From Roridomyces roridus (taxonomy: Eukaryota > Basidiomycota > Agaricomycetes > Agaricales > Mycenaceae): a DNA stretch of 64,000 bases. Below, in pieces: positions 1 to 64,000 of the stretch. The stretch is from NCBI GenBank assembly GCA_029378245.1, contig JARKIF010000071.1:1-64000 (forward strand). The letters run 5' to 3'. The notes beneath the pieces were generated by a model. That model made no database searches. It had not been told where the DNA came from and worked only from the letters and a program-made list of their open reading frames with translations. The position numbers were made by a program, and so were the translations under genes. The number at the start of each line of letters is the position of its first letter. The stretch's first letter is position 1.

Positions 1-14
1 AACTTCTCCCGAAT

Positions 15-179
15 AATCACACGTCTATCACCAGCTTGACCGCTCAAACCGTCACACACGTTAATCACCGGTTTTCGACGCACACTCGACGCCTCTCGAT
101 AATCACACGCCAGCTTGACAGCTCAAACCGTCACACGCCTTGATCACCGTTTTTCGACGCACACTCGACGCCTCTCGAT
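15..179 (+). repeat. Two-copy tandem repeat in the copia leader
   Basis: Copy one is 15-100 (86 bp) and copy two is 101-179 (79 bp). Both start with AATCACACG, contain AGCTTGAC and GCTCAAACCGTCACAC, and end in CGCACACTCGACGCCTCTCGAT. They differ by a few substitutions and a 7-bp indel. The repeat lies in the untranslated leader upstream of the gag start at 214. Confidence 0.85.
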
Positions 180-213
180 CTAAACCTAGGATCACCATCC
201 CCACATTGTTATC

Positions 214-1239
214 ATGTCCGAATCATCGACATCCGCCTACCGCATCCAGCATCTCCTTGGGGAGGAGAACTACGCTACATGGGCTGTGAAAATGACCGAC
301 ATTCTCACTGATCAGAATCTGATCGAATATGTCACCGGTACCATTCCACGCCCCGTCCACACCTTTAACGCCAGTGGAGAAATTGTTGATCCACAGGGCG
401 CGAAGGCGAAGGAAATTCTTGATTGGGATCGTAAGGACCGACAGGCCCTCTCCCAGATCCGTCTTCGTGTTTCCGACGATCCGTTGGTGTACATTACTGA
501 CGCCACATCGTCATCCACAGCCTGGACCACCCTTGCCGACACCTATCAGCCGAAAGGTGTGATCGCCATCGTCCTTCTCCGTCGACAACTCTCACGCCTC
601 CATTGCGAGGAAGGTGGGAACGTTGAAGAGCACATTCGAGCTCTCAAAAATCTACGCACCAAGTTGGCCGCCCAGGGCGCCAAATTATCGGAGGAGGAAT
701 ACTCCATCACCCTTCTCACGTCACTGCCGGATTCCTGGGACACTTTTACCTCAGGCATCGACACGGCATCGTTGACGGACTCCACCAAACTCGTGGCTCG
801 TATTCTCGAGCAGGACCGCCGGCGACGAGCCAAACCCTCATCCGACGAGGTAGTTCGCTCCCGGCAACGGCAAGAAATCGGCAAGCCCGCCAAATTCAAC
901 GCCAAAGTCACATGCTATGGCTGCGGCAGAATTGGGCACATGGTTTCGGATTGCAGCGACGTGAAAGTGGCGAGAACATCACCCCAGTCCCAGAAGGAGC
1001 AGAACACGCGCCAATCAAAGGAGCGTTATGCCAATAAGAATCACGCACACATCGCGGAACCAATCCCTAGCCCCGAATCATCGGATTTTGCTTTTATGGC
1101 AAGGGACTCCACCGCACCGCTCTGTCCCCTGACGCCTGGCTCGCCGATTCCGGCGCCACATCTCACATCATCAAGAAGCGGGAATTATTCACCACTTACG
1201 CGCACAGTGACCGAACCATCACTGGTTTCGGCAGTGTGA
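214..1239 (+). CDS. copia gag-like protein with CCHC zinc knuckle
   Basis: The 341-residue frame starts at the first ATG after the leader. The N-terminal 200 residues have the pattern of the retrotransposon gag domain (UBN2 type), with 'NYATWAVKMTDIL' near residue 20 and 'LLTSLPDSWDTF' near residue 170. A retroviral zinc knuckle C-x2-C-x4-H-x4-C (CYGCGRIGHMVSDC) lies near residue 233, after a basic stretch. The role is RNA packaging into virus-like particles. The true gag-pol frame leaves this frame near 1105-1130: after 'FMARDSTAP' the protease frame is open one frame away, so the last ~45 residues are probably out-of-frame sequence. Confidence 0.85.
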   Translation: MSESSTSAYRIQHLLGEENYATWAVKMTDILTDQNLIEYVTGTIPRPVHTFNASGEIVDPQGAKAKEILDWDRKDRQALSQIRLRVSDDPLVYITDATSSSTAWTTLADTYQPKGVIAIVLLRRQLSRLHCEEGGNVEEHIRALKNLRTKLAAQGAKLSEEEYSITLLTSLPDSWDTFTSGIDTASLTDSTKLVARILEQDRRRRAKPSSDEVVRSRQRQEIGKPAKFNAKVTCYGCGRIGHMVSDCSDVKVARTSPQSQKEQNTRQSKERYANKNHAHIAEPIPSPESSDFAFMARDSTAPLCPLTPGSPIPAPHLTSSRSGNYSPLTRTVTEPSLVSAV

Positions 1240-4200
1240 AATGCGACGGCACCGGCTCCGCTGTCATTGCCTCTCATGTCAAGAGTTCGGCATACAACAT
1301 CACACTCAATAATTCCCTTCACGTCCCCAGCTCACCATACAACCTCTTGTCCATCAGCCGCATTGCCGATGCTGGCTTTCTGATCCAATTTGACAGTGAT
1401 TACATGCACGTATTCACCAAGGGATCCAGTCGACGCGAAATCATGCGTGGCAGAAAGATCGGTAACCTCTACTTACTCCAGATCACTCAACCTGCCAACC
1501 GCATCACGGCCGCCGCCGCCGCCATGCCCGCTGTTCCATCAGTCCCATCACCCGTTCCGACTGCACCCGCCGTTTCCACTGTACCAACCTTTGCCGCCGT
1601 TGCTCCCGCACACTCATGGGACAAATGGCATCGTATTTTTGGCCATATCTCGCCGGCATCCATCCGGATGTTGAAGAACAACAACATGGTCAATGGGATG
1701 AGGGTTGATCCACCAGCACACCCTCAGCACAGTGCGTGGCATGCATCAAAGCCAAGTCACACGTCACTCCGTTTTCCAGCCGAGGCTGAACGGACATATT
1801 CTGACATCGGTGACAACACTTTCACAGATGTTTGGGGACCATCGCGCGTCACCGGCATCTCGGGCGAGCGCTATTACATCAGCTTCACGGACGCAAAGAC
1901 ACGCCGCACTATCCTCTACTTCATGAAGAAGCGCACGGAGGTCATAGACAAAATGCAGCACTACGACGCGTACATTTCCACGCAAACCGGCAAACGTGTC
2001 AAAGCTTTTCATTGTGACAACGCCAAGGAATACATTTCTAAGGCAGTTCGCGACTATCTCGGCTCCCGCGGCATCCGTCTTGAGCTCACGGCACCTTACT
2101 CACCTCAGCAGAACGGTGTTGCCGAGCGGCTCAATCGCACGCTTATCGAGCATGCTTGTGCTATGCTCGCCGCACACAGCTTACCCCTTTCCCTCTGGCC
2201 CGAAGCCGTTGCCTATGCCACTTACCTGAAAAATAGGTCACCCTCGCGTGCTCTCGGTGATAAGATTACACCGGACGAGGCCTATACAGGAAAGAAGCTG
2301 ACGTCAGTGCTCTAGAGGAATTCGGCAATCCCTGCGAAGTCTTGCAGCAGGATGGCAAGAACGGTAAAGTCTTTGTTAAGACTAAATCTTGCAAATTTGT
2401 TGGACTTTCCGACGAATCCGGTGCTTGGCGTTACTACAACCCACATACGCACAAGGTACTTACCTCACGGAACATCACTTTCATACGGGAACCTGTCACA
2501 TCTGACACAGCTCCGCCTCCGCTCAAGGGGGAGAGTTTGTTGGATTCCACTTCGAAATCCACTATGGTTGAGCCTGAGGCTACGCAAACGACGCCAACAG
2601 CCGCCCCCATCATTCCACCGTCTCCCGTTGCTCCCACTCCGAGCACTCTGACACCTGTCCCATCCGTTCCCACATCACCGGCCACCGCACCCCGCCCGAA
2701 GGCACCACGCGACATCAGCAGTGCCATCTCGGAGGACAACATCATCCTTGGCCCACGCACTCGGAAGTACGCTAAGCCCGACAGTGCACTACTCGGCTTT
2801 GCGCTGCCTGCCGTAAATTCCGATCCCATCTCCAATGATCCACTCACAGTTGACGAGGCTAAGTCACGGCCCGACTGGCTTGAGTGGAAGAAAGCGATGG
2901 ATGAGGAAATGGATCAGCTCCGTAACCTCAATACATTTTCCCCAGCACCTTTACCCCGTGATCGTACCGCCATTCCCTGTAAATGGGTTTTCCGTGTTAA
3001 GCGCGATGAGAACGGCTCTATCACACGCTACAAGGCCCGTCTCGTTGCTAAGGGATTTTCTCAGATCCCCGGCATCGACTTTGACGAAACTTTTGCACCC
3101 GTCGTTCGCATGGAAACCATCCGTCTACTTCTCGCTCTTGCCGCCCGTTACAACCTCGACATACACGTGGTTGATGTTATCGGTGCTTACCTCAACGGCA
3201 AGCTCGATGAGGAGATTTACATGCAACAACCCGAGTTATACCAGGACGGCACGACTCTCGCACTACGACTCAACAAGGCTATGTATGATCTAAGCAGTCC
3301 GGCCGTGTCTGGAACATTGAACTCAACTCATCCTTCCTCTCCCGCGGATACTCACGCCTTCTATCCGACCAGTGCGTTTACATCAAACGTAGCGGCACCG
3401 ACATCACGATCATAGCCGTTCATGTTGATGACATGACCATCCTTGCATCATCGCCCGCCCTCATCGCTGCCGCGGAATCCGAACTTGAGCAGATGTTCAA
3501 TATCAAGAAACTCGGTGATATTCGCCAACTTTTGGGAATGGAGATCACTCGAGACACTGACGGTTCTATCTTTGTGAGCCAGTCACAGTACATCACCAAG
3601 ATTCTCGAGCGATTCCAGATGCAGAACTCCAACCCCTCCACCACACCGATGGATCCCCACGTGAAACTCACCAAGACGCCAGACTCGGAGTCTCACCCTG
3701 AGATCAAACGTGTCTATCAGCACATGGTTGGATCACTCATGTACGCCGCCATTTCCACACGGCCCGACATCTCCTTTGCCGTTCAGACTCTCTCCCAGTT
3801 CAGTCTGAATCCCGGCCCCGCTCACCTCACCGCCGTCAAACGAGTTTTCCGCTACCTTCGCGGCACTGTCAATCTCGGTATCAAATACACGTCGGATCAG
3901 CACTCCACCATCGAGTTATTCTCTGATGCCGACTGGGCTAACTCGCCCGACGACCGCCGATCTGTCACCGGCTACCTCTCAACCCTTGCAGGGGGAGTTG
4001 TGACTTGGAACTCAAAGAAGCAACCAACCACGGCGCTATCGAGCATGGAGGCAGAGTACATGGCTCTTGCATCAGCCACCCGCGAAGCTCTCTGGCTTCG
4101 TAGTATGCTCTCTGAGCTCGGCTACGCACCCCATCTTCCCACTCACATCTCTGTTGACAATCACGGCACTATCTCCTTCGCGCAGAACTCTGGTTTCCAC

Positions 4201-4377
4201 GCCCGCTCCAAACATATTGACGTTCGGCACCACTTCATTCGGGAGAACCTCACTTCTAACGAAGTATCAGTTTCCTACTGCCCTACCTCGGAGAACACCG
4301 CGGACTTGTTTACCAAAGCACTTGACAAGTCCAAGCACGAGTATTTCGTCTCTCGACTTGGAATGACTCGCGCTTGA
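1130..4377 (+). pseudogene. copia pol: protease, integrase, reverse transcriptase, RNase H, in several frames
   Basis: The protease motif DSGATSH lies near 1140-1160. The integrase zinc region begins with HRIFGH near 1630. Its CxxC (CVAC) is present only in another frame around 1730, which implies two compensating indels. Catalytic aspartates follow in 'TDVWGP' and 'CDNAKEY', and the glutamate in 'NGVAERLN'. A base is missing near 2297 ('AYTGKK' shifts frame to 'ALEEFGNP'). The reverse transcriptase follows ('CKWVFRVK', 'YKARLVAKGFSQ'). Another base is missing near 3290, before 'QSGRVWN'. The RT active site HVDDM is at about 3420 and RNase H motifs DADWAN and SSMEAEYMALA follow. The element ends with 'RSKHIDVRHHFIRE' and a stop at 4377. 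Four frame changes rule out one continuous polyprotein. Confidence 0.9.
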
Positions 4378-4384
4378 GGGGGAG

Positions 4385-4562
4385 TGTTGTAATTATAATT
4401 ATTTCCCCGAGATTCTACCCGATTCTATTTACTCAGCTATTGCTAATTCTCTCTTCACTGTAGTAGAATCTTCTAGATATTATCCGTAGTATATAAGCCC
4501 GTAGTTCAACCACTGAATGCATTATTCTTCTCTTGTTCACACTCATCGAACATCATCCAACA
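4385..4562 (+). repeat. copia 3' LTR (178 bp)
   Basis: It starts TGTTGTAATT right after the GAGGGGGAG that follows the pol stop and ends CATCCAACA, giving TGTTG...CAACA terminal inverted repeats. A TATA-like AGTATATAAG lies near 4488-4497. A second CATCCAACA occurs at 4582-4590. I place the end at 4562 because residues encoded from 4563 on (SILNYIQ) already align with F-box paralogues (PILSFIQ). The 5' LTR needed to confirm this is outside the window. Confidence 0.7.
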
Positions 4563-5517
4563 ATACTTCTATCCTCAATTACATCCAACACATCGAAGTG
4601 CACCTCGGCGATGAGCCGTTCGAATGCGGAATACTCGAGCGGTTCAGTTATTGTACGAGCCTCGTGTCCCTCTCCATCGTCGTCACCAATCAGGCACTCA
4701 AAATAATTCACTCGCTAGACGCGCAATTGGCGTCCATGTGCCACCAGCTGTATGTCTGGGGATACTACGCGTCGTCCCTCTCGCGATTCGAGCTCCGAAG
4801 CGAGGGCAGCCGACACAGAAACCCCGTGTACGTCAAGTTGAGCACAATGCTCCAAATGCTCTCTCACCTCCCTTGCCTGAAATCCCTCCTCATCGACGAT
4901 GGATTCGGCCTTGAATTCCGCGATGACGGGCTCGATTCAATACCCTTCGACCCGCAGAAACTGCGCGACGTGGCGCTGCACGGAAACAGCTTCCCAGCTG
5001 CCATCCTCGCGCTCCCCTCCATCCCGAACCTCACTTCTTTAAAACTCCATGGCTGCAACTTGGACGACAAGTGCATTCAAGAATATTTTCAGCGCGCGGG
5101 TGGCAGCCTCGAGACGCTCCTCTTGAATCGGTTCTCTACCAATGGTACGTCCATTCCCTCCTTCTGCCTCGCACTATCTCATCTTAGCTAGAACCTGCCG
5201 TGAAATCCGCGCTAGAGCACACCAGCACCAATCTCCGAGACTTCACACTCGAAACAGGTCATCCCGGCGATATGTTATACGCCCTACCCCTTCTCCCTCC
5301 CTCCTCCGACTGGAACTCCATAACGCTGTCCATCGGATCGTCTTTTCGCGATGAGGTTCCCTGGACCGAACTCGACGCTGCACTGGCGAACGATCGGTTC
5401 CGTTCTTTGCGCAAATTCAGGAGTGCATCCGGGAGTTGGGACAACCGGAGAACCGAAAAACCGAAAAACCGGGATTTTGGTGATGGCGGTGTTTTGCCGT
5501 CCGGCACAAACAAATAG
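4563..5517 (+). pseudogene. 3' part of an F-box/LRR-like gene cut by the copia element
   Basis: The encoded protein aligns from its first residues with the middle of the F-box proteins at 8086 and 19081. It lacks the N-terminal F-box, which should lie left of the window. The first exon is 4563-5144, the intron 5145-5191 (GTACGT...CTAG, 47 bp, phase 1) and the second exon runs from 5192. The intron sits in the middle of the protein, as in the paralogues. Leucine-rich repeats are visible ('LTSLKLHGCNLDD', 'LETLLLNRF'). The second exon keeps 'RDEVPWTELDAALANDRFRSLRKF', then loses similarity after about 5430 and stops at 5517 without the conserved 'EEVK..LPRA.ARGIL' tail. The gene is broken at both ends. 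Confidence 0.82.
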
Positions 5518-6433
5518 ATCACTGATCAGATCACTACTCCTGACTCCCTCGACGACACCCCGCCCGACGCCCGTTGTCTACGCCTGCCCCGCACCTAGCC
5601 ACCCGACTCCCTCCCGACGTCTGTCACCTGCGAGGCACACGCGACATGTTGCCGCCGCACAGCGACGACGGAGACCGACCGTCGTAAATCGTTGCATCAA
5701 CGGGCCATACTTATTTCAAGACCCACACGTTGCCGCAGGCCCACAACAGCCATTCAACTTATTGGAAGAGCGGTGGGACCATTGCAAGGGTTGAGGGAGG
5801 AGCACAGAAGAAGAGAAACAATCGTGGGCCATGGCGAGGCTCACCCGCACTCGTGAGTCGCTATTCTTCGCCCAAGCACGCACACTAGGATCCTTCCCGC
5901 CGAGTGCGCCTTCAGGTCCTTTCGCACAGCATCTCCAACCCCTTCAAGACCCACCAGACCTCCTTCACTTCCGTGACTGACGTGCTCCTGGCCCCGCCGT
6001 CGCGTCGCGCGCTCTTCAAGTACATACCTTGCCCTCCCCATCAAGTTCCGCCATATCCGTTCGCCTTGCACCCACCTCCACGCCCGCTCGGGCCGCTCCC
6101 ACCATGTCATGTCCAGGCGGCCGACCCCACCCTGCCCTCCCGCCGTTTGCCTGCTTATTCACAGTCACACTGGCAGTAGATACGACTTGGACATACTTAC
6201 ATATAATGTGACTTGTGAATGAAATTACATGGTATTGAGCTTGTATTAAGCATGCATTAACCAAGGAGAGAGAGAGTGTGAATGGTGACCGTCCGACGAG
6301 GGGGCATTGTTGTTGGCCGTGATGGCAGCCGCAGCGGCACATCACCGCAGCACAGCCATCAAATCGTCGGTGTTACGGTTGTTCCAACTCCCGAATTTTG
6401 TGAAATTCAGCGTCCAGCGTGGATACAAGAAAC
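5518..6433. other. No recognisable gene
   Basis: This stretch is C- and CT-rich in the plus strand, with several short frames that lack known motifs and show no consistent exon structure. An ATG at 5831 (MARLTRT) followed by a possible intron GTGAGT...CTAG (5852-5888) could be a small gene, but I recognise nothing in it. I see no repeat or RNA gene here. Confidence 0.4.
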
Positions 6434-7677
6434 TCAATGATCATGAGACGCGGCAGTTGATGCCGCTCGCCGATGCGCGGGGGATACTCCACACTGTTCG
6501 TAGGGCATGATCATGAAAGCATGCGGTACAACCGAACCACACGAAAAATCATGTACCGCTCGAAACTGCTGTACAAATCCAACAAATGTATCAAACGCCT
6601 TCAACGCGAAAAAATCGAGGTTCAAATCATGCCCACTCCCATTGACGATGACCACGTCGAAACTCTTTGCATCGGGCCACAAAACGCGCTCCGACGCAAC
6701 CAAGGTCGGGACGTCCGCGCACCTCCCAGTCCCAACACAGAACAACTGGTCCTCCGAACCCACGATCTTCACCACGTTCCCAGTAAACTGATTCCCCAAC
6801 GACGTCACTGGCGTTTGCGCAAATATCCCAATCGTCCCCACATCTTTTGTGAAATTGTCGAATGCGAGCATACGAGGGGAGAATGAGTTGGTGTTTGGTG
6901 GGTAGAACAACCCGCGATCCGTGTCGGTGATATAATCGGGGTCGAGGCCAGCCCAGCGGAGTGGCTCGACGTCCCTTGCGGGTGAACTAAATTGATTTAC
7001 AGGGGGAAGCGTACCGGCGGCGACGCTCAACGAGCCTGTGAGTACCAGTGCGTCAAATGGTGAGTCCCGACCTTCGGAGACTGCACCAAAGTTGAGCGTG
7101 GCGGACCCGGCGCTGTGGCCTATTCCCACGACGTTTTTGAACGCCCGCGCCCCCGGAAGTATGGGCGTTGTTTTGAGGTGCCTGGCGAGCTGGGAGATGG
7201 CTTGGGATGCGGTGGGGAATTGGACGTCTGATGCGTTGGCGGGGCGGGTGCTCAATCCCACGCCTAGGGAGTCGATGGCGAGGGACGGAAGGCCTTCATT
7301 GCAGGCGAATGCTGCGTATGAGTAATTCCTGAACTCCTCCACTGGCGGGGACCAGTATTGGCTCGTGTAGGTGATGCCGTGGACGAGAATCTGCACGGTG
7401 TCTAACTCTTCGTTAGACAAAGTTGGGCGTTCAAAGGAGTGGAATGGAATTGACCTGAAGACACGCCCTCCGGTTGACAGAATACACCGTAGATGTCGTA
7501 GGTGGCATCGACACGGCGCAGGCTGCTCGTATTACTCTTCAGCCCTGCGAACATATCCGTAGGATCCTTGGGAACGAGGGCATCGACGTGAACAGGGATG
7601 GACGTCGCCGAGCAAGAGCAGGATGCGCCGAGAGCGAGTCGCACCGCGGAGAGTAGAGCTGACAGGAAGAGGAGCAT
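6434..7677 (-). CDS. Secreted alpha/beta hydrolase, paralogue 1
   Basis: Two exons, 7677-7455 and 7407-6434, with a 47-bp intron (phase 1), give 398 residues. I chose the ATG at 7677 over 7719: a TATA-like ATAAATATCC lies at 7710-7701, 24 bp upstream, and the two paralogues have the same element at the same distance. The first ~18 residues form a signal peptide (LLFLSALLSAVRLALGA). Fold motifs are 'ILVHGITYTSQYW', the nucleophile elbow GHSAG (Ser about 173), the acid in 'VGSEDQLF' (Asp about 294) and the base in 'GSGHDLNLDF' (His about 334), a complete Ser-Asp-His triad. The family is an extracellular alpha/beta hydrolase; the substrate is unknown. The C-terminus runs ~40 residues past the paralogues and may be non-homologous read-through. 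Confidence 0.88.
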
Positions 7678-8085
7678 ACTTGAATCGTTCTTCTTCTGTT
7701 GGATATTTATGAGGCGCACGCGGAAGGCCGTGTCCCCGACATTGCCGTACTAAAGAAGGTGAAGAGCTGTCAAGGGGAGGAAATACGGCGCTTGCGTGCG
7801 GTGTGCGTAGCACATAGCCAGCTAAATAAGTAGTGGCAAGGCAATGAAATTTTGCAGCGGAGGTGATAGCATAAGTACCTACCGAGCCCCCTGCACCGTC
7901 AGGGAAGAAGAGAGTTCAAGGCTGTGCGGACCATCAATCAGATGGGACATCTTGCTTCCCGCTCCCAAGACGCTCTGCATTACTGAGCTTCCGCGCTTGA
8001 AGTGAGTGGCTTCCGGTTTGAACTGATAGAGCTATTGATACTTTCCATGATTTCCCAGCCGCGCACATCCATGTCAAGCTCAAGA
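7678..8085. promoter_or_regulatory. Divergent intergenic region, hydrolase 1 / F-box B
   Basis: The hydrolase is transcribed to the left and the F-box gene to the right from this 408-bp gap. On the minus strand, ATAAATATCC at 7710-7701 is the likely core promoter element of the hydrolase. The same motif precedes paralogues 2 (16747-16738) and 3 (18674-18665, as TTAAATATCC). No equivalent element is obvious on the F-box side. Confidence 0.5.
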
Positions 8086-9281
8086 ATGGACGACTTCCCT
8101 CAAGAACTGGTCGATCGATTCATAGATTTCTGCGATGTAAAGGAGATCATGACGTGCAGCCTCGTCTGCAAGGCATGGGTCATCCGCAGCCGATATCAAC
8201 TCTTTGCCAGGGTGCCACTGACTCTCCGCGCCCAATCTCTTTCCCGTGTCGTTGACATCGTCAATACCTCGTCGTTTCCGATCCTCCCTCACATAAGAGG
8301 GCTCTTGCTGTTCATCGCGCCGGACGCCCTCGACGAAAACCTCCTCGCCCAACTCCATCCATGCCCCAATCTCCGTAGCATTCGTATTGTGGGCGTCGAC
8401 GACCAACTGGAGATCAATGTTGCCGATCAGTCGATTGTGGACTCCCCCATTTCACAGCAGCTGGACGCTGTCCAGCCCCCACCTACGCGCTTGGGCCGTT
8501 GATGCTCCGTCGATTACGAAGCTAGAGCTTGGGTTGTTCGCCAGGACCGTCATTCCGCTACAAACGGTCATGGGCGTGGTATCATGCCTCCCAGGCTTGA
8601 CCACCCTTCGCCTAAAAGGCGTTGGTACTAAAGAACCTTCCCCATCGCCCTCTCCCCATCTCGCATCGCTGCGCACATTGTCTGTGCCGGGTTGCGATGG
8701 CGTGTTGTTCTCGTGGCTTCTCACCCTTCCTACCGTTCCAGCCCTCCATCATCTTACCATCGGAGCAGTGCATTCACGACGCGTGCAACTGCAACCGTTG
8801 GCTCGATATATCCAGACGGCTGGCCATGCCCTGAAAAGCTTCGACCTCGATACCTCATGGGATGGCGAGTTCTTACTACTCATATCCATGAGATGCACTG
8901 ATCGTCGATTCTCTAGTCACCCTCGTTTACACTCGTACCATTTTAAAACACATCTCACCCAATCTGCGGCACTTCACCTGCCGATTCTATTTCCTCAAAC
9001 AGATACCCGAGATCCTCATCCTCCTTCCAACCACATCGAAACTGCGCCCTATAACGTTTATCCCGTTTTGCAGCGATCTAATTGACAAGGAAGCCGATTA
9101 CTTGGATGCCTTTGACAGTGCGCTCGTGGATCACCGATTTCCGGCTGCGCACCACTGGGGAAAGAATATGATTACCGAGGAGGTAACGAGTCTATTGCCA
9201 CGAGCAAATGCACGTGGTATTTTGCGAGGAGATAGAAGGGTGACTTGTGAGCTTCCCTCTTTTTACCGCTATCGACACTGA
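8086..9281 (+). pseudogene. F-box protein, paralogue B, with one frameshift
   Basis: The ATG at 8086 gives 'MDDFPQELVDRFIDFCD', a fungal F-box start; the F-box spans about residues 1-45. LRR-like repeats follow. The frame breaks in the C-run 8476-8480: five Cs where four would keep 'DAVQ' joined to 'PHLRAW', as in paralogue C. The intron is 8865-8916 (52 bp) with a GC donor (GCGAGT) and TAG acceptor. It is at the same phase and site as the GT intron of paralogue C. The second exon, 8917-9281, carries 'FLKQIPEILILLP' and 'TEEVTSLLPRANARGIL', matching paralogue C, and ends in TGA at 9279-9281. F-box proteins link substrates to SCF ubiquitin ligases through Skp1. This is either a recent pseudogene or a homopolymer sequencing error. 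Confidence 0.85.
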
Positions 9282-9328
9282 GATTATGTAGTAGGCGTTC
9301 CTTCGTGTTTATTTGTACTACAACTGTA

Positions 9329-9856
9329 CTATATGGGCGAGCATACCAAAGAGCTCGCCGTATCATCAAAGTTTTGTGTTCCATTCAACCCTGGCACCGC
9401 ATCAAAGGTCCACGAACCCCCAGTAAGCAAAACCTCCCCGGCGCTCGGTCCAGCAGAGATACAGCTGAAGTTTCTGTTAAGGCGTCAACTCAACTCGATT
9501 CGTTCTTTCTAATCACGATGAACGTACTCGAAGAACGTACACACGAAACCGCCCGGAATCTGCGCACTGGAAATTTCCTGATTGAAGAAACTGAGCCCGC
9601 CGATGAGGTTGATGCAGTCCGCGGAAACAACTGGAATTGCGAGGCAACCGATGGGTGGATCGAGCGGTCCGGTGCAGATCGTGATCGTAGGGCTCGCTCG
9701 GGGGACCTCAGCCGTTCAAGTTGAGTTAGTTGCTTGACTCGTTCTGAGGCGACATACGGCACGGTCGCGTCCTTGAATATCATTCCTAGGTGCAGCAGAC
9801 GCCAAGGAAATCATTATCAAGCCAACTAGCGAGAAGAAGTGATAGAGTTTGAACAT
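9329..9856 (-). CDS. Small secreted cysteine-rich protein
   Basis: Three exons, 9856-9758, 9706-9528 and 9473-9329, are joined over introns of 51 bp (GTATGT...GAG, with CTAAC branch site) and 54 bp (GTACGT...CAG). Together they encode 140 residues. The first ~22 residues are a signal peptide (LVGLIMISLASAA). The mature part has six cysteines (contexts TICTG, IGCLA, ADCIN, FVCTF, FSCIS, LVCSP), an even number as in disulfide-bonded secreted proteins. It ends 'SSLVCSPI'. I do not recognise a named domain. The size, signal peptide and cysteine pattern fit fungal small secreted proteins, some of which act as effectors; the function here is unknown. The gene is tail-to-tail with F-box B, 47 bp apart. 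Confidence 0.72.
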
Positions 9857-10115
9857 CGGGTGAATACGACTTAGTGGGGGCTTCGAATTCTATACGGTCG
9901 CCAGACGGTCACTTTATGTTGTTCTTTCATCACTCATGTCTTATCCGGCGCTGACATCTACTACGTTCCAGGGCCCAGGGGCAGACATCCTCCTGACGAA
10001 CAATTGGATTTGCCTACCCCATGTTGACTCGCGGGTTTCACCTTCGACGTGCATCGCCATGAGCATGACAAACTTGAGATTCACGACTCACGATGCTACT
10101 TGGATCGTTTGCACC

Positions 10116-10539
10116 TCAGGGTACTCTATTACTTATTGCCCAACTGATCAGTTGGGCAATGGGTTCCGCGAGTGGGTCGGAGTCGTGGGGAGCGGGGGAA
10201 GCCGTGCCGGCCGTAGGAGCCTCATCGTCGACATCCATCGGCTGGAATGTGTCGTGCGTAGTTTCTGTGCGAGAGTGAATCAGTTCATCCACGGATGGAC
10301 TTGACTGGCCACGCACCCTGGTCTACTTGATTACCTTCATCGTCGCCCTCATTGTCCCTCATCCTACCCCTCCCTCGCTTGCGTTTACGCAGGGATTTGA
10401 GAAGCCGTGAGGTGAGATTTTCGACGTTGCGCGCGGCTTGAGTTTTCATATGCTGCCAGCCGCCTCCCTTGGCATGGCGGTCTCGGGCACCTTCCCAAAT
10501 GGTGTCGTTGCAGCAGGGGCAGTAAACTTTGCGAGACAT
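10116..10539 (-). CDS. Short zinc-finger protein resembling the start of a transposon (TNP2/KDZ-like) protein
   Basis: Exons 10539-10317 and 10264-10116 (intron 52 bp, GTGCGT...ACAG) encode 123 residues. The N-terminus 'KVYCPCCNDTIWEGARDRH' has a C-x2-C...H arrangement like the first residues of basidiomycete TNP2/CACTA or KDZ element proteins. A strongly basic stretch (KSLRKRKRGRGR) and an acidic region (PMDVDDEAP) follow. It stops early, within a perfect 26-bp palindrome. No transposase catalytic region follows, so it is probably a truncated transposon remnant. The family link is inference. Confidence 0.45.
10135..10160. repeat. Perfect 26-bp palindrome
   Basis: The sequence reads identically on both strands (ATTGCCCAACTGA and its complement). 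It lies in the last exon of the 10116-10539 frame, just before its stop codon. Confidence 0.9.
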
Positions 10540-10893
10540 GAGTGTTGCATGAGCGCGTTCAATTCAGAGCGTGTGTTGGCGTATCACGGGAGAGAGCAAG
10601 TGGAGTAGCTGATGTCATCGGCACGTCATCGGAGATCAATATCACATTCCCTTCTTCCTCTCTCCCACCACCACGACCACTCCGTCCCAGCGTCGCACAC
10701 TGCCCACCGTCGTCCCTGCTGGTCACAACGTCCCAAAGGATACCCCTGCTGAATCGCTGCACCGAGCTTGCAGCTCCTGCTGCGTAGCAGGGCCCATCTC
10801 CAATGGCTCCACCTAACTCCATGCCCAAACGGAGAAGTCATACAATATAAGTACGGTACGCACTTTGTCGCTTATTCCCAAGTCTCTCCCCTC

Positions 10894-11868
10894 ATGAGTC
10901 GCTCCAAAGAAAACTCTCAGCACTCAAAGCACCATAAACACCACAAAGACCACTCTCATCACCGTCACGAATCCCGCACGCCGCTCGCAGCTGCCAACAC
11001 GAGTACCAACACGGACGACCGGCTTCGAGAGCTCAAAGGTGCGTCGCTACGGCTTTGAATTTACCCTCTCTCTGACATGCTCACAGACGCCCTCCGCCAC
11101 GAGAAGAAGAAGCGCCACAAAGCCGAAAAGCGGGCTCGCAAAGCCCAATTGGCGGCCAGCACTGCCGCGGACGCCAACGCTGGCCCGTCCTCGGTCGCCG
11201 ACGGGTCTATCGAACGGCCTCGGTGTGCATCGAAGGTCACAATGAGAACTATTCGCTCGCACCTCGGGTACGACAAGCCGAAGTGGAATGCGTTTCGGGT
11301 GTGTGACATATATCTTTTTTTTCCTTGCCCGTCGTTGACGCTTTCCAGCTGTGCATTCAACGGACATTACACGCCGCTCGCCTGGATTGGTCCTCCGATT
11401 GGCGCTCGCAGGATCCGGAAAGCCTGAGGGCCGTGTGGAACGTGGTGCGTGTACAGTGACTTCAGAGTCCTCCCCGTTGTTGATTCTTCCGCTGCGCAGG
11501 TACTCGAGAAATTCCCCGAGGCCAAGCGCTTCAGGAGGTCGTGGGGCGTCGAACGCGTCGCCAAGCAGTGCTGGGACGGTGCCAACAGCTACGAGCGCGA
11601 CATGAACAACCCCAACTCGTACCGCAGCCTCCACTCCACCAAACGTTCATCTCAGCAAGTCCCCGACCGCTCACCCTCCCCCACCCCATCGACCTCGACC
11701 TCGACCCGGACGCCCGCTTCTTCTCGTCCCCACCCACTACGCGTCAATTCGTCGGACGTCGAGAGCGGAGCCGAGGATCCCGCGGTTGGTGGCACCGGTG
11801 ATGGGGACGTGGTCATGAGCGATGGCCACGGCGATGGCGGCGGCGACGGCGGCGACGAGGACGATTAA
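10894..11868 (+). CDS. Hypothetical His/Lys-rich basic protein, four exons
   Basis: Exons 10894-11038, 11087-11298, 11349-11444 and 11500-11868 join in frame over introns of 48, 50 and 55 bp and encode 273 residues. The N-terminal 30 residues are rich in His, Lys and Ser ('HSKHHKHHKDHSHHRH'). A charged helix ('HEKKKRHKAEKRARKAQ') may be a coiled coil or nuclear localisation signal. The central part ('IRSHLGYDKPKWNAFRLC', 'EKFPEAKRFRRSWGVERVAKQ') looks conserved. The tail is Ser/Thr/Pro-rich, then Gly/Asp-rich ('GDGGGDGGDEDD'). I recognise no named domain. The protein is probably nuclear and could be transposon-associated. Confidence 0.68.
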
Positions 11869-12646
11869 TGTACGATTAATGTACCAAGCAAATCAATGTA
11901 TTTCACGTATAAATGTACTGAATTCCAATTGAATCTTGCCTGAAATTCACGTAGCTTCTCGTGGCCAACCAGCCTTCCACCACGGACTGCAATGGAGTTC
12001 ACGACGACATGGCAGTGAACGGATCACCGTGAAACGCCCACGATTCTACGTGAGTAGTGATCGCCGCGAATTTGGTCGAGATCGTGGTGAAATCCACGCC
12101 GCTACATCAGTGAAATCCACACATCTAGGTGAGTGAATCGTCACCGTGAATTCCACGGTCCTCGCTGCGCTCAGTGTGAGGACTCGGCCTAGCCGAGGGA
12201 TTTCCCAGGAGATGAAGAGGCGCGGCCTCGTTTGCAGACGACCCCCAATTTGGATCCCTGCATAATGATATGCCCACTGCAACCAGCCACGGTGTTTGCA
12301 AGAGCTAGCAACGGTGAGCCTAGGCCTCATTTGCTCGTGGATGTTACTTATCATGTGACTGCAGGGGTCCCGGAAGATATGATACACCGATACACCATTC
12401 TTGCCCACCAATAGGCTTAAGGCCGCAGGCGGCATTGCATATCGCGCTCGGTGGCTGTAATTGGTGCAGCGGCGTCCTGTTGCATTTGTATGGGGAATGA
12501 GCGGGGTCTTGTAGCCTAAACGGTGGAACCGCACGACTGGTGAGATTCACGTCAGGTGGGGCAGCCATGACTACAAGAAATTGCGGACCCACAGACGAGC
12601 ACATGTTTAAAGAACGGACACGTCGTCGGCGTTTTCAGGACCCAAG
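11869..12646. other. No gene; GTGAAATCCAC-type short repeats
   Basis: Between about 11940 and 12150 the plus strand repeats variants of TGAAAT(T/C)CACG and ACCGTGAA, at least five times in 220 bp. No reading frame has coding character and no transposon ends are visible. Confidence 0.4.
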
Positions 12647-13845
12647 ATGGCCTCCCCCCCTCCAGTCAGCGCGCTCATCGTCGAAGATTGGATGCACGGT
12701 GCGTATCTGCTGCCTTTCCGATAGGATCACTGACAGAGTTCTGTAGGGCTCTACACGGCCACAGCAGCGGTGACACTGTGGATGACTGGTGCGCCGTCTT
12801 GCCTTTCAGTAGATCCGCATGATGGATCTATTAGTTTCGGGGAAACGGTTCACCGGAGGTTCACCGGAGGCCAACAGCGTAGGCAGATTCTACTCGTCTT
12901 GGCGCCATACATCTGCTCCACGGTCCATGCTGCAGTCAACTGGTTCTATTTTTCACACACACAATCGACAACTCTGAACTGCCGACTGGACCGGGTCTAA
13001 TTTGGTCCCTAACTCACATAAGTCCATGGATTGAGGCCGTGGGCGACACTTTCTTCTGCATCAACATTTTTATGGCGGACTGTCTTTTCGTGAGTACGGA
13101 AAGAATGAACGGTATGCAATTCTAACCTTGTCTTCTAGATATGGAGATGCTGGATGATCTGGAATCGTCGCTGGATTGTTATTGTGCTTCCCATGATGGG
13201 TACCATCACCGGTGCAGGAAAGTTGTTTCGATGTTCCATGGTTCATACGGCAGGCTAATAAGTTGAATCATAACAGTCTTGGCTGGCTTCATTGTGCATG
13301 GACAAGTCCTCTCTGCAGAGAGTTCCGAAGCCCTCACAGTCGCCAAAAGTACAGCAGAGTTCATTGAATTCAGTACCATCTACTTTTCGCTATCTGTGGC
13401 AACTAGCCTCACCACAACGTTGCTCATAATGATGAGGCTCTTGCTGGTTCAACGGGCCAACAAGACGCTGGACTCAGGCCTCAACCAGCAAAGCCTAAAT
13501 CCAGTCATCGAACTTCTCGTCGAGTCTGCTGTGTTGTATTCTGCGACATTATTGACTTTTGTTGCTCTGACGGCACGAAAAAGTCTGGCAGCCTTCTACG
13601 CTCAAAATATCCATGCACAAATGGCGGTGAGAAAATTTGCAGTCTTGGGATGTTCAGAGATTGATGGCGACTGTACTACTCAGGGCTTTGCTCCGTTGCT
13701 GATCCTTTTTCGGGTCAGCGCTGGATGTTCGCGGTCAGAGGAGGAGTGGTCCACCGGGCTCTCCGTCTCCACACTGAAATTTGCATCGAGTACCAGCGCG
13801 GCGTTGGTCTCCACGGGTAACACAGCACCCCCCGATGATTCATAG
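12647..13845 (+). pseudogene. Seven-helix fungal membrane protein, plus-strand copy, broken
   Basis: Six exons are readable: 12647-12698, 12747-12788, 12835-13089, 13139-13211, 13277-13626 and 13684-13845. All splice sites are at the same positions as in the inverted copy at 13949-15088. Conserved segments are 'VSALIVEDWMHG', 'LAPYICSTVHAAVNW', 'WIEAVGDTFFCINIFMAD', 'IWRCWMIWNRRW' and a serine-rich cytoplasmic tail. This resembles the Agaricomycete 'WRCW' seven-transmembrane family (DUF6533/6534-like); its role is unknown. Exon 3 has two lesions: an 11-bp tandem duplication (12848-12858 and 12859-12869) and an extra CA in the CA run at 12954-12963. Each shifts the frame, so no full protein is expected. 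Confidence 0.8.
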
Positions 13846-13948
13846 AGTCGCTTAAATAAAGTATGTGGTGTGCACATCAACAACATGGTTTCAAATACAA
13901 GTACAATTTTGTTGGGAACGACGTCAAATCAAGCGCAAAGTTATCTTT

Positions 13949-15088
13949 TCAACCAGAAGCAGGCTCTCCCTCCACCTTGGACATGTGATCAGAACCACCA
14001 CGAAACGCGGCGGCGTCCCATTCATGCGGTGGTCGCGAGTATCCGGAAGCCTCACGCAGAATAATCAGCATAGGGGCAAGACCCTGGGGACACATAAGTC
14101 AACCGTCCATGGAAGTTGCAAGTTAGTAAGCTTTACCGCCATTTGTGCGAGGATATTCTGAGCATAAAATGCATTCGTGTTTTTCTACACATCCAGCGCT
14201 AGAAATGTGAGGAGAGTGACCGAGTACAGAATGGCAGATTCCACAGGGATCTCCAGAAGGGATTTTCGGGGACCCTCGTAGTTTCGTCGGAGCAACATGA
14301 TTCGCCATGTGACGAGGAGAGTGGTGGTGAGGCTGGTTGCGATGGACATTGAAAAGTAAATGGTGCTGAATTTGACGAAGTGCGCAGATTTCTTGGCAAC
14401 CGTGAGGGCCTCCGAGCTCTCTGCCAACATGACTTGATCAGAGACAACAATCCCGGCCAAGACTGCTAACCGGTAAGTTCAATTTGCGCAGACTGTATGA
14501 CTTGCCTGCGCCAGTAATGGTTGCGGCAACCGGAAGGAGGACTATTAGCCAGCGACGACCCCAGATGATCCAGCATCGCCATATCTGGGATAAACACTCA
14601 GCGAAAAAAGGCACATCCGAGTCATGACACTTACAAAAATCCAGTCTGCCATGAATATGTTGATGCAAAAGAATGTATCCCCTACTCCCTCGATCCACGC
14701 ACTCAGATGGCTCAAGGAAAAGATCAGACCAGGACCACCGGGGAGTTCATTGTTGTCGATAGCATTTGAATAGAACACCCAGTTGACTGCGGCATGAATT
14801 GTGGAGCATGTATACGCCGCAATCACCAGGGCAATTCTACCATTCCTCTGAGCGCGAGTGTAGGTCTTGCACACCACTGTAACAAGCAGTTGTCTCAGAG
14901 AACTGATGGATCTGGCCAGACGGAGAAATTTACTTACTAATTTGTCGCAGAGTCACGAATACTGCCATGGTGTACAGCCCTGCATGGGAAGTTCAGATGA
15001 ATGAGCACGCTGGAACACGGGGAGATCACATTCCATGAAACCAATCCTCGACTATAAGGGCACTGACAGGAAGTGGGGGACTCATCAT
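13949..15088 (-). pseudogene. Seven-helix fungal membrane protein, minus-strand copy, broken
   Basis: Exons are 15088-15034, 14979-14938, 14876-14635, 14584-14512, 14462-14137 and 14083-13949. Exons 2 and 4 have exactly the same length as in the plus copy (42 and 73 bp). The protein begins 'MMSPPLPVSALIVEDWFHG' and keeps 'CSTIHAAVNW', 'GVGDTFFCINIFMADWIF' and 'IWRCWIIWGRRW'. The lesions are an in-frame TAG at 14187-14185, before 'KNTNAFYAQNILAQMA', and an intron 1 donor that reads GA instead of GT. Intron 4 has a GC donor. The two copies face each other tail to tail, 103 bp apart. Confidence 0.8.
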
Positions 15089-15596
15089 AAGGGATGGGTG
15101 CTCGGTTGCCGTGTCAAAGGCTTTATCTTCCAGCTTGTAACGGCATCAGAAGTTGAACACATGCTCAATGTCCCAGGGTACAAGACGCCGTATTTCCTTA
15201 AGCAGCGGAAGCGTGGTCATCCGCCGCGTTTCTGCCACTTCCATCAGCAGGAGAATCTGGGAGTGTCACATAGCTCCCACAGGTTTTGACCACAGAACCC
15301 GCCATTCGGCTTCAAGGCGAATAGAACATGATCAATGGAGCCCTACTATCCTCTCACCAATCCAAAAAACCACGCTGGTCTTCACGTGGGGCATTTCTGA
15401 TCATGAGCCCTGCCAACTACTGATATCAGAATTCGGTGGACCCACCATGGATTGCGCGAATGCCAAAAAGCAGCCGAGGACTCAAGACGCCGCAAATCCC
15501 GCAATACACCTCTCTCCTCTCACCATACCACTCGGACTCCAGCGACTCAGGCTTCACAATCACGGTATATTTCGAGGCTCAATCGAAGCACATGAC
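15089..15596. other. No recognisable gene
   Basis: The stretch lies between two minus-strand genes. Frames on the plus strand here continue into antisense of the hydrolase and have no motif of their own. I see no repeat. Confidence 0.4.
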
Positions 15597-16710
15597 CTAC
15601 AATCCGGCAAACTTCTCCACGAATGCGACAAACGTATTGAACAGCGCCATGGCATGGAAATCGAGATTCAAATCATGTCCGCTCCCCTCAGCCACGACAA
15701 CATCGAAACTCCGCGCATCAGGCCAGAGCACCTGTTCGGCCTCCGTCAACGCGGCCACATCGTTGCATGTGTCCCCGTTGCAAAAGAGTTGATCCTCCGA
15801 CCCAACGATCTTCACCACAGGCCCAGCGTACTGGTTTGGCAACGACGTTGTGGGAATTTGTGCAAACATGGACACGGTTCCCACGTCCTTTGTGAAGTTG
15901 TCGAAAACAATCATGCGTGGTGAGAAGGCGGTTTTGTCTCGGGGGTAGAAGGCGGTCCGGTTGGCGTTCGAGACGTATGCGGGGTCGAGAGTCGCCCAGC
16001 GAACTGGATCGACGTCGCGTGCGGGGGAATACGAAGTTGAGGATGGGCCAGGTGAGCCGGGCTCGACGATGAGGGCACTAGTGAGGACGAGGCCATCAAA
16101 CGGGGAGTGAGGGCCCTCGATGATGGCGCCAAAATTTAGGAGGCCCGAACCGGCGCTGTGGCCCACACCAATCACCTTCTTGAATGGCCCAATGCCGGAG
16201 ATGATTGGGCCACTTTTGAGGTTCCGGGCTATCTGTGACATGACTGCCGAAACGCTCGGGTATTGGACATCCGATGCGTTTGGTGGCCGTGAACTCAGGC
16301 CAACACCAAGCCAATCGACTGCAAGAGAGGGGATTCCACGGTCGCAGGAGAAGGCCGCGTAAGAGTAGTTTTTGAACTCCTCCGCCGGTGGGGACCAGTA
16401 TTGGTTGGTGTATGTGAATCCGTGGACGAGGAGCTGTACAACATCTAACATGGAATGATCAGACATGCTTCAGGAGTGTAAGAGTGAAGAGATTACCAGA
16501 GGAGACCGCCTCCGGGCGGCAGAAAACACCATAGATATTATACGTGTCATCCAGACGCCGTAGACCGCTCGCATTGGACTGCAGCCCAGCCAATGCATCC
16601 AGGGGATCCGTAGGAAGAAGAGCCTCGATGTGAACAGGCATGGATGTCGTCGAGCAGGAGCAGAGTGCACCGACTCCTGACAATAAGGACGACAGGAACA
16701 GGAAGAGCAT
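15597..16710 (-). CDS. Secreted alpha/beta hydrolase, paralogue 2
   Basis: Exons 16710-16497 and 16444-15597 with a 52-bp intron (GTAATC...TTAG, phase 1) encode 353 residues. The ATG at 16710 lies 28 bp after the conserved ATAAATATCC element (16747-16738) and opens a signal peptide (LFLFLSSLLSGVGA). The mature protein starts near 'LCSCSTTSMPVHIEALLP'. The catalytic triad is intact: GHSAG (Ser about 168), VGSEDQ (Asp about 289) and GSGHDLNLDF (His about 328). It ends in 'FVAFVEKFAGL'. Of the hydrolase copies in the window this one looks the most intact. The substrate is unknown; a secreted esterase-like hydrolase is the family-level expectation. Confidence 0.9.
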
Positions 16711-17468
16711 TGTTGAATTCAGTCTGTTGTACATAGTGGATATTTATGTCTGTTCCCGTTGACGTTAATCCTAAAGATACTTATTTCACCGGCGCCGGGA
16801 ATGAATGCCGCACGCGGGCGCTCACCTAGCCTGTCGCGGTGTAAGAACGCCGTCTTTGCTCGAGGTCCGTCTGTGGCCGTGTTCAGCTAGCATTGGACCG
16901 TGCGGTGTAATATATCCTATCCTATCCTGCGAATCAGATCAGCTTCCGAGTCAGACGAAAACGACGTTAATCCATTCATTATGTACTTGATTACCCGGCG
17001 ACGGCGATGGGATAGGAAAAGGAAGGAATGCCGCCCACACGCGCGACACGTGTCATGGTGTAAGAACGACTTCGCTCAGATCAGGTTCCGAGTCTGACGA
17101 AAAATCACTGGAATATTGAACGCTAGCCGGGTTCAAGTTTGTCCCACAAAAATCTTTGAATCAAGTTCGGGGGAGAACTGTGCGAGGTTGGTGAGGATCA
17201 GGTGAGTCCGTGTAACTACACACCGACCCAAAACCGACCAGGCATTGGTGCAGATTCTAATATGCATTCGGGACCCTCAAAATGGTTCTGACATGAAAAT
17301 GAGTGCGGATACCACGGGATGTGTCAACGCACTTTTTGAGGAGGTCCGACTCGGCGGAGATGGTGGTCACTGTCAGAAAAGAGGTGCCCCCAGGTGGAGC
17401 TGATTGACATTCCTGCTCCAATCGATCAGGATAAAGTTACACGTCGACAATGGATTCAAGAACAGAGC
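16711..17468. other. No gene; weak direct repeats
   Basis: Two segments resemble each other: GGTGTAAGAACG near 16838 and 17059, and CAGATCAG(C/G)TTCCGAGTC near 16934 and 17077, about 145-220 bp apart. No open frame has recognisable motifs. Confidence 0.4.
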
Positions 17469-18641
17469 CTAGAATCTGGCAAACTTCTCCACGAATGCGA
17501 CAAACGTATTGAATGGCCCCAGCGCGCGGAAATCGAGGTTCAAATCATGCCCGCTCCCTTCAGCTATCACGACTTCGACACTCCTCGCATCGGGGAATAA
17601 CGCGCGCTCCATCTCCGTTAACGCCCCAACATCCGCACACCTGGTATTACCATCCCCAGTGCAAAAGAATTGATCCTCTGACCCAACGATCTTCACCACA
17701 GACCCCGTGTATTTATTCGGCAACGACGTCGTCGGAGTCTGTGCGAAAATCGACACGGTCCCCACGTCCTTTGTGAAGTTGTCGAAAGCGAACATGCGTG
17801 GCGAGAAGGCCGTTTTGTCTGGGGAGTAGAAGATGGTACGGTTGGCAGTGGAGACGTATGCCGGGTCGAGGGTCGCCCAGCGGAGTGGATCGACGTCCCG
17901 TGCGGGGGAGAGCATGGATGATATCGGGCCGAGGTCGGCGGGCTCGACTATGAGGAGACCGGTGAGGATGAGCCCGTCGAACGGGGAGTGAGGGCCCTCG
18001 ACGATGGCGCCAAAATTCAAGAGGCCTGAGCCGGCGCTGTGGCCCACGCCAACGACTTTCTGGAAAGGCCGAGTGCCTGGAAAGATCGGTGTAGTTTTGA
18101 GGAGTAGGGCAATCTGAGACATGGCCGCCGAAACGCTCGGATATTGGACGTCCGATGCGCTCTCTGGACGCGAGCTCAGCCCTACACCAAGCCAGTCGAC
18201 AGCAAGAGAGGGTATTCCACGGTCGCACGAGAAGGCTGCGTAGGAGTAGTTTCTGAATTCCTCCGTGGGTGGAGCCCAATATTGACTAGTGTATGTGATT
18301 CCGTGGACGAGGAGCTGTATTACATCTGTCATAGAACAATCAGACCTGCTTTCTGAAATCATGAGGGAAGAAACGACCAGAGGAGACCGCTTCTGGACGA
18401 CAGAAAACACCGGAGATATTGTACGTGTTGTCTAGACGACGTAGACCGCTTGCATTAGTCTGCAGCCCAGCAAATGTGTCCAAGGGATTCTTTGGAAGCA
18501 AGACATCGACGTGGACAGGGATGGATGTCGTCGAGCAAGAGCAGAGTGCACCGACTCCTTTTTTTTTTTTGGAGCGTTGGATAATGCATATAAGAGTGCA
18601 CCGACTCCTGAGAATAACGAAGACAAGAAGAAGAAGAGCAT
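17469..18641 (-). pseudogene. Secreted alpha/beta hydrolase, paralogue 3, exon 1 disrupted
   Basis: Exon 1 (18641-18378) and exon 2 (18325-17469) are separated by a 52-bp intron at the conserved site. The triad motifs GHSAG, VGSEDQ and GSGHDLNLDF are all present in exon 2, and the C-terminus 'FVEKFARF' matches paralogue 2. In exon 1, a 50-bp insertion-plus-duplication (18543-18609) lies inside the signal-peptide region. Because 50 is not a multiple of three, the start at 18641 (MLFFFLSSLFSGVGA) no longer reads into 'LCSCSTTSIPVHVDVLLP'. An upstream in-frame ATG exists at 18714 but precedes the TATA-like element. The copy is therefore probably a pseudogene, although exon 2 is clean. Confidence 0.82.
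18543..18609 (-). mobile_element. 33-bp poly(A)-tailed insertion with 17-bp target-site duplication
   Basis: AGAGTGCACCGACTCCT occurs at 18543-18559 and again at 18593-18609. Between the copies lie 33 bp not found in paralogues 1 and 2, including an 11-T run (12 with the flank). On the minus strand this is a short sequence followed by poly(A), flanked by a long duplication, the hallmark of LINE-type target-primed insertion of a processed RNA fragment. Confidence 0.72.
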
Positions 18642-19080
18642 CCTCGCATCCTGCATGCCGTGATGGATATTTAAGAGACCCCGGGTCCCCCGCGGAAGGC
18701 CGTGGCTCCGGCATGGGAATAGCTGGGAGATACCGCGGCTGGAAAGGTAGTGGAATGAGTCAAGAATTGGTCAAGAATGAGTACTCTTGAGGAGAAGATG
18801 GCCGTCGGGAACAAGAGGTGCCGAAGGCGGTGCGGCTGATTGGCATCTGGTGCTCCTTCCCTTCACTCTGACCTTGCTCTGACCTCGAGGCCTTGTTCGA
18901 ACGTTCTTGGGCACTCGCTCCCACTTTTCTTTCAGTAAGTGGTGCTTTTGGAGCTCCCAGGAAAGATAATTGACCCGCGTGCATCAGCCTCTGATCCATT
19001 CACGTTTCCGCCTCCGCCCGTGAGCACCATTCCGAGATTTTCTTGGACCTCATCATCAGAGTCAAAGGCTCAAGCCTCCC
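18642..19080. promoter_or_regulatory. Divergent intergenic region, hydrolase 3 / F-box C
   Basis: This 439-bp gap matches the 408-bp gap between hydrolase 1 and F-box B in position and gene orientation. The hydrolase-side element TTAAATATCC is at 18674-18665. No element is obvious upstream of the F-box start. Confidence 0.5.
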
Positions 19081-20300
19081 ATGGACGCACTTCCTCAAGA
19101 ACTCGTCGATCGCATCATCTACTCCTGCGATGACTCGCGCACTTTCAAGGCCTGCGGCCTCGTCTGCAAGCGATGGACCTACGCCACTCGGTCCCACCTT
19201 TTCGACAAACTAACTGTCTGCGCCGACGGTCTCCCTCATATCGTGGATCTTATCGACTCCTCCTCGTCTCCGATTCTTTCCTTCATCCAAAATCTTACGC
19301 TCAACGTAGCACCTGATGCCCTCGACGACACGCTGTTGGCACGACTCCATCCATGCCCCAATCTCCGTCGTATCACTGTGTTGGGCCGCGACGCGAATCA
19401 ATTGCGTTCGGGGGACGCTATGCTGCCGGATCAGCTCCATGCTATCCAGTCACACCTGCGTTCCTGGGTCGCCGATTCTCCGCATTCGATATCGAGCCTG
19501 CATTTGAATCTGCCCACGACCAGTCTTTCGCTGGAGACCATCATGGGAGTAATAACTTCCTTCCCATGTCTGCGATTACTGCATGTGGAGGGTTTCTTGG
19601 CTCATGAGCCGGCGCCACCCCCCTCGGTCAAGCTGGAATGCCCACTGCAGACGCTTTCTGTGCAGGGTTGTGGAAAGGTCTTATTCTCCTGGCTCCTCAC
19701 CCTTCCGTCCGTTCCTGCCCTCAGTTCTCTGAGCGTGGGACCATTCGACGACGACGTGAAACCTTTGATTAGGTTCATCCAAGACGCTTGCAGCGGATTG
19801 CGCAGTCTCAAACTCGACAACACGGGTACTTCCTGGGATGGTGAGGCAAAGCCCGTATCCTACAACTTTAATGACACGAACGCCCTGCAGAAGCGCTCTC
19901 TCAAACGCGCGACATTCTACAACACATCCCACAGGGCCTGCAGCACTTCTCTTGCCAATGCTACTTCGCCAGGGAGATCCCCGAAATCCTACTCCTCCTC
20001 CCTCCCGAAGCGTGCCAACGCCTGCGTTCGATCAAGTTCATAGTATCTCGTACTCAGGCTGTGGCCGAGCGGGACGAGGTTTCCTGGGCTGATTTCGCTG
20101 ATTTCGACGGTGCGCTAGCCGACCCGCGGTTCAAGGGCTTATTGGAGTTCACGATGCACGCGAGTGAGACGGGGAAGAACCACGTGAGCATGATGACGGA
20201 GGAGGTGAAGGTACTTTTGCCGCGGGCGGTGGCGCGGGGCATTTTGGAGAGAATCGAGGTGAAATTGACGGGTGGGTCGTACCCGCTCAATCCTACTTGA
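19081..20300 (+). CDS. F-box protein, paralogue C (intact)
   Basis: Exons 19081-19840 and 19891-20300 with a 50-bp intron (GTGAGG...CTGCAG, phase 1) encode 389 residues. The start 'MDALPQELVDRIIYSCDD' is a typical Agaricomycete F-box onset, with 'CGLVCKRWTYATRSHLF' completing the motif by about residue 45. LRR-like leucine spacing runs through the middle ('LVDSSSSPILSFIQNLTL', 'LPSVPALSSLSVG'). The C-terminal part contains 'FAREIPEILLLLPPEACQ' and 'TEEVKVLLPRAVARGILERIEVKLTGG'. The expected role is substrate recognition in an SCF ubiquitin ligase. It is the complete reference for the broken paralogues at 4563 and 8086. Confidence 0.88.
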
Positions 20301-20525
20301 CGCTTATGCACTCCGTTCTGTGCGCCTCATTATTATATTCGTTTCTGCTGGACACGAGTGAAAATGGTAGCCTATTGCGACCCGTCATGATTTGCGGCAC
20401 GTCGGGGAACAATGGAAAGGATTGAGTAGCTGGATTTGCAGGGGTGAGGTTCCGTGATATACTTATTACGCGCTGTTTTCCTTGGACTCCGGAGGACAAG
20501 GCAAGGACAAGGATACAACAAAGAG

Positions 20526-20953
20526 CAGTGTTTCTTCTTAAGCCCTTATTAAGGGTGATTTCTGTAGCTAAGGGTTAATTAAGGCTTAAGGCCTTAATTA
20601 AGGCATCCATTTGAAGGGCTTAAGATCAATCTTAATCCATTTTTTCTCACGTCCTAGGTCGGCCTCGGGGGCACCAAACCGTTAGATATAGTGCCCCTGA
20701 GTTGTGAGCAGCTCTCCCGGATGGTCTGCCAGTGGTCTGGCCAAGGTCTGGCACTGTTGAGGACACGGTCCGAACCCCGTGATCAACTGCTTTCCGTCAC
20801 AGTGCCGGTTGCCGAAGACTTGATCCGATCATTGTTGGTATCATTAAGGGTTAATAAGACCTTAACATGAGTTCCTCCCGAGGCTAAGCCTTAATTAAGG
20901 GGCCCTTATTAAGGGTTAATCATGTTAACCCTTAACATTAACAAGAAACACTG
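20526..20953. mobile_element. Non-autonomous hAT-type element (MITE), 428 bp
   Basis: The left end CAGTGTTTCTTCTTAAG and the reverse complement of the right end CAGTGTTTCTTGTTAA match over 11 perfect bases and then nearly all of the next six. Identical 8-bp target duplications ACAAAGAG flank it at 20518-20525 and 20954-20961. An 8-bp duplication and CAGTG...CACTG ends are the hAT signature. The subterminal parts are full of TTAAGG/CCTTAA palindromes such as CCTTAATTAAGG. There is no coding capacity. Confidence 0.9.
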
Positions 20954-21046
20954 ACAAAGAGCGCGGGAGAGATAATCGGATCAGCAAGATTGATATCACT
21001 CTTCGTCCTCGCCACCTCACTCTCGTTCCGCGTAGATCGTTTGACG

Positions 21047-23168
21047 ATGCATCCATCTCTGAACACGGCCGCATTGCTCTCGCTACCCCCTGCTCTCCGA
21101 GTACGAGTGTCTCCCACTCGGATTCATCGGCCACTTTCTGAGTTTCTGTCCCTAGAAGTCCGCGTTTGCTGCCCTCGGCGGCACCTCCGCCGACTTGCTG
21201 AAGATGATTCGGGAGGCCAAAAATGGACCTAAATCCACCTGGATACTGCTGCTACCTGTATTCTACGCTCATCTCAATCCGGCCAAGGCGCAGCAGCTGC
21301 AGCCCTCGGAGGTACTGGGATCAGCGGACGCAGAACTCGTACTTCTCGCCTTTCTCGCGGTTCACGGCCTAAATACGATAGGTGAAATACCACAAGCAGC
21401 CTGTCCCGATATCTGGCCTGGTCTTTGGCAGTGGACTCAGCTGATGATGCAACATCATTATTGTATACCAGCGCATGTGATCAAGCATCCCAGAGAGGCA
21501 AGTCCGGACTCGCGGCCCAGGGTCGTTTATCGGCTCTTGAACACTGAAGCGTCTTTTTATTTAGGGCCCTATCCTGGCGTTCATCGTCATGGGGCGGATC
21601 TATAGAATCTGTGACGACGCCTGTAGAAAAGCCATCGCCGCCGAGCCCGGGACTCGGGTCACGGTCGCCAGAGTGTGGGCTATTCTCTCGCGGGACAATG
21701 AGTGGACACCTGGCCTTCAGATCGACGCATACGCCGCCGTGTTGGATTTTATTAATGTTGGTATGGATCTCCAGAATCGCCAGCACCACGACGACCTCGT
21801 CGAGGGGAGTGGCGGAAGTCTCCGGGACCTTGCGACTGTCATTGTGAACTTCGTCCCCTACATCATGACCAAAGAGACGAGAGCATCGAATCAGTTTCTA
21901 ATCCGCGCGATGTCCATTATCCGCGAGACAGACCAGCTTCGGGAGGGATTTCGAGATCTTGTTCTCCAACGGGGGATCGTCACTGCCTTCGTGATCGCAC
22001 TGCGCAAGATGACCACCCACGCTCTCCTCACCCCTGGACAAGCACTGGATGATGGCTTCAAGGTGTTGATATCGCTGGTTTTTCAATCTCGATATCACCT
22101 ATGGTTCATCGAATCCCTTCGTGCAGGCTTTCTCCGATTGTTCGCGTCGGCGTTGGAAAATCCCCAATTGATCACTCTGGAAGTTCTCAGAGGCAGCATT
22201 CTGAGCTACCTCACTCTATTCCTCCCATACCGTTCTGTCCTGGTCGAGCTTCGATGGGCACTGGCCGATATGGATGCGCACATGGATCTCACGCGAGCTC
22301 GAGGGTTTAAGGCGTGGGATGCTTGGAAGAGCTTTATGGAAGTGTACAATCTGTTCTTATCAATGGTGGCAGCCCACGACTCCAGAGATCGGGTACCTAT
22401 GCGAGCTTGCGACAACGTCGAGGTGAATATGGTTGATCTACTTCATCAGGGCCAACTTACTCGTTCTCTAGTGCGACCTCGTGTCTGTCAAAGGCGACTT
22501 GAAACGCTGTGCGTGCTGTGAGAGCGTGTATTACTGCTCCACGGATTGTCAGCGGCTCGATTGGATGAGAGGCCATCGGAAAACCTGCGCTGCGATCCGA
22601 GCTCACTCCCTCGGTGCGCCTTGCGCTGGCCATTCAATCATCAAACTGATGTCTCACAGAGAATCCCGATTCACTCACCTCTCGGGACCGATCCTTCTTC
22701 CGCACGATAGTCCACGAAGTATACAAGATGCAGACCTTGAACATCTTCATGTCGCAACTAGGTGTTATGAAGGAGTCTCCGATGTTCCCGAAAGAATGTG
22801 TCACGATCTTGAAGTATGCCAAGAGCGGCTTCGTCATCCGTTCCTCGGGAACGGATCCCAATCTTGAACTCGACGACCAAGCCATCCCCGTAGGACCGAT
22901 GTGGGAAGATCAACTATCGCGCGCCGTGGCCAGCAACCATCGAATTCATCTCCACATCATCGAGTTTCCCCAGGCTGAGGGACGGCTGCTGGCGCAGATC
23001 GTTCCAGTGCGCAGACCTAATGCAGCAGTGTGGGACAGGCTTCATGCCCTTGTGCCAGAACTTCCAGACGGCGAACTTCGGTCGTGCGAGTGGAGTGCGG
23101 GTCCTGAAGTTACGGCCAAGCTGGAGGCACTCATTCTTGAAACTGGTGCAAAGGACGTGGTGTACTAG
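21047..23168 (+). CDS. MYND-type zinc finger protein
   Basis: Five exons: 21047-21100, 21156-21497, 21565-22422, 22472-22613 and 22660-23168, giving about 634 residues. The second intron could start at the GC donor 21498 (GCAAGT) or at GT 21477; both keep frame. Most of the protein is helical, leucine-rich and without a named domain. The MYND finger is built across the exon 3/4 junction: 'ACDNVE', then 'CDLVSVKGDLKRCACCESVYYCSTDCQRLDW..GHRKTC', with all the Cys/His ligands of the MYND pattern near residues 413-455. MYND fingers bind proline-rich peptides and serve in protein-protein interaction. The tail ends 'EALILETGAKDVVY'. Fungal genomes carry many such MYND proteins of unknown function. 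Confidence 0.85.
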
Positions 23169-23274
23169 GTACTGCGCGTCTTCTCTGAATCACAAAGTAG
23201 TTGACCCGCTACACAGTTTGACCGGAGCGCGATACCGCATCTGCGATATGAACCTATTTACTTTTGAATGTATC

Positions 23275-23485
23275 CTGATTTTCTTGACACTGGGACATCC
23301 CCACACCGTCCAGTTCCGACACAAAACACTTGGTCTTCCGAGCCAACGACTTTCGCTACAGCGCCGGTGTATTCTGTCGGCAGTGAATTGGTGACGAGTT
23401 ACATCAGGATGAATTCCGACCTCCGCAAAGATATAGGTGGGATCCTTGGAAACGAGAGCACCGAAAGCGCGGACAGGAGGAGCAT
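23275..23485 (-). pseudogene. Relic of a fourth alpha/beta hydrolase
   Basis: On the minus strand, an ATG at 23485 starts 'MLLLSALS', like the signal peptide of hydrolase 1. A shifted frame then reads 'GALVSKDPTYIFA', matching 'DALVPKDPTDMFAG' of exon 1. After a gap, 'TGAVAKVVGSEDQVFCVGTGRCGDVP' matches the catalytic-Asp region of exon 2. The region between (nucleophile and most of the fold) and the histidine end are deleted. It is a small, internally deleted copy. Confidence 0.7.
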
Positions 23486-23519
23486 ATTGGCTTCGTCACG
23501 CCTTGGGAGTCGATTGATT

Positions 23520-23640
23520 TTTATTCCGAGTCTTAAAAAATTATTTTTAAGCTCGGTCTTCTCGGCCCATTTCCCGCCAGAGTGGGGTCCCATTTTTTTC
23601 GATGACATCTTTGAGCCCTAGTTGTTTGGATATGTTACAA
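23520..23640 (-). repeat. Dispersed repeat, copy 1 (also near 33300-33430)
   Basis: Read on the minus strand, this segment shares the order GTCATCGAAAAA, GACCCCA, GGCGGGA..GGCCGA, CCGAGCTTAAAAATAA and TTTTTAAGACTCGGAATAA with plus-strand 33340-33433. It also contains an imperfect hairpin of CCGAG..CTTAAAAA and its complement around 23526-23558. It looks like a terminus of an unnamed transposon family. Confidence 0.6.
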
Positions 23641-25951
23641 GTTCCTTATAAGGTATTTATGAGGGTGTTTGGTCCCCTCTTAGTCATTTACTCTTACGCC
23701 TTGGACATGTGCCGGCCTCCGTGTTATTGACGTCTTTGCCGACGGCGAGTCCATCAGCTTTTTAACCATCTGATTGCCGGGTTTTGGCGGTCGTGAGGTT
23801 GTGGACAACCTCACGAGTTCGAATCCAAATGAAGACCTTTAATTTTATTCCACAATGTAATGGGGATCCATTAGAGTTCACAAAATGCATTGCAAAGACT
23901 GTCCCTACATTTTTCACCAGCAGACTGACACTATCAGAGCCTCAACGGAAGAAATAGAAAAATGAAATGATGCGCTGATCGAGAGTCGAACAGTGGACCT
24001 CGTGGCTTTTGGACATAAGGTTGTGAGGTTGTGGAAAATCGGCTGGTTGTCAGGTCGTACGACCTGACAATCAAACTGTTAAAAGTCTGATGTCGGACGC
24101 GGAACGGGACCAGACGAGTCTTGACAGGCACGCCTCTTGCTTCCCACCACGCATCGACTGGTCGCCCACTGCAGCTACGTCGTGTTTTCAACAGCCCACT
24201 CCAATTCCCTCATCTTAGCCAGTTTCAATTCCTGGCATTTTATCCGACCGACATCCACTACGTACGTCGTAGTACGTACGCTGGCCTTGCGCGCCTTTCT
24301 TGCGTCTCTGAGGTGTCTCTCTCCCTGGCCTCTCGTCCAATTTGGCAATTTCTTGGTCTTCCGCTCACTTACTATGGCTCTTTGGTATAGCTTTCTTACC
24401 ACGACTACTGTGAAATTTGAATATAGATGACTTGTCCCCATCCTCTCAGATCTCTAGTCGCATGCGATGAAAATAAGTAGGTATTCCAAAGCAGAAGCAA
24501 CACCTGCTGTTACCATCCCCAGCTTCTTGTGGCCACGGGAATCACAGACTTCACGGGGCTCAACCTACAGACTCGGATTGCCATGCACCCGCAATGGCCC
24601 TCAAAAGCAGGTATGATATACGGTGCGGCGGGCCGTTCCCAGAGGAAGGGGGAGACCGCAGGAGTCCAGGACACCGATGCTTCGTAATCGTCCCGAAAAA
24701 GGAGGCGCATTGGACGGGGAGCTAGGGCGGGGAGGCCACGACGTGCCGTGTACGAGTTGAGAGAACCTGAGAGACGTACTAGACATCGCGGGAGTGCTCT
24801 TGTTTGCTCTGAAGAGTACGTAGATTTGAGTGGTGAGCAAACCAGTGTTGGCATTTCTCTGTACGCACTTCATACGCACCGCGTCATAGCTCAGAGTCCC
24901 GACCTCATGCGCGATATCGTCGTCTGACTCGTGACTCCTCTGAGACTGGCCATAGACTGGCTTCACCCAACCGATTTTGAGCGACGTGTTGATGTTAGTC
25001 GTTTAAAGTGATGGGCGACGAAGAGCCAGTTTTGAGCCGGGAGCGCTGGCTGTCCCGGAAGAGCATGGGGGAACATGAGGGCCGGGGACAAGAGTTTTGG
25101 CCAACACGTAAAGGGCGGAAGGGAGGGCTCGGTGTTCTCGAGGACAGGCTTCGCATCCGCCTTGGCGGAGAAGAGCAGTTAGATTGATTCCCGAGACGTT
25201 GGAACAATTTGGGGCGGGGGAGAGACCAATTCCGGGCTTCCAGGGCACTGGGGAAAATTGGAGCGAGCCAGGCCGCAGCGATTCAAGCGCTGAGACCGAT
25301 ATGGGGATCGACGGTATCGGACTCCGCTGGTCGATGACATGGTTGTGATTTGCTTTGAATTGAATGGGTTTGCGGGAATTTCAATGTTGCATATCATCGA
25401 GTGAGCGCTGGATACGAGACTGTGATGCCATCTGTCTGGAAGGTGGGTTACGGTCCCAGTTTATTACATCGCAGACAAAATTGAACCTTGAAAAATCCAG
25501 CTCTTGGCTTGGAGTTGACCAACGGACTTACAGTCAAAGCTTACAGTACCTCCGCAATTTGACATCTTCGTCCGACGTCGGAAATAATACACCATTCAAT
25601 GACATATACAGCCTTACACGTGTAATTTAGCCCGTTATCTCTGTTCCCGATGGTCTTCCAATTCCATGACCTCAAGGATGTCCAACATTGGAAGCGGCCA
25701 GACGCTTCCGAGGATTCCAAACATGCAATGGTTGACCCTCGCGCGCACCATCCCGTATCAGATGCGGATACAGAGTAAGCTGCATGAATTCTTCTATGGG
25801 TTTTCCGATTTGTCACTCATTCATCAACCCGTCTTTTGCGTCCGCGTCAACACGGACCCGCAATGCCGCTTCATCTTTTTTTTATTTGTATGCAACTTTG
25901 AGGATGAATAAAAGCCCCCGCCGGCTATGTATCTGTCAAGTCCCTTCCCCA
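23641..25951. other. No recognisable gene; palindromes and a tRNA-like B box
   Basis: Frames in this 2.3 kb have no motif I recognise. Structures seen are a 12-bp-arm hairpin at 23791-23816 (TCGTGAGGTTGT / ACAACCTCACGA) overlapping a Pol III B-box-like GAGTTCGAATCC, a perfect 24-bp palindrome at 24047-24070, and an ACGTACG repeat pair near 24260-24290. Minus-strand frames around 24510-25400 are open but unrecognised. Confidence 0.4.
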
Positions 25952-27471
25952 ATGGCTGACAACGAGTCTCTCTTCCACAACCTTCCCCGCCGCATCCGGA
26001 CGCTCACGCACCAATCGTCCAGCGGTACAATATTGAACGGGAAGGACTCGGAATCGGCTCAACCTGCCCCGCCGCCCCCGGATTCTGACGAGATTACCTG
26101 GGACGGCCCGCAGGACGAGACCAATCCACAGAATTGGAGGGACGGGAGGAAATGGCTTATAACGATGACTTGCATCATTATGTCCACGAATGTGTGCGTG
26201 CTTCATTTGCGGTCCCGTTTGAGTCTTGTCTGATGCAGGAGAAATTAGGACATTTGCCTCTTCCGCCCCGAGTTCCGCTGTGCAAGCCATTCGAGCCCAG
26301 TTCCATCTCTCGGCGGAGGTATCGTACCTGATCACTTTCACATTCCTCCTTGGTTATGTCCTCGGTCCATTCGTTTGGGGCCCAGGCAGCGAACTCATCG
26401 GCCGTCGCCCCACCTTGGTCTTTGCCATGTCAATCTACACCCTCCTCTACATCCCCCAAGCCCTTGCTCCAAACATCCAAACCCTCCTCACGACACGATT
26501 CCTCTGCGGGTTTTTTGGCGTCGCGCCCCTCGTCTCGGGCGGCGGGGTACTGGCGGACGTCTGGAGCACCGACAAACGCGGGCTTTCGATGTCGCTATGG
26601 AGCGCCTCGGCATTCCTGGGTCCTGTCTTGGGACCAATCATAGCGGGGTTCATCGTTGACAGTACTTCATTGAACTGGCGTTGGGTGTTTTGGGTCGGGA
26701 TGATGTTTGCTGGCGCGTGTACACTTTTCACGGCCATCTTCCTCCCTGAGACTTACGCTCCTGTGATCCTTTTGCGTGATGTACATGTGTGCGTACCTTC
26801 CCGCCTTTGCCTCTTCCCTTCACTCACCGCACGTTCCCACAGTATTCGAAGCCCTCCCCATCATCTTTGTCGAGAAACATGGCTTCACCATTGCCCAAAA
26901 CGGCCTGATCTTCATCGGCGTCGGGATCGGCACAGTCCTCGGCGCCCTTTCAACGCACTTCCTCGCCACCGGCTACCCGCAACTTATCAAAACATGGCGC
27001 GGCTTCCCACCGCCCGAGGAAAGGCTCCGCGCCGCCACGCTCGGCGCGCCCGTCTTTGTCATCGGCATCTTCTGGTTGGGCTGGACGGGTGAATACGCAT
27101 CCATCCCGTGGTACGTCCCCGCCCTCAGCACCATCCCCGTGGGATTCGGCATTTCCGCCATCTTCATCTCATTCCTCTCGTACTTGATCGACACGTACCT
27201 CATGTACGCCGCGTCGGCATTCGCTGCCAATACGGTCGCGAGGTCCCTTGTGGCGGCGGGAACTCAGCTATTTACCGTGCAGATGTTTGGGAAGCTGGGT
27301 GTGGGGTATGCGTGTACGCTTTTGGGTGGTGTGGGGTTGGTGCTTGCGCCTATGCCGTTCTTGTTTTTCCGGTATGGGGCACGGGTGAGGGAGGGGAGTC
27401 GGTGGGCGCCTGGTTTGGATTTGAAAGTCAAGGAGCAGATTGAGGAGGAGAAGATTGGGATGGCAGTTTGA
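25952..27471 (+). pseudogene. MFS drug:H+ antiporter-like transporter with internal deletion
   Basis: Exon 1 is 25952-26193, intron 26194-26248 (55 bp), and exon 2 starts at 26249 with 'TFASSAPSSAVQAIRAQF'. Motifs are those of the fungal DHA1 subfamily: 'TNPQNWRDGRKW', 'GPGSELIGRRPTLVFAMSIYTLL', 'RFLCGFFGVAPLVSGGGVLADVW' and 'LPETYAPVILLR'. The usual cytoplasmic loop and the next helix (roughly 60-70 residues between 'ETYAPVILLR' and 'LFEALPIIF') are missing. At about 26773-26780 the frame also changes. An intron from about 26789 to 26842 then leads into 'FEALPIIFVEKHGFTIAQNG' and the last helices, ending 27471. Family length is about 500 residues; here ~430 would be encoded in two frames. 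Probably inactive. Confidence 0.75.
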
Positions 27472-28600
27472 CGCCCGTGGACTCGAGTAGATTAGAGCTT
27501 ATTAAATGTATCACTAGCACGACTATACGCGAAAGGACAAAAACCTTGCCGTCCGAGTCAATCTCTCCCACCTTGACGATCCACGCCGACGGGCCGGTTT
27601 CAACCTCTTTGATCAACGACCCTGCATTATCTTCAATAGTGCAGACAGGGGAGACGTTCTCACATAGCAGCAGTTTGCACCCGAGCGAACGTTCGAATGG
27701 TATTGGTATGGACAACGCTTGAAGACCATCGTGGCAGACGTTTCATTTGGAATTTTGAGCGTCCGTGGCCAAATCGTAGGCAAGTAAGATGGGAAGGAGG
27801 GAAAGTGAAGACAGTGAGGCTATCCAGGGCTCTCCGAGGATATATCTGCCCGTCATGCCGACGACGCGTCATCTTTCGGCGACGCTGGGGAAGTCCGTGG
27901 TGGTCCGCCTGAGCTGCAGTCTGTCGAGAACGCTATGGAAGTCTCGAGTGCTGCGGAGATTGATGAAAATATTGAAGATCCGGAGGAGGGAGAGCACAGT
28001 GCAGGAAGAGACATGACTGGAAAGAGCAAGTACAAATGGGGACAGAAGTATCAAAGACCAAACAAAAGGGAGCCGTTTCGTTAAAGAACGGATCATTTGA
28101 TGACTCATGTGACTATGTCCCTTTTGTCTCCTGCCACCATGTCGCTACGAGCTGAGCTCGTTCCACTGGAAGACTACTGCTAGGAGCTCAGTTATATCCT
28201 TGTCATGGAAGGAATTCGACCTCTGTTATACAAACTCATTGCTGCCTGACTCAGCATGTCCGAAGCGGCGCATTACGGATCAGATGCGCTCCGCTAGTTG
28301 ATGCGCCAGGTTGGTGACTGCACCGATAGGCACTGTCTTTTGACTCGATTCAACTCGGCGCTGCTGTCGGAGCCCTCGTGTTCTCCAATCGCTCATTCCG
28401 GGCATGACATTCTCCGGGTGGCTTTGAGTATCCGTCCAATCGTTGTGCCTGGGGTTTCCGGCGCTGGCGCAGACTAAGGGTGACGCTGACGGTGGGTGCC
28501 TCTCTTTCTCGCTCCTTCTCCCGCTCTGATACATTCATCTTCAAGTGTTTTCCCTATTGAATGACATACAGTACGCGTATCGCTCAAATCAACTGCGTGA
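27472..28600. other. No recognisable gene
   Basis: A minus-strand frame at 27428-27715 ('SLIKEVETGPSAWIVKVGEID') has some protein-like character but no start context or partner exon that I can find. The rest has no motif. I see no transposon ends. Confidence 0.35.
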
Positions 28601-29284
28601 TCAAGCTGCGCCGGGTGCGAGAGCCAACGCGCTCTTCTTCTCCACCATGCGCATTCTTTGTTCTTGGATTACGAACGCTGCCATGATTTGAGGCTGAATA
28701 TTCTCCGTTCCGGGATACAAAACCAACGAGAGAGGCGAATTGCGAGCGGTCCCACGTTGCCAGTGAGCGATGGGTGTCCTGGGATCGTCTGGGGTATACA
28801 GCTGAAGTGATCACGACACTTGAGAGCTGATACACCGAGCTTTCCGGACACACGCACCGCCAATCGATATTCGCGATGCAACTTCAAGAGACATTGTCCT
28901 ATCGAGTCGAGTTCAATGAGATGAGCGACACTGCGATTGGTCAGAGTCTGGGGCAGCAGCAGCCCGCGTTTGCACATACTTTCCATCCACGGTACACTCT
29001 GCCATCCATTTCTTCACCTTCCACTCGCTCTGGTCACCCCTGACACGGGGGAACACAACGGTACTTGGGCGGACCACATTATGGCTAATTCGAGCCACGA
29101 CTGCCAGTGAATCGGATGTGCCTCTTTCGCTGATCTCGACGAGAGAGTCAAAGGGCCCTGTCGTGCACAGCTTATATCGCGCCAGACCGCCCAGATACAG
29201 GGTGCTGTTGTTCATGCTGTCGGGGAAGAAGGTGAGGCGGACTTGAGCGCGTGGAGCGAGAGCCAGGGCGGAATACATTGGCAT
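28601..29284 (-). CDS. DUF6593-type protein, copy A
   Basis: Exons 29284-28980, 28930-28858 and 28801-28601 join over introns of 49 and 56 bp to encode 192 residues. The pattern 'VRLTFFPDSMNNSTLYLGGLARYKL', 'PSTVVFPR', 'VKKWMAECTVDG', 'LALYTPDDPRTPIAHWQRG' and 'LVLYPGTENIQPQIMAAFVIQEQRMRMVEKKS' is that of the Agaricomycete DUF6593 family, a beta-rich domain of unknown function. The protein has the same intron positions as copy B at 49690-50355. I took the first ATG (29284) of the MPMY start. Confidence 0.8.
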
Positions 29285-29510
29285 TGAATGGCAGGACTGC
29301 CAGATTGGATGGGAGGCTGTAGATATGGGAAGCTGCCGCACCGTCCTCCGGAGTCCGCAGTAGAGCAGCTGATATTGGGTGCCTGGGCTATTCATGGCCG
29401 ATGTTCGAACATTGCTTGTTGGACAGCGGAGATCAAGGTGGGTGGCATCTTTGTGTTCATTTTCCAGCCTAACTGTCAAGGCTAGCTGACAATTGCAACA
29501 AACTATGTAA

Positions 29511-29938
29511 TCAGGCCAGCACCCTCCCCCAATCTGCCTCTTTGACAAACTGCGCCCAGCTCCGGGGTGGCCGCGCGACAAGTTGAAGCAGGGACGCGTC
29601 TGCCCCTGGCGGGTTGACTATTCGGTGTGTCTCGGTCAGTATGCTATCTTGGATGAAAGTTTGAATACAGAACGCACGCCCGAATTCATCCCAGTACTGC
29701 GCAAATTCGCATAAATCCTGCACGAGGTGGGGTGGGTACTTTGCTGCTTCCAGACGTGCCTTGAAATGCGAAAGCGGTACTTGTTCAAAGGTGACGTTCT
29801 TCCCCGTTCCTGAACATCATTACATCTTACTCGAAACAGGAAGCAATTGTGCGCACCTTTCGCAATTTGAGCCACGAGCTCCGCGTTGGAGATCAACTCC
29901 CCGTACGTGATGAACTCCCTCCCAGCAGGGAACTCGGG
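29511..29938 (-). pseudogene. NmrA-like protein gene, C-terminal half (separated by the 17.9-kb element)
   Basis: From the 9-bp target duplication, the minus strand reads 'PEFPAGREFITYGELISNAELVAQIAK'. It then crosses a 48-bp intron (29857-29810) into 'GTGKNVTFEQVPLSHFKARLEA' and 'WDEFGRAFCIQTFIQDSI', and ends 'WAQFVKEADWGRVLA'. This is the C-terminal third of an NmrA-like (HSCARG, atypical SDR) protein. It continues exactly the N-terminal part that ends '...AVLEMPEF' at 47804. The shared codons lie in the duplicated GAACTCGGG. No promoter or start remains on this side. Confidence 0.85.
29930..29938. repeat. Target-site duplication, left copy
   Basis: GAACTCGGG directly precedes the element end TAGTC; the same nine bases follow the other end at 47804-47812. 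Confidence 0.85.
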
Positions 29939-29967
29939 TAGTCCTATAGTAATCACGTCCCGTCAAC

Positions 29968-29998
29968 GGGCGTGCCGGACCTTAGGTCAGCACGTCAC
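29968..29998 (+). repeat. 31-bp terminal inverted repeat, left
   Basis: It starts GGGCGTGCCGGACC and ends CAGCACGTCAC. It is the exact reverse complement of 47696-47726. Confidence 0.92.
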
Positions 29999-30939
29999 GT
30001 GCGATGAGCGTGATCTCTCTTTCCAGCATCGTCTGGTCTCATTTCTCGCTCAGTAGACGTGTTCTCGGTGAGATTTAGGGTATGGAATATCTCCCGAGAG
30101 CCCTCAGAAGATAAAAGGAATATTTGAAGCCCAAGTAAACGACGGGTCTATAGTTATGTAAGTAGTATCTCCCTCAAATCCGATACCACTCAGTCCGAGT
30201 CGTCGCATTGCGTTTACATTGAGATTCTACCGCAGAGTAATGAAGCGAGCGATTCTCATTCGACAGTGGTGGTCGACGAATGTGGTATTTTTAAATTCCC
30301 TCGTGCTTCGGATTGCATTGGAATGAGAACGAGGTGCATTTAAAGCATCGACGACGGAATACAGGCACGCCGGGGCCCAACCATACCCCAAGTCTACCTA
30401 GAACTCGACCCTACCACTCCGCATCTCTGTTCCATGCTGCTAGCAAATCGCTCATGAACCAAGGACGAGCCCAAGGACGAGCACACCTCGTCCACAGTGG
30501 ACGGATGGTAGATGCCGGACATTATAAGAGCATTTTTCACAACAAATAATATGGTTGAGATTCTGACTGAAGGTATTGACCTTGTGGGGAATGGTTTGGG
30601 ATTTTTGCCTTGATTGAGCCTGATGGTTCATGGTTTGGAGGATGGTTTATCTTTGAGCTTGATGGTCTGGGCCTCTTTGCTTAGCTTGCTTCAAGGTTTT
30701 CAGTTCCAGCCAGCTGGTTAATGGATGTGCTTCCAGCTGTATGGTTCTGAGTCCGGACTCACTGCCCAATCAAGGTGGAGGTCTATGGGTCTTCCCGTGA
30801 CACTGTCCAACTCACATCAAAATTCGGATCAAACAAAACATTCTGAAGTCACTTCAGGCAGACATATTTAACCTCCGTATTGGGAAGTCTATGCTCCCTT
30901 GAAAGACTCCCCCAAAGGGCCTCCCGTAGCACCCACTTC
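29999..30939. other. MULE left subterminal region, no gene
   Basis: No open frame with motifs. Around 30545-30760 the plus strand is G/T-rich with repeated TGATGGT(T/C) and ATGGTTT words. Nothing else is visible. Confidence 0.4.
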
Positions 30940-31930
30940 ATCCGTGGTGCATCCGTGGCGGATGCATCCGCCTTCATCCTGGATAAGCTGGCGGATGCCT
31001 CCGGGCTTTCCTGGGCTACCGAGGCGGATGCCTCCGACCGTCCTGGCGTTTCTGTGGACGGACGCATCCGCCTGCCGCGCGTCGTGCGGCGCAAAACATT
31101 GTTTTTTGACAGGCTATTGGGTCCCTAGGAGCGCTTTTGCGCACACATGAGTCTTCTCAAACCCCGCGCGTAGCGCGTGGGGAAAAAATGGTTTCCGACG
31201 CAGAATCCGCAGGAAATCGTGCTATTTTGTGTGGCTTCCGGGGTAAGCGCGGCGCCAGAAAAATGGGTTTTGGCGCGTATTTAGACATCTTAGATTGCTG
31301 TTGCCAGCGTATCCCTCACAACGACGTGCCATTCAACGCAGCAGACGCCACTTCCAGACACCGCCCGCTACCAAATGTTCATTCAACCAGCTTGCAGATC
31401 CCAGTATTTTATTAGTTTCCCTTCTACTTGATGTAATCCTAATGCATACTTCTGATCTTTCTGTCTATGGACCACACAATAGTGTGCTACCAATTGTGGA
31501 CACATCATTTTGAATTTATGCCCTCGAAATGGTTCCCCCCTATCCCAAAAATTCAACCACGGATTTGTCCGCCTTCTCAACGATATGTGGGGGCGGGTGC
31601 GCCCGCCTGGTTCGAAATATGAAAGGCGGATGCATCTGCTTCAGAACACATCGAACAGGCGGATGCATCCGCTTCAAAACACATTGAACAGACGAATGCA
31701 TCCGGCTCCCAGAAAATTCCTGGCACGGAAGCGTCCGCCCTCTAAACAGTGTGTTGGGCGGATGCAACCGTCTGGTTCAAAATATCAGGGGCGGGTGCAT
31801 CCGCCTCAAAGCACGTTGAACAGACGGATGCCCCCGGCCCCAAAGAGGTTGAAGAGACGGATGCACCCGCCGCGTTGCAATTCCCATGGGCGGATGCATC
31901 CGACATGCAAGGAAGGACGTCCGCCACAGT
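30940..31930. repeat. Palindrome-cluster repeat, motif GGCGGATGCATCCGCC
   Basis: Variants of the palindrome GCGGATGCATCCGC and its half-sites (GCGGATGC, GCATCCGC) occur many times in two blocks, about 30945-31080 and 31590-31925. A motif-free spacer of about 500 bp separates the blocks. Open frames across it simply translate the motif. The two-block layout suggests the subterminal regions of one non-autonomous element, but I could not find its terminal repeats or target duplication. Confidence 0.7.
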
Positions 31931-32229
31931 TCCAGCCGGGAACACGCAATGATATCGCCTCCGGCAAGCCCGGCATCATCAGGCAAATCTCATGACTGGG
32001 TGTTAGCAAGGACTCTTTGCCAAGGAGGTGGTTAGTCGACTGTTGATCGGAGGTAAATCAAAGGTGGCACGTGGAACGAACAATACACCTGCTTTTAAGG
32101 CCATTGCTTACGCATGGCAATCCGAGTCTATGGGGGCCACGAGCAGAATTACTCATGGAGAAGGCCGCAGGCATGATGGGAGGGCGAGTGTGAGTCCCCT
32201 GGGCGCGCTGAGAATGTGAGGCAAGAAGG

Positions 32230-32621
32230 CAGTGTTCGCCCTGAAGGCCTTCATCCCGCATCCCGGTTCCCAAATTCCTGAAGGCCTTCGGAATGGCGAA
32301 GGCCTTCACCTGAAGGGCGGGCCGAAGGTCTTGAATGATTTTCCCACGCCTGTTGAATGGGGCAATCTGGCAGGCACCCGGACGGAATTTTTTGTGCATC
32401 CCTCAAGCCTCCCTGGGGCGTTCCTGTGTTGTTTCAAGCCACCCGCTCAACACATCCTCACCTACTTTTGGAATCGGAGTCCCTGCCTTTGCCCCCATCA
32501 CGTGACAGGTGAAGGCCTTCATCAAGGGCTCAGCGGCCAGGACCAAAAGTCCGAAGGCCTTGATGAAGCCCCGACTGAAGGCCTTCACTTCGGAAGGCCT
32601 TCGCCCCTCGGGAGAACACTG
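32230..32621. mobile_element. hAT-type MITE, 392 bp, with GAAGGCCTTC palindromes
   Basis: The left end CAGTGTTCGCCC and the reverse complement of the right end CAGTGTTCTCCC match at 11 of 12 bases. Identical 8-bp duplications CAAGAAGG flank it at 32222-32229 and 32622-32629. The palindrome GAAGGCCTTC or close variants occur at least seven times, near both ends. No coding capacity. It is inserted inside the large MULE. Confidence 0.9.
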
Positions 32622-32629
32622 CAAGAAGG

Positions 32630-33299
32630 ACCCAGAATTTTTTGATTTTTACTGCAGTTGCCAGTGACACAGTGCCGGCTGCGCGAATGACGATGTAGAT
32701 TCAGCGGCGAGACAAAGTTGGGGACGGAGTGTGGCCCCGCTGTGTGGGTTGAATGAGACAAGACAATTATGGCTTGCAGAGACGGGTACAAGGAATAACA
32801 AGAATTCAGGGATGTACTGGATGCACCCTAGGACAATGGCCCATAGTAAATACGAGGGATACTGAGTAGACCTGAGTCAGACTTGAGTATTGTTTATGAA
32901 AAGGATATTTTGTCGTTCGTTGGGGCAGTGACACGTACCGGAGCCTCGGACAAGTCGACGGAGATGATGTCACAGGTTGGCGAAATTGAGAGCAAGATGC
33001 CTGTGACAGTGTTTGTCGCCCAAGGTGGAACTCCAAATACATGTCAGTGAGCGGTCGATTCAAGGTCAATGTCGGATGCCAGGAAGGAAGAGGCGTGCCG
33101 AGGCTGTCGAGCAGCTGTCAACGGAACGGAATTGTCATCGGCTGTCAAACCGATGGACCCGTCCCGCGTCGGTCAATTCAAGGTCAAGTTCTGCGAATGT
33201 CGGCGGAGATGGAAACACCCAGGCCGGCGGAAGTAAGGCAAAGATGCATGTTACTGGTGTCAAGGCAAACGACAAAGAGGCAGCCAAATGGAGCCAGAA
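32630..33299. other. No recognisable gene
   Basis: AT/GC-mixed sequence with short frames and no motif. GTCAATGTCGG / GTCAAGTTCTG-like words repeat loosely near 33060-33190. Nothing more can be said. Confidence 0.35.
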
Positions 33300-33433
33300 T
33301 GCCCCAAAAATTACCCTAAAAGGAACTAATCCCAACACCGACACTGACGTCATCGAAAAAGTGCGACCCCATTCTCGCGGGAGAACGGCCGATAAAGCCG
33401 AGCTTAAAAATAAATTTTTAAGACTCGGAATAA
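33300..33433 (+). repeat. Dispersed repeat, copy 2 (also near 23520-23640)
   Basis: It shares an ordered series of blocks with the minus strand of 23520-23640: GTCATCGAAAAA, GACCCCA, CCGAGCTTAAAAATAA and TTTTTAAGACTCGGAATAA. The last two form an imperfect inverted repeat (CCGAG-CTTAAAAAT / ATTTTTAAGA-CTCGG). Confidence 0.6.
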
Positions 33434-34775
33434 GCGAACGGACAATGCAAAGTTGGGCATGTTTCGCGATTGACAGCGTTTTGATCTGATACGATGACTT
33501 GTCATTCGACGACCATCTCCTTCCCGCTTGTCATCTTGCACGCTTCCCGGGACCCAGCTTGCACCCCGTCCCCGTCTCAATCTTCCTCGGTGTTGACCCT
33601 CTCATCTCGAATCCTGACCATCATTCCCCATACAAACGAGCAGATGGAAAACAGGCCTCGTCACTCTGACGCTGCGTGCCATTGGGGCGCGCACCACCGA
33701 TTCGACGGCCACCTTTCAGAATGTATTGCAACATAAGTTGGGACCAAACTCGCGGCAGGGTGCGTCTCCTTCCGTTTCGTCCGGGTTATACCGCTGCAAG
33801 GTCTCCCTCCCCTCAGCTACACGCCGCCCAAACGCCGCCAATCACGGAGTACCTCTGACCTGCACCCCCTGCCACCACAACCACCGACGTGGTCGCGGCT
33901 CCAGTTGTGCCATATGTCTCCCGCACCAGCCTCTGCCTGATACACTGCGACGACTTCTGACCCTCGCCACCGCCATCCAATGGTCATTCCTCGACAAAGG
34001 AATATCTTGGTGGAACCAGTGATCTGTGGGCCTCCGTGAGTCATTGCCTTTCTTCTTTCCAGCGTCATTTCACCTGCTGCGTGGCAAGTATATGTATCCG
34101 CCATCGCCGTTCTCTCCCACTGCACGCATTTATTCTGACGATGAAGATGCTCTCCGGCGACATCTGTATCCGCGCGTTCTCACTCGATTCTTCCAAAATG
34201 ACCGATCCTGTCACCCTGATGACCTCACCAGGTGTTCTCAGAACCATACTGTACCGGTACCTTGACTAATTATAATGGGCGGCTCCGTCCCTAGCTTTGG
34301 CGAGGCTACGCAAATGCCAGCGGATGGACTGTTTCCCTAAAACTGGTATGTTTTGTCGTTTCGGTCGACAGTCAATTGTTCAACTTCTGTTTGGCCGCCG
34401 CTCCTAATAACTCTGACGTCCATCCTTGGTCTGTCGTACTCGTCCCAACTATCGGTCATCCGTAGTAAGTCTATTGACATTCTCGACAACTGCTCGAGCT
34501 CATCTCCAATCGAATAGATTCGCTCATCAATCGGGTCTGCACGATTATGGATCTGTTTCCAGGCATCAGCTCCGGATCCTCGCTCGCAAATCCGGTCATC
34601 CGGTCCATCCCTGGGTTTCTGCGCTGCAATGTATGTGCTCTGTTCTGCGTTCTGCTTCGCTGTTTGATTCATCGATCCAGTCAGGACGTCGTTCCATTTT
34701 CAATCTAGGTCATTGCCAGAGGAAGTTGTCGTCATCCAAGCAGCGGCTGCGTTTGAACTTGGGACAGTAACAATA
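33434..34775. other. No recognisable gene
   Basis: Several short frames in both strands, none with a recognisable domain, signal peptide or consistent exon structure. I see no repeat here. Confidence 0.35.
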
Positions 34776-35487
34776 TGAGAATTGTTGAACAATGAAGCGT
34801 CTGAACGTCACGTCTGTTTAACAGGACCGTTCGGCCCCGTGGTTGAACAGTTGCGTTTCGACAAAAATGTCAAGAGCGGGAGTCGAACGTGAGACTGCAG
34901 AGGGAGATAGTCAAGAAGCAGCGGTGCAACCGCTGCGCCAAGCAAGAGTTGAGGGTCAGTAGTTGTGATCGTATCCTATCCTGTCCCCTCAGCAGCTCCA
35001 CCGGCAAGAACTCAAATCTTGCTCAATTCAGTTGGAATGTATTAACGCCCAGGGTATTGAGTCTCTTTCATTCTATTCAGGGCCCGCACACCTCCTGCGA
35101 TAAACTGGGATTCCATTGACTCTTTGAGAAGCATCATTGCTGGTGGAATTGTGTTGAAAAGCAAGCAAGCTGAGGAGACTCGATCGAGGTCGCCAGGATC
35201 AAAAGGAACGAGGAACCTACATCGGTTGTGTGGCTCAATGTTTATGGCGCTGCCAGCAATATTTCATTGGTCATGTCCGTTTCGAGTCCCGCTGCATGTG
35301 TGCTTTTTAATGAGCAAGCACTGTTCGACCAAGTGCTGTTTAACCGAAGAGTTGAACAGTCGCCCTTTGAACCTGTTGAACACTTCTCAACCTCTCGATC
35401 CTGCTCCTGATCCTCGCCCCTCGGCGCGTTCAACCTCCCTGTTAAACACACGAGACGTTCAGACGCTTCATTGTTCAACAATTCTCA
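34776..35487. mobile_element. Long-TIR element flanked by TA, 712 bp
   Basis: The left end starts TGAGAATTGTTGAACAATG and the reverse complement of the right end is identical for 34 bases, then similar for about 15 more. TA dinucleotides flank both ends (34774-34775; 35488-35489), as in Tc1/mariner-type insertions. GTTGAACA/TGTTCAAC words recur inside. A tRNA-like Pol III promoter lies near its left end. No transposase frame is visible. Confidence 0.82.
34868..34953 (-). other. tRNA-like Pol III promoter (SINE-like) inside the TIR element
   Basis: On the minus strand, an A-box-like TTGGCGCAGCGGTTG is followed about 40 bases later by the B box CGTTCGACTCCC. The segment starts like a tRNA, but I cannot pair an acceptor stem, so it is a tRNA-derived sequence rather than a functional tRNA. 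Confidence 0.5.
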
Positions 35488-35489
35488 TA

Positions 35490-38312
35490 TAGATTTATCT
35501 TGGGATGTAACCTGAAGTCATAACACGCCACCACGCGCATCTCGTATTCCAACTGACCCCAAGTATGTAATTAGATCTTCTACTTCTCAAGCCATTATCA
35601 TACCGATCGACTTGTTTGGACTCCATGCACGCCATGATCACAGCACACATGGCATTTAGTATACCACTTGTAATCTTGGAATAAGTTAATCGGGCCAGCG
35701 GGGCATGCCGCAGAAAGCGGCGTGAAGACTGCTACACCCCTCCAATTCAAGTTCCAGATCTGCTGTACATAATTAGCCCAGATGCATTGGAAAATCTCTT
35801 GTCGACTGGTTTGAGTAAAATTCCGGTACCCATGTCCATTGAACTGTCCCGGTGAAACGGAAATTAGCACCGTTGGTGGGAGAACACTCATAGGCGAGAT
35901 GATTCGCACCCGGGTAGGGCACCATTCGAAGTTTATTTGAATATAACAGTAGTATGTAGATGAGGCGCCCTACAGTTGAACGACCGCGGGCAACTGAACC
36001 CAAATCGTATTATATCAGCTAGCTATATCCGATCCTACGATGGAGTCGCAAAGTTCTCAAGTACGACCTAAGGAGAAGAAAACACGAAGCCTCGAGCCCG
36101 CAGAAAAACGAGTTGCGCATCCAGACCCGGCCTTTGCAATTCAATTATTTACTACTTGCTAACTATTATTGACCGGTCGACCCCGCCTCTGCAACGTCGA
36201 TTGAGGCTGAGTCTCGAGCACAGTAGCAGTCGTCGAAACTGAATCCAAGGATCTAGGTACCCAAGTTCGTCAGTTGAATACACTGACCCATTGAAAGGCT
36301 GCGATACTGTCGAATGTTCGAATGTTCTACGTTCAAGGTATGAGAGGCATCTGCATCGCAATGACCGTGGACATCGGGGGAACCAGGGGTAGAATTGAAC
36401 TGAATGTTGAAGGCAGGCGTTCAAATTGCTGTAGACAAACCACAGTACTGCCCGTTGCAGTGAATAGTCAGTGCTTCCACACGCCCATCGGAAACAAAAA
36501 AGGAATGGAAGACCGCTCGCTGCATCATCTACTACTGGTTGGTACCTAACGCCATTGAAAGACTACGGCCCCCAGCGCATTGTGCTCCTCACGTAACTTG
36601 ATCGCAACTGGGAGAAGTTGACCTAGCCACCGATCGCACCCATATCTTTCCTTTCGACTCAGAGGAATCGAATGGTCATTGTTTTCTGGACTGAATCTAA
36701 CACACGATAGCCTTCATTGAAATTCAATCCAAATGTATAGGTTCTGTAGGTTGGATAGATTAGACTTGCAGATTGAAAATGATACGTTGACATTCATCTG
36801 TGGTATACTACCACACGAGCAGTTTGTACCTACGTCCCCACAGACGGCTTTTTCCCCGATGCTCAGTGTTGAACGTTGAAGGCACGCTGAGAGAGGCAGG
36901 CCTTGTAATTCACGCCGACACCCGGCATATGGTTAGCGCTTATTGAGGAGTGAAATGGATTACATACTATCTATGAGGAGCGTCGACACCATGAAATCAG
37001 TGAGATAACGACATCGACCAAAAAACATACCCGGACAACTCGGGATACCTGTACATATACACCGTTGAAATTCCTGCAAGGTTCAGTAAAAACAGCGAGA
37101 GGCAGCGCAGGAAAGTCTACAGGCTCGTCGAGTGGGAATAAGAACATACATACACACACCATCGACCCGCACCACCACCAAGCAGGAATCTCCCGAGCCA
37201 ATCAAGGTAAAGTTGAGTCATCGCAGTCAGAGAAGGGAACTAGAAAAATACGACAGTGTCTGGTCAGAGTAATGCAGCGGCGGCGGACAGACTCACAGAG
37301 GAGAAATTGAACGAGACTGAATGTATGAGTGACCCACATGAGCAATGTAAAATCAGGAATTTGGGCGAAGGTGGCGCGGATACACCCATAGGAGGAGAAG
37401 AGGGAGGTGTAACCGTCTACAAAGTCGAGGCTGGTCAGCCTGTTCAGAGTCGTGAGCCCCGCGGTTGGAGAAGGACCGGGTGAAACCGATTCTGAGGACC
37501 TTGGTGTGGCCTTTGCTAGAAAAAAAAGACTGATATAGATGTAAGGCACAAAGGGTAAGAACACGCACACGCTCAAGCCAGCGGCGGTCGTTTTCGGGCC
37601 ACCCAGGTCGTTCGTACCTGTGGTGCAGTCAGTTGGGAGGCGGGTCGAATGAACGGACACGACAGACCGAGGGAAGGAATCATGCGACTGAAATGTGGTT
37701 GTCGGCAGTGGTGATAATCTGCGACGGCCCCGCCCACGAGTTCTGTCAGGAAAGAGACACCAAGTTGAGCCTATGAACACGACGCACCCAGCGAGTATTT
37801 CCTCCACACATCATCCTCGGGATACAAGCTGCGCCCGCTGTTGAATGTCTGGACGCGATCGTCTCCCGACGACGCCGTTGAACATCTTGAGAGGTAGATC
37901 GCGGCCAGTATGTCACAGTGCCGAGGGTACAAGTCAGTCACAGAGGCACGGAGGCCGTTGCCAGACAGCCCGACTGAAAGCACAGAGACGCGCCTGCAAC
38001 ATTTTCCCGTCAATGTACTCAAGTGTGATGGCTGTACGGTCGGAGAAGTCATCGACGAGCGAGGATGGTAACGGTGTCACCAAGGCGTCACCGAGATCAT
38101 GGAGGACACAGTGGCATGGGTAAGTATCCTCCGCAGCAGCGCGGGGAGCTCACCTCACTGACGCGCGTCCGAGGTGGCATGGCGGTTGTTGTGATCTCAA
38201 GAGTCGTCGTGGTGTAGTTTTTCGAGGAGATCTCCAACGCGCGAGAGGAGGGAGGCTATACGGGAGCGAGAGTCAGAGGTGGTGGCACTGGTCCTGTCAG
38301 ATGGCAATCGGA
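35490..38312. other. No gene that can be named
   Basis: Minus-strand frames at 35598-36003 ('FNGHGYRNFTQTSRQEIF', 'CPAGPINLFQDYKWYTKCHVCC') and 37202-38110 (hydrophobic 'FLPFVPYIYISLFFLA', 'LLMWVTHTFSLVQFLL') have some protein-like features, but I find no consistent set of exons and no known domain. GTTGAA/TTCAAC words are frequent from 36.2 to 36.9 kb. Confidence 0.35.
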
Positions 38313-41300
38313 TCACCGATCACAAACGTGTACGCGTAAATCTTTAATCAATTCAAGGCCCTGGACTAGCGGTTTGAACTTGAACGAAGCGAGTGCCTTG
38401 GTGAAAATATCCGCTGTCATTTCCGCAGTCGGACAATAGATGACGTCGAGAGTCCCGTTCTCAATCTGCTCGCGAATAAAATGGTAGCGTATGTCGATGT
38501 GCTTGGTTCGAGCGTGAAATTGACCAAGTTCCGCATGCGCAAGAGCAATTGCTGACTGGTTGTCATTGTAAATCCAAAATGGTATGTTGATAGGTCCAAA
38601 GAGTTCTGCGAGAAAATATCTGAACCAAATTGCCTCCTTCGCCGTGTATGTGATGGCAATGTATTCGGCCTCCGTCGTGGAGAGCGAAACAATCTCTTGC
38701 TGTTTAGATGACCAAGATACGGCAGCGCCGTTCAAAACAAAAGCATATCCCGATATCGCCTTGCGGTTCTCCATTGACATCCCGTCGGCGTCGGCATAAA
38801 TATCCAATCCAAGTGTTGTATCAGAAGCACTGTATCTGAGTGCAAGGGTTCGAGTTCCCTTCAAATATTGGAGTACACGCTTGGCTGCGTTCCAATGAGG
38901 TAGGCCAGGATTGTCCACAAATTTCGATAAGATGCAGACTGCAAATGCAAGATCTGGTCGAGTGGCGGTTGATAACCAAACAAGTCCCCCAACAAGCTCG
39001 CGGTATGGAATGCTGCGCATGTCCGCGGCGGTCATGGAGTCGGCAGGACACTGGTCTCGGCTCAGTTGAACTGTTGGATCGAGAGGGACGGAGACCGTCT
39101 TGCAGTCCGTCATATTGAACTTCGCCAGCAACGAATCAATGTATGGTGTCTGCGACAGTTCCAATATTCCCTTCTCACGGTTGCATTTGACTTCCATCCC
39201 TAGAAGCCAACTAATCGGTCCGAGCATTGTGATCTTGAACATCTCGGAGATCTTGTGTTGAATTTCGTCGATGAATGCCGGAGAATTTCCCGTAATTGTA
39301 CTGTCGTCGATGTGGATGGCCAGGAGTGCAATATCATCTCCTCTAACGGCTCGATAGACAGCGTGGTCTGAATGCAAAGGGTAAATTCCCAGGGTCGCGA
39401 GAGAACTCGTAAGTTTCTCGTACCATTTGCGGCTTGACTGTTTGAGTCCATAAATTGTACGTTGAAGCCGAATAACTTGAGCCGAGTTGCCGTTGGAATA
39501 GTGAGGTGCTTGTTCCATATAGATTTCTTCGTCCGGGCTGAATTCGCCGTTTAAGAACGCCGCCGAGAAATCAAATACTTTGATATCCCAGTTGTAACGC
39601 GCGGCTATTGCGAGAATCGTGCGGAGTGATGCCAATTTGGCTGTCGGTGAGAATGTTTCGAAATAATCTACGCCAGGGACTTGAGTGAACCCACGGGCGA
39701 CGAGTCGAGCCTTGTATTTGTCGATTTCGCCGTTGGCTTTGCGTTTGATCCGTAAAGCCCATTTGGATCCGACCACGTTCCGATCAGCCGGACGTGTGAC
39801 TAAGCCGTCACCAAACGTGCCTGTCCTCTTCATCGCCTCCATCTCCGCGTCCATTGCGACCTTGAACTCTGGCCAATCGTCTCGGTTCATCGCCTCTTCC
39901 ACCGTGGGTGAGTCCGACATGCTCCCCACTCCGACATACGCGAATGCCGGCCCTATCTCGTCCAGTAACGAGTCTTCCGTGGCTGCCAGGTGTGCGGCCG
40001 TGCGCCGTGTTCTGGTGCCTTCCACAATGTTCTTTGGGTCGATATCACCACAAATATCGCGCGGAGCGATTGTCTTCGGCCTTTCTGGTGTACTTGGGGG
40101 TGTCGAGAGTGGAGATTCACTCGGAGGAATGGGATTGGGGTCTTCAAACTGAGGTGCGTGCTGAATGCTCTGTGACTCCTTCCTTTGCTCATTCTCTCCA
40201 TTCTCCCCCTCATTCAGCACCCGGTACAATTCGCCTCCGCTTCGTTTCACGTCTGGAAACTTCACACTGCGCTCTACGCGGATGGCGCGTGTGTCTGGGT
40301 AGTAGATCCGGCGGCCGTCGATGCTATCCGGGTCAAATCCTAGCCATCGTCCGTCCCGCGATCTTCCGTCGAGCTTGCCCTTGTCGTCTACGTGTACGGC
40401 GACGTGGCAGCCCCATTCGTGGATATGGCGCAAGTCTGGCTTCGCCTTGTGGAATACCTCGTAAGGTGTACGTCCGCCAAGAATCCGTGTTGAGGTACGA
40501 TTCTTCAGCCAGACTGCATGCTTGAGTGCTTCTCCCCATAGGTTCTTCGGCAGTTCTGCTGCGTGCAGCATTGCCCGCACCTTCTCGAGAAGCGTGCGGT
40601 TAACTCTTTCGGCAATTCCATTGTGCTCGGGAGTATCGTGGACGGTGTACCGTCGGCGTATTCCCTTCTTTGCCAAATACTCATCGAATTCCCCATTTTT
40701 GTATTCGCCACCGTTATCCGAATGCAGTATCTTGACCTTTATTCCGTGCTCCTTTTTCCATCGTGCGTCGACATCTTGAAATGCGTTCAGAGTCTCGTCC
40801 TTTGAGTGCATGAGGACGATGACGGTGTAGCGCGATGCGTCGTCCGTGAACGAGGAATAGTACTGCTTCTTCTGGGGTGTTGCGAGTGGCGCTGGTCCCC
40901 ACACGTCGGTGTGAACTTCGTCGCCAACCTTGGTCGCTATCTCGCGTGGAGTAGCCTTCGATATCGCCTTGCGAGTCATCTTGCCGTGCAAGCATGACTT
41001 GCATTCCTTCGTAGAGGTACGTATCGTCTCATCTAATTCAATTCCGTTGACGTTCTTGACTAGATTCTTCGCCGCTTCGAGGGGTATGTGTCCCATAAGT
41101 CGGTGTAACTCGTCCGCGGTCGTAACCAATGGACCAATGTCCGCGAGATTTGCTTGTCTCGTGGCTGTTGCTGTATTGACTGCGTACAGTCCGTGCGTTC
41201 GTGGGATTGCTCCAAGTCTTCGGTGTTGAGGGTCATAAATGCGGCACTCCGCGTCTCGGAATTGGACCGCGTAGCCCGCCTTGGTGATGCACCCAATCGA

Positions 41301-42674
41301 AATTAGCGTGACACCCATTCGAGGTACGTACAGCACGTCCTTCAATAACACCCTTGTTGACCTCTTCCCGCCGTCGGGAACCTCAATATGCATTTCCCCG
41401 ATTCCAACTGCCTGCAGCAGCTTGTTGCCCGCGGCGACAATATCGCGTGGCGCAATTGCACGGAAATTGAACAGTCGATCTCTCGACGCCGTCATGTGTT
41501 GGCTGGCGCCGGAGTCGTAAAGTTCCCGCTCTTGTATCCGGGTGGTGGTGACTGTTGCTGCGACGAGTTCGTTCGAGGTAAGTGACATAGTTGCTGTTGA
41601 CTCGCCCTGTTCTTCCTCGCTACCCCGCGGCTCGGCGTCCGCACTCGATGTCGTGGTCTCCGGCAGAGCCAACCTGTCGTAACAGTCGCTCTCCATCTCC
41701 AACGCATCGTTCTCTTCTTCAAAATTCAGGTCATCCTCCAATCCCCGTTGGAACGCCATCCAGGCCGCTTCCAATTCGTCGGTAACCGCCATGTTTGCTC
41801 GGTTCCAATTCTTCTGATGAGGGTTCTGTCCCTCCTTTCCTCCTCCCTTAGCCCAACATTCCTTCATCATATGTCCCTTCTTGTGACAATTATAACATTC
41901 CACCATCGTCTTCTTCGACTTCGACATATACTTGTTGCCGCCCGTTCCGTAGAACGCGGCTTCCTTCTCGCCCTTCGACGTAGGTCGTGCACCCTTGCGA
42001 TCGGCCTCGTCACTTATTCCTTGCAATACAGTGTCGGGATCGAGAGTCTTGCCAAGAAGCGTGGCGGCGCCCGTGAGCGCCGATAGGTATGTTTCGTACG
42101 ATGCTGGCAGGGATCCGAGGACGATAGCGACAAAGTTATCGTCTCCGGGGTCGGCGGCCATAGCGACTAGGTCCGCCCGAATGGTTCGTAATTTGTTGAG
42201 GTGAGCCTTTACATCTCCCCCTTCTACGCAACGCTCGTCTTGGAGCTTACGTCTCAAATCCACCGTAACCATCTTCGACTTCTTCTCGAATTCATCCTTC
42301 ACCCTCTCCCACATTGCTCTTGCACTTGCCGCATCCTTCACCTTCAAAAATAGCGAATCCGGAAGGACGGAAGCCAAGCCTTGCTTGATAATAGCCTGCT
42401 CCGATTTCCAGACACGCCGACGTGCAAAATACGCGTTCATAGCTGTCGTTTCTGCCGTCGTTGGTGCTGCAGCGTCAGCAACGGTCGGCGCTGTTGGTTC
42501 CGCCGCCGTGCCCAGTGGTCCTGCATCAAAGTGGTCGCTGAGTCCCGCCGCATCCAATGCGAAGAGAAAGCGATCACGAAAGAAGACCCAGTTCGTTCCG
42601 TCAGCCTTGCATCCAGGGAGCTTCGTAAAGTACTCGCCTAGCTTCGCCGTCGAGGACAGTGTGTTTGTTGACAT
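38313..42674 (-). CDS. copia Gag-Pol polyprotein, intact, 1453 aa
   Basis: One open frame covers all copia domains in order. These are an N-terminal gag-like domain ('[23 protein letters not shown]'), a zinc knuckle [14 protein letters not shown] near residue 262 and a protease motif 'YDSGASQHM' near 385. Integrase follows with H-H-C-C ('HRLMGH...CKSC') and acidic residues in 'TDVWGP', 'SDNGGEY' and 'ERVNRTLLE'. Then come reverse transcriptase ('[14 protein letters not shown]', active site 'IHIDDS') and RNase H ('[10 protein letters not shown]', '[14 protein letters not shown]'). The RT core reads HIDD instead of the usual YVDD/HVDD, and the RNase H 'DADWA' is 'DADGM'. Length and continuity suggest a recent insertion, in contrast to the copy at window start. 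It lies antisense to the MULE transposase. Confidence 0.93.
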
Positions 42675-43107
42675 AGAGAGGTAGGTCCGAGAATCAAAGT
42701 ATATCTATAAACGAAGGTGAGTAATCAAAAATCGGTCGTCATCGTCGTATACCACGTGTAACGACGTGCGCTAAATCAAAGTCAGTTCTTGAACGATTCA
42801 GGCTGATGAGGATGATAAGGCACAGGAGGACCGTCGATGGGTATCAGCGTCGGGGGCCAATAACCTGTAGAAATATATCTGTAGCAGCTTGGTACGCAGA
42901 TGGATGAAAGCACTTGATTGCATTAGGGTAAGAACGCTGGGGCTTTTATACCCAGCGGTACAATGACGTATGTACATACTACGTAGTTGGAATGAGGCTC
43001 GGGGATGGCTCGGTCTCCCCTCGGGCAGGGTTCGGGCATCGGCCAGCAGGTTGAACCCGAGCTCTACGTCATAGCCTCGTGTTCGGTTTGCTCTCAACTC
43101 CAACAAC
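42675..43107 (-). repeat. copia leader and possible 5' LTR (about 43107-42867)
   Basis: On the minus strand a candidate LTR starts TGTTGGAGTTGAG (43107), contains a TATA box GTATAAAAGC near 42950 and ends near TTTCTACA, followed by GGTTATTGGCCCCC, which could be a primer-binding site. The leader then runs to the ATG at 42674. No matching copy follows the stop codon at 38313, so the 3' LTR is missing or unrecognised. Boundaries are tentative. Confidence 0.4.
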
Positions 43108-44458
43108 TCATCCGGAAGTGAAGATGAGGCCCCTGCAAAGGATAAATCTGTCTCTACTGGTTCTGGGTGAGTGTACGAGCTCGCATCCCTTTGGAATACT
43201 ACATTAAGCTCCTTTTTTTTGCCCACAGCATTCGAGAATGGGACCCATGGCCGAGTGGCACGTGGAACGAGAAATATAAACGCCGATACTACGACGAGTG
43301 CAAGTTTACGGTCCATTGGGCTTGCGAGGCGCGCGGGTCGGGCAAAAACGAGACCGGAAGTAAAGACGCAGAGACGGAGCATGGCGCTAAACATGTGCAT
43401 CGTGTGTGCCTCGGCGTGATGAAGTGCACAAGCGCACTCTGCGAAGTCATCACGCGGCCACAGACGAAGCAGAGTGGAAGAAATCAGCAGCTCGACAATG
43501 GCTGCTCGTGCGGCCATCCTTTGCAGTGGCACGGCTGCGACGCTGAGATGAAATATTGGGTCTGGCGGAACGGCGCTCGTTTCAAGCATTCTGGATATCA
43601 CAACCACGAGCCGCCCCCGACTCGTCATCTAACTGCTGCAGAGCGCGCGCGCTTTGCCAAGATGGTCAAGGCGCATCCTCGTGTCGGCCCCGCCAAGTTG
43701 ATCGCCGGGATACCAGGTGTTGATGGGCCTGGCGAGTCGGTGCTCGATATCAGCCCCGTTTTTGTCAACCCTCAGCGTGTCCAATACGAACGGGCCAAGA
43801 TTCTCAAGCCGGCGAATTCTGTGCGTGCCAATATCACTGTTGTTCTCATCTTCTGATTTCTCCCAGACTCGAGACGAGCGTCTTCTACCCAAAATCCGAC
43901 TGCTCCAGGAGCAAAACCCGACCTGGACTATTGCGCTTCATTGGGCCGACAAGATACACATGATTATCTTTCAGTCGCCCTGGCAGCACCGTATGGGTCT
44001 CCAGGATATGATCAAATCCGAGGCCGTGAATGGAACAGTCTCGGATGCGTGCCACGGTTATTTCCTAGGAAACAACCAACTCTTGTTTATCAGTTCGGCG
44101 TTCGACCCCATCCATCTCAAGTCGTGGGTTCCGATCCTCATGACGTATTCAAATGGTGCCAAGACTGTCAACTATCGCATACATTTTCTACACCTCTTCC
44201 GCGGCATGGCCCGGGAGTGCCAGGCGAGAAGCCATGCAGTTACGGACAGGCTCTTTGCGAATGTGAGTCATGTTCGTCCGTTTTATGACCAGGCTAACAG
44301 TTCAAATCTAGGTTGTGGATTTTAGCGACGCGCAAAGAAACGGCTTCATCCAAGCCTTCGTTGATTTCTGGCTGGAATTTTCACCCGAGGCAAGAGACGA
44401 ACGCGAGTTACTTCAAGCAGCAGAGGGTCTTTTGAAGGGCTGCCGGGGCTCCAGATGA
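43108..44458 (+). pseudogene. MULE transposase, N-terminal and catalytic part, truncated
   Basis: An exon ends at 43166 ('SGSEDEAPAKDKSVSTGSG'), followed by introns 43167-43228, 43821-43866 and 44263-44311; frame is kept throughout. The first domain is a WRKY/GCM1-type zinc finger, known at the N-terminus of fungal MULE transposases. It shows 'YRRYYDEC', 'CLGVMKCTSALC', 'RPQTK' and 'CSCGHPLQWHGCDAE', ending 'FKHSGYHNHEPPP'. The catalytic region follows: 'VSDACHGYFLGNNQLLFISSAFDP', 'LMTYSNGAKTVNYRIHFLHLF' and 'VVDFSDAQRNGFIQAFVDFWLEF'. It stops at 'LLKGCRGSR' (44458), short of the family's usual end. No start codon is seen; the copia element abuts the first visible exon. Inactive as it stands. 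Confidence 0.75.
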
Positions 44459-45965
44459 TGTATGTGCTCTAAACCTACTATAGAAATCGACAACACTCGA
44501 AGAATCTAACCAGATGAGTCGAGATACAGACGAATCTATATCCAACTAACCCAATCACGAAGCTCCGGGGCGAGTGACAACTATTGAATAGCGGGAATGT
44601 GGCGAGTATAAGTCCCTAGTACAGGGCCTTGTAAAGGTTGTAGGGAATTGGGTGATATAGTCTCGGATACGATGTCGAAACAAAGTATTGTGAATTGAGA
44701 TCCTTGATATGAACCAAGAATGACGATTCTAAAGCGTTTTGTAGATGGTAAAGCTTCACAGCTAACACAAAAGGTAGATTGAGTTTGGCTAAAGCCGGGT
44801 TTTGCAATAAAGCAGGTATTTGGGTCTTTCGATCCCTTTCACACTGGTATCCGAAGACGACAGCGACCGATACAACACGGATTTCGTAGATTCCAACACT
44901 TCACAACTCTGAACACACAAATAACCCTTGACAGACACACGGTACGACACAATCCAACAGATACTGATTCCAACACCCTGATTCACACTCAAGTCACACA
45001 CACAATAGCCAACAAACAAATGTTTAGATTTTCAATAGCGATTGCTTAACTACGCAATGCACCGTCGAAAGCCTCGGACAAAACCCTTGATCGCAGCTGG
45101 TAGCTTGCTAGTGGGGGAAGTATCCGCTGCCCTCTTGGGTAGCACTCTATCTACTTTATACAGGTCCGAGAATCATATGATAGTACAAACGAATGGCGCA
45201 ATAATTAGAAATGTCCTTGGTATCTGGAATGGAAACACCCTGATTGGTTGATTAGAACCGGCATCGTGTACGGCCGGTGTGCCAAGCCATGATTCCGCGT
45301 GGCGGACCTGTCGATCCGTGACTCCAACATTGATCCATGACTCGACTGATTTTAGTGAAGTCGTATCCGACCTCTCCCTTGATTGTATACCCTCCAGACG
45401 TACACCCATAGGTTGTAGGTCCAGAACGATACCCATATCTCCGACTACCTGTCCCGGATACCAGCGGATACTAGTTCGAAGACTAGTATCCGACCCGGAT
45501 CCTCCTTGTCCCGACTGCTGATGACAACTACGTCACTCCCTTCGGACCCGCTTCGGCGGTCTACTCATGTTTCAGGCTTTTCGGCCGACCTGCCCATCAT
45601 CCCGTGAACTTCCGAACCTCCGAATTGCACTCGCACCAAGGTTCGAACAGCTGACAATCGTACAACGGTTAAGAACTTGTTTAATTGGTGTATCCCATTG
45701 GTAGAGCAGGTATCCACAACTCCTACATGTTTCGGAGTGAGCCCGTCAGTCATATTCAGGTAAATACCCTTCAACCCGTACAGTACTCTTAAGTATCCAC
45801 CACACTGACTGTCTCTGGGCTCAACATCAGTCTTGTACTGAGATGACTTAGCTAGGATACTACCTTTGAAATCGTGCAAAACACGCGTTTTCAAGGGCAG
45901 TCAATTTCCATGCTTATCAGCGGCGACACAGGGTCTTGGCAGTCGGGTGAGCTCTGTTACAAATT
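44459..45965. other. Unclassified insertion between transposase parts
   Basis: About 1.5 kb without a recognisable domain. The ends look like TGTATG...GTTACA (on the minus strand TGTAACA...CATACA), as a TG...CA LTR-type unit would, but I find no target duplication. An 11-bp-arm hairpin (CGGATACTAGT / ACTAGTATCCG) lies at about 45461-45488. Minus-strand frames at 44616-45019 and 45565-45894 are open but unrecognised. Confidence 0.4.
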
Positions 45966-46499
45966 TTGGCCATTCAACACAACCTTGAAGAGCCGCTGGA
46001 TCTGAACGGTGACGCTTACGAAGACCTCGTCAATGGGCACATTGAGTCGCTCAGCATGGACAGAGGGGAAGCGTTTCGAGCTATGTATATGGCCACAAAA
46101 CCGAAGTTACTGTCTCATGCAAAATTCTGGGACAGAGCAGCATTTGTGGAAGAGTGCGGAGAGTTCATCATCAGCCACGAGCTGAACGATGGAACATACC
46201 GGCCTGCGACCTACGGACGTGTGGCACCACCGGAAACTCGGCGACCCCGTATAGCCGTGGTGATTTCCTCAGACGAGACGTCGAAGCGCACTTCACGCAA
46301 CCGCACGCGACGCCGAGCCGAGGATGAGGGCACCGATGAAGATGCTCCGCCTGCGAAGAGACCGGCACAATCAAACAGGGAGCTGAGGCCTCGCAACCAG
46401 GGAGTTGTCGTGTATGCACCGGTCGTACCTCCCGCACCTCCCGTGGATGAAGCCAAAATTACGGGACGAGGAAGGGGGTGGGTTACCATGGAAGAGTGA
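45966..46499 (+). pseudogene. Probable C-terminal part of the MULE transposase
   Basis: The frame opens without an ATG and reads 'LNGDAYEDLVNGHIESLSMDRGEAFRAMYMATKPKLLSHAKFWDRAAFVEECGEFI', a helical region, then a basic/acidic tail ('SRNRTRRRAEDEGTDED', 'PAKRP') ending at 46499. The lack of a start, its strand and its place after the truncated catalytic part suggest it is the C-terminus of the same transposase, cut off by the insertion at 44459-45965. I do not recognise the sequence itself, so this is inference from position. Confidence 0.5.
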
Positions 46500-47695
46500 G
46501 GGCAGTGGATCGGAGTCATGGGAATCAACGAGTGGCGGGTAGTTACATGTACTTAATGTGTATTTCCTCGACTGAAAGTCATTGTATGTATTGTTTGGAA
46601 TCAGGGAGTGTGGTGCAAGTTGAGCACAGGGACCTGGATGCCCAGGGTCCCGAGCGTATCACATCAACGGTGACGGAAGTGATCATGCAACTAGTGCGGT
46701 GCTGCCTCGGCGACAAGAAAGTAGTGCTGCGGCAATGCGCGTAGGTGACGCGGCGGTCGTATATGGGTACGCGGCGATGGTATGGCGGTGCCTGGCGATG
46801 ATATATTGAAATATGGCGCTGACGCGGCTCCACTCGGCCGACGCGGCGAAATATCCGTGCCCATTCTCGTGGCTCAAGCCTTGAAGCATCAAGGATAATT
46901 CAACCAAAACCATCAACCATCCACCATTTATTTTTTTGTGATAAATAACCTCATAGGACATGAATGGCAATCGAGCGGCGGAGGAGCGCTGCGCTTTGCT
47001 GAAGCCGAGTTGAGTGGCTGGACAGATCGGATGGCAGAAGTGCAAGCCAAGATCGTGGAGATGTGACAGTCGCTGTCAATTTAGCATCTTCTCTCCCGGC
47101 GGCGAGGCTGCACGGCTGTCGTGGGCAAAAGCCAAGCGTGAGGAGCTCAACTGTGAATGCAGGAAGCCAGGCGGCGACGGGAGGATGCAGATAGATACTG
47201 GCGGTGGGAGGGGTTGGGGTGCGTATACTGTATACATGGCCGACGGAGAGGCGGGTGGTGCTGCAAAAGGTCGAAAGGGCCATTCGGGGTCTCAAGCGGT
47301 TGATTTTGAGGTAAAATAACGAGCCTTGGCCAGGTTCTGTAAAGGAGAGATGTGGAAGCAGAATGGTGGCAGCGACTGCGACGCACCAAGGTCCCCGAGC
47401 CTGTCAGAACCGGCTCAAAATAAGCGCCCACCCCACTGTTCCATCGCCCCGCCGATAATGAGGTCCATCCTAGTCGAGAGAGTGGACACCAGTTGTCCAA
47501 ACGAGTCGTTGCTGGGGCAGCTGCCAGGCGACAGTGGGGACTGGCGGGATGGTCGTTTTCAGGCCGGATTTTGGCGCAGACCAGCTTCATATATGTTTTA
47601 GAGTCGAATGGGAGTCGTTTCAAGGTGGATTGCATGGGCAAAGCGGGCGTATTGAGGCGGGACAATGGGGAGGGAGCGGACAGCACGGATATCAT
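46500..47695. other. MULE right subterminal region, no gene
   Basis: No frame with motifs. Around 46740-46850 the plus strand has loose ~21-bp repeats around ACGCGGCG(A/G)T and ATATGG. The rest is unremarkable. Confidence 0.4.
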
Positions 47696-47726
47696 GTGAC
47701 GTGCTGACCTAAGGTCCGGCACGCCC
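47696..47726 (-). repeat. 31-bp terminal inverted repeat, right
   Basis: Exact reverse complement of 29968-29998. Outside it, TTTACTA matches the TAGTAA of the left side in reverse complement. Confidence 0.92.
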
Positions 47727-47746
47727 TTTGGCATGGCGTGTTTACT

Positions 47747-47793
47747 ACCAGACTATATACAACTACTTGTTCGTCAGTTGTATATAGTCTGGT
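47747..47793. repeat. Hairpin with 18-bp perfect arms near the right MULE end
   Basis: Arms 47747-47764 (ACCAGACTATATACAACT) and 47776-47793 are perfect reverse complements around an 11-bp loop. The left element end has no counterpart, so it is an addition between the outermost TAGTC and the rest of the terminal repeat. Confidence 0.88.
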
Positions 47794-47803
47794 CCCGAGA
47801 CTA

Positions 47804-47812
47804 GAACTCGGG
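47804..47812. repeat. Target-site duplication, right copy
   Basis: GAACTCGGG directly follows the element end GACTA and equals 29930-29938. Confidence 0.85.
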
Positions 47813-48515
47813 CATCTCCAACACAGCTCGCACGAACAACCCATAATCTCGCTCGATATCGATGACGGGGACCAACGTCTCGGCGCGCATGGGCCAGGCA
47901 ATCACGTACTCCCCATCGGCACGCTTTTCGGCACTCGTCGGCCCACCCAGGTAATTCGAGGCGTAATACCCTGCTTGGACATCTACGAAAGGGACCCCGC
48001 AGGTGCGTCCGTACGCCGTGATTGCAGCTTTCCCCTCCGAGTGCAGGATGTTGCGATATTTTCCAGAGGTGAGGGCGGCGATAGGTGGCAGGCCGGACCA
48101 GATAATGCCGCGGATGCCGGAAGGTGAGGCGGTGGCCGCAGCGTCGATGAGGAGTTTGCCTTCCGCAGTTTCCCGAGAGACGTCGCAATGTTCGAGGAAG
48201 TTTGTTACAAGCTCCGGGTCTTGTCGTTAACTCACTTTCCTTGAACAGAATGGTGGACTCACAAAAGCGTAATCTGCGCCTTTGAACGCTTCGAAAACCT
48301 TTTTCCCTATTATCCACGGTGAGAGAGACTTCGACGACGTCCACACCGCGGTCAGCCAGAGAGCGCGCCGCAGGTTTGGTGCTGTCGCGTGTGAATGCAC
48401 GGATGCGATACGCCTTGTCGGACTCGGCGAGCGCGGCGACGACACTGCCGCCTTGATTTCCTGTGGCGCCGACGACGGCCACGAGTGGGGCGGATGGGTC
48501 CTGTGTGATGGTCAT
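47804..48515 (-). pseudogene. NmrA-like protein gene, N-terminal half
   Basis: The ATG at 48515 starts 'MTITQDPSAPLVAVVGATGNQGGSVVAAL', with the Rossmann glycine motif GATGNQGG that binds NAD(P). Next come 'YRIRAFTRDSTKPAARSL', 'VFEAFKGADYAF' and 'PELVTNFLEHCDVSRETAEGKLLIDAA'. Further motifs are 'IRGIIWSGLPP', 'VPFVDVQAGYYASNYLG' and 'VPVIDIERDYGLFVRAVLEMPEF', followed at once by a TAG made by the element end. An A5 run (T-run 48300-48304 on plus) shifts the frame before 'VFEAFKG'; four As would restore it. The first intron lies near 48262-48220; its exact junction is unresolved. NmrA-like proteins are redox sensors or transcriptional co-regulators without dehydrogenase activity. The protein would lack its C-terminal third. 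Confidence 0.85.
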
Positions 48516-49689
48516 GCTGTGCGCGTGGAGTTTGCAAAGGCGCGAGTATATATGCCAATGCACCATGCCGACGGACTTACCAATCACTCTTGGTTTAATG
48601 ACAGAGTTGTAGCGATTCCGCCGTTGATATCACAGAATCCTATCAAATTTGATGGCGGCGGTGCACGGCAACTTTTGATCGCAACAACAAGTGCCGAAAT
48701 CTGCCGCTCAGCGAAAACATTTCAAGTCAAAGGAGCTGCGTTCCAGACAAATACCATTGGGCGAGTATTCCATTACATTCTCTACGCTACAAAATCCGGT
48801 TGGCAAGTACATACAAGCAGAGAGGCAGATGAAATGGTAGGGACGGATGTGCTTCGGGACTCTAGGCCGGACGGCGGACGGCGAGGAGCAGCCTCGACGC
48901 ACCCAGACCACTACATAGCCAACAACGCCCCGCTGCAGCCGTATCCGTGCGCCTCACCTCATGAGGGCCCGAGGCTCATGTGGCGAGGAAGACACGGACA
49001 CTAAGACGTGTTCGCCTCGACGACGGGCGACGGCGTGTGCAGCGGGGAAGTGGTAGCCGAAGGGGAGGCAAATGGGGTGTCTCAGCGCCAGCGACCAGCG
49101 CCGCCTGAGAAAGAAGAGGCGAAGGGAGCACTCACCGTCACACCTCTACCCAGCGGTCCCAGCCCCAGCTCATTTGCCCGTCCAACGCGTAAGAGTGGCA
49201 TTGTTCGCATGGAGGCATTATTACGGGCAGGTGATTAATGGGCGAGCATCGAGAAGGGCATGAATGCCGCACCTAGCGTCATCAATTGCACACATTGCGA
49301 GGTCGAGGGCCGAGGGTCCATGCGAAGCTCATGGCGGGCGAGTACCGACGCTTTTGAGACCGGTGACACTGAGAAGGCAGAAAGACGGCTGACGTCGATG
49401 ATAGACGGCGGGGTGTAGCGAGCGTGGTGTCGGGGTGTGAGGGGAGGAAAGGAATGACGTTGTTGTCTCATGTTTCGCTTGACGGCTCTTGTCGGCACCC
49501 CTGACTGAGATCAAGAGCTGCCGCGTGCGCCGGGATCAATTTCTCCAGATCACATTTGATATCAACTGCGGAAATGCAAAAGTGTAATGACAGTGCTTCT
49601 CCGCTTCGGCCCAAATGTCATCACTTTCGCGTAGTATCGGCTCCGAGTCCCGCTCACAAGCCGAAACCCAATACTTGATTCAAACATAT
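48516..49689. other. No recognisable gene
   Basis: Upstream of the NmrA N-terminal half and downstream of the DUF6593 copy B. Short frames only; no repeats or motifs seen. Confidence 0.4.
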
Positions 49690-50355
49690 TTAAAGAGATG
49701 TCTGTATCCACGGATTCGTACCAGCGGACGATCGTGCCAACACGCTCCTCTTCTCGACCATGCGCATCTTCTGTTCCGCGAGGATAAAAGCCGCGATAAT
49801 CTGAGGGTACAAATATTCCGTCCCGGGATAGAGCATTAGCGACAAGCGATCATCGGCCCCGCGGTGCCAATGGGCCATGAAACTCTCGGGATCTCCTCGA
49901 TCTTCTTGTCTGTACAACTAATCCACCTTTGAGCCCCGAGAAGACGGTGTTGAAAGTCAAAAGTCAATGCACACACCACCAGACGATGTTGAACGTGCAT
50001 TTTCAGAATACACGGCCCTTTTGCCGTGTCGATCAAATGAGCTGGGCTATGTGGCGCAGAATTATGTGAAGCAGCACAATAAATGAAGTACATACGCTCC
50101 ATCAACCTTGTACTCCTTCATCCATTTCCTTAACTTCATCTCACTTCCGCCGTTCTCGGGGAATACAACAGTGTCTGGGAGGAATGCATTCCTGTTGATC
50201 CGGGCCACGAGTGCAGAAGTGGTGATTGCAGTGAGCTCGAGGCTGGTCCCCGCAACTCCCTTTGGCGAGAGTTTGTACAGCGGCTGGGAGCCCGAGTACA
50301 ACGTAGTATTGACCATGCTGTCGGTGCCAAAGTGGAGAGATTTCGGATGGGACAT
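49690..50355 (-). CDS. DUF6593-type protein, copy B
   Basis: Exons 50355-50096, 50046-49977 and 49917-49690 (introns 49 and 59 bp) encode 185 residues. The line-up with copy A is clear: 'MVNTTLYSGSQPLYKLS' against 'MNNSTLYLGGLARYKL', 'LPDTVVFPENGGSEMKLRKWMKEYKVDG', 'AHLIDTAKGPCILKMH', 'ESFMAHWHRGADDRLSLMLYPGTEYLYPQIIAAFILAEQKMRMVEKRSVLA'. Intron phases are identical. The domain function is unknown. With copy A at 28601 the two paralogues lie on the two sides of the NmrA gene that the MULE split. Confidence 0.85.
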
Positions 50356-50888
50356 TCAGGGAAGAGCGAAGAGCCGAAAGAACTGGAATTTGTTCATATA
50401 CAGAGACGTGACAGAAAGCTGTGGCACTGCCTGCACGGCGGGGACACGGCGAAACCAGCTGACTTGCCAAGTGAATTGTTTAAATTTGGTGGATGCCGCC
50501 GAGCTTGTGCGAATATCACAGCGGCTTAAGTGAGAGGAGATAGTCTGGAAGCATACTGTTCAAGTTTCAACAAAGCAAGGTCGCATGCGGCATCAATCCT
50601 CGGGATCAATTCCGATCGAAGTGATTTTCATCCAATTTGATCCGTCGCTTACGCCTCTTGTCCCGAACTCTCACCTCTGTTCTTCCTGCTCGGTGTTCCG
50701 CACGTCCATATGATATGGGCAACCCCGCCGTGGGCGCGGCCATTCCCGGATTCATCTTACTTCCGCCGCTTGCCACCCGCTTGTGAACTGACACAACTGA
50801 GCCTGAGAACCATGCTTTGTACTCCTCCGTGCTTCTCGGTCCCTTGCCGGTCCATTTATCATGCCAGCGCTCTGTCATATCGACGACC
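50356..50888. promoter_or_regulatory. Divergent intergenic region, DUF6593 B / P450
   Basis: 533 bp between genes transcribed away from each other. No TATA box is convincing. Frames here are antisense noise. Confidence 0.4.
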
Positions 50889-52943
50889 ATGTCCCTCGAC
50901 TCCAAATGGGCTGCTTTACTGGCGGTAGGCGCCATCGTCCTCATCTACCCCCGAGTACGCAAAACTAGGGGTCCTCCGCTACCCCCTGGTCCCCGTCCCC
51001 TCCCTCTCATCGGCAACGTCCTGGACATCCCGTCTCAGGATCACTGGATCAAATTCACCCAACTCGCAGATGTCTGGGGTGCGTCCCCTTCTCATCCCTA
51101 GCTTCACTCAACATCTAATTCTCTTCAGGCGACATTTTCTCCCTAACGGCCTTCGGACAAACAATGGTCATCGTCAACTCGCTCAAAATTGCAGAAGATC
51201 TCCTCGACGTGCGCGGGGCCAACTTTTCTGACCGGCCAATCATCCCTATGGGCGGAGAACTCATGGGCTTCAATAACGTGCTGTCCATATCGCAGTATGG
51301 TGATCGTGTACGGACGGAACGCAAGTTGTTTCACCAGCTTTTCGGGACGAGGGTGTCGATACTGAACCAATTTGGAACGTTGATCGAGTCGGAGATTCAA
51401 CAGCTGCTTAAGAATGTGGGGCAGAATGGCGAGGATGTCGTGGGTCAAATTAGCAGGTGCGTGTGCATGTGATCATGTGCCTTACTCGACTGTATGCCTC
51501 CGGGATAGATTCACGGGCGGCCTCACGCTGCGTATTGCGTATGGATACCACCTCGTCGAGCCACCGCAAATCGATCCGTTCTTGCACATGTTCGACACTG
51601 CCGGCCACAACTATGCCAGCGCGTCGAAACCGGCGGCGTTTCTCGTTGACATACTTCCTGCTCGTACGTTTGTCTCTCTTTGGCTTTGTGAAAGCCGTCT
51701 GAGCGTTGTGTTAGTCCGTTATTGGCCTGAATGGCTTCCGGGAGGCGGGTTCCACACCATAGCGAGAGCGTGGAGGAAGCAATTGTTTGATACGACGGAT
51801 ATGGGGTATGAATATGTGAAGAAGCAGATGGTGAGTCGGGCTGATCATGATCACTAAGTATGTTCGAACGACCGCCGATGCCTCAAAGGCTACAGGACCT
51901 CCCGAACCCTCCTTCGTTTCTACCTCCCTCGACGAGGGCGTCCATGACGAGTATCTCATCAAGTGGGCGGCGATATCCATCCAAGCCGGGGGTGCTGATA
52001 CGGTTCGTTTGCTTGGTTTCTCACCTCCCTTGGCATCCTCGAACTCACAGCAATTGATTTCGCAGAGTTCATCTCAAATCGAAGGCTTCCTCCTCGCGAT
52101 GGCCCTGCACCCGGAGATCCAACGCACGGCGCAGAAGGAATTGGATGCCGTCGTGGGGCCGGATCGGCTTCCCGATATCAACGACCGTGCGAGTCTGCCC
52201 TACGTCGATGCCCTCTGTAAGGAAGTGTTGAGGTGGCATGTCGTTACGCCGACTGGTGCGTGAATCTTTTCCATATCTACTCGCTGGAATTTGGGGAACA
52301 TTCATTCGCAGGTATACCTCATCGAGCGAGAGAGGACTTTGTCTACGAGCGGGGAGAAGGATTGAGTCCGCTCATGATACCGAAGGGGGCTTTGGTCATT
52401 CCGAATATCTGGTGAGTATCGATTCGTACCGTAGACAGCAACTGAGCTGTTACAGGAAGATGGCGCACGACGCAAATCACTACACGCGTCCAATGGAATT
52501 CGATCCCTCCCGATTTCTGTCGCATGATGGCAAGAAGGCGGAGACAGATCCGACTAGGATGTGTTTCGGTTTCGGGAGACGGTGAGTTCTTGATTCTTTT
52601 TCTTCTTTCGTTATCCACCGACTCATTGCTCCCAGAATCTGCCCGGGTACGTATCTGCGAATCAGTCTCTGTAGTTGGTCGCCAATATTCTCCCTAGGAA
52701 AACTCCTCGCAGATACGACCCTCTTCCTCACCTGCAGCGCGATTCTCTCCGTATTCGACATCTCCCTCCTTGAACCAGGCTCGGGGTCAGACCATATCGG
52801 GCAAACGTCTGGAACAGTGAGGTGAGCTCTACGTTTCTGTTCATTGCGTGTTTTCTGAATGTTTCGTGGTAAGCCACCCGCTTCCTTTCAAATGCCGTGC
52901 GGTGCCGAGGAGTACGCAGGCGAAGGCGCTCGTTCGTGGCTAA
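50889..52943 (+). CDS. Cytochrome P450 monooxygenase, complete
   Basis: Eleven exons: 50889-51078, 51129-51456, 51509-51663, 51715-51830, 51889-52002, 52066-52255, 52312-52411, 52456-52581, 52636-52646, 52698-52821, 52874-52943; 507 residues with frame kept throughout. The N-terminal membrane anchor ([12 protein letters not shown]) and proline hinge ([15 protein letters not shown]) place it in the ER membrane. The I-helix motif is AGGADT (about 296-301), the K-helix ExxR is EVLR (354-357), the PERF-type motif is 'FDPSRF' and the heme loop FGFGRRICPG has Cys442. The start and hinge resemble the fungal CYP64/OxaD-type microsomal P450s. The substrate cannot be read from sequence. Exon 9 is an 11-nt microexon encoding the heme-ligand cysteine. 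No biosynthetic cluster partners are nearby. Confidence 0.92.
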
Positions 52944-53504
52944 GCAGGTGAATGCGAGATGGTGGCGCGTTGTATTATCACCCATATGATTTGAATGTGT
53001 ACAACCTTGCGTGCTTGGTCCTGGGCTTCCCTTTCCTTTTGGAACCGAAGATATGGCATCAGGGTGGCATCGGGGTGGTGTCAAACGGGAGTCGGATGTG
53101 GCACGACGAGAACAGTGTCGACATGCAGCATTGAGGGAGGAAAGTGGCGAGGAAAGTTGTGACTGCACCGCCACTAAGTGGTGTGAGTCCTAATTCCTTC
53201 ACCCGTACACAGACGGTGCTCATCAGCGCTCATCCCTGGTCACCTGGGTGCGGATTGCGTGTATGCATTGGGCACCCACGCTTTCATTTCCCACTCATCC
53301 TGTTGGTTCTCGCATTCTGGGCGTCCACACGCGCGACGTCTCAGTCTCACGCACACGTTGGCGTGGCAGCGGACATGCTGCGGGTAGAGAGTAGGTTTCC
53401 TCGTAGGTCCCTCTTGCCCAGGTCAAGAGGGAAACAAGTTGGTAGGCGGCTTCAATGATTGGATGTGAGGCTGTTTTCCGGGCATCCAAGGATTTGAATT
53501 GATT
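52944..53504. other. No recognisable gene
   Basis: Sequence downstream of the P450; short frames without motifs. Confidence 0.4.
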
Positions 53505-54560
53505 TTACAGCTCTTTGCGGAACATAGGGCGCGAGCCGGATTTTTATCAAAATGTTCAGATTTTGATCACTTTCAGTATTCCGCCTATTGTGAGCTCGAA
53601 TCTTGGCGGATTGGCCTCGGACATGAACCAAACGATTCCTACTGCTGTTCTGCGTGTCTTAGGGTACACAATTCGATTTATTGGCCTCTCCGGGAACCCT
53701 AGAGTGTGCAATATTTATTTGCAGTATTCCAGCTTGCACGACGGGCAGGGTATGACTGGGGCCGGGATATTTTGCCAGCACACTCCGATATATATTCAAT
53801 TTGGCGTAGGGCACTTCTATTTCGAATATGGAACCTGCAGCACCCCTGGTGTATCACAATGGTTCACCTGGTAATTCTCATTCATATCGGTGTTTAGTAT
53901 GCTTCCTCCTGCAAAATTTGGGTCGGGCGCCATGGAAGAATATCCAATGGATGTATCCCGAAGTCCTCCGAGCACCATTCCGAGTCAGAGCGTGCATAGA
54001 ATGCTCAGCATCGCCGTTGCGTGATGCTTAGTAAGCTGTGCAGCTGGCCCATCGGGCAGCACTTTGCACACAATCTGCGTAGTCCCCGTGCTTAAAAAGC
54101 TTCGGGATATACTCAGAGGGTGTCCCTACATGGCACCAGACCCAAGTTTCGCCCACGGACGCATAAAACACACGGGTTTATGCAGCAACAACATTGGTTG
54201 GCTGTTCTGATCCACCGGTGATCCCAGGGGTATTATATTTGAGGGAAACGTTGTCTACACCAAATAAAATGTGTGTTAAAGTATGCTGGCAAAGGGCTGC
54301 AGCCCCAGGTGCACCTCTCTCATTGTGCAAGCTGGAATAGTGTGAAATATGTACCAGGCACTCCCGGGTCCTCGGATGCACTAATACATGTGATTGTGTA
54401 TCCTACGACACGCGAAACAACTGTAGGAGTCGATTGGTAAAGGTCCGAGGGCAATCCGTTCAGAATTGAGCCCAGAACAAGCGGAAAACCCGAAATGATC
54501 AAAATCTCAACATTTTGATAAAGATCCGGCTCGCGCCCTATGTTCCGCAAAGAGCTGTAA
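53505..54560. repeat. Inverted repeat with ~370-bp arms that encode related frames
   Basis: The left arm (about 53505-53875, plus) and right arm (about 54560-54185, minus) share TACAGCTCTTTGCGGAACAT at the outer end. They also encode parallel frames: 'NIGREPDFYQNVQILI' against 'NIGREPDLYQNVEILI', then 'GLASDMNQTIPTAVLRVLGYTI' against 'GLPSDLYQSTPTVVSRVVGYTI', and 'CQHTPIYIQFGVG' against 'CQHTLTHILFGVD'. The arms have diverged. It is either a foldback transposon or a duplicated unknown coding segment; the frame has no known domain. Confidence 0.7.
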
Positions 54561-55279
54561 GAGAGAAAACACAATGCGGGGTACCCTGGGACCCGGATGT
54601 ACTTATATGCAGAGGAATTTCACATGTGGAGTACTTATCATCGCACGTTTGTCTCGTGATGCATTGTATATATATTGGCACACAATGGATTTCACTACGC
54701 AGCACCCATCATGCCAAGAATGTGAGTGTCCATAATTACTTTTCTGGGCCTCCTGCTCATCATTTGATCTAACAGTATCCATCTCCACGGTAATTTTCTA
54801 TCTCTGTCGACATGTAACATCCCACTGACAATGATTGCTGCTTAGGAATCTGTGTTACATCCACCATCAATGAACACCCTGATCTTCTGGGAGGGATGAA
54901 AATGTTTTCACAGCTTATAGTGAACAATGCCATAGTCCAGCAAACTGTGCCTGTGGAACAAGAGCGACTTGCAACTTCTCTCACTTGGAAAACACTACAG
55001 GCAGATGATTAAGGTACCCTATTAGGGTGTATTGTTTCCACTTAGATAATTACCCTAAGTGGGGGGACCCCCACTGGTGGAGGGTGGGACTCCCAGAAGG
55101 ACGCATCCCTGGGAGTGCCCACTGCGCACCCATTTTTTTCGAATATTTTATTCTCTCCCAGCTCTCCCATGGATATGTGACCATGAACATTAATTTCTGC
55201 AAAAAATACCGAAACTGGTTCAGACTGTTGTCCGAAGCTGGCAGCCCTCTCCAATGTTGTTCTTGTCATGTTCTCACAT
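54561..55279. other. Mostly non-coding; possible terminal exon at 54845-55013
   Basis: A plus-strand frame preceded by a TTAG acceptor reads 'ICVTSTINEHPDLLGGMKMFSQLIVNNAIVQQTVPVEQERLATSLTWKTLQADD' before a stop at 55011-55013. It looks like the last exon of a gene whose other exons I cannot find. Near 55060-55120 the palindrome-type word TGGGA(C/G)TCCCA also found at 57.4-58.4 kb occurs. Confidence 0.35.
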
Positions 55280-56816
55280 CAGGAAAATGTTTTCTTTCTG
55301 GCGGTTCTGGCAGCGGGCCCGCCAGAAACGCCAGAAAGCCAGAATGTCAACTGGCGCCAGATGAACATTTATGGCGCCAGAAGACGACAGAACACTACAT
55401 TCTGGCGCCAGTTACGCCAGAATGTGGCATTCTGGGTGGTTTGCTACTGCCTTGCTCGCGGTAATTCTGGTCCATGAAATGAAATATGAATGCATTAACC
55501 GTAAAGAATACAAGGACCGACTAACTAAAACCTATGCCACCAAGCTCCGTCCAATCGACTCACCTCGAGCCCAGCGGCAAAAGTACAAGGAGGACGGCAA
55601 TCTCAGGTGCAATTGATACCTCGGTTACAAGAGCAGGTGTGGTCATTGCGCCTGGGTCAAGAACGGGGCGGTGAATGGAGAGAGGGGAGAACAACCACCG
55701 GGTCACGACGACAGCGAAAACGATGAAGCAGCCTATGAACGTGTCAGGACAACGACACGGTCACAAGAACCAGTATACGCACCTGCCGCCGCCTATCACA
55801 CGGTACCGGTGTCGAGACATGTCCACATGCCTGTGCGATGTGTCGGTGGCGATGTCGGAGCAACGAAGGGGGCGGTTACAAGGGGAGGTTGAGGGAAGGA
55901 AAGAAGGGGAGTTGGGAGTGACATCGGGATTTGAGAGCGCTGCGGACAACGACGGATGAACTCAAAGCTCCATTAGTATGATCATGGCCACGCACCAAAG
56001 CATCCCAGCCGTCGCTGACCTCAATAGGTGTGCACCAACGTGGCCAAGAAGATGAGCAAACAGAACGAACAGAAAGAAGGGGTAGTGAGCTCACCAACTG
56101 GACTGCTTGGACGGCGATGCTCCCAAGTTACTCGGTGCCTGAGAGAACGGATAGGATCATCAGAGAGGGTTGAGGGTGTGTGAATAAGGGCCTACCATGC
56201 GCCAATAGCGAGGACACGGAGATTGAGGAGGATTGTGGCGCTGGGGGGTGGGGACGAGCGAGTGAGATGAGGGGAGGAAGAAAGAGTTGTTGACGTTCGT
56301 TGTCCTCTTTCCAAAATGAGTCATCAACCAACAGCACGTGTTACGCGGGCATGGAAACACCGGCTCACGTCATCATCTCGGCAACGGACTTGGCGCGAAA
56401 TTCAAAGTCCTTGTCGTACCTCCCCGTCACCCTCCGCCGCGCGCGTGCTCACCGGCTCACAACACGCGACCCGGAGAAAATGAGGATGTACATACACCTC
56501 GGAAACAATGCAGCATGCTTCGGTCCACACCTCTAATTGTGTATTGGCCCTGAAAGTTCGAGACCGTCGACACCCATGCCCAAATTACTTGCAAAGTACA
56601 ACATGTACAACATTACAATGCAATGGATCAAAATTGTAGATAAAACAACCACCATGCGAAATTCCGCCAGAATGTCACATTCTGGCAACTCTTCTGGCGG
56701 TTCTGATTGTTCTGGCAGATGTCTCGCGACATTCTGGCGATCTGGCACCAGACACGCCAGAAGGCCAGTTACTCCCAGAAACTCCCAGAACCAGCCAGAA
56801 GAAAAACATTTTCCTG
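55280..56816. mobile_element. TIR element with CTGGCGCCAG palindromes, about 1537 bp
   Basis: The left end CAGGAAAATGTTTTCTTTCTGG and the reverse complement of the right end CAGGAAAATGTTTTTCTTCTGG are nearly identical. Both subterminal parts (55300-55435 and 56665-56800) are packed with TTCTGGCG / CGCCAGAA / CTGGCGCCAG words. The CAGG...CCTG ends and subterminal repeats are hAT-like, but the 8-bp flanks (TCTCACAT and ATGCAGTG) do not match. The middle (55.6-56.5 kb) has no recognisable gene. Confidence 0.68.
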
Positions 56817-57689
56817 ATGCAGTGAAACATGTGTTGTATAAGCACCTTTTTCTGGCCATGGTGCTGAACTTATTCAACAGCAAGGGGATTTCATTGCTGG
56901 GCCCAGCATACATCCCTGGTCATTCCAAACTGGTGAGCATCTCTAAGAATAATAATACTCAGAGCCCGACATGTTTGTGAGTACAAACCTCAGAAGGACA
57001 TATCAACCCCTACCTGTCTCATTTGCCGCTGCCTCTTATGGTTTAATTCACGTCTACAATACCAGTACTGTAGTATCATACTGAATCCTGGCTCGGCAAC
57101 CATATACGGCAATTTACGGTCTCGATAACAGCTCATTCCTGGATGAACCACCAACCAATCGAGCCCTTTGCCCAGCCAGCATTGGGTTCTTGTACTTAGC
57201 GCTCCTCACTGAAGAATATCTCCGGTGACTCAGCGGGTTTGAAGTGTAACGTTCTGGTAGTTTCTTGGACTGTGCATTGGACACTGTACATTAGTTTCTT
57301 ATTGTTCTCGAGGGAGTATAAATACGAGCCTGTAGTTCGACTCAATCCATACAATTTTCCCCTCAACTTACAATATGAAGCTTACAGCACCTGGGAGTGT
57401 ACCCATCTAGCTACCCCACTGGGCGTCTCCCATTCATCTACTTTGTGCGGCTGGGAACCTCCCAGCCACATGGTGAGCACCTCTGGGAGTCTCCCAACCA
57501 TCTAAAAAGCACCACTGGGAGGCTCCCATACGCTCCCATGGGAGCAATGGGAGCCTCCCATCCATCTTTTCAGTGGACTGGGAGTCTCCCATGTGCCTTT
57601 GACCCTCCTACTGGCCTGGGAGTCCAGGCACTGACATACCAATTCAATAATGGGTGCCACCAATGGTGATGTCCGTTTGTCAAATTAAC

Positions 57690-57805
57690 TTGACAAATTA
57701 CTAGCAGGCCGAACAAAGGATTCGAACCTGGAACAACTGGGATAAGCACGTGGTGCAGTGAGGAAGGGTGGGTTACCACTCCCCCAAGATGAGCGTTAGC
57801 AAAGG
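57690..57805 (-). mobile_element. tRNA-derived SINE-like unit 1
   Basis: On the minus strand, the A-box-like GAGTGGTAACCCA is followed by the B box AGGTTCGAATCC about 50 bases later. Shared flanking words (GCTCATC, CACGTGCTTA) recur in unit 2. Confidence 0.5.
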
Positions 57806-57984
57806 TGTAATTACTGATATTGTACCATAGCGACAGCTGTTGTATTTACTTGTCGAGGAACTCCCAGCCCCGATTCAACGACCATGGCGGATGGAAAGGA
57901 AAGGCAAACCCAGAAGGGGTAAACAGCGGAGCAGCAGCAAGCCGACAAAAAAAAAAAAGGGAACAGGTTGGATATACAGAAGGC

Positions 57985-58075
57985 AGTAATCAAACCTGCG
58001 ACGGCTGTAAGAAGCACGTGATAGTGTAAGCACGGTGGAGTTACCACTCGACTAGGATGAGCATTATGTAGGCTA
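57985..58075 (-). mobile_element. tRNA-derived SINE-like unit 2
   Basis: On the minus strand, CTCATCCTAGTCGAGTGGTAACTCCACCGTGCTTA corresponds to A box and spacer, then AGGTTTGATTACTG to a degenerate B box. It is clearly related to unit 1, about 270 bp away and in the same orientation. The long sequence is given by position only: key parts are the GAGTGGTAACTCC A box and GCACGTGC-type spacer. Confidence 0.5.
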
Positions 58076-58601
58076 GTGGCTTGATCCATTTAGCTGTCAT
58101 GGGACCCTCCCATCATCCCATTCGGACTCTCCCAGCCCCATTTCCACAACCATGGGACTCCCCCATCCTCCAATTCACCCGTACTGGGACTCTCCCAGCC
58201 CCGATTCCACAACCATGGGCCCCTCCCATCCTCCACTTTCATCCGTACTGGGACTCTCCCAGCCCCGATTCAACGACCATGGGAGCCTCCCATGCACCGA
58301 GTCAGCAGTACTGGGAGCCTCCCATCCGATCTCATGGGAGCCATGGGACTCTCCCATTCATCCACTTGGTAGCCATTGGAGTCTCCCCTTGCATCTCGTT
58401 AGCTAGAACCAAAAAGAGTTACATACACATGATTGACATATTCTGTCAATCAATTTCCAAACATTACGAGTAAACAACCGCTACGGTCCCATTTAGGCAA
58501 TTTTCAATTCAAAAGTGGTAAAATTTAAACAACGTTACAAAGGTACATTGCAACAAAAGTACCATTAGAGAGAAAGAAGTTCAAAAGCGGCCGCATTGAA
58601 G

Positions 58602-59583
58602 CTAAGCCTCATGCCAGCGCAGGAAACGGTATTCAGGATCTTGCTGGTTCGCCGCTGCCCGAAAAATGTAAGAAAATGAATCCTTGATAAATAAAAAGTA
58701 ACTCACCGGTGCGGAAGGGAGGGTTGGGTTCTTGCACCGACCGCGGAACTGGTTTGGCCGCTATTGCAGAAGTCAGGCATTGTGGAAGTATTCGAAGAGA
58801 AAAACATACATAGTTTGTAACCATGGTAGGGGACCAAGTCGAATTCCCACCGGTCGTCGTAGGCACATTGGAGGGCGTCCCAGATGGAGTTGTACGCCGC
58901 AGTGCCGAAGGGGACGTTCTCCAACTTGAGCTCGAGCTCCTCCACTCGAGTGCGCAGAATTTTGCTGGTGTCATCCTCGTACAACGGGCGCTTGATCGAG
59001 GTGACGTGCTGCGGCACCACGCTATACGCAGAAGCTAAACGAGGATCAAAACCAAGACAGGATAAAAGGAAACAGCACTCACAAAGGTGATGCATACACC
59101 CAGTCCGCGCTTTCTGCCCAGCCACTGCCGCCGGTGGGCAAGTACACTGACGTGAAGAATGAGAATGAGGTGTAAAACTGAGATGCAAACACGCACCTCG
59201 AGCGGATCGTCCACCGTATTCATCGCCGGGTTGGTAAAGCAATACTTGTAGCAGTCCTTGCAGCAATCCGTGGTCGGAATGAGCTGACCTGGATCGCTGT
59301 CGTTTGGCTCGTAATTGCCGAACGCCAGTGGGGCAATGGCGAGCTTGCACTTCTCGCACGGTTTGTCGTAGTAATGATGCTTGAGCGCATGAAACGCCAG
59401 TTGCGGCCTCGTTAGAAGAATGGCGGAGGCGGGGATCAAAGGGTTCCCGCTGGGCTTGGTGGCACCGATGTCGAATAGCTGGGTACCGGGAGAGAATGCA
59501 GAACGATCGGTTGGGAAGGTTGGCGTGGCCATTGGCGTGAATCGAAGGGACGTGCGAGGGCGGACAAGTCTTTTGGGAGGCAT
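58602..59583 (-). CDS. Hypothetical cysteine-rich protein, five exons
   Basis: Exons 59583-59197, 59146-59083, 59034-58810, 58760-58707 and 58654-58602 (introns 48-52 bp) join in frame to 260 residues. The N-terminus is Ser/Thr/Pro-rich. Cysteine pairs follow: 'YDKPCEKCKLAI', 'TTDCCKDCYKYCF' and 'ECTCPPAA...GCMHH', which could bind zinc. The C-terminal half is acidic-helical ('TRVEELELKLENVPFG', 'WDALQCAYDDRWEFDLVPYHGY') and ends 'QQDPEYRFLRWHEA'. I recognise no named domain. A cluster of repeats lies on both sides, so it may be transposon-associated. Confidence 0.7.
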
Positions 59584-60299
59584 TTGGTTAGAGGGCAGAT
59601 AACGGACGAACACAGAACAGACGCATGGTTTATATAGCCCATCGGCTAAATTCCCAATTGTTCGTTCTGGTTCCAAGAATGGCAAACGGAACCGAACACG
59701 TCCCCGATTGTTCGTTCTCCAAAATGCTAACCGAGCTCGCAACCAGTCAGATCCTCCTGACACGCCTTCGCTCCCGCTGGACAAGTGCACTGGATCCAGG
59801 TGTCAAATAGGTAGAAGAACGAGTAGCGGGAGTACGCACTTTGGGTGCGTCTGCATCACGTCGGGAGGGGTTGGACGGGGCAAAAACGAAGCAGCCCTTG
59901 CAAAGCTTGATCGTTGGTCTGAATTTGAAAGGCTCGTCGTGGACCTCCTGATACCGCGCGAATGGAAAGCGTCGCGGTCATTGTCCGTCGCACGCTCACC
60001 CCGACCAACGAATCCTTGGCCCATTGTTTGCTAACCTCCACCATGCCGCCAGCTCACCCGACACCCAACCAACGAATCCTTGGCCCATTGTTCGTTAACC
60101 GCGACCATTCTGCTATTGTCTGCCCCAGCCGCCTGAGTTTTTGTGTAAATAAAGCTTGCTGTATCTTATCTATGTACTGATGCGTAATATTGATTTGACA
60201 GCTCGCTGATACGTAATTCCCGCCTGATGCGTAACTCCCGACGTCGGGTTTGCCAAGTCAAGCTCCTTGAGTAAAGATACATGTACGAGCCCGTGCATC
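59584..60299. other. Upstream region with a 33-bp direct repeat
   Basis: Copies at 60004-60036 and 60068-60100 share CCAACGAATCCTTGGCCCATTGTT and end in (T/G)(C/T)TAACC. They are 64 bp apart. An earlier ATTGTTCGTTCT pair lies near 59655 and 59707. No gene is seen. Confidence 0.5.
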
Positions 60300-60553
60300 T
60301 AATCCTCATCCTCCTCCTCCTCCTCTCCTGGCTGGTTTCCTACTCGGCCCATCTTGCCCATCTTTGGCGGGAGCTCCGGCTGCTCGTCCGGATCGAAAGC
60401 TCGCGGTTTGTAGTCTGAGGGTAGCTGCAAGCCCAGCTCGCGCACGTTGTGTTCCCAACGCTCGGCCTCCTCCGGCAGAGGAACGAAAGACGCATTCCTC
60501 ACAATAGACGTGAGCTCCCACCACTTGGAGGTGTAGCTGTACCACATAGGCAA
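60300..60553 (-). CDS. C-terminal fragment of an unknown protein
   Basis: The frame reads 'YSYTSKWWELTSIVRNASFVPLPEEAERWEHNVRELGLQLPSDYKPRAFDPDEQPELPPKMGK' and ends in a run of Glu/Asp. It has protein-like composition and an acidic tail. Its upstream end lies at the outer edge of the foldback element, which suggests the element cut the gene. No domain is recognised. Confidence 0.4.
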
Positions 60554-61072
60554 TGTACCCTGTCATGCCTGGGGGTACATTTAATTGTGGCCACAGCTTG
60601 ACAACCCAGCCACAGTGTGCCTACATTGCATTGTACCCTGTCACAGCCTTGCTAAATGAATTGCACCCAGCCACAGCAGGGCAAAATAGTTGCCAGCAGG
60701 CTAAATTGAACCCCAGACCTCCAGGGTAGGGATTACTACATTAGGAATGACTGCTTACTGCTACACTACAGAACCATACTGGTTGCTTTATTTGATGCTA
60801 CTACTACCCTATTTGACCAGCCCTGATCTGATGCTGTCATTCCCATTGGATGATGCCCCTAACCACCATTCACAGCAGATATCGCCCCTAACCGCCCATT
60901 CACAGTGGATTATGAGTTCTTCCACTCACAGACGAAACCGCGGGGGGGATGTCATTTGTTTAGGGGTTCACCAAACCTAACCTAACCTAACCTAACCCGC
61001 GTCTAACCGCCGATTCACTGCTGGATCTCACTCTGAGGGCATAGTTTGGCTTGATGTGGAGAGCCATCTGTT

Positions 61073-61165
61073 ACTCTTCTCTAGCTCAGTTGGTTAAGGT
61101 GTCTGCCATCCACTCTCCCTGGATGACACCAGGAGGTTTTGGGTTCAATTCCTCCTTGCTGCATT
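61073..61165 (+). other. tRNA-like sequence with A and B boxes (SINE-like)
   Basis: TAGCTCAGTTGG at 61082-61093 is a perfect A box and GGTTCAATTCC at 61142-61152 a perfect B box, 48 bases apart as in tRNAs. The outer bases do not pair as an acceptor stem, so I call it tRNA-derived rather than a tRNA gene. Confidence 0.6.
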
Positions 61166-61247
61166 TTAATTTCTTTGCTGTGCACTGCCAAAGGTACATT
61201 GCAATGTGGGCACATGATGGCTGCCTTGTCAAGGTGTCACCTTATTT

Positions 61248-61401
61248 AAATGTACCCCCCTGCCATGGCAAGGTACAATGCATTGTGGCTACAACCCTAG
61301 GTTAGGTTTGGTGCACCCCTAAACAAATGTACCCCCCTGCCATGGCAAGGTACAATGCATTGTGGCTACAACCCTAGGTTAGGTTTGGTGCACCCCTAAA
61401 C
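61248..61401 (+). repeat. 77-bp tandem duplication
   Basis: Two copies of a unit running from AAATGTACCCCCCTGCC to GGTGCACCCCTAAAC follow each other with a 77-bp period. Confidence 0.85.
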
Positions 61402-61840
61402 AAATGACATCCCCCCCGCGGCTTCGTCTGTGAGTGGAAGAACTGGGAATCCACCGTGAATGGGCGGTTAGGGGCGATATCTGCTGTGAGTGATGGTTAG
61501 GGGCATTATCCAATGTGAATGACAGCATCAGATCAGGGCTGGTCAAATAGGGTTGTGGTGGCATCAAATAAAGCAACCAGTATGGTTCTGTAGTGTAGCA
61601 GTAAGCAGTCTTTCCTAATATAGGAATCCATACCCTGGAGGTCTAGGGTTCAATTCAGCCTACTGGCAGCTATTTTGCCCTGCTGTGGCTGGGTGCAATT
61701 CATTTAGCAAGGCTGTGACAGGGTACAATGCAATGTAGGCACACTGTGGCTGGGTTGTCAAGCTGTGGCCACAATTAAATGTACCCCCCAGGCATGACAG
61801 GGTACATTGCCTATGTGGTACAGCTACACTCCATGATAGT

Positions 61841-62560
61841 ACTGCGCGTCCGTGCAACCTTCGTCTTTGCTTTGTAGCTCAGCTACACTAGTTTACTTCT
61901 GAATACACCTGGGCTTAGTATATCTCCTTGGGTATGGTATCTCCACAAGTATTAGTCCCCGCGAACTGCCTATTGGAGTCACTAAAACCGACCACTTGAA
62001 CGAATAGCCAAGCGTAGCCTGTAGGGTACTGAAGACTTGTACTTGTCTGTCAGCACCTAGGGCCAAGTCGGGTTCTAGTCGGCAACGAACGAGGCGACCG
62101 AGCGAAGAGCAGCAGACGAGACTCAAGAGGTAGAGCAAGCCGTAGGGAGAATAGACTAGATTCGTCTACAGTACTGAGACTGTAGACGGGTATATATAAT
62201 ACATGATTGAATTAGGTACGAGGGGTAGGGGGTAGGAGCAGGGGTGATCGCGACAAGTAGGGGTTTAAATGCAGGGGAGAGTGGAGTACCAAGCAGGGGT
62301 TGAGACAAGACCCGGCCGATCAGTGATGATCACTGATTAGGGTATTGATGGCTGATGATTGATCGGGTTACAACCCGTCGGGTTGTTGCCTGGGGTCATA
62401 TCATGACATTGTCTCATTAATACACGAATAGCGACGTGGAGCTCAGTCCTATCCCTTATTGTATATCACCTGACAGAGGCATTGGTGTGCACACCAAAAC
62501 AGCTATTTAGCCAGATTTCACGTGTGCGAAATACGCAGTCGTATCACCGGGAGTAGCGCC
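61841..62560. other. No gene; possible LTR remnant
   Basis: A hairpin (GTCTACAGTACTGAGACTGTAGAC, arms of 8) near 62164-62188 is followed by a TATA-like GGTATATATAATACATG. That pattern can occur in LTR promoters, but no element ends or coding region are seen. Confidence 0.35.
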
Positions 62561-63620
62561 ATTTCATCAGTTCCTCTGGCCACAAGAGTCTCGCAGTCTT
62601 CCCCGTTCGATTCGGACCGCAGGCAATGAGTTGACTGGTTCCTTTTTTTTTTTTTGATCTCCCTGCCCCGAGTAATCCAGTGGAAATTGGAATGAAACAT
62701 GATTTTGAATTCACAAGAATGGTCCAGACTCACATATTGCAAGTGGGTATAGTATAACGGTATGATATGTTATAGACACCTTGAAAGTTGAGGCAGAGTC
62801 TAGAGAGGGTGTTATAGAATTGTTGAATAGACGCGGATGGTTTTGAGAGCCTGGGTCATCTCCGTTCGATTCGGATTTGAGGCAATGGACCGCTGCGAGC
62901 GGTGCATTTTTCCCCAGTCGTGGCTGCTACTTTTATGCGGAGATTTCGACATTCGATGTACATGTACTGTACATTTACACGCCAGTGGCTACTGCAGCCC
63001 AAAGCACTAGTACTGGCAGACCATGCTGCCCGCCCGAGTCCCCGTTCAATTCGGAATCGGGTCACATACAACAACCCGGTGTAGTCTTTTTTCAATTCCT
63101 GTGCTCGTGAAAATAATTCTTGGCGGAGAAATGGCCGAAAGAATTGGAAGTCGCACAACGGTTGGGGCATTCAGCCAGAGCGCCATTTCATGAGTTTCTC
63201 TGGCTACAGCCACGAGAGCCCAGGTCTTTTCCGTTCGATTCGGACTTGAGGCAATGGAGAGCAGCGAATAGCGCATTTTTTCCTCGGTCGTGGCTGATTC
63301 TCCTATGCGGAGATTCATTCGTGTACTGACAGTCACTGACATTTAAAAGGCATCAGCTCAAAGCACTAATACTCGCAGAGCATGCTCCCCGTCCGAGCTC
63401 CCGTTCGATTCGGAATTCGGTCATAACATTGCGTGAGCTGCGTCTTTTTTTCCCCAGCTGGTCCCGCAAAAACCCCGCGACGGTCAAGGCATTGAGCTTA
63501 GCAGCCCCAGGTAGCGTTTCTTCATGGGTTCAATCTCTGTCTACAGGCCTAGCGATCTTCCCCGTTCGATTCGGACTGCATGCATTTGTCGGGCCTTCCT
63601 TTGGAACATTTTTGCTCGTT
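62560..63620. repeat. Tandem-like repeats with CCGTTCGATTCGGA cores
   Basis: The core occurs at 62603, 62862, 63042 (one mismatch), 63231, 63402 and 63562. Two larger units (62862-63230 and 63231-63561) share GAGGCAATGGA, CGTGGCTG, GCGGAGATT, AAAGCACTA(G/A)TACT and CATGCT(G/C)CCC in order, giving a period of about 360-370 bp. The core contains GTTCGATTC, a Pol III B box, so the repeat may come from a tRNA-like SINE. Confidence 0.72.
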
Positions 63621-63916
63621 TACAAGTCCATCTCAGTACTAGGAGTATTCCCGTCGTTGGCGGCTACTTTCTCCTCTCATTCGGGTGCAAATTTACATTG
63701 CCAGTGGTATACGGTACGCTATGGACACATCGAGACAGAGTGGGTATGAAAACAGTGTCCAGTACTTGGACGAGGATGGTGCAAGAGACAACAGATGTAA
63801 TGCTACAGTGGGTGAAGGTCGTGCAGTGGGTATAATCAGTCATACAGTGTGAAGTGGAAGAGGAGAAAGAGAATCGCAAACGATCTTTTAGGTCCCATCC
63901 GGCGGTCCGGCCACCT

Positions 63917-64000
63917 CTACTGCGCAGCAACGAGGTTAAACGCCCCAAGCACGACCGCCCACGCGAGATCCAACGCATCCCACAGCTCGTCGTCATACAG
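63917..64000 (-). CDS. Last codons of a gene that runs beyond the window
   Basis: From the window edge the minus strand reads 'LYDDELWDALDLAWAVVLGAFNLVAAQ' and then TAG at 63919-63917. Its composition and clean stop look like a real C-terminus. Too short to identify. Confidence 0.4.
   Translation of the reverse strand: MYDDELWDALDLAWAVVLGAFNLVAAQ

Follow-up and report, generated by a model that had tools for sequence, protein, structure and literature searches.

The window, a 64,000-nucleotide stretch of DNA from the bonnet mushroom Roridomyces roridus, carries a region that exists in two near-identical copies; in the copy seen here an NmrA-like gene is split by 17.9 kb of foreign sequence. 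What kind of mobile unit entered the gene, and does the whole interruption belong to it? The original prediction saw a single large Mutator-like element (MULE). We instead favour, with a probability of about 0.8, the insertion of a small, putatively AcademH-like transposon that was then enlarged by nesting, and whose hairpin end would occasionally be inserted alone. The features of the insertion site are as follows.

29511-29938, minus strand: NmrA-like gene, 3' part
29930-29938: target duplication GAACTCGGG, left copy (single at C257)
29968-29998: 31-bp perfect inverted repeat, left
47696-47726: 31-bp perfect inverted repeat, right
47804-47812: target duplication GAACTCGGG, right copy (single at C257)
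47804-48515, minus strand: NmrA-like gene, 5' part, exon 1 bearing a one-base insertion

The gene has its start codon at 48515, and its reading continues beyond the interruption. On contig C257 the two flanks align to a single contiguous place (351008-352511 and 352503-353299), and the 9 bp by which these matches overlap are GAACTCGGG. Because the flanks are contiguous there, the two halves are parts of one gene, and an origin from different paralogues is ruled out. This second copy of the locus is 95-96% identical to the window and carries the uninterrupted gene (deposited as P0012) with a single GAACTCGGG, as had been sought. C257 probably represents the other of two homologous copies, although it could be a segmental duplicate instead of the other haplotype. 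The 9-bp duplication, the tips (TAGTC from 29939, GACTA to 47803) and the inverted repeats were all located where they had been described. The claim of a clear knock-out holds for the window copy, which also has the one-base insertion, but not for the C257 copy.

The identity of a transposon family must be decided by its ends and its relatives, not by the coding content between the ends. The outermost sequences of the insertion form an element, here named A, in two parts.

29939-30522, plus strand: element A, left part, start TAGTCCTATAGT (89% over 588 columns to copy L039 on C223)
30517-30522: GGACAT, 6-bp duplication to the left of a 16.4-kb insertion in A (single in L039)
46956-46961: GGACAT, 6-bp duplication to the right of the same insertion
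46956-47803, plus strand: element A, right part, end CCCGAGACTA (95% over 865 columns to L039)

The two parts adjoin each other in L039, and the two closest relatives, on C223 and C212, are uninterrupted where the window has 16.4 kb between the GGACAT repeats. The left end of A gave 41 matches in the genome, some of them right ends matched via the inverted repeat. Among 24 elements with these ends that were examined, most of them 1.3-1.4 kb long, 20 are flanked by perfect 9-bp duplications and one further by a duplication with one mismatch; the remaining three have none, and one of these is L071, the other coding element, in which the left tip has changed as well. By these comparisons the mobile unit, once the nest is set aside, is element A of about 1.4 kb. 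The predicted outer tips are therefore real, but they delimit a small element with 16.4 kb inside it rather than one 18-kb element, and the description of a large member of its superfamily falls away.

Inside A, the 16.4 kb is made up of other transposons in a broken nest, as had been foreseen in general terms:

30523-30848, plus strand: element B, left part, terminus TATAAGAG
30850-32087, plus strand: element E1, left end, terminus CACTTCAGG (97-99.6% to C79:652909-654211)
32088-33429, plus strand: 1.34-kb insertion inside E1, not in the C79 copy
33430-38361, plus strand: remainder of E1, right end missing (99% to C79:654211-659105)
38362-43105, minus strand: copia-type LTR retrotransposon with a long gag-pol frame
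43106-44445, plus strand: element X, first piece, with GCM-type zinc finger and transposase fragments (99.6% to C24)
44446-45922: 1.47-kb transposon inserted in X (97-99% matches on C124, C62, C458 and at many other places)
45923-46862, plus strand: element X, second piece (46179-46862, 99.6% to C24)
46863-46955, plus strand: element B, right part, terminus CCTCATA

Element B matches at 22 other places; it measures 770-783 bp on C190, C491, C109 and C366 and is longer at some others, and about 350 bp between its two window parts are absent. A Pfam search of three E1 frames found no protein family, one weak match being taken as chance. The copia-type element retains one LTR (42866-43105), the other LTR and 32 bp being missing from the window. 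In X, positions 45923-46178 have no match in C24. A homologue of its GCM-type protein bears the name GCM domain-containing, and a Pfam search of the protein itself returned nothing, including no MULE domain.

These data bear on two explanations in which the large size is original. That a single 17.9-kb MULE moved whole, with its own broken GCM-type transposase, would account for the 9-bp duplication, the inverted repeats and the transposase fragments inside. We nevertheless regard it as highly improbable: no second copy of the whole was seen among the 39 of 691 candidates scored, the 17.9-kb query matching piecemeal, in blocks spread over several contigs; the relatives that share these ends mostly measure 1.3-1.4 kb, and the two closest, on C223 and C212, lack any interruption at the 6-bp repeat; and no piece tested gave a MULE Pfam domain. 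The broken WRKY/GCM1-type transposase does lie inside, but it belongs to X, whose 99.6% copy on C24 has no match to the outer ends of A in the 7 kb around it. Marginally harder still to credit is the reverse derivation, with the large element ancestral and the 1.4-kb relatives its deletion derivatives. Internal deletion is a frequent origin of non-autonomous copies, but the limits of the 16.4-kb block are a 6-bp duplication, which L039 has in single copy, and the two ends of B, which is dispersed elsewhere in the genome. Under the preferred history, a non-autonomous transposon A of about 1.4 kb, from a DUF6589-plus-helicase, AcademH-like system, would have entered the NmrA-like gene in one homologous copy, yielding the 9-bp duplication. 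B would next have landed in A with a 6-bp duplication, and E1, X, the copia element and the 1.47-kb element would then have piled in, partly deleting one another, to reach 17.9 kb. As an insertion this is unremarkable: one of the two copies of a metabolic gene took up a small transposon, which nesting then enlarged.

The superfamily of A was approached through a coding relative, L070 on C468, which has the tips of A and a 9-bp duplication, and which shares with A its first 12 and its last 18 bases. It encodes a DUF6589 protein (E 9.2e-95) and a helicase, with DEAD and Helicase_C domains in two minus-strand frames. No MULE transposase was found in the five L070 frames scanned, which gave only DUF6589 and helicase domains. 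The likeness of A to MULE/MuDR elements thus consists of the 9-bp duplications and the GCM-type transposase nested within it, but no MULE transposase was found joined to its ends, so the Mutator-like assignment is not upheld. MULEs duplicate 8-10 bp of target and AcademH elements about 9-10 bp. The putative label AcademH-like, rather than MULE, is drawn from the helicase of the autonomous element and from the agreement of this duplication length with the 9 bp seen here. AcademH DNA transposons were reportedly defined by Kojima in 2020 (Mob DNA 11:15). They carry a helicase and occur in Basidiomycota (PMC10799480), and in another agaric, Marasmius oreades, putative non-autonomous elements of the MULE and Academ kinds are described as widespread (PMC8290104). 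The resemblance is that of helicase-encoding cut-and-paste elements of basidiomycetes; the terminal hairpin and solo ends described below are not known as features of AcademH. Repbase assigns elements to one superfamily by equal duplication length and a terminal match over positions 1-11 (PMC4455052), and A and L070 agree in both (9 bp each; 12 and 18 identical terminal bases). From these shared ends only, we infer that A was moved by the machinery of the C468 element. In the transposon literature searched, no mention of DUF6589 was found; a model of the DUF6589 protein (P0001) from 11 sequences had a mean pLDDT of 40, too low for a fold search.

The point of greater interest is not the nest but the right end of A. 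The right tip lies 48 bp past an inner TAGTC (47755), and the left end of A aligns there.

47747-47793, plus strand: hairpin, 10 bp short of the tip, whose 18-bp perfect stem (47747-47764 with 47776-47793) closes a loop of 11 nt
47756-47803, plus strand: unit of 48 bp past the inner GACTA tip, also found alone elsewhere with 9-bp duplications

The hairpin is present in all 23 aligned right ends, and 97.5% of its cells are paired, versus 17.5-33.1% in slid controls. Changes on both sides occur at 3 of the 18 pairs; the alignment has 11 distinct rows and holds few changes, and further pair types, one of five hairpin measures, were not above shuffles (228/500). In the Helitron Helraiser a 19-bp palindrome stands 11 nt from one end, and the autonomous element encodes a helicase (PMC4778049); the family of A resembles it in both features. 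Unlike Helraiser, the family has inverted terminal repeats and 9-bp duplications, and no HUH nuclease was present among the frames scanned. Helitrons insert with no target duplication, and a Helitron identity was rejected on this count despite the hairpin near the 3' end.

At three of four readable stand-alone sites, the last 48-51 bp of the right end sit alone between perfect 9-bp duplications; the fourth (L072) has none, and such duplications surround none of the 26 attached right ends. Tentatively, and at less than even odds, we propose that in a eukaryotic cut-and-paste transposon that encodes a helicase, the right end with its hairpin acts as a functional module. It could be inserted alone, 48-51 bp long and with the full 9-bp duplication, by one of two routes: one-ended transposition that halts at the base of the hairpin, or transposition of an exceptionally small unit. 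In the one-ended version, the transposase-helicase machinery would treat the hairpin end asymmetrically; occasionally only this end would be joined to the target, the remainder being lost at the hairpin base, leaving a solo end within a perfect 9-bp duplication.

The second version, a self-standing mobile unit of 48-50 bp (a micro-MITE) acquired by A at its right end, is unlikely in our judgement. Homology starts at the identical base (query base 13) in four matches, and 44 of 70 hairpin cores, an upper bound, do not adjoin a found right end. Against this, the three readable copies with duplications vary among themselves in arm or loop and begin at differing positions, and two of the versions also occur among longer elements; separate births are thereby favoured. 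A length of 48 bp would also be very short for pairing two ends. Somewhat less probable again is that full-length insertions later lost everything to the left of the hairpin: palindromes promote deletions, and a TA found both at the left tip and at the base of the hairpin might act as microhomology, but in independent copies the deletion would each time need to end precisely at the target duplication and at the base of the hairpin.

If the module proposal is true, two features familiar from Helitrons, strand unwinding and a hairpin at one end, would also act in a duplication-making system. If they are one-ended products, the solo ends would record cutting and joining by this little-studied helicase-carrying system and hint at the reason for the helicase in such a transposon. 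Kolobok elements offer partial parallels. The duplication of KolobokH is TTAA, and this identity was rejected in view of the 9-bp duplications. The fungal KolobokH resembles the system of A in its RecQ helicase, and KolobokP in leaving solo terminal repeats with target duplications (PMC9587614), but KolobokP leaves long terminal direct repeats flanked by duplications of 3-5 bp, not one 48-51-bp hairpin end with 9 bp. Among the related papers listed for one-ended, solo or hairpin ends, none describes solo hairpin ends. The joining of one transposon end only is known as single-ended transposition of piggyBac (PMC3952818); that was seen in plasmid assays, whereas the present cases are insertions in the genome, flanked by perfect duplications and with one edge at the hairpin base.

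The element that splits the NmrA-like gene of the window lies between two copies of GAACTCGGG, its tips read TAGTC and GACTA, and the 31-bp inverted repeats inside it match perfectly; the 9-bp repeat, ends and inverted repeats of the original prediction are all present where it placed them. The features of this locus are as follows.

29939-47803: outer element (A), splitting the NmrA-like gene on the minus strand
30523-46955: block within A, absent from the C223 and C212 relatives
48265-48515: stretch with a one-base insertion in exon 1 of the NmrA-like gene, minus strand
48605-49585: 981-bp insertion just upstream of the NmrA-like gene, with the 8-bp duplication AATGACAG

The window (C471:1-64000) belongs to a 90.8-Mb genome in 501 contigs, in which the left flank (28400-29938) has one further match, at C257:351008-352511 (96%; both candidates scored), and the right flank matches the same contig from 352503 onward (95%). 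The two matches share nine bases, the sequence there reading ...CAGCAGG GAACTCGGG CATCTCC..., so that the uninterrupted NmrA-like gene with a single GAACTCGGG, sought as the empty site, is present at C257 with both flanks contiguous. This gene is deposited as P0012, a 323-residue NAD(P)-binding protein, identical over the part that was queried. Since C257 also matches the window further out (50500-53507 and 62547-64000, 95%) and Tfb4, which is expected once per haploid genome, is present on two contigs, both haplotypes seem to be at least partly contained in the assembly; the C257 locus may instead be a segmental duplication. Besides A, the window copy of the gene carries a one-base insertion in exon 1 relative to C257. 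The 981-bp insertion, whose first ~600 bp recur at several other places (96-99%), is absent from C257, and the window copy has therefore been struck twice. Frames resembling a membrane transporter, by eye, adjoin the gene at 25736-27471.

The outer element had been taken for a single large unit of 18 kb; it is in fact small. A relative on C223 (L039) measures 1,407 bp and aligns contiguously to q1-584 plus q17018-17865 of the window element (q being the window position minus 29938), a copy on C212 (in L040) is likewise contiguous over this junction, and GGACAT is doubled there in the window and single in L039. Therefore 30523-46955 is a later insertion into an element of ~1.4 kb. For the left end, scoring 40 of 63 candidates gave at least 41 genome matches, and for the right end 40 of 117 gave at least 50. 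These are not copy numbers, because the left-end query also picks up right ends by way of the inverted repeat, and the right-end query its own hairpin in inverted orientation. Among 24 two-ended elements drawn from these matches (the window element, 21 in L039-L058, L070 and L071), the 9-bp duplication is perfect in 20 and has one mismatch in L042, and none was found at L046, L052 and L071. In L040 (C212:449500-455300) one family element sits within a second one, and both are flanked by perfect 9-bp duplications of their own.

The inserted block carries both ends of transposon B, which matches at 22 other places (770-783 bp at C190, C491, C109 and C366, longer in certain others) and lacks ~350 bp in the window. 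Within the nest, E1 is 99% identical to a 7.5-kb copy on C79 with the 7-bp duplication CGTTTCT, and has lost its right end and gained a 1.34-kb insertion; a copia element is without one LTR and 32 bp; X is split in two pieces (99.6% to C24 in matching stretches); and a 1.47-kb element is multicopy. As no duplication was seen by eye at the E1/copia and X/B junctions, deletions probably joined these pieces. The predicted GCM1-type transposase does exist, located in the nested X; its MULE assignment is not supported, a Pfam scan matching no family, MULE included. The 31 homologues found for it are mostly unnamed Mycena proteins, one being named as a GCM domain-containing protein.

A coding relative, L070 (C468:111475-117715, 6,241 bp, duplication GAGACATGG), is identical to the window element over its first 12 and last 18 bases. 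One of its strands encodes a DUF6589 protein (P0001; PF20231, E 9.2e-95), and the opposite strand has frames with DEAD (2.1e-10) and Helicase_C (1.8e-9) domains. Frames matching these by eye occur in L071 (C109, 8,029 bp), in which the left tip is altered. Searching the genome with P0001 gave near-full matches on C468 and C109, a partial one on C472 and more distant relatives; the 11 P0001-type proteins found within or outside the R. roridus genome are all from Agaricomycetes. The helicase and the 9-bp duplications, of a length like that in AcademH elements, suggest that the A family may be affiliated with AcademH. Judged by its ends, the window element is grouped with L070 under the Repbase rule that decides superfamily membership, as quoted in PMC4455052, and A would have been mobilised by machinery of the C468 type. 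We set the probability of our overall explanation of the locus at about 0.80, slightly lowered because only L070, and not L071 too, has both intact tips and a duplication.

The right end reaches 48 bp past the inner tip of the inverted repeat (47755) and, folded as DNA, gives a hairpin (z -5.5) that lies 10 bp from the tip and has an 18-bp stem and a loop of 11 nt; the left end folds otherwise and less strikingly (z -2.9). When 23 right ends, in 11 distinct rows, are aligned, the paired share of cells is 97.5%, compared with 17.5-33.1% for slid partners, and both sides have changed at 3 of the 18 pairs, in L053/L054 and L070/L071. Against this evidence, further pair types are not above shuffles (228 of 500), the outermost pair is broken in four distinct rows, and such pairing could also arise from palindrome-perfecting mutation. 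The Helraiser end, with a 19-bp palindrome 11 nt from the end (PMC4778049), is alike in layout only. In the right ends of L041 and L055, ~480 and ~220 bp of additional sequence separate the hairpin unit from the canonical tip, which would fit a junction that serves as an insertion target.

The genome holds 59 exact copies of the hairpin core ACTACTTGWTCGTCAGT and 11 with one mismatch, against none of the reversed core. Listed right ends account for 26 of the 70; the other 44 are an upper bound for stand-alone cores, because the right-end list derives from the 40 of 117 candidates that were scored. Flanks were read at four of them, three of which have a duplication.

Solo hairpin ends and their flanks
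C135 (L073): 50 bp, between copies of GGTCTTGTG
C1 (L074): 48 bp, between copies of GTGTACATG
C224 (L053:2212-2262): 51 bp, between copies of CGACGAACC
C124 (L072): no duplication found

A perfect nine-base match within the 61 positions scanned is expected by chance at 61/4^9, or about 2 in 10,000, per site, and the same scan gave none at the 26 attached right ends. Folding of the 48-bp unit gives a pair of adjacent stem-loops (9 and 6 bp), the fold of the L053 solo copy being no better than shuffles (z -0.9). That the three copies with duplications differ in loop, arm and start speaks for separate births. One end alone would have been inserted, the remainder being lost at the hairpin base.

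Elsewhere in the window, a ~1.06-kb element at 53501-54560, absent from C257 and with 98-99% copies elsewhere, matches itself inverted (~66-68%) as a long imperfect palindrome, and at 60527-61838 a repeat present in more than 20 copies forms an inverted pair (~0.77 and ~0.46 kb).
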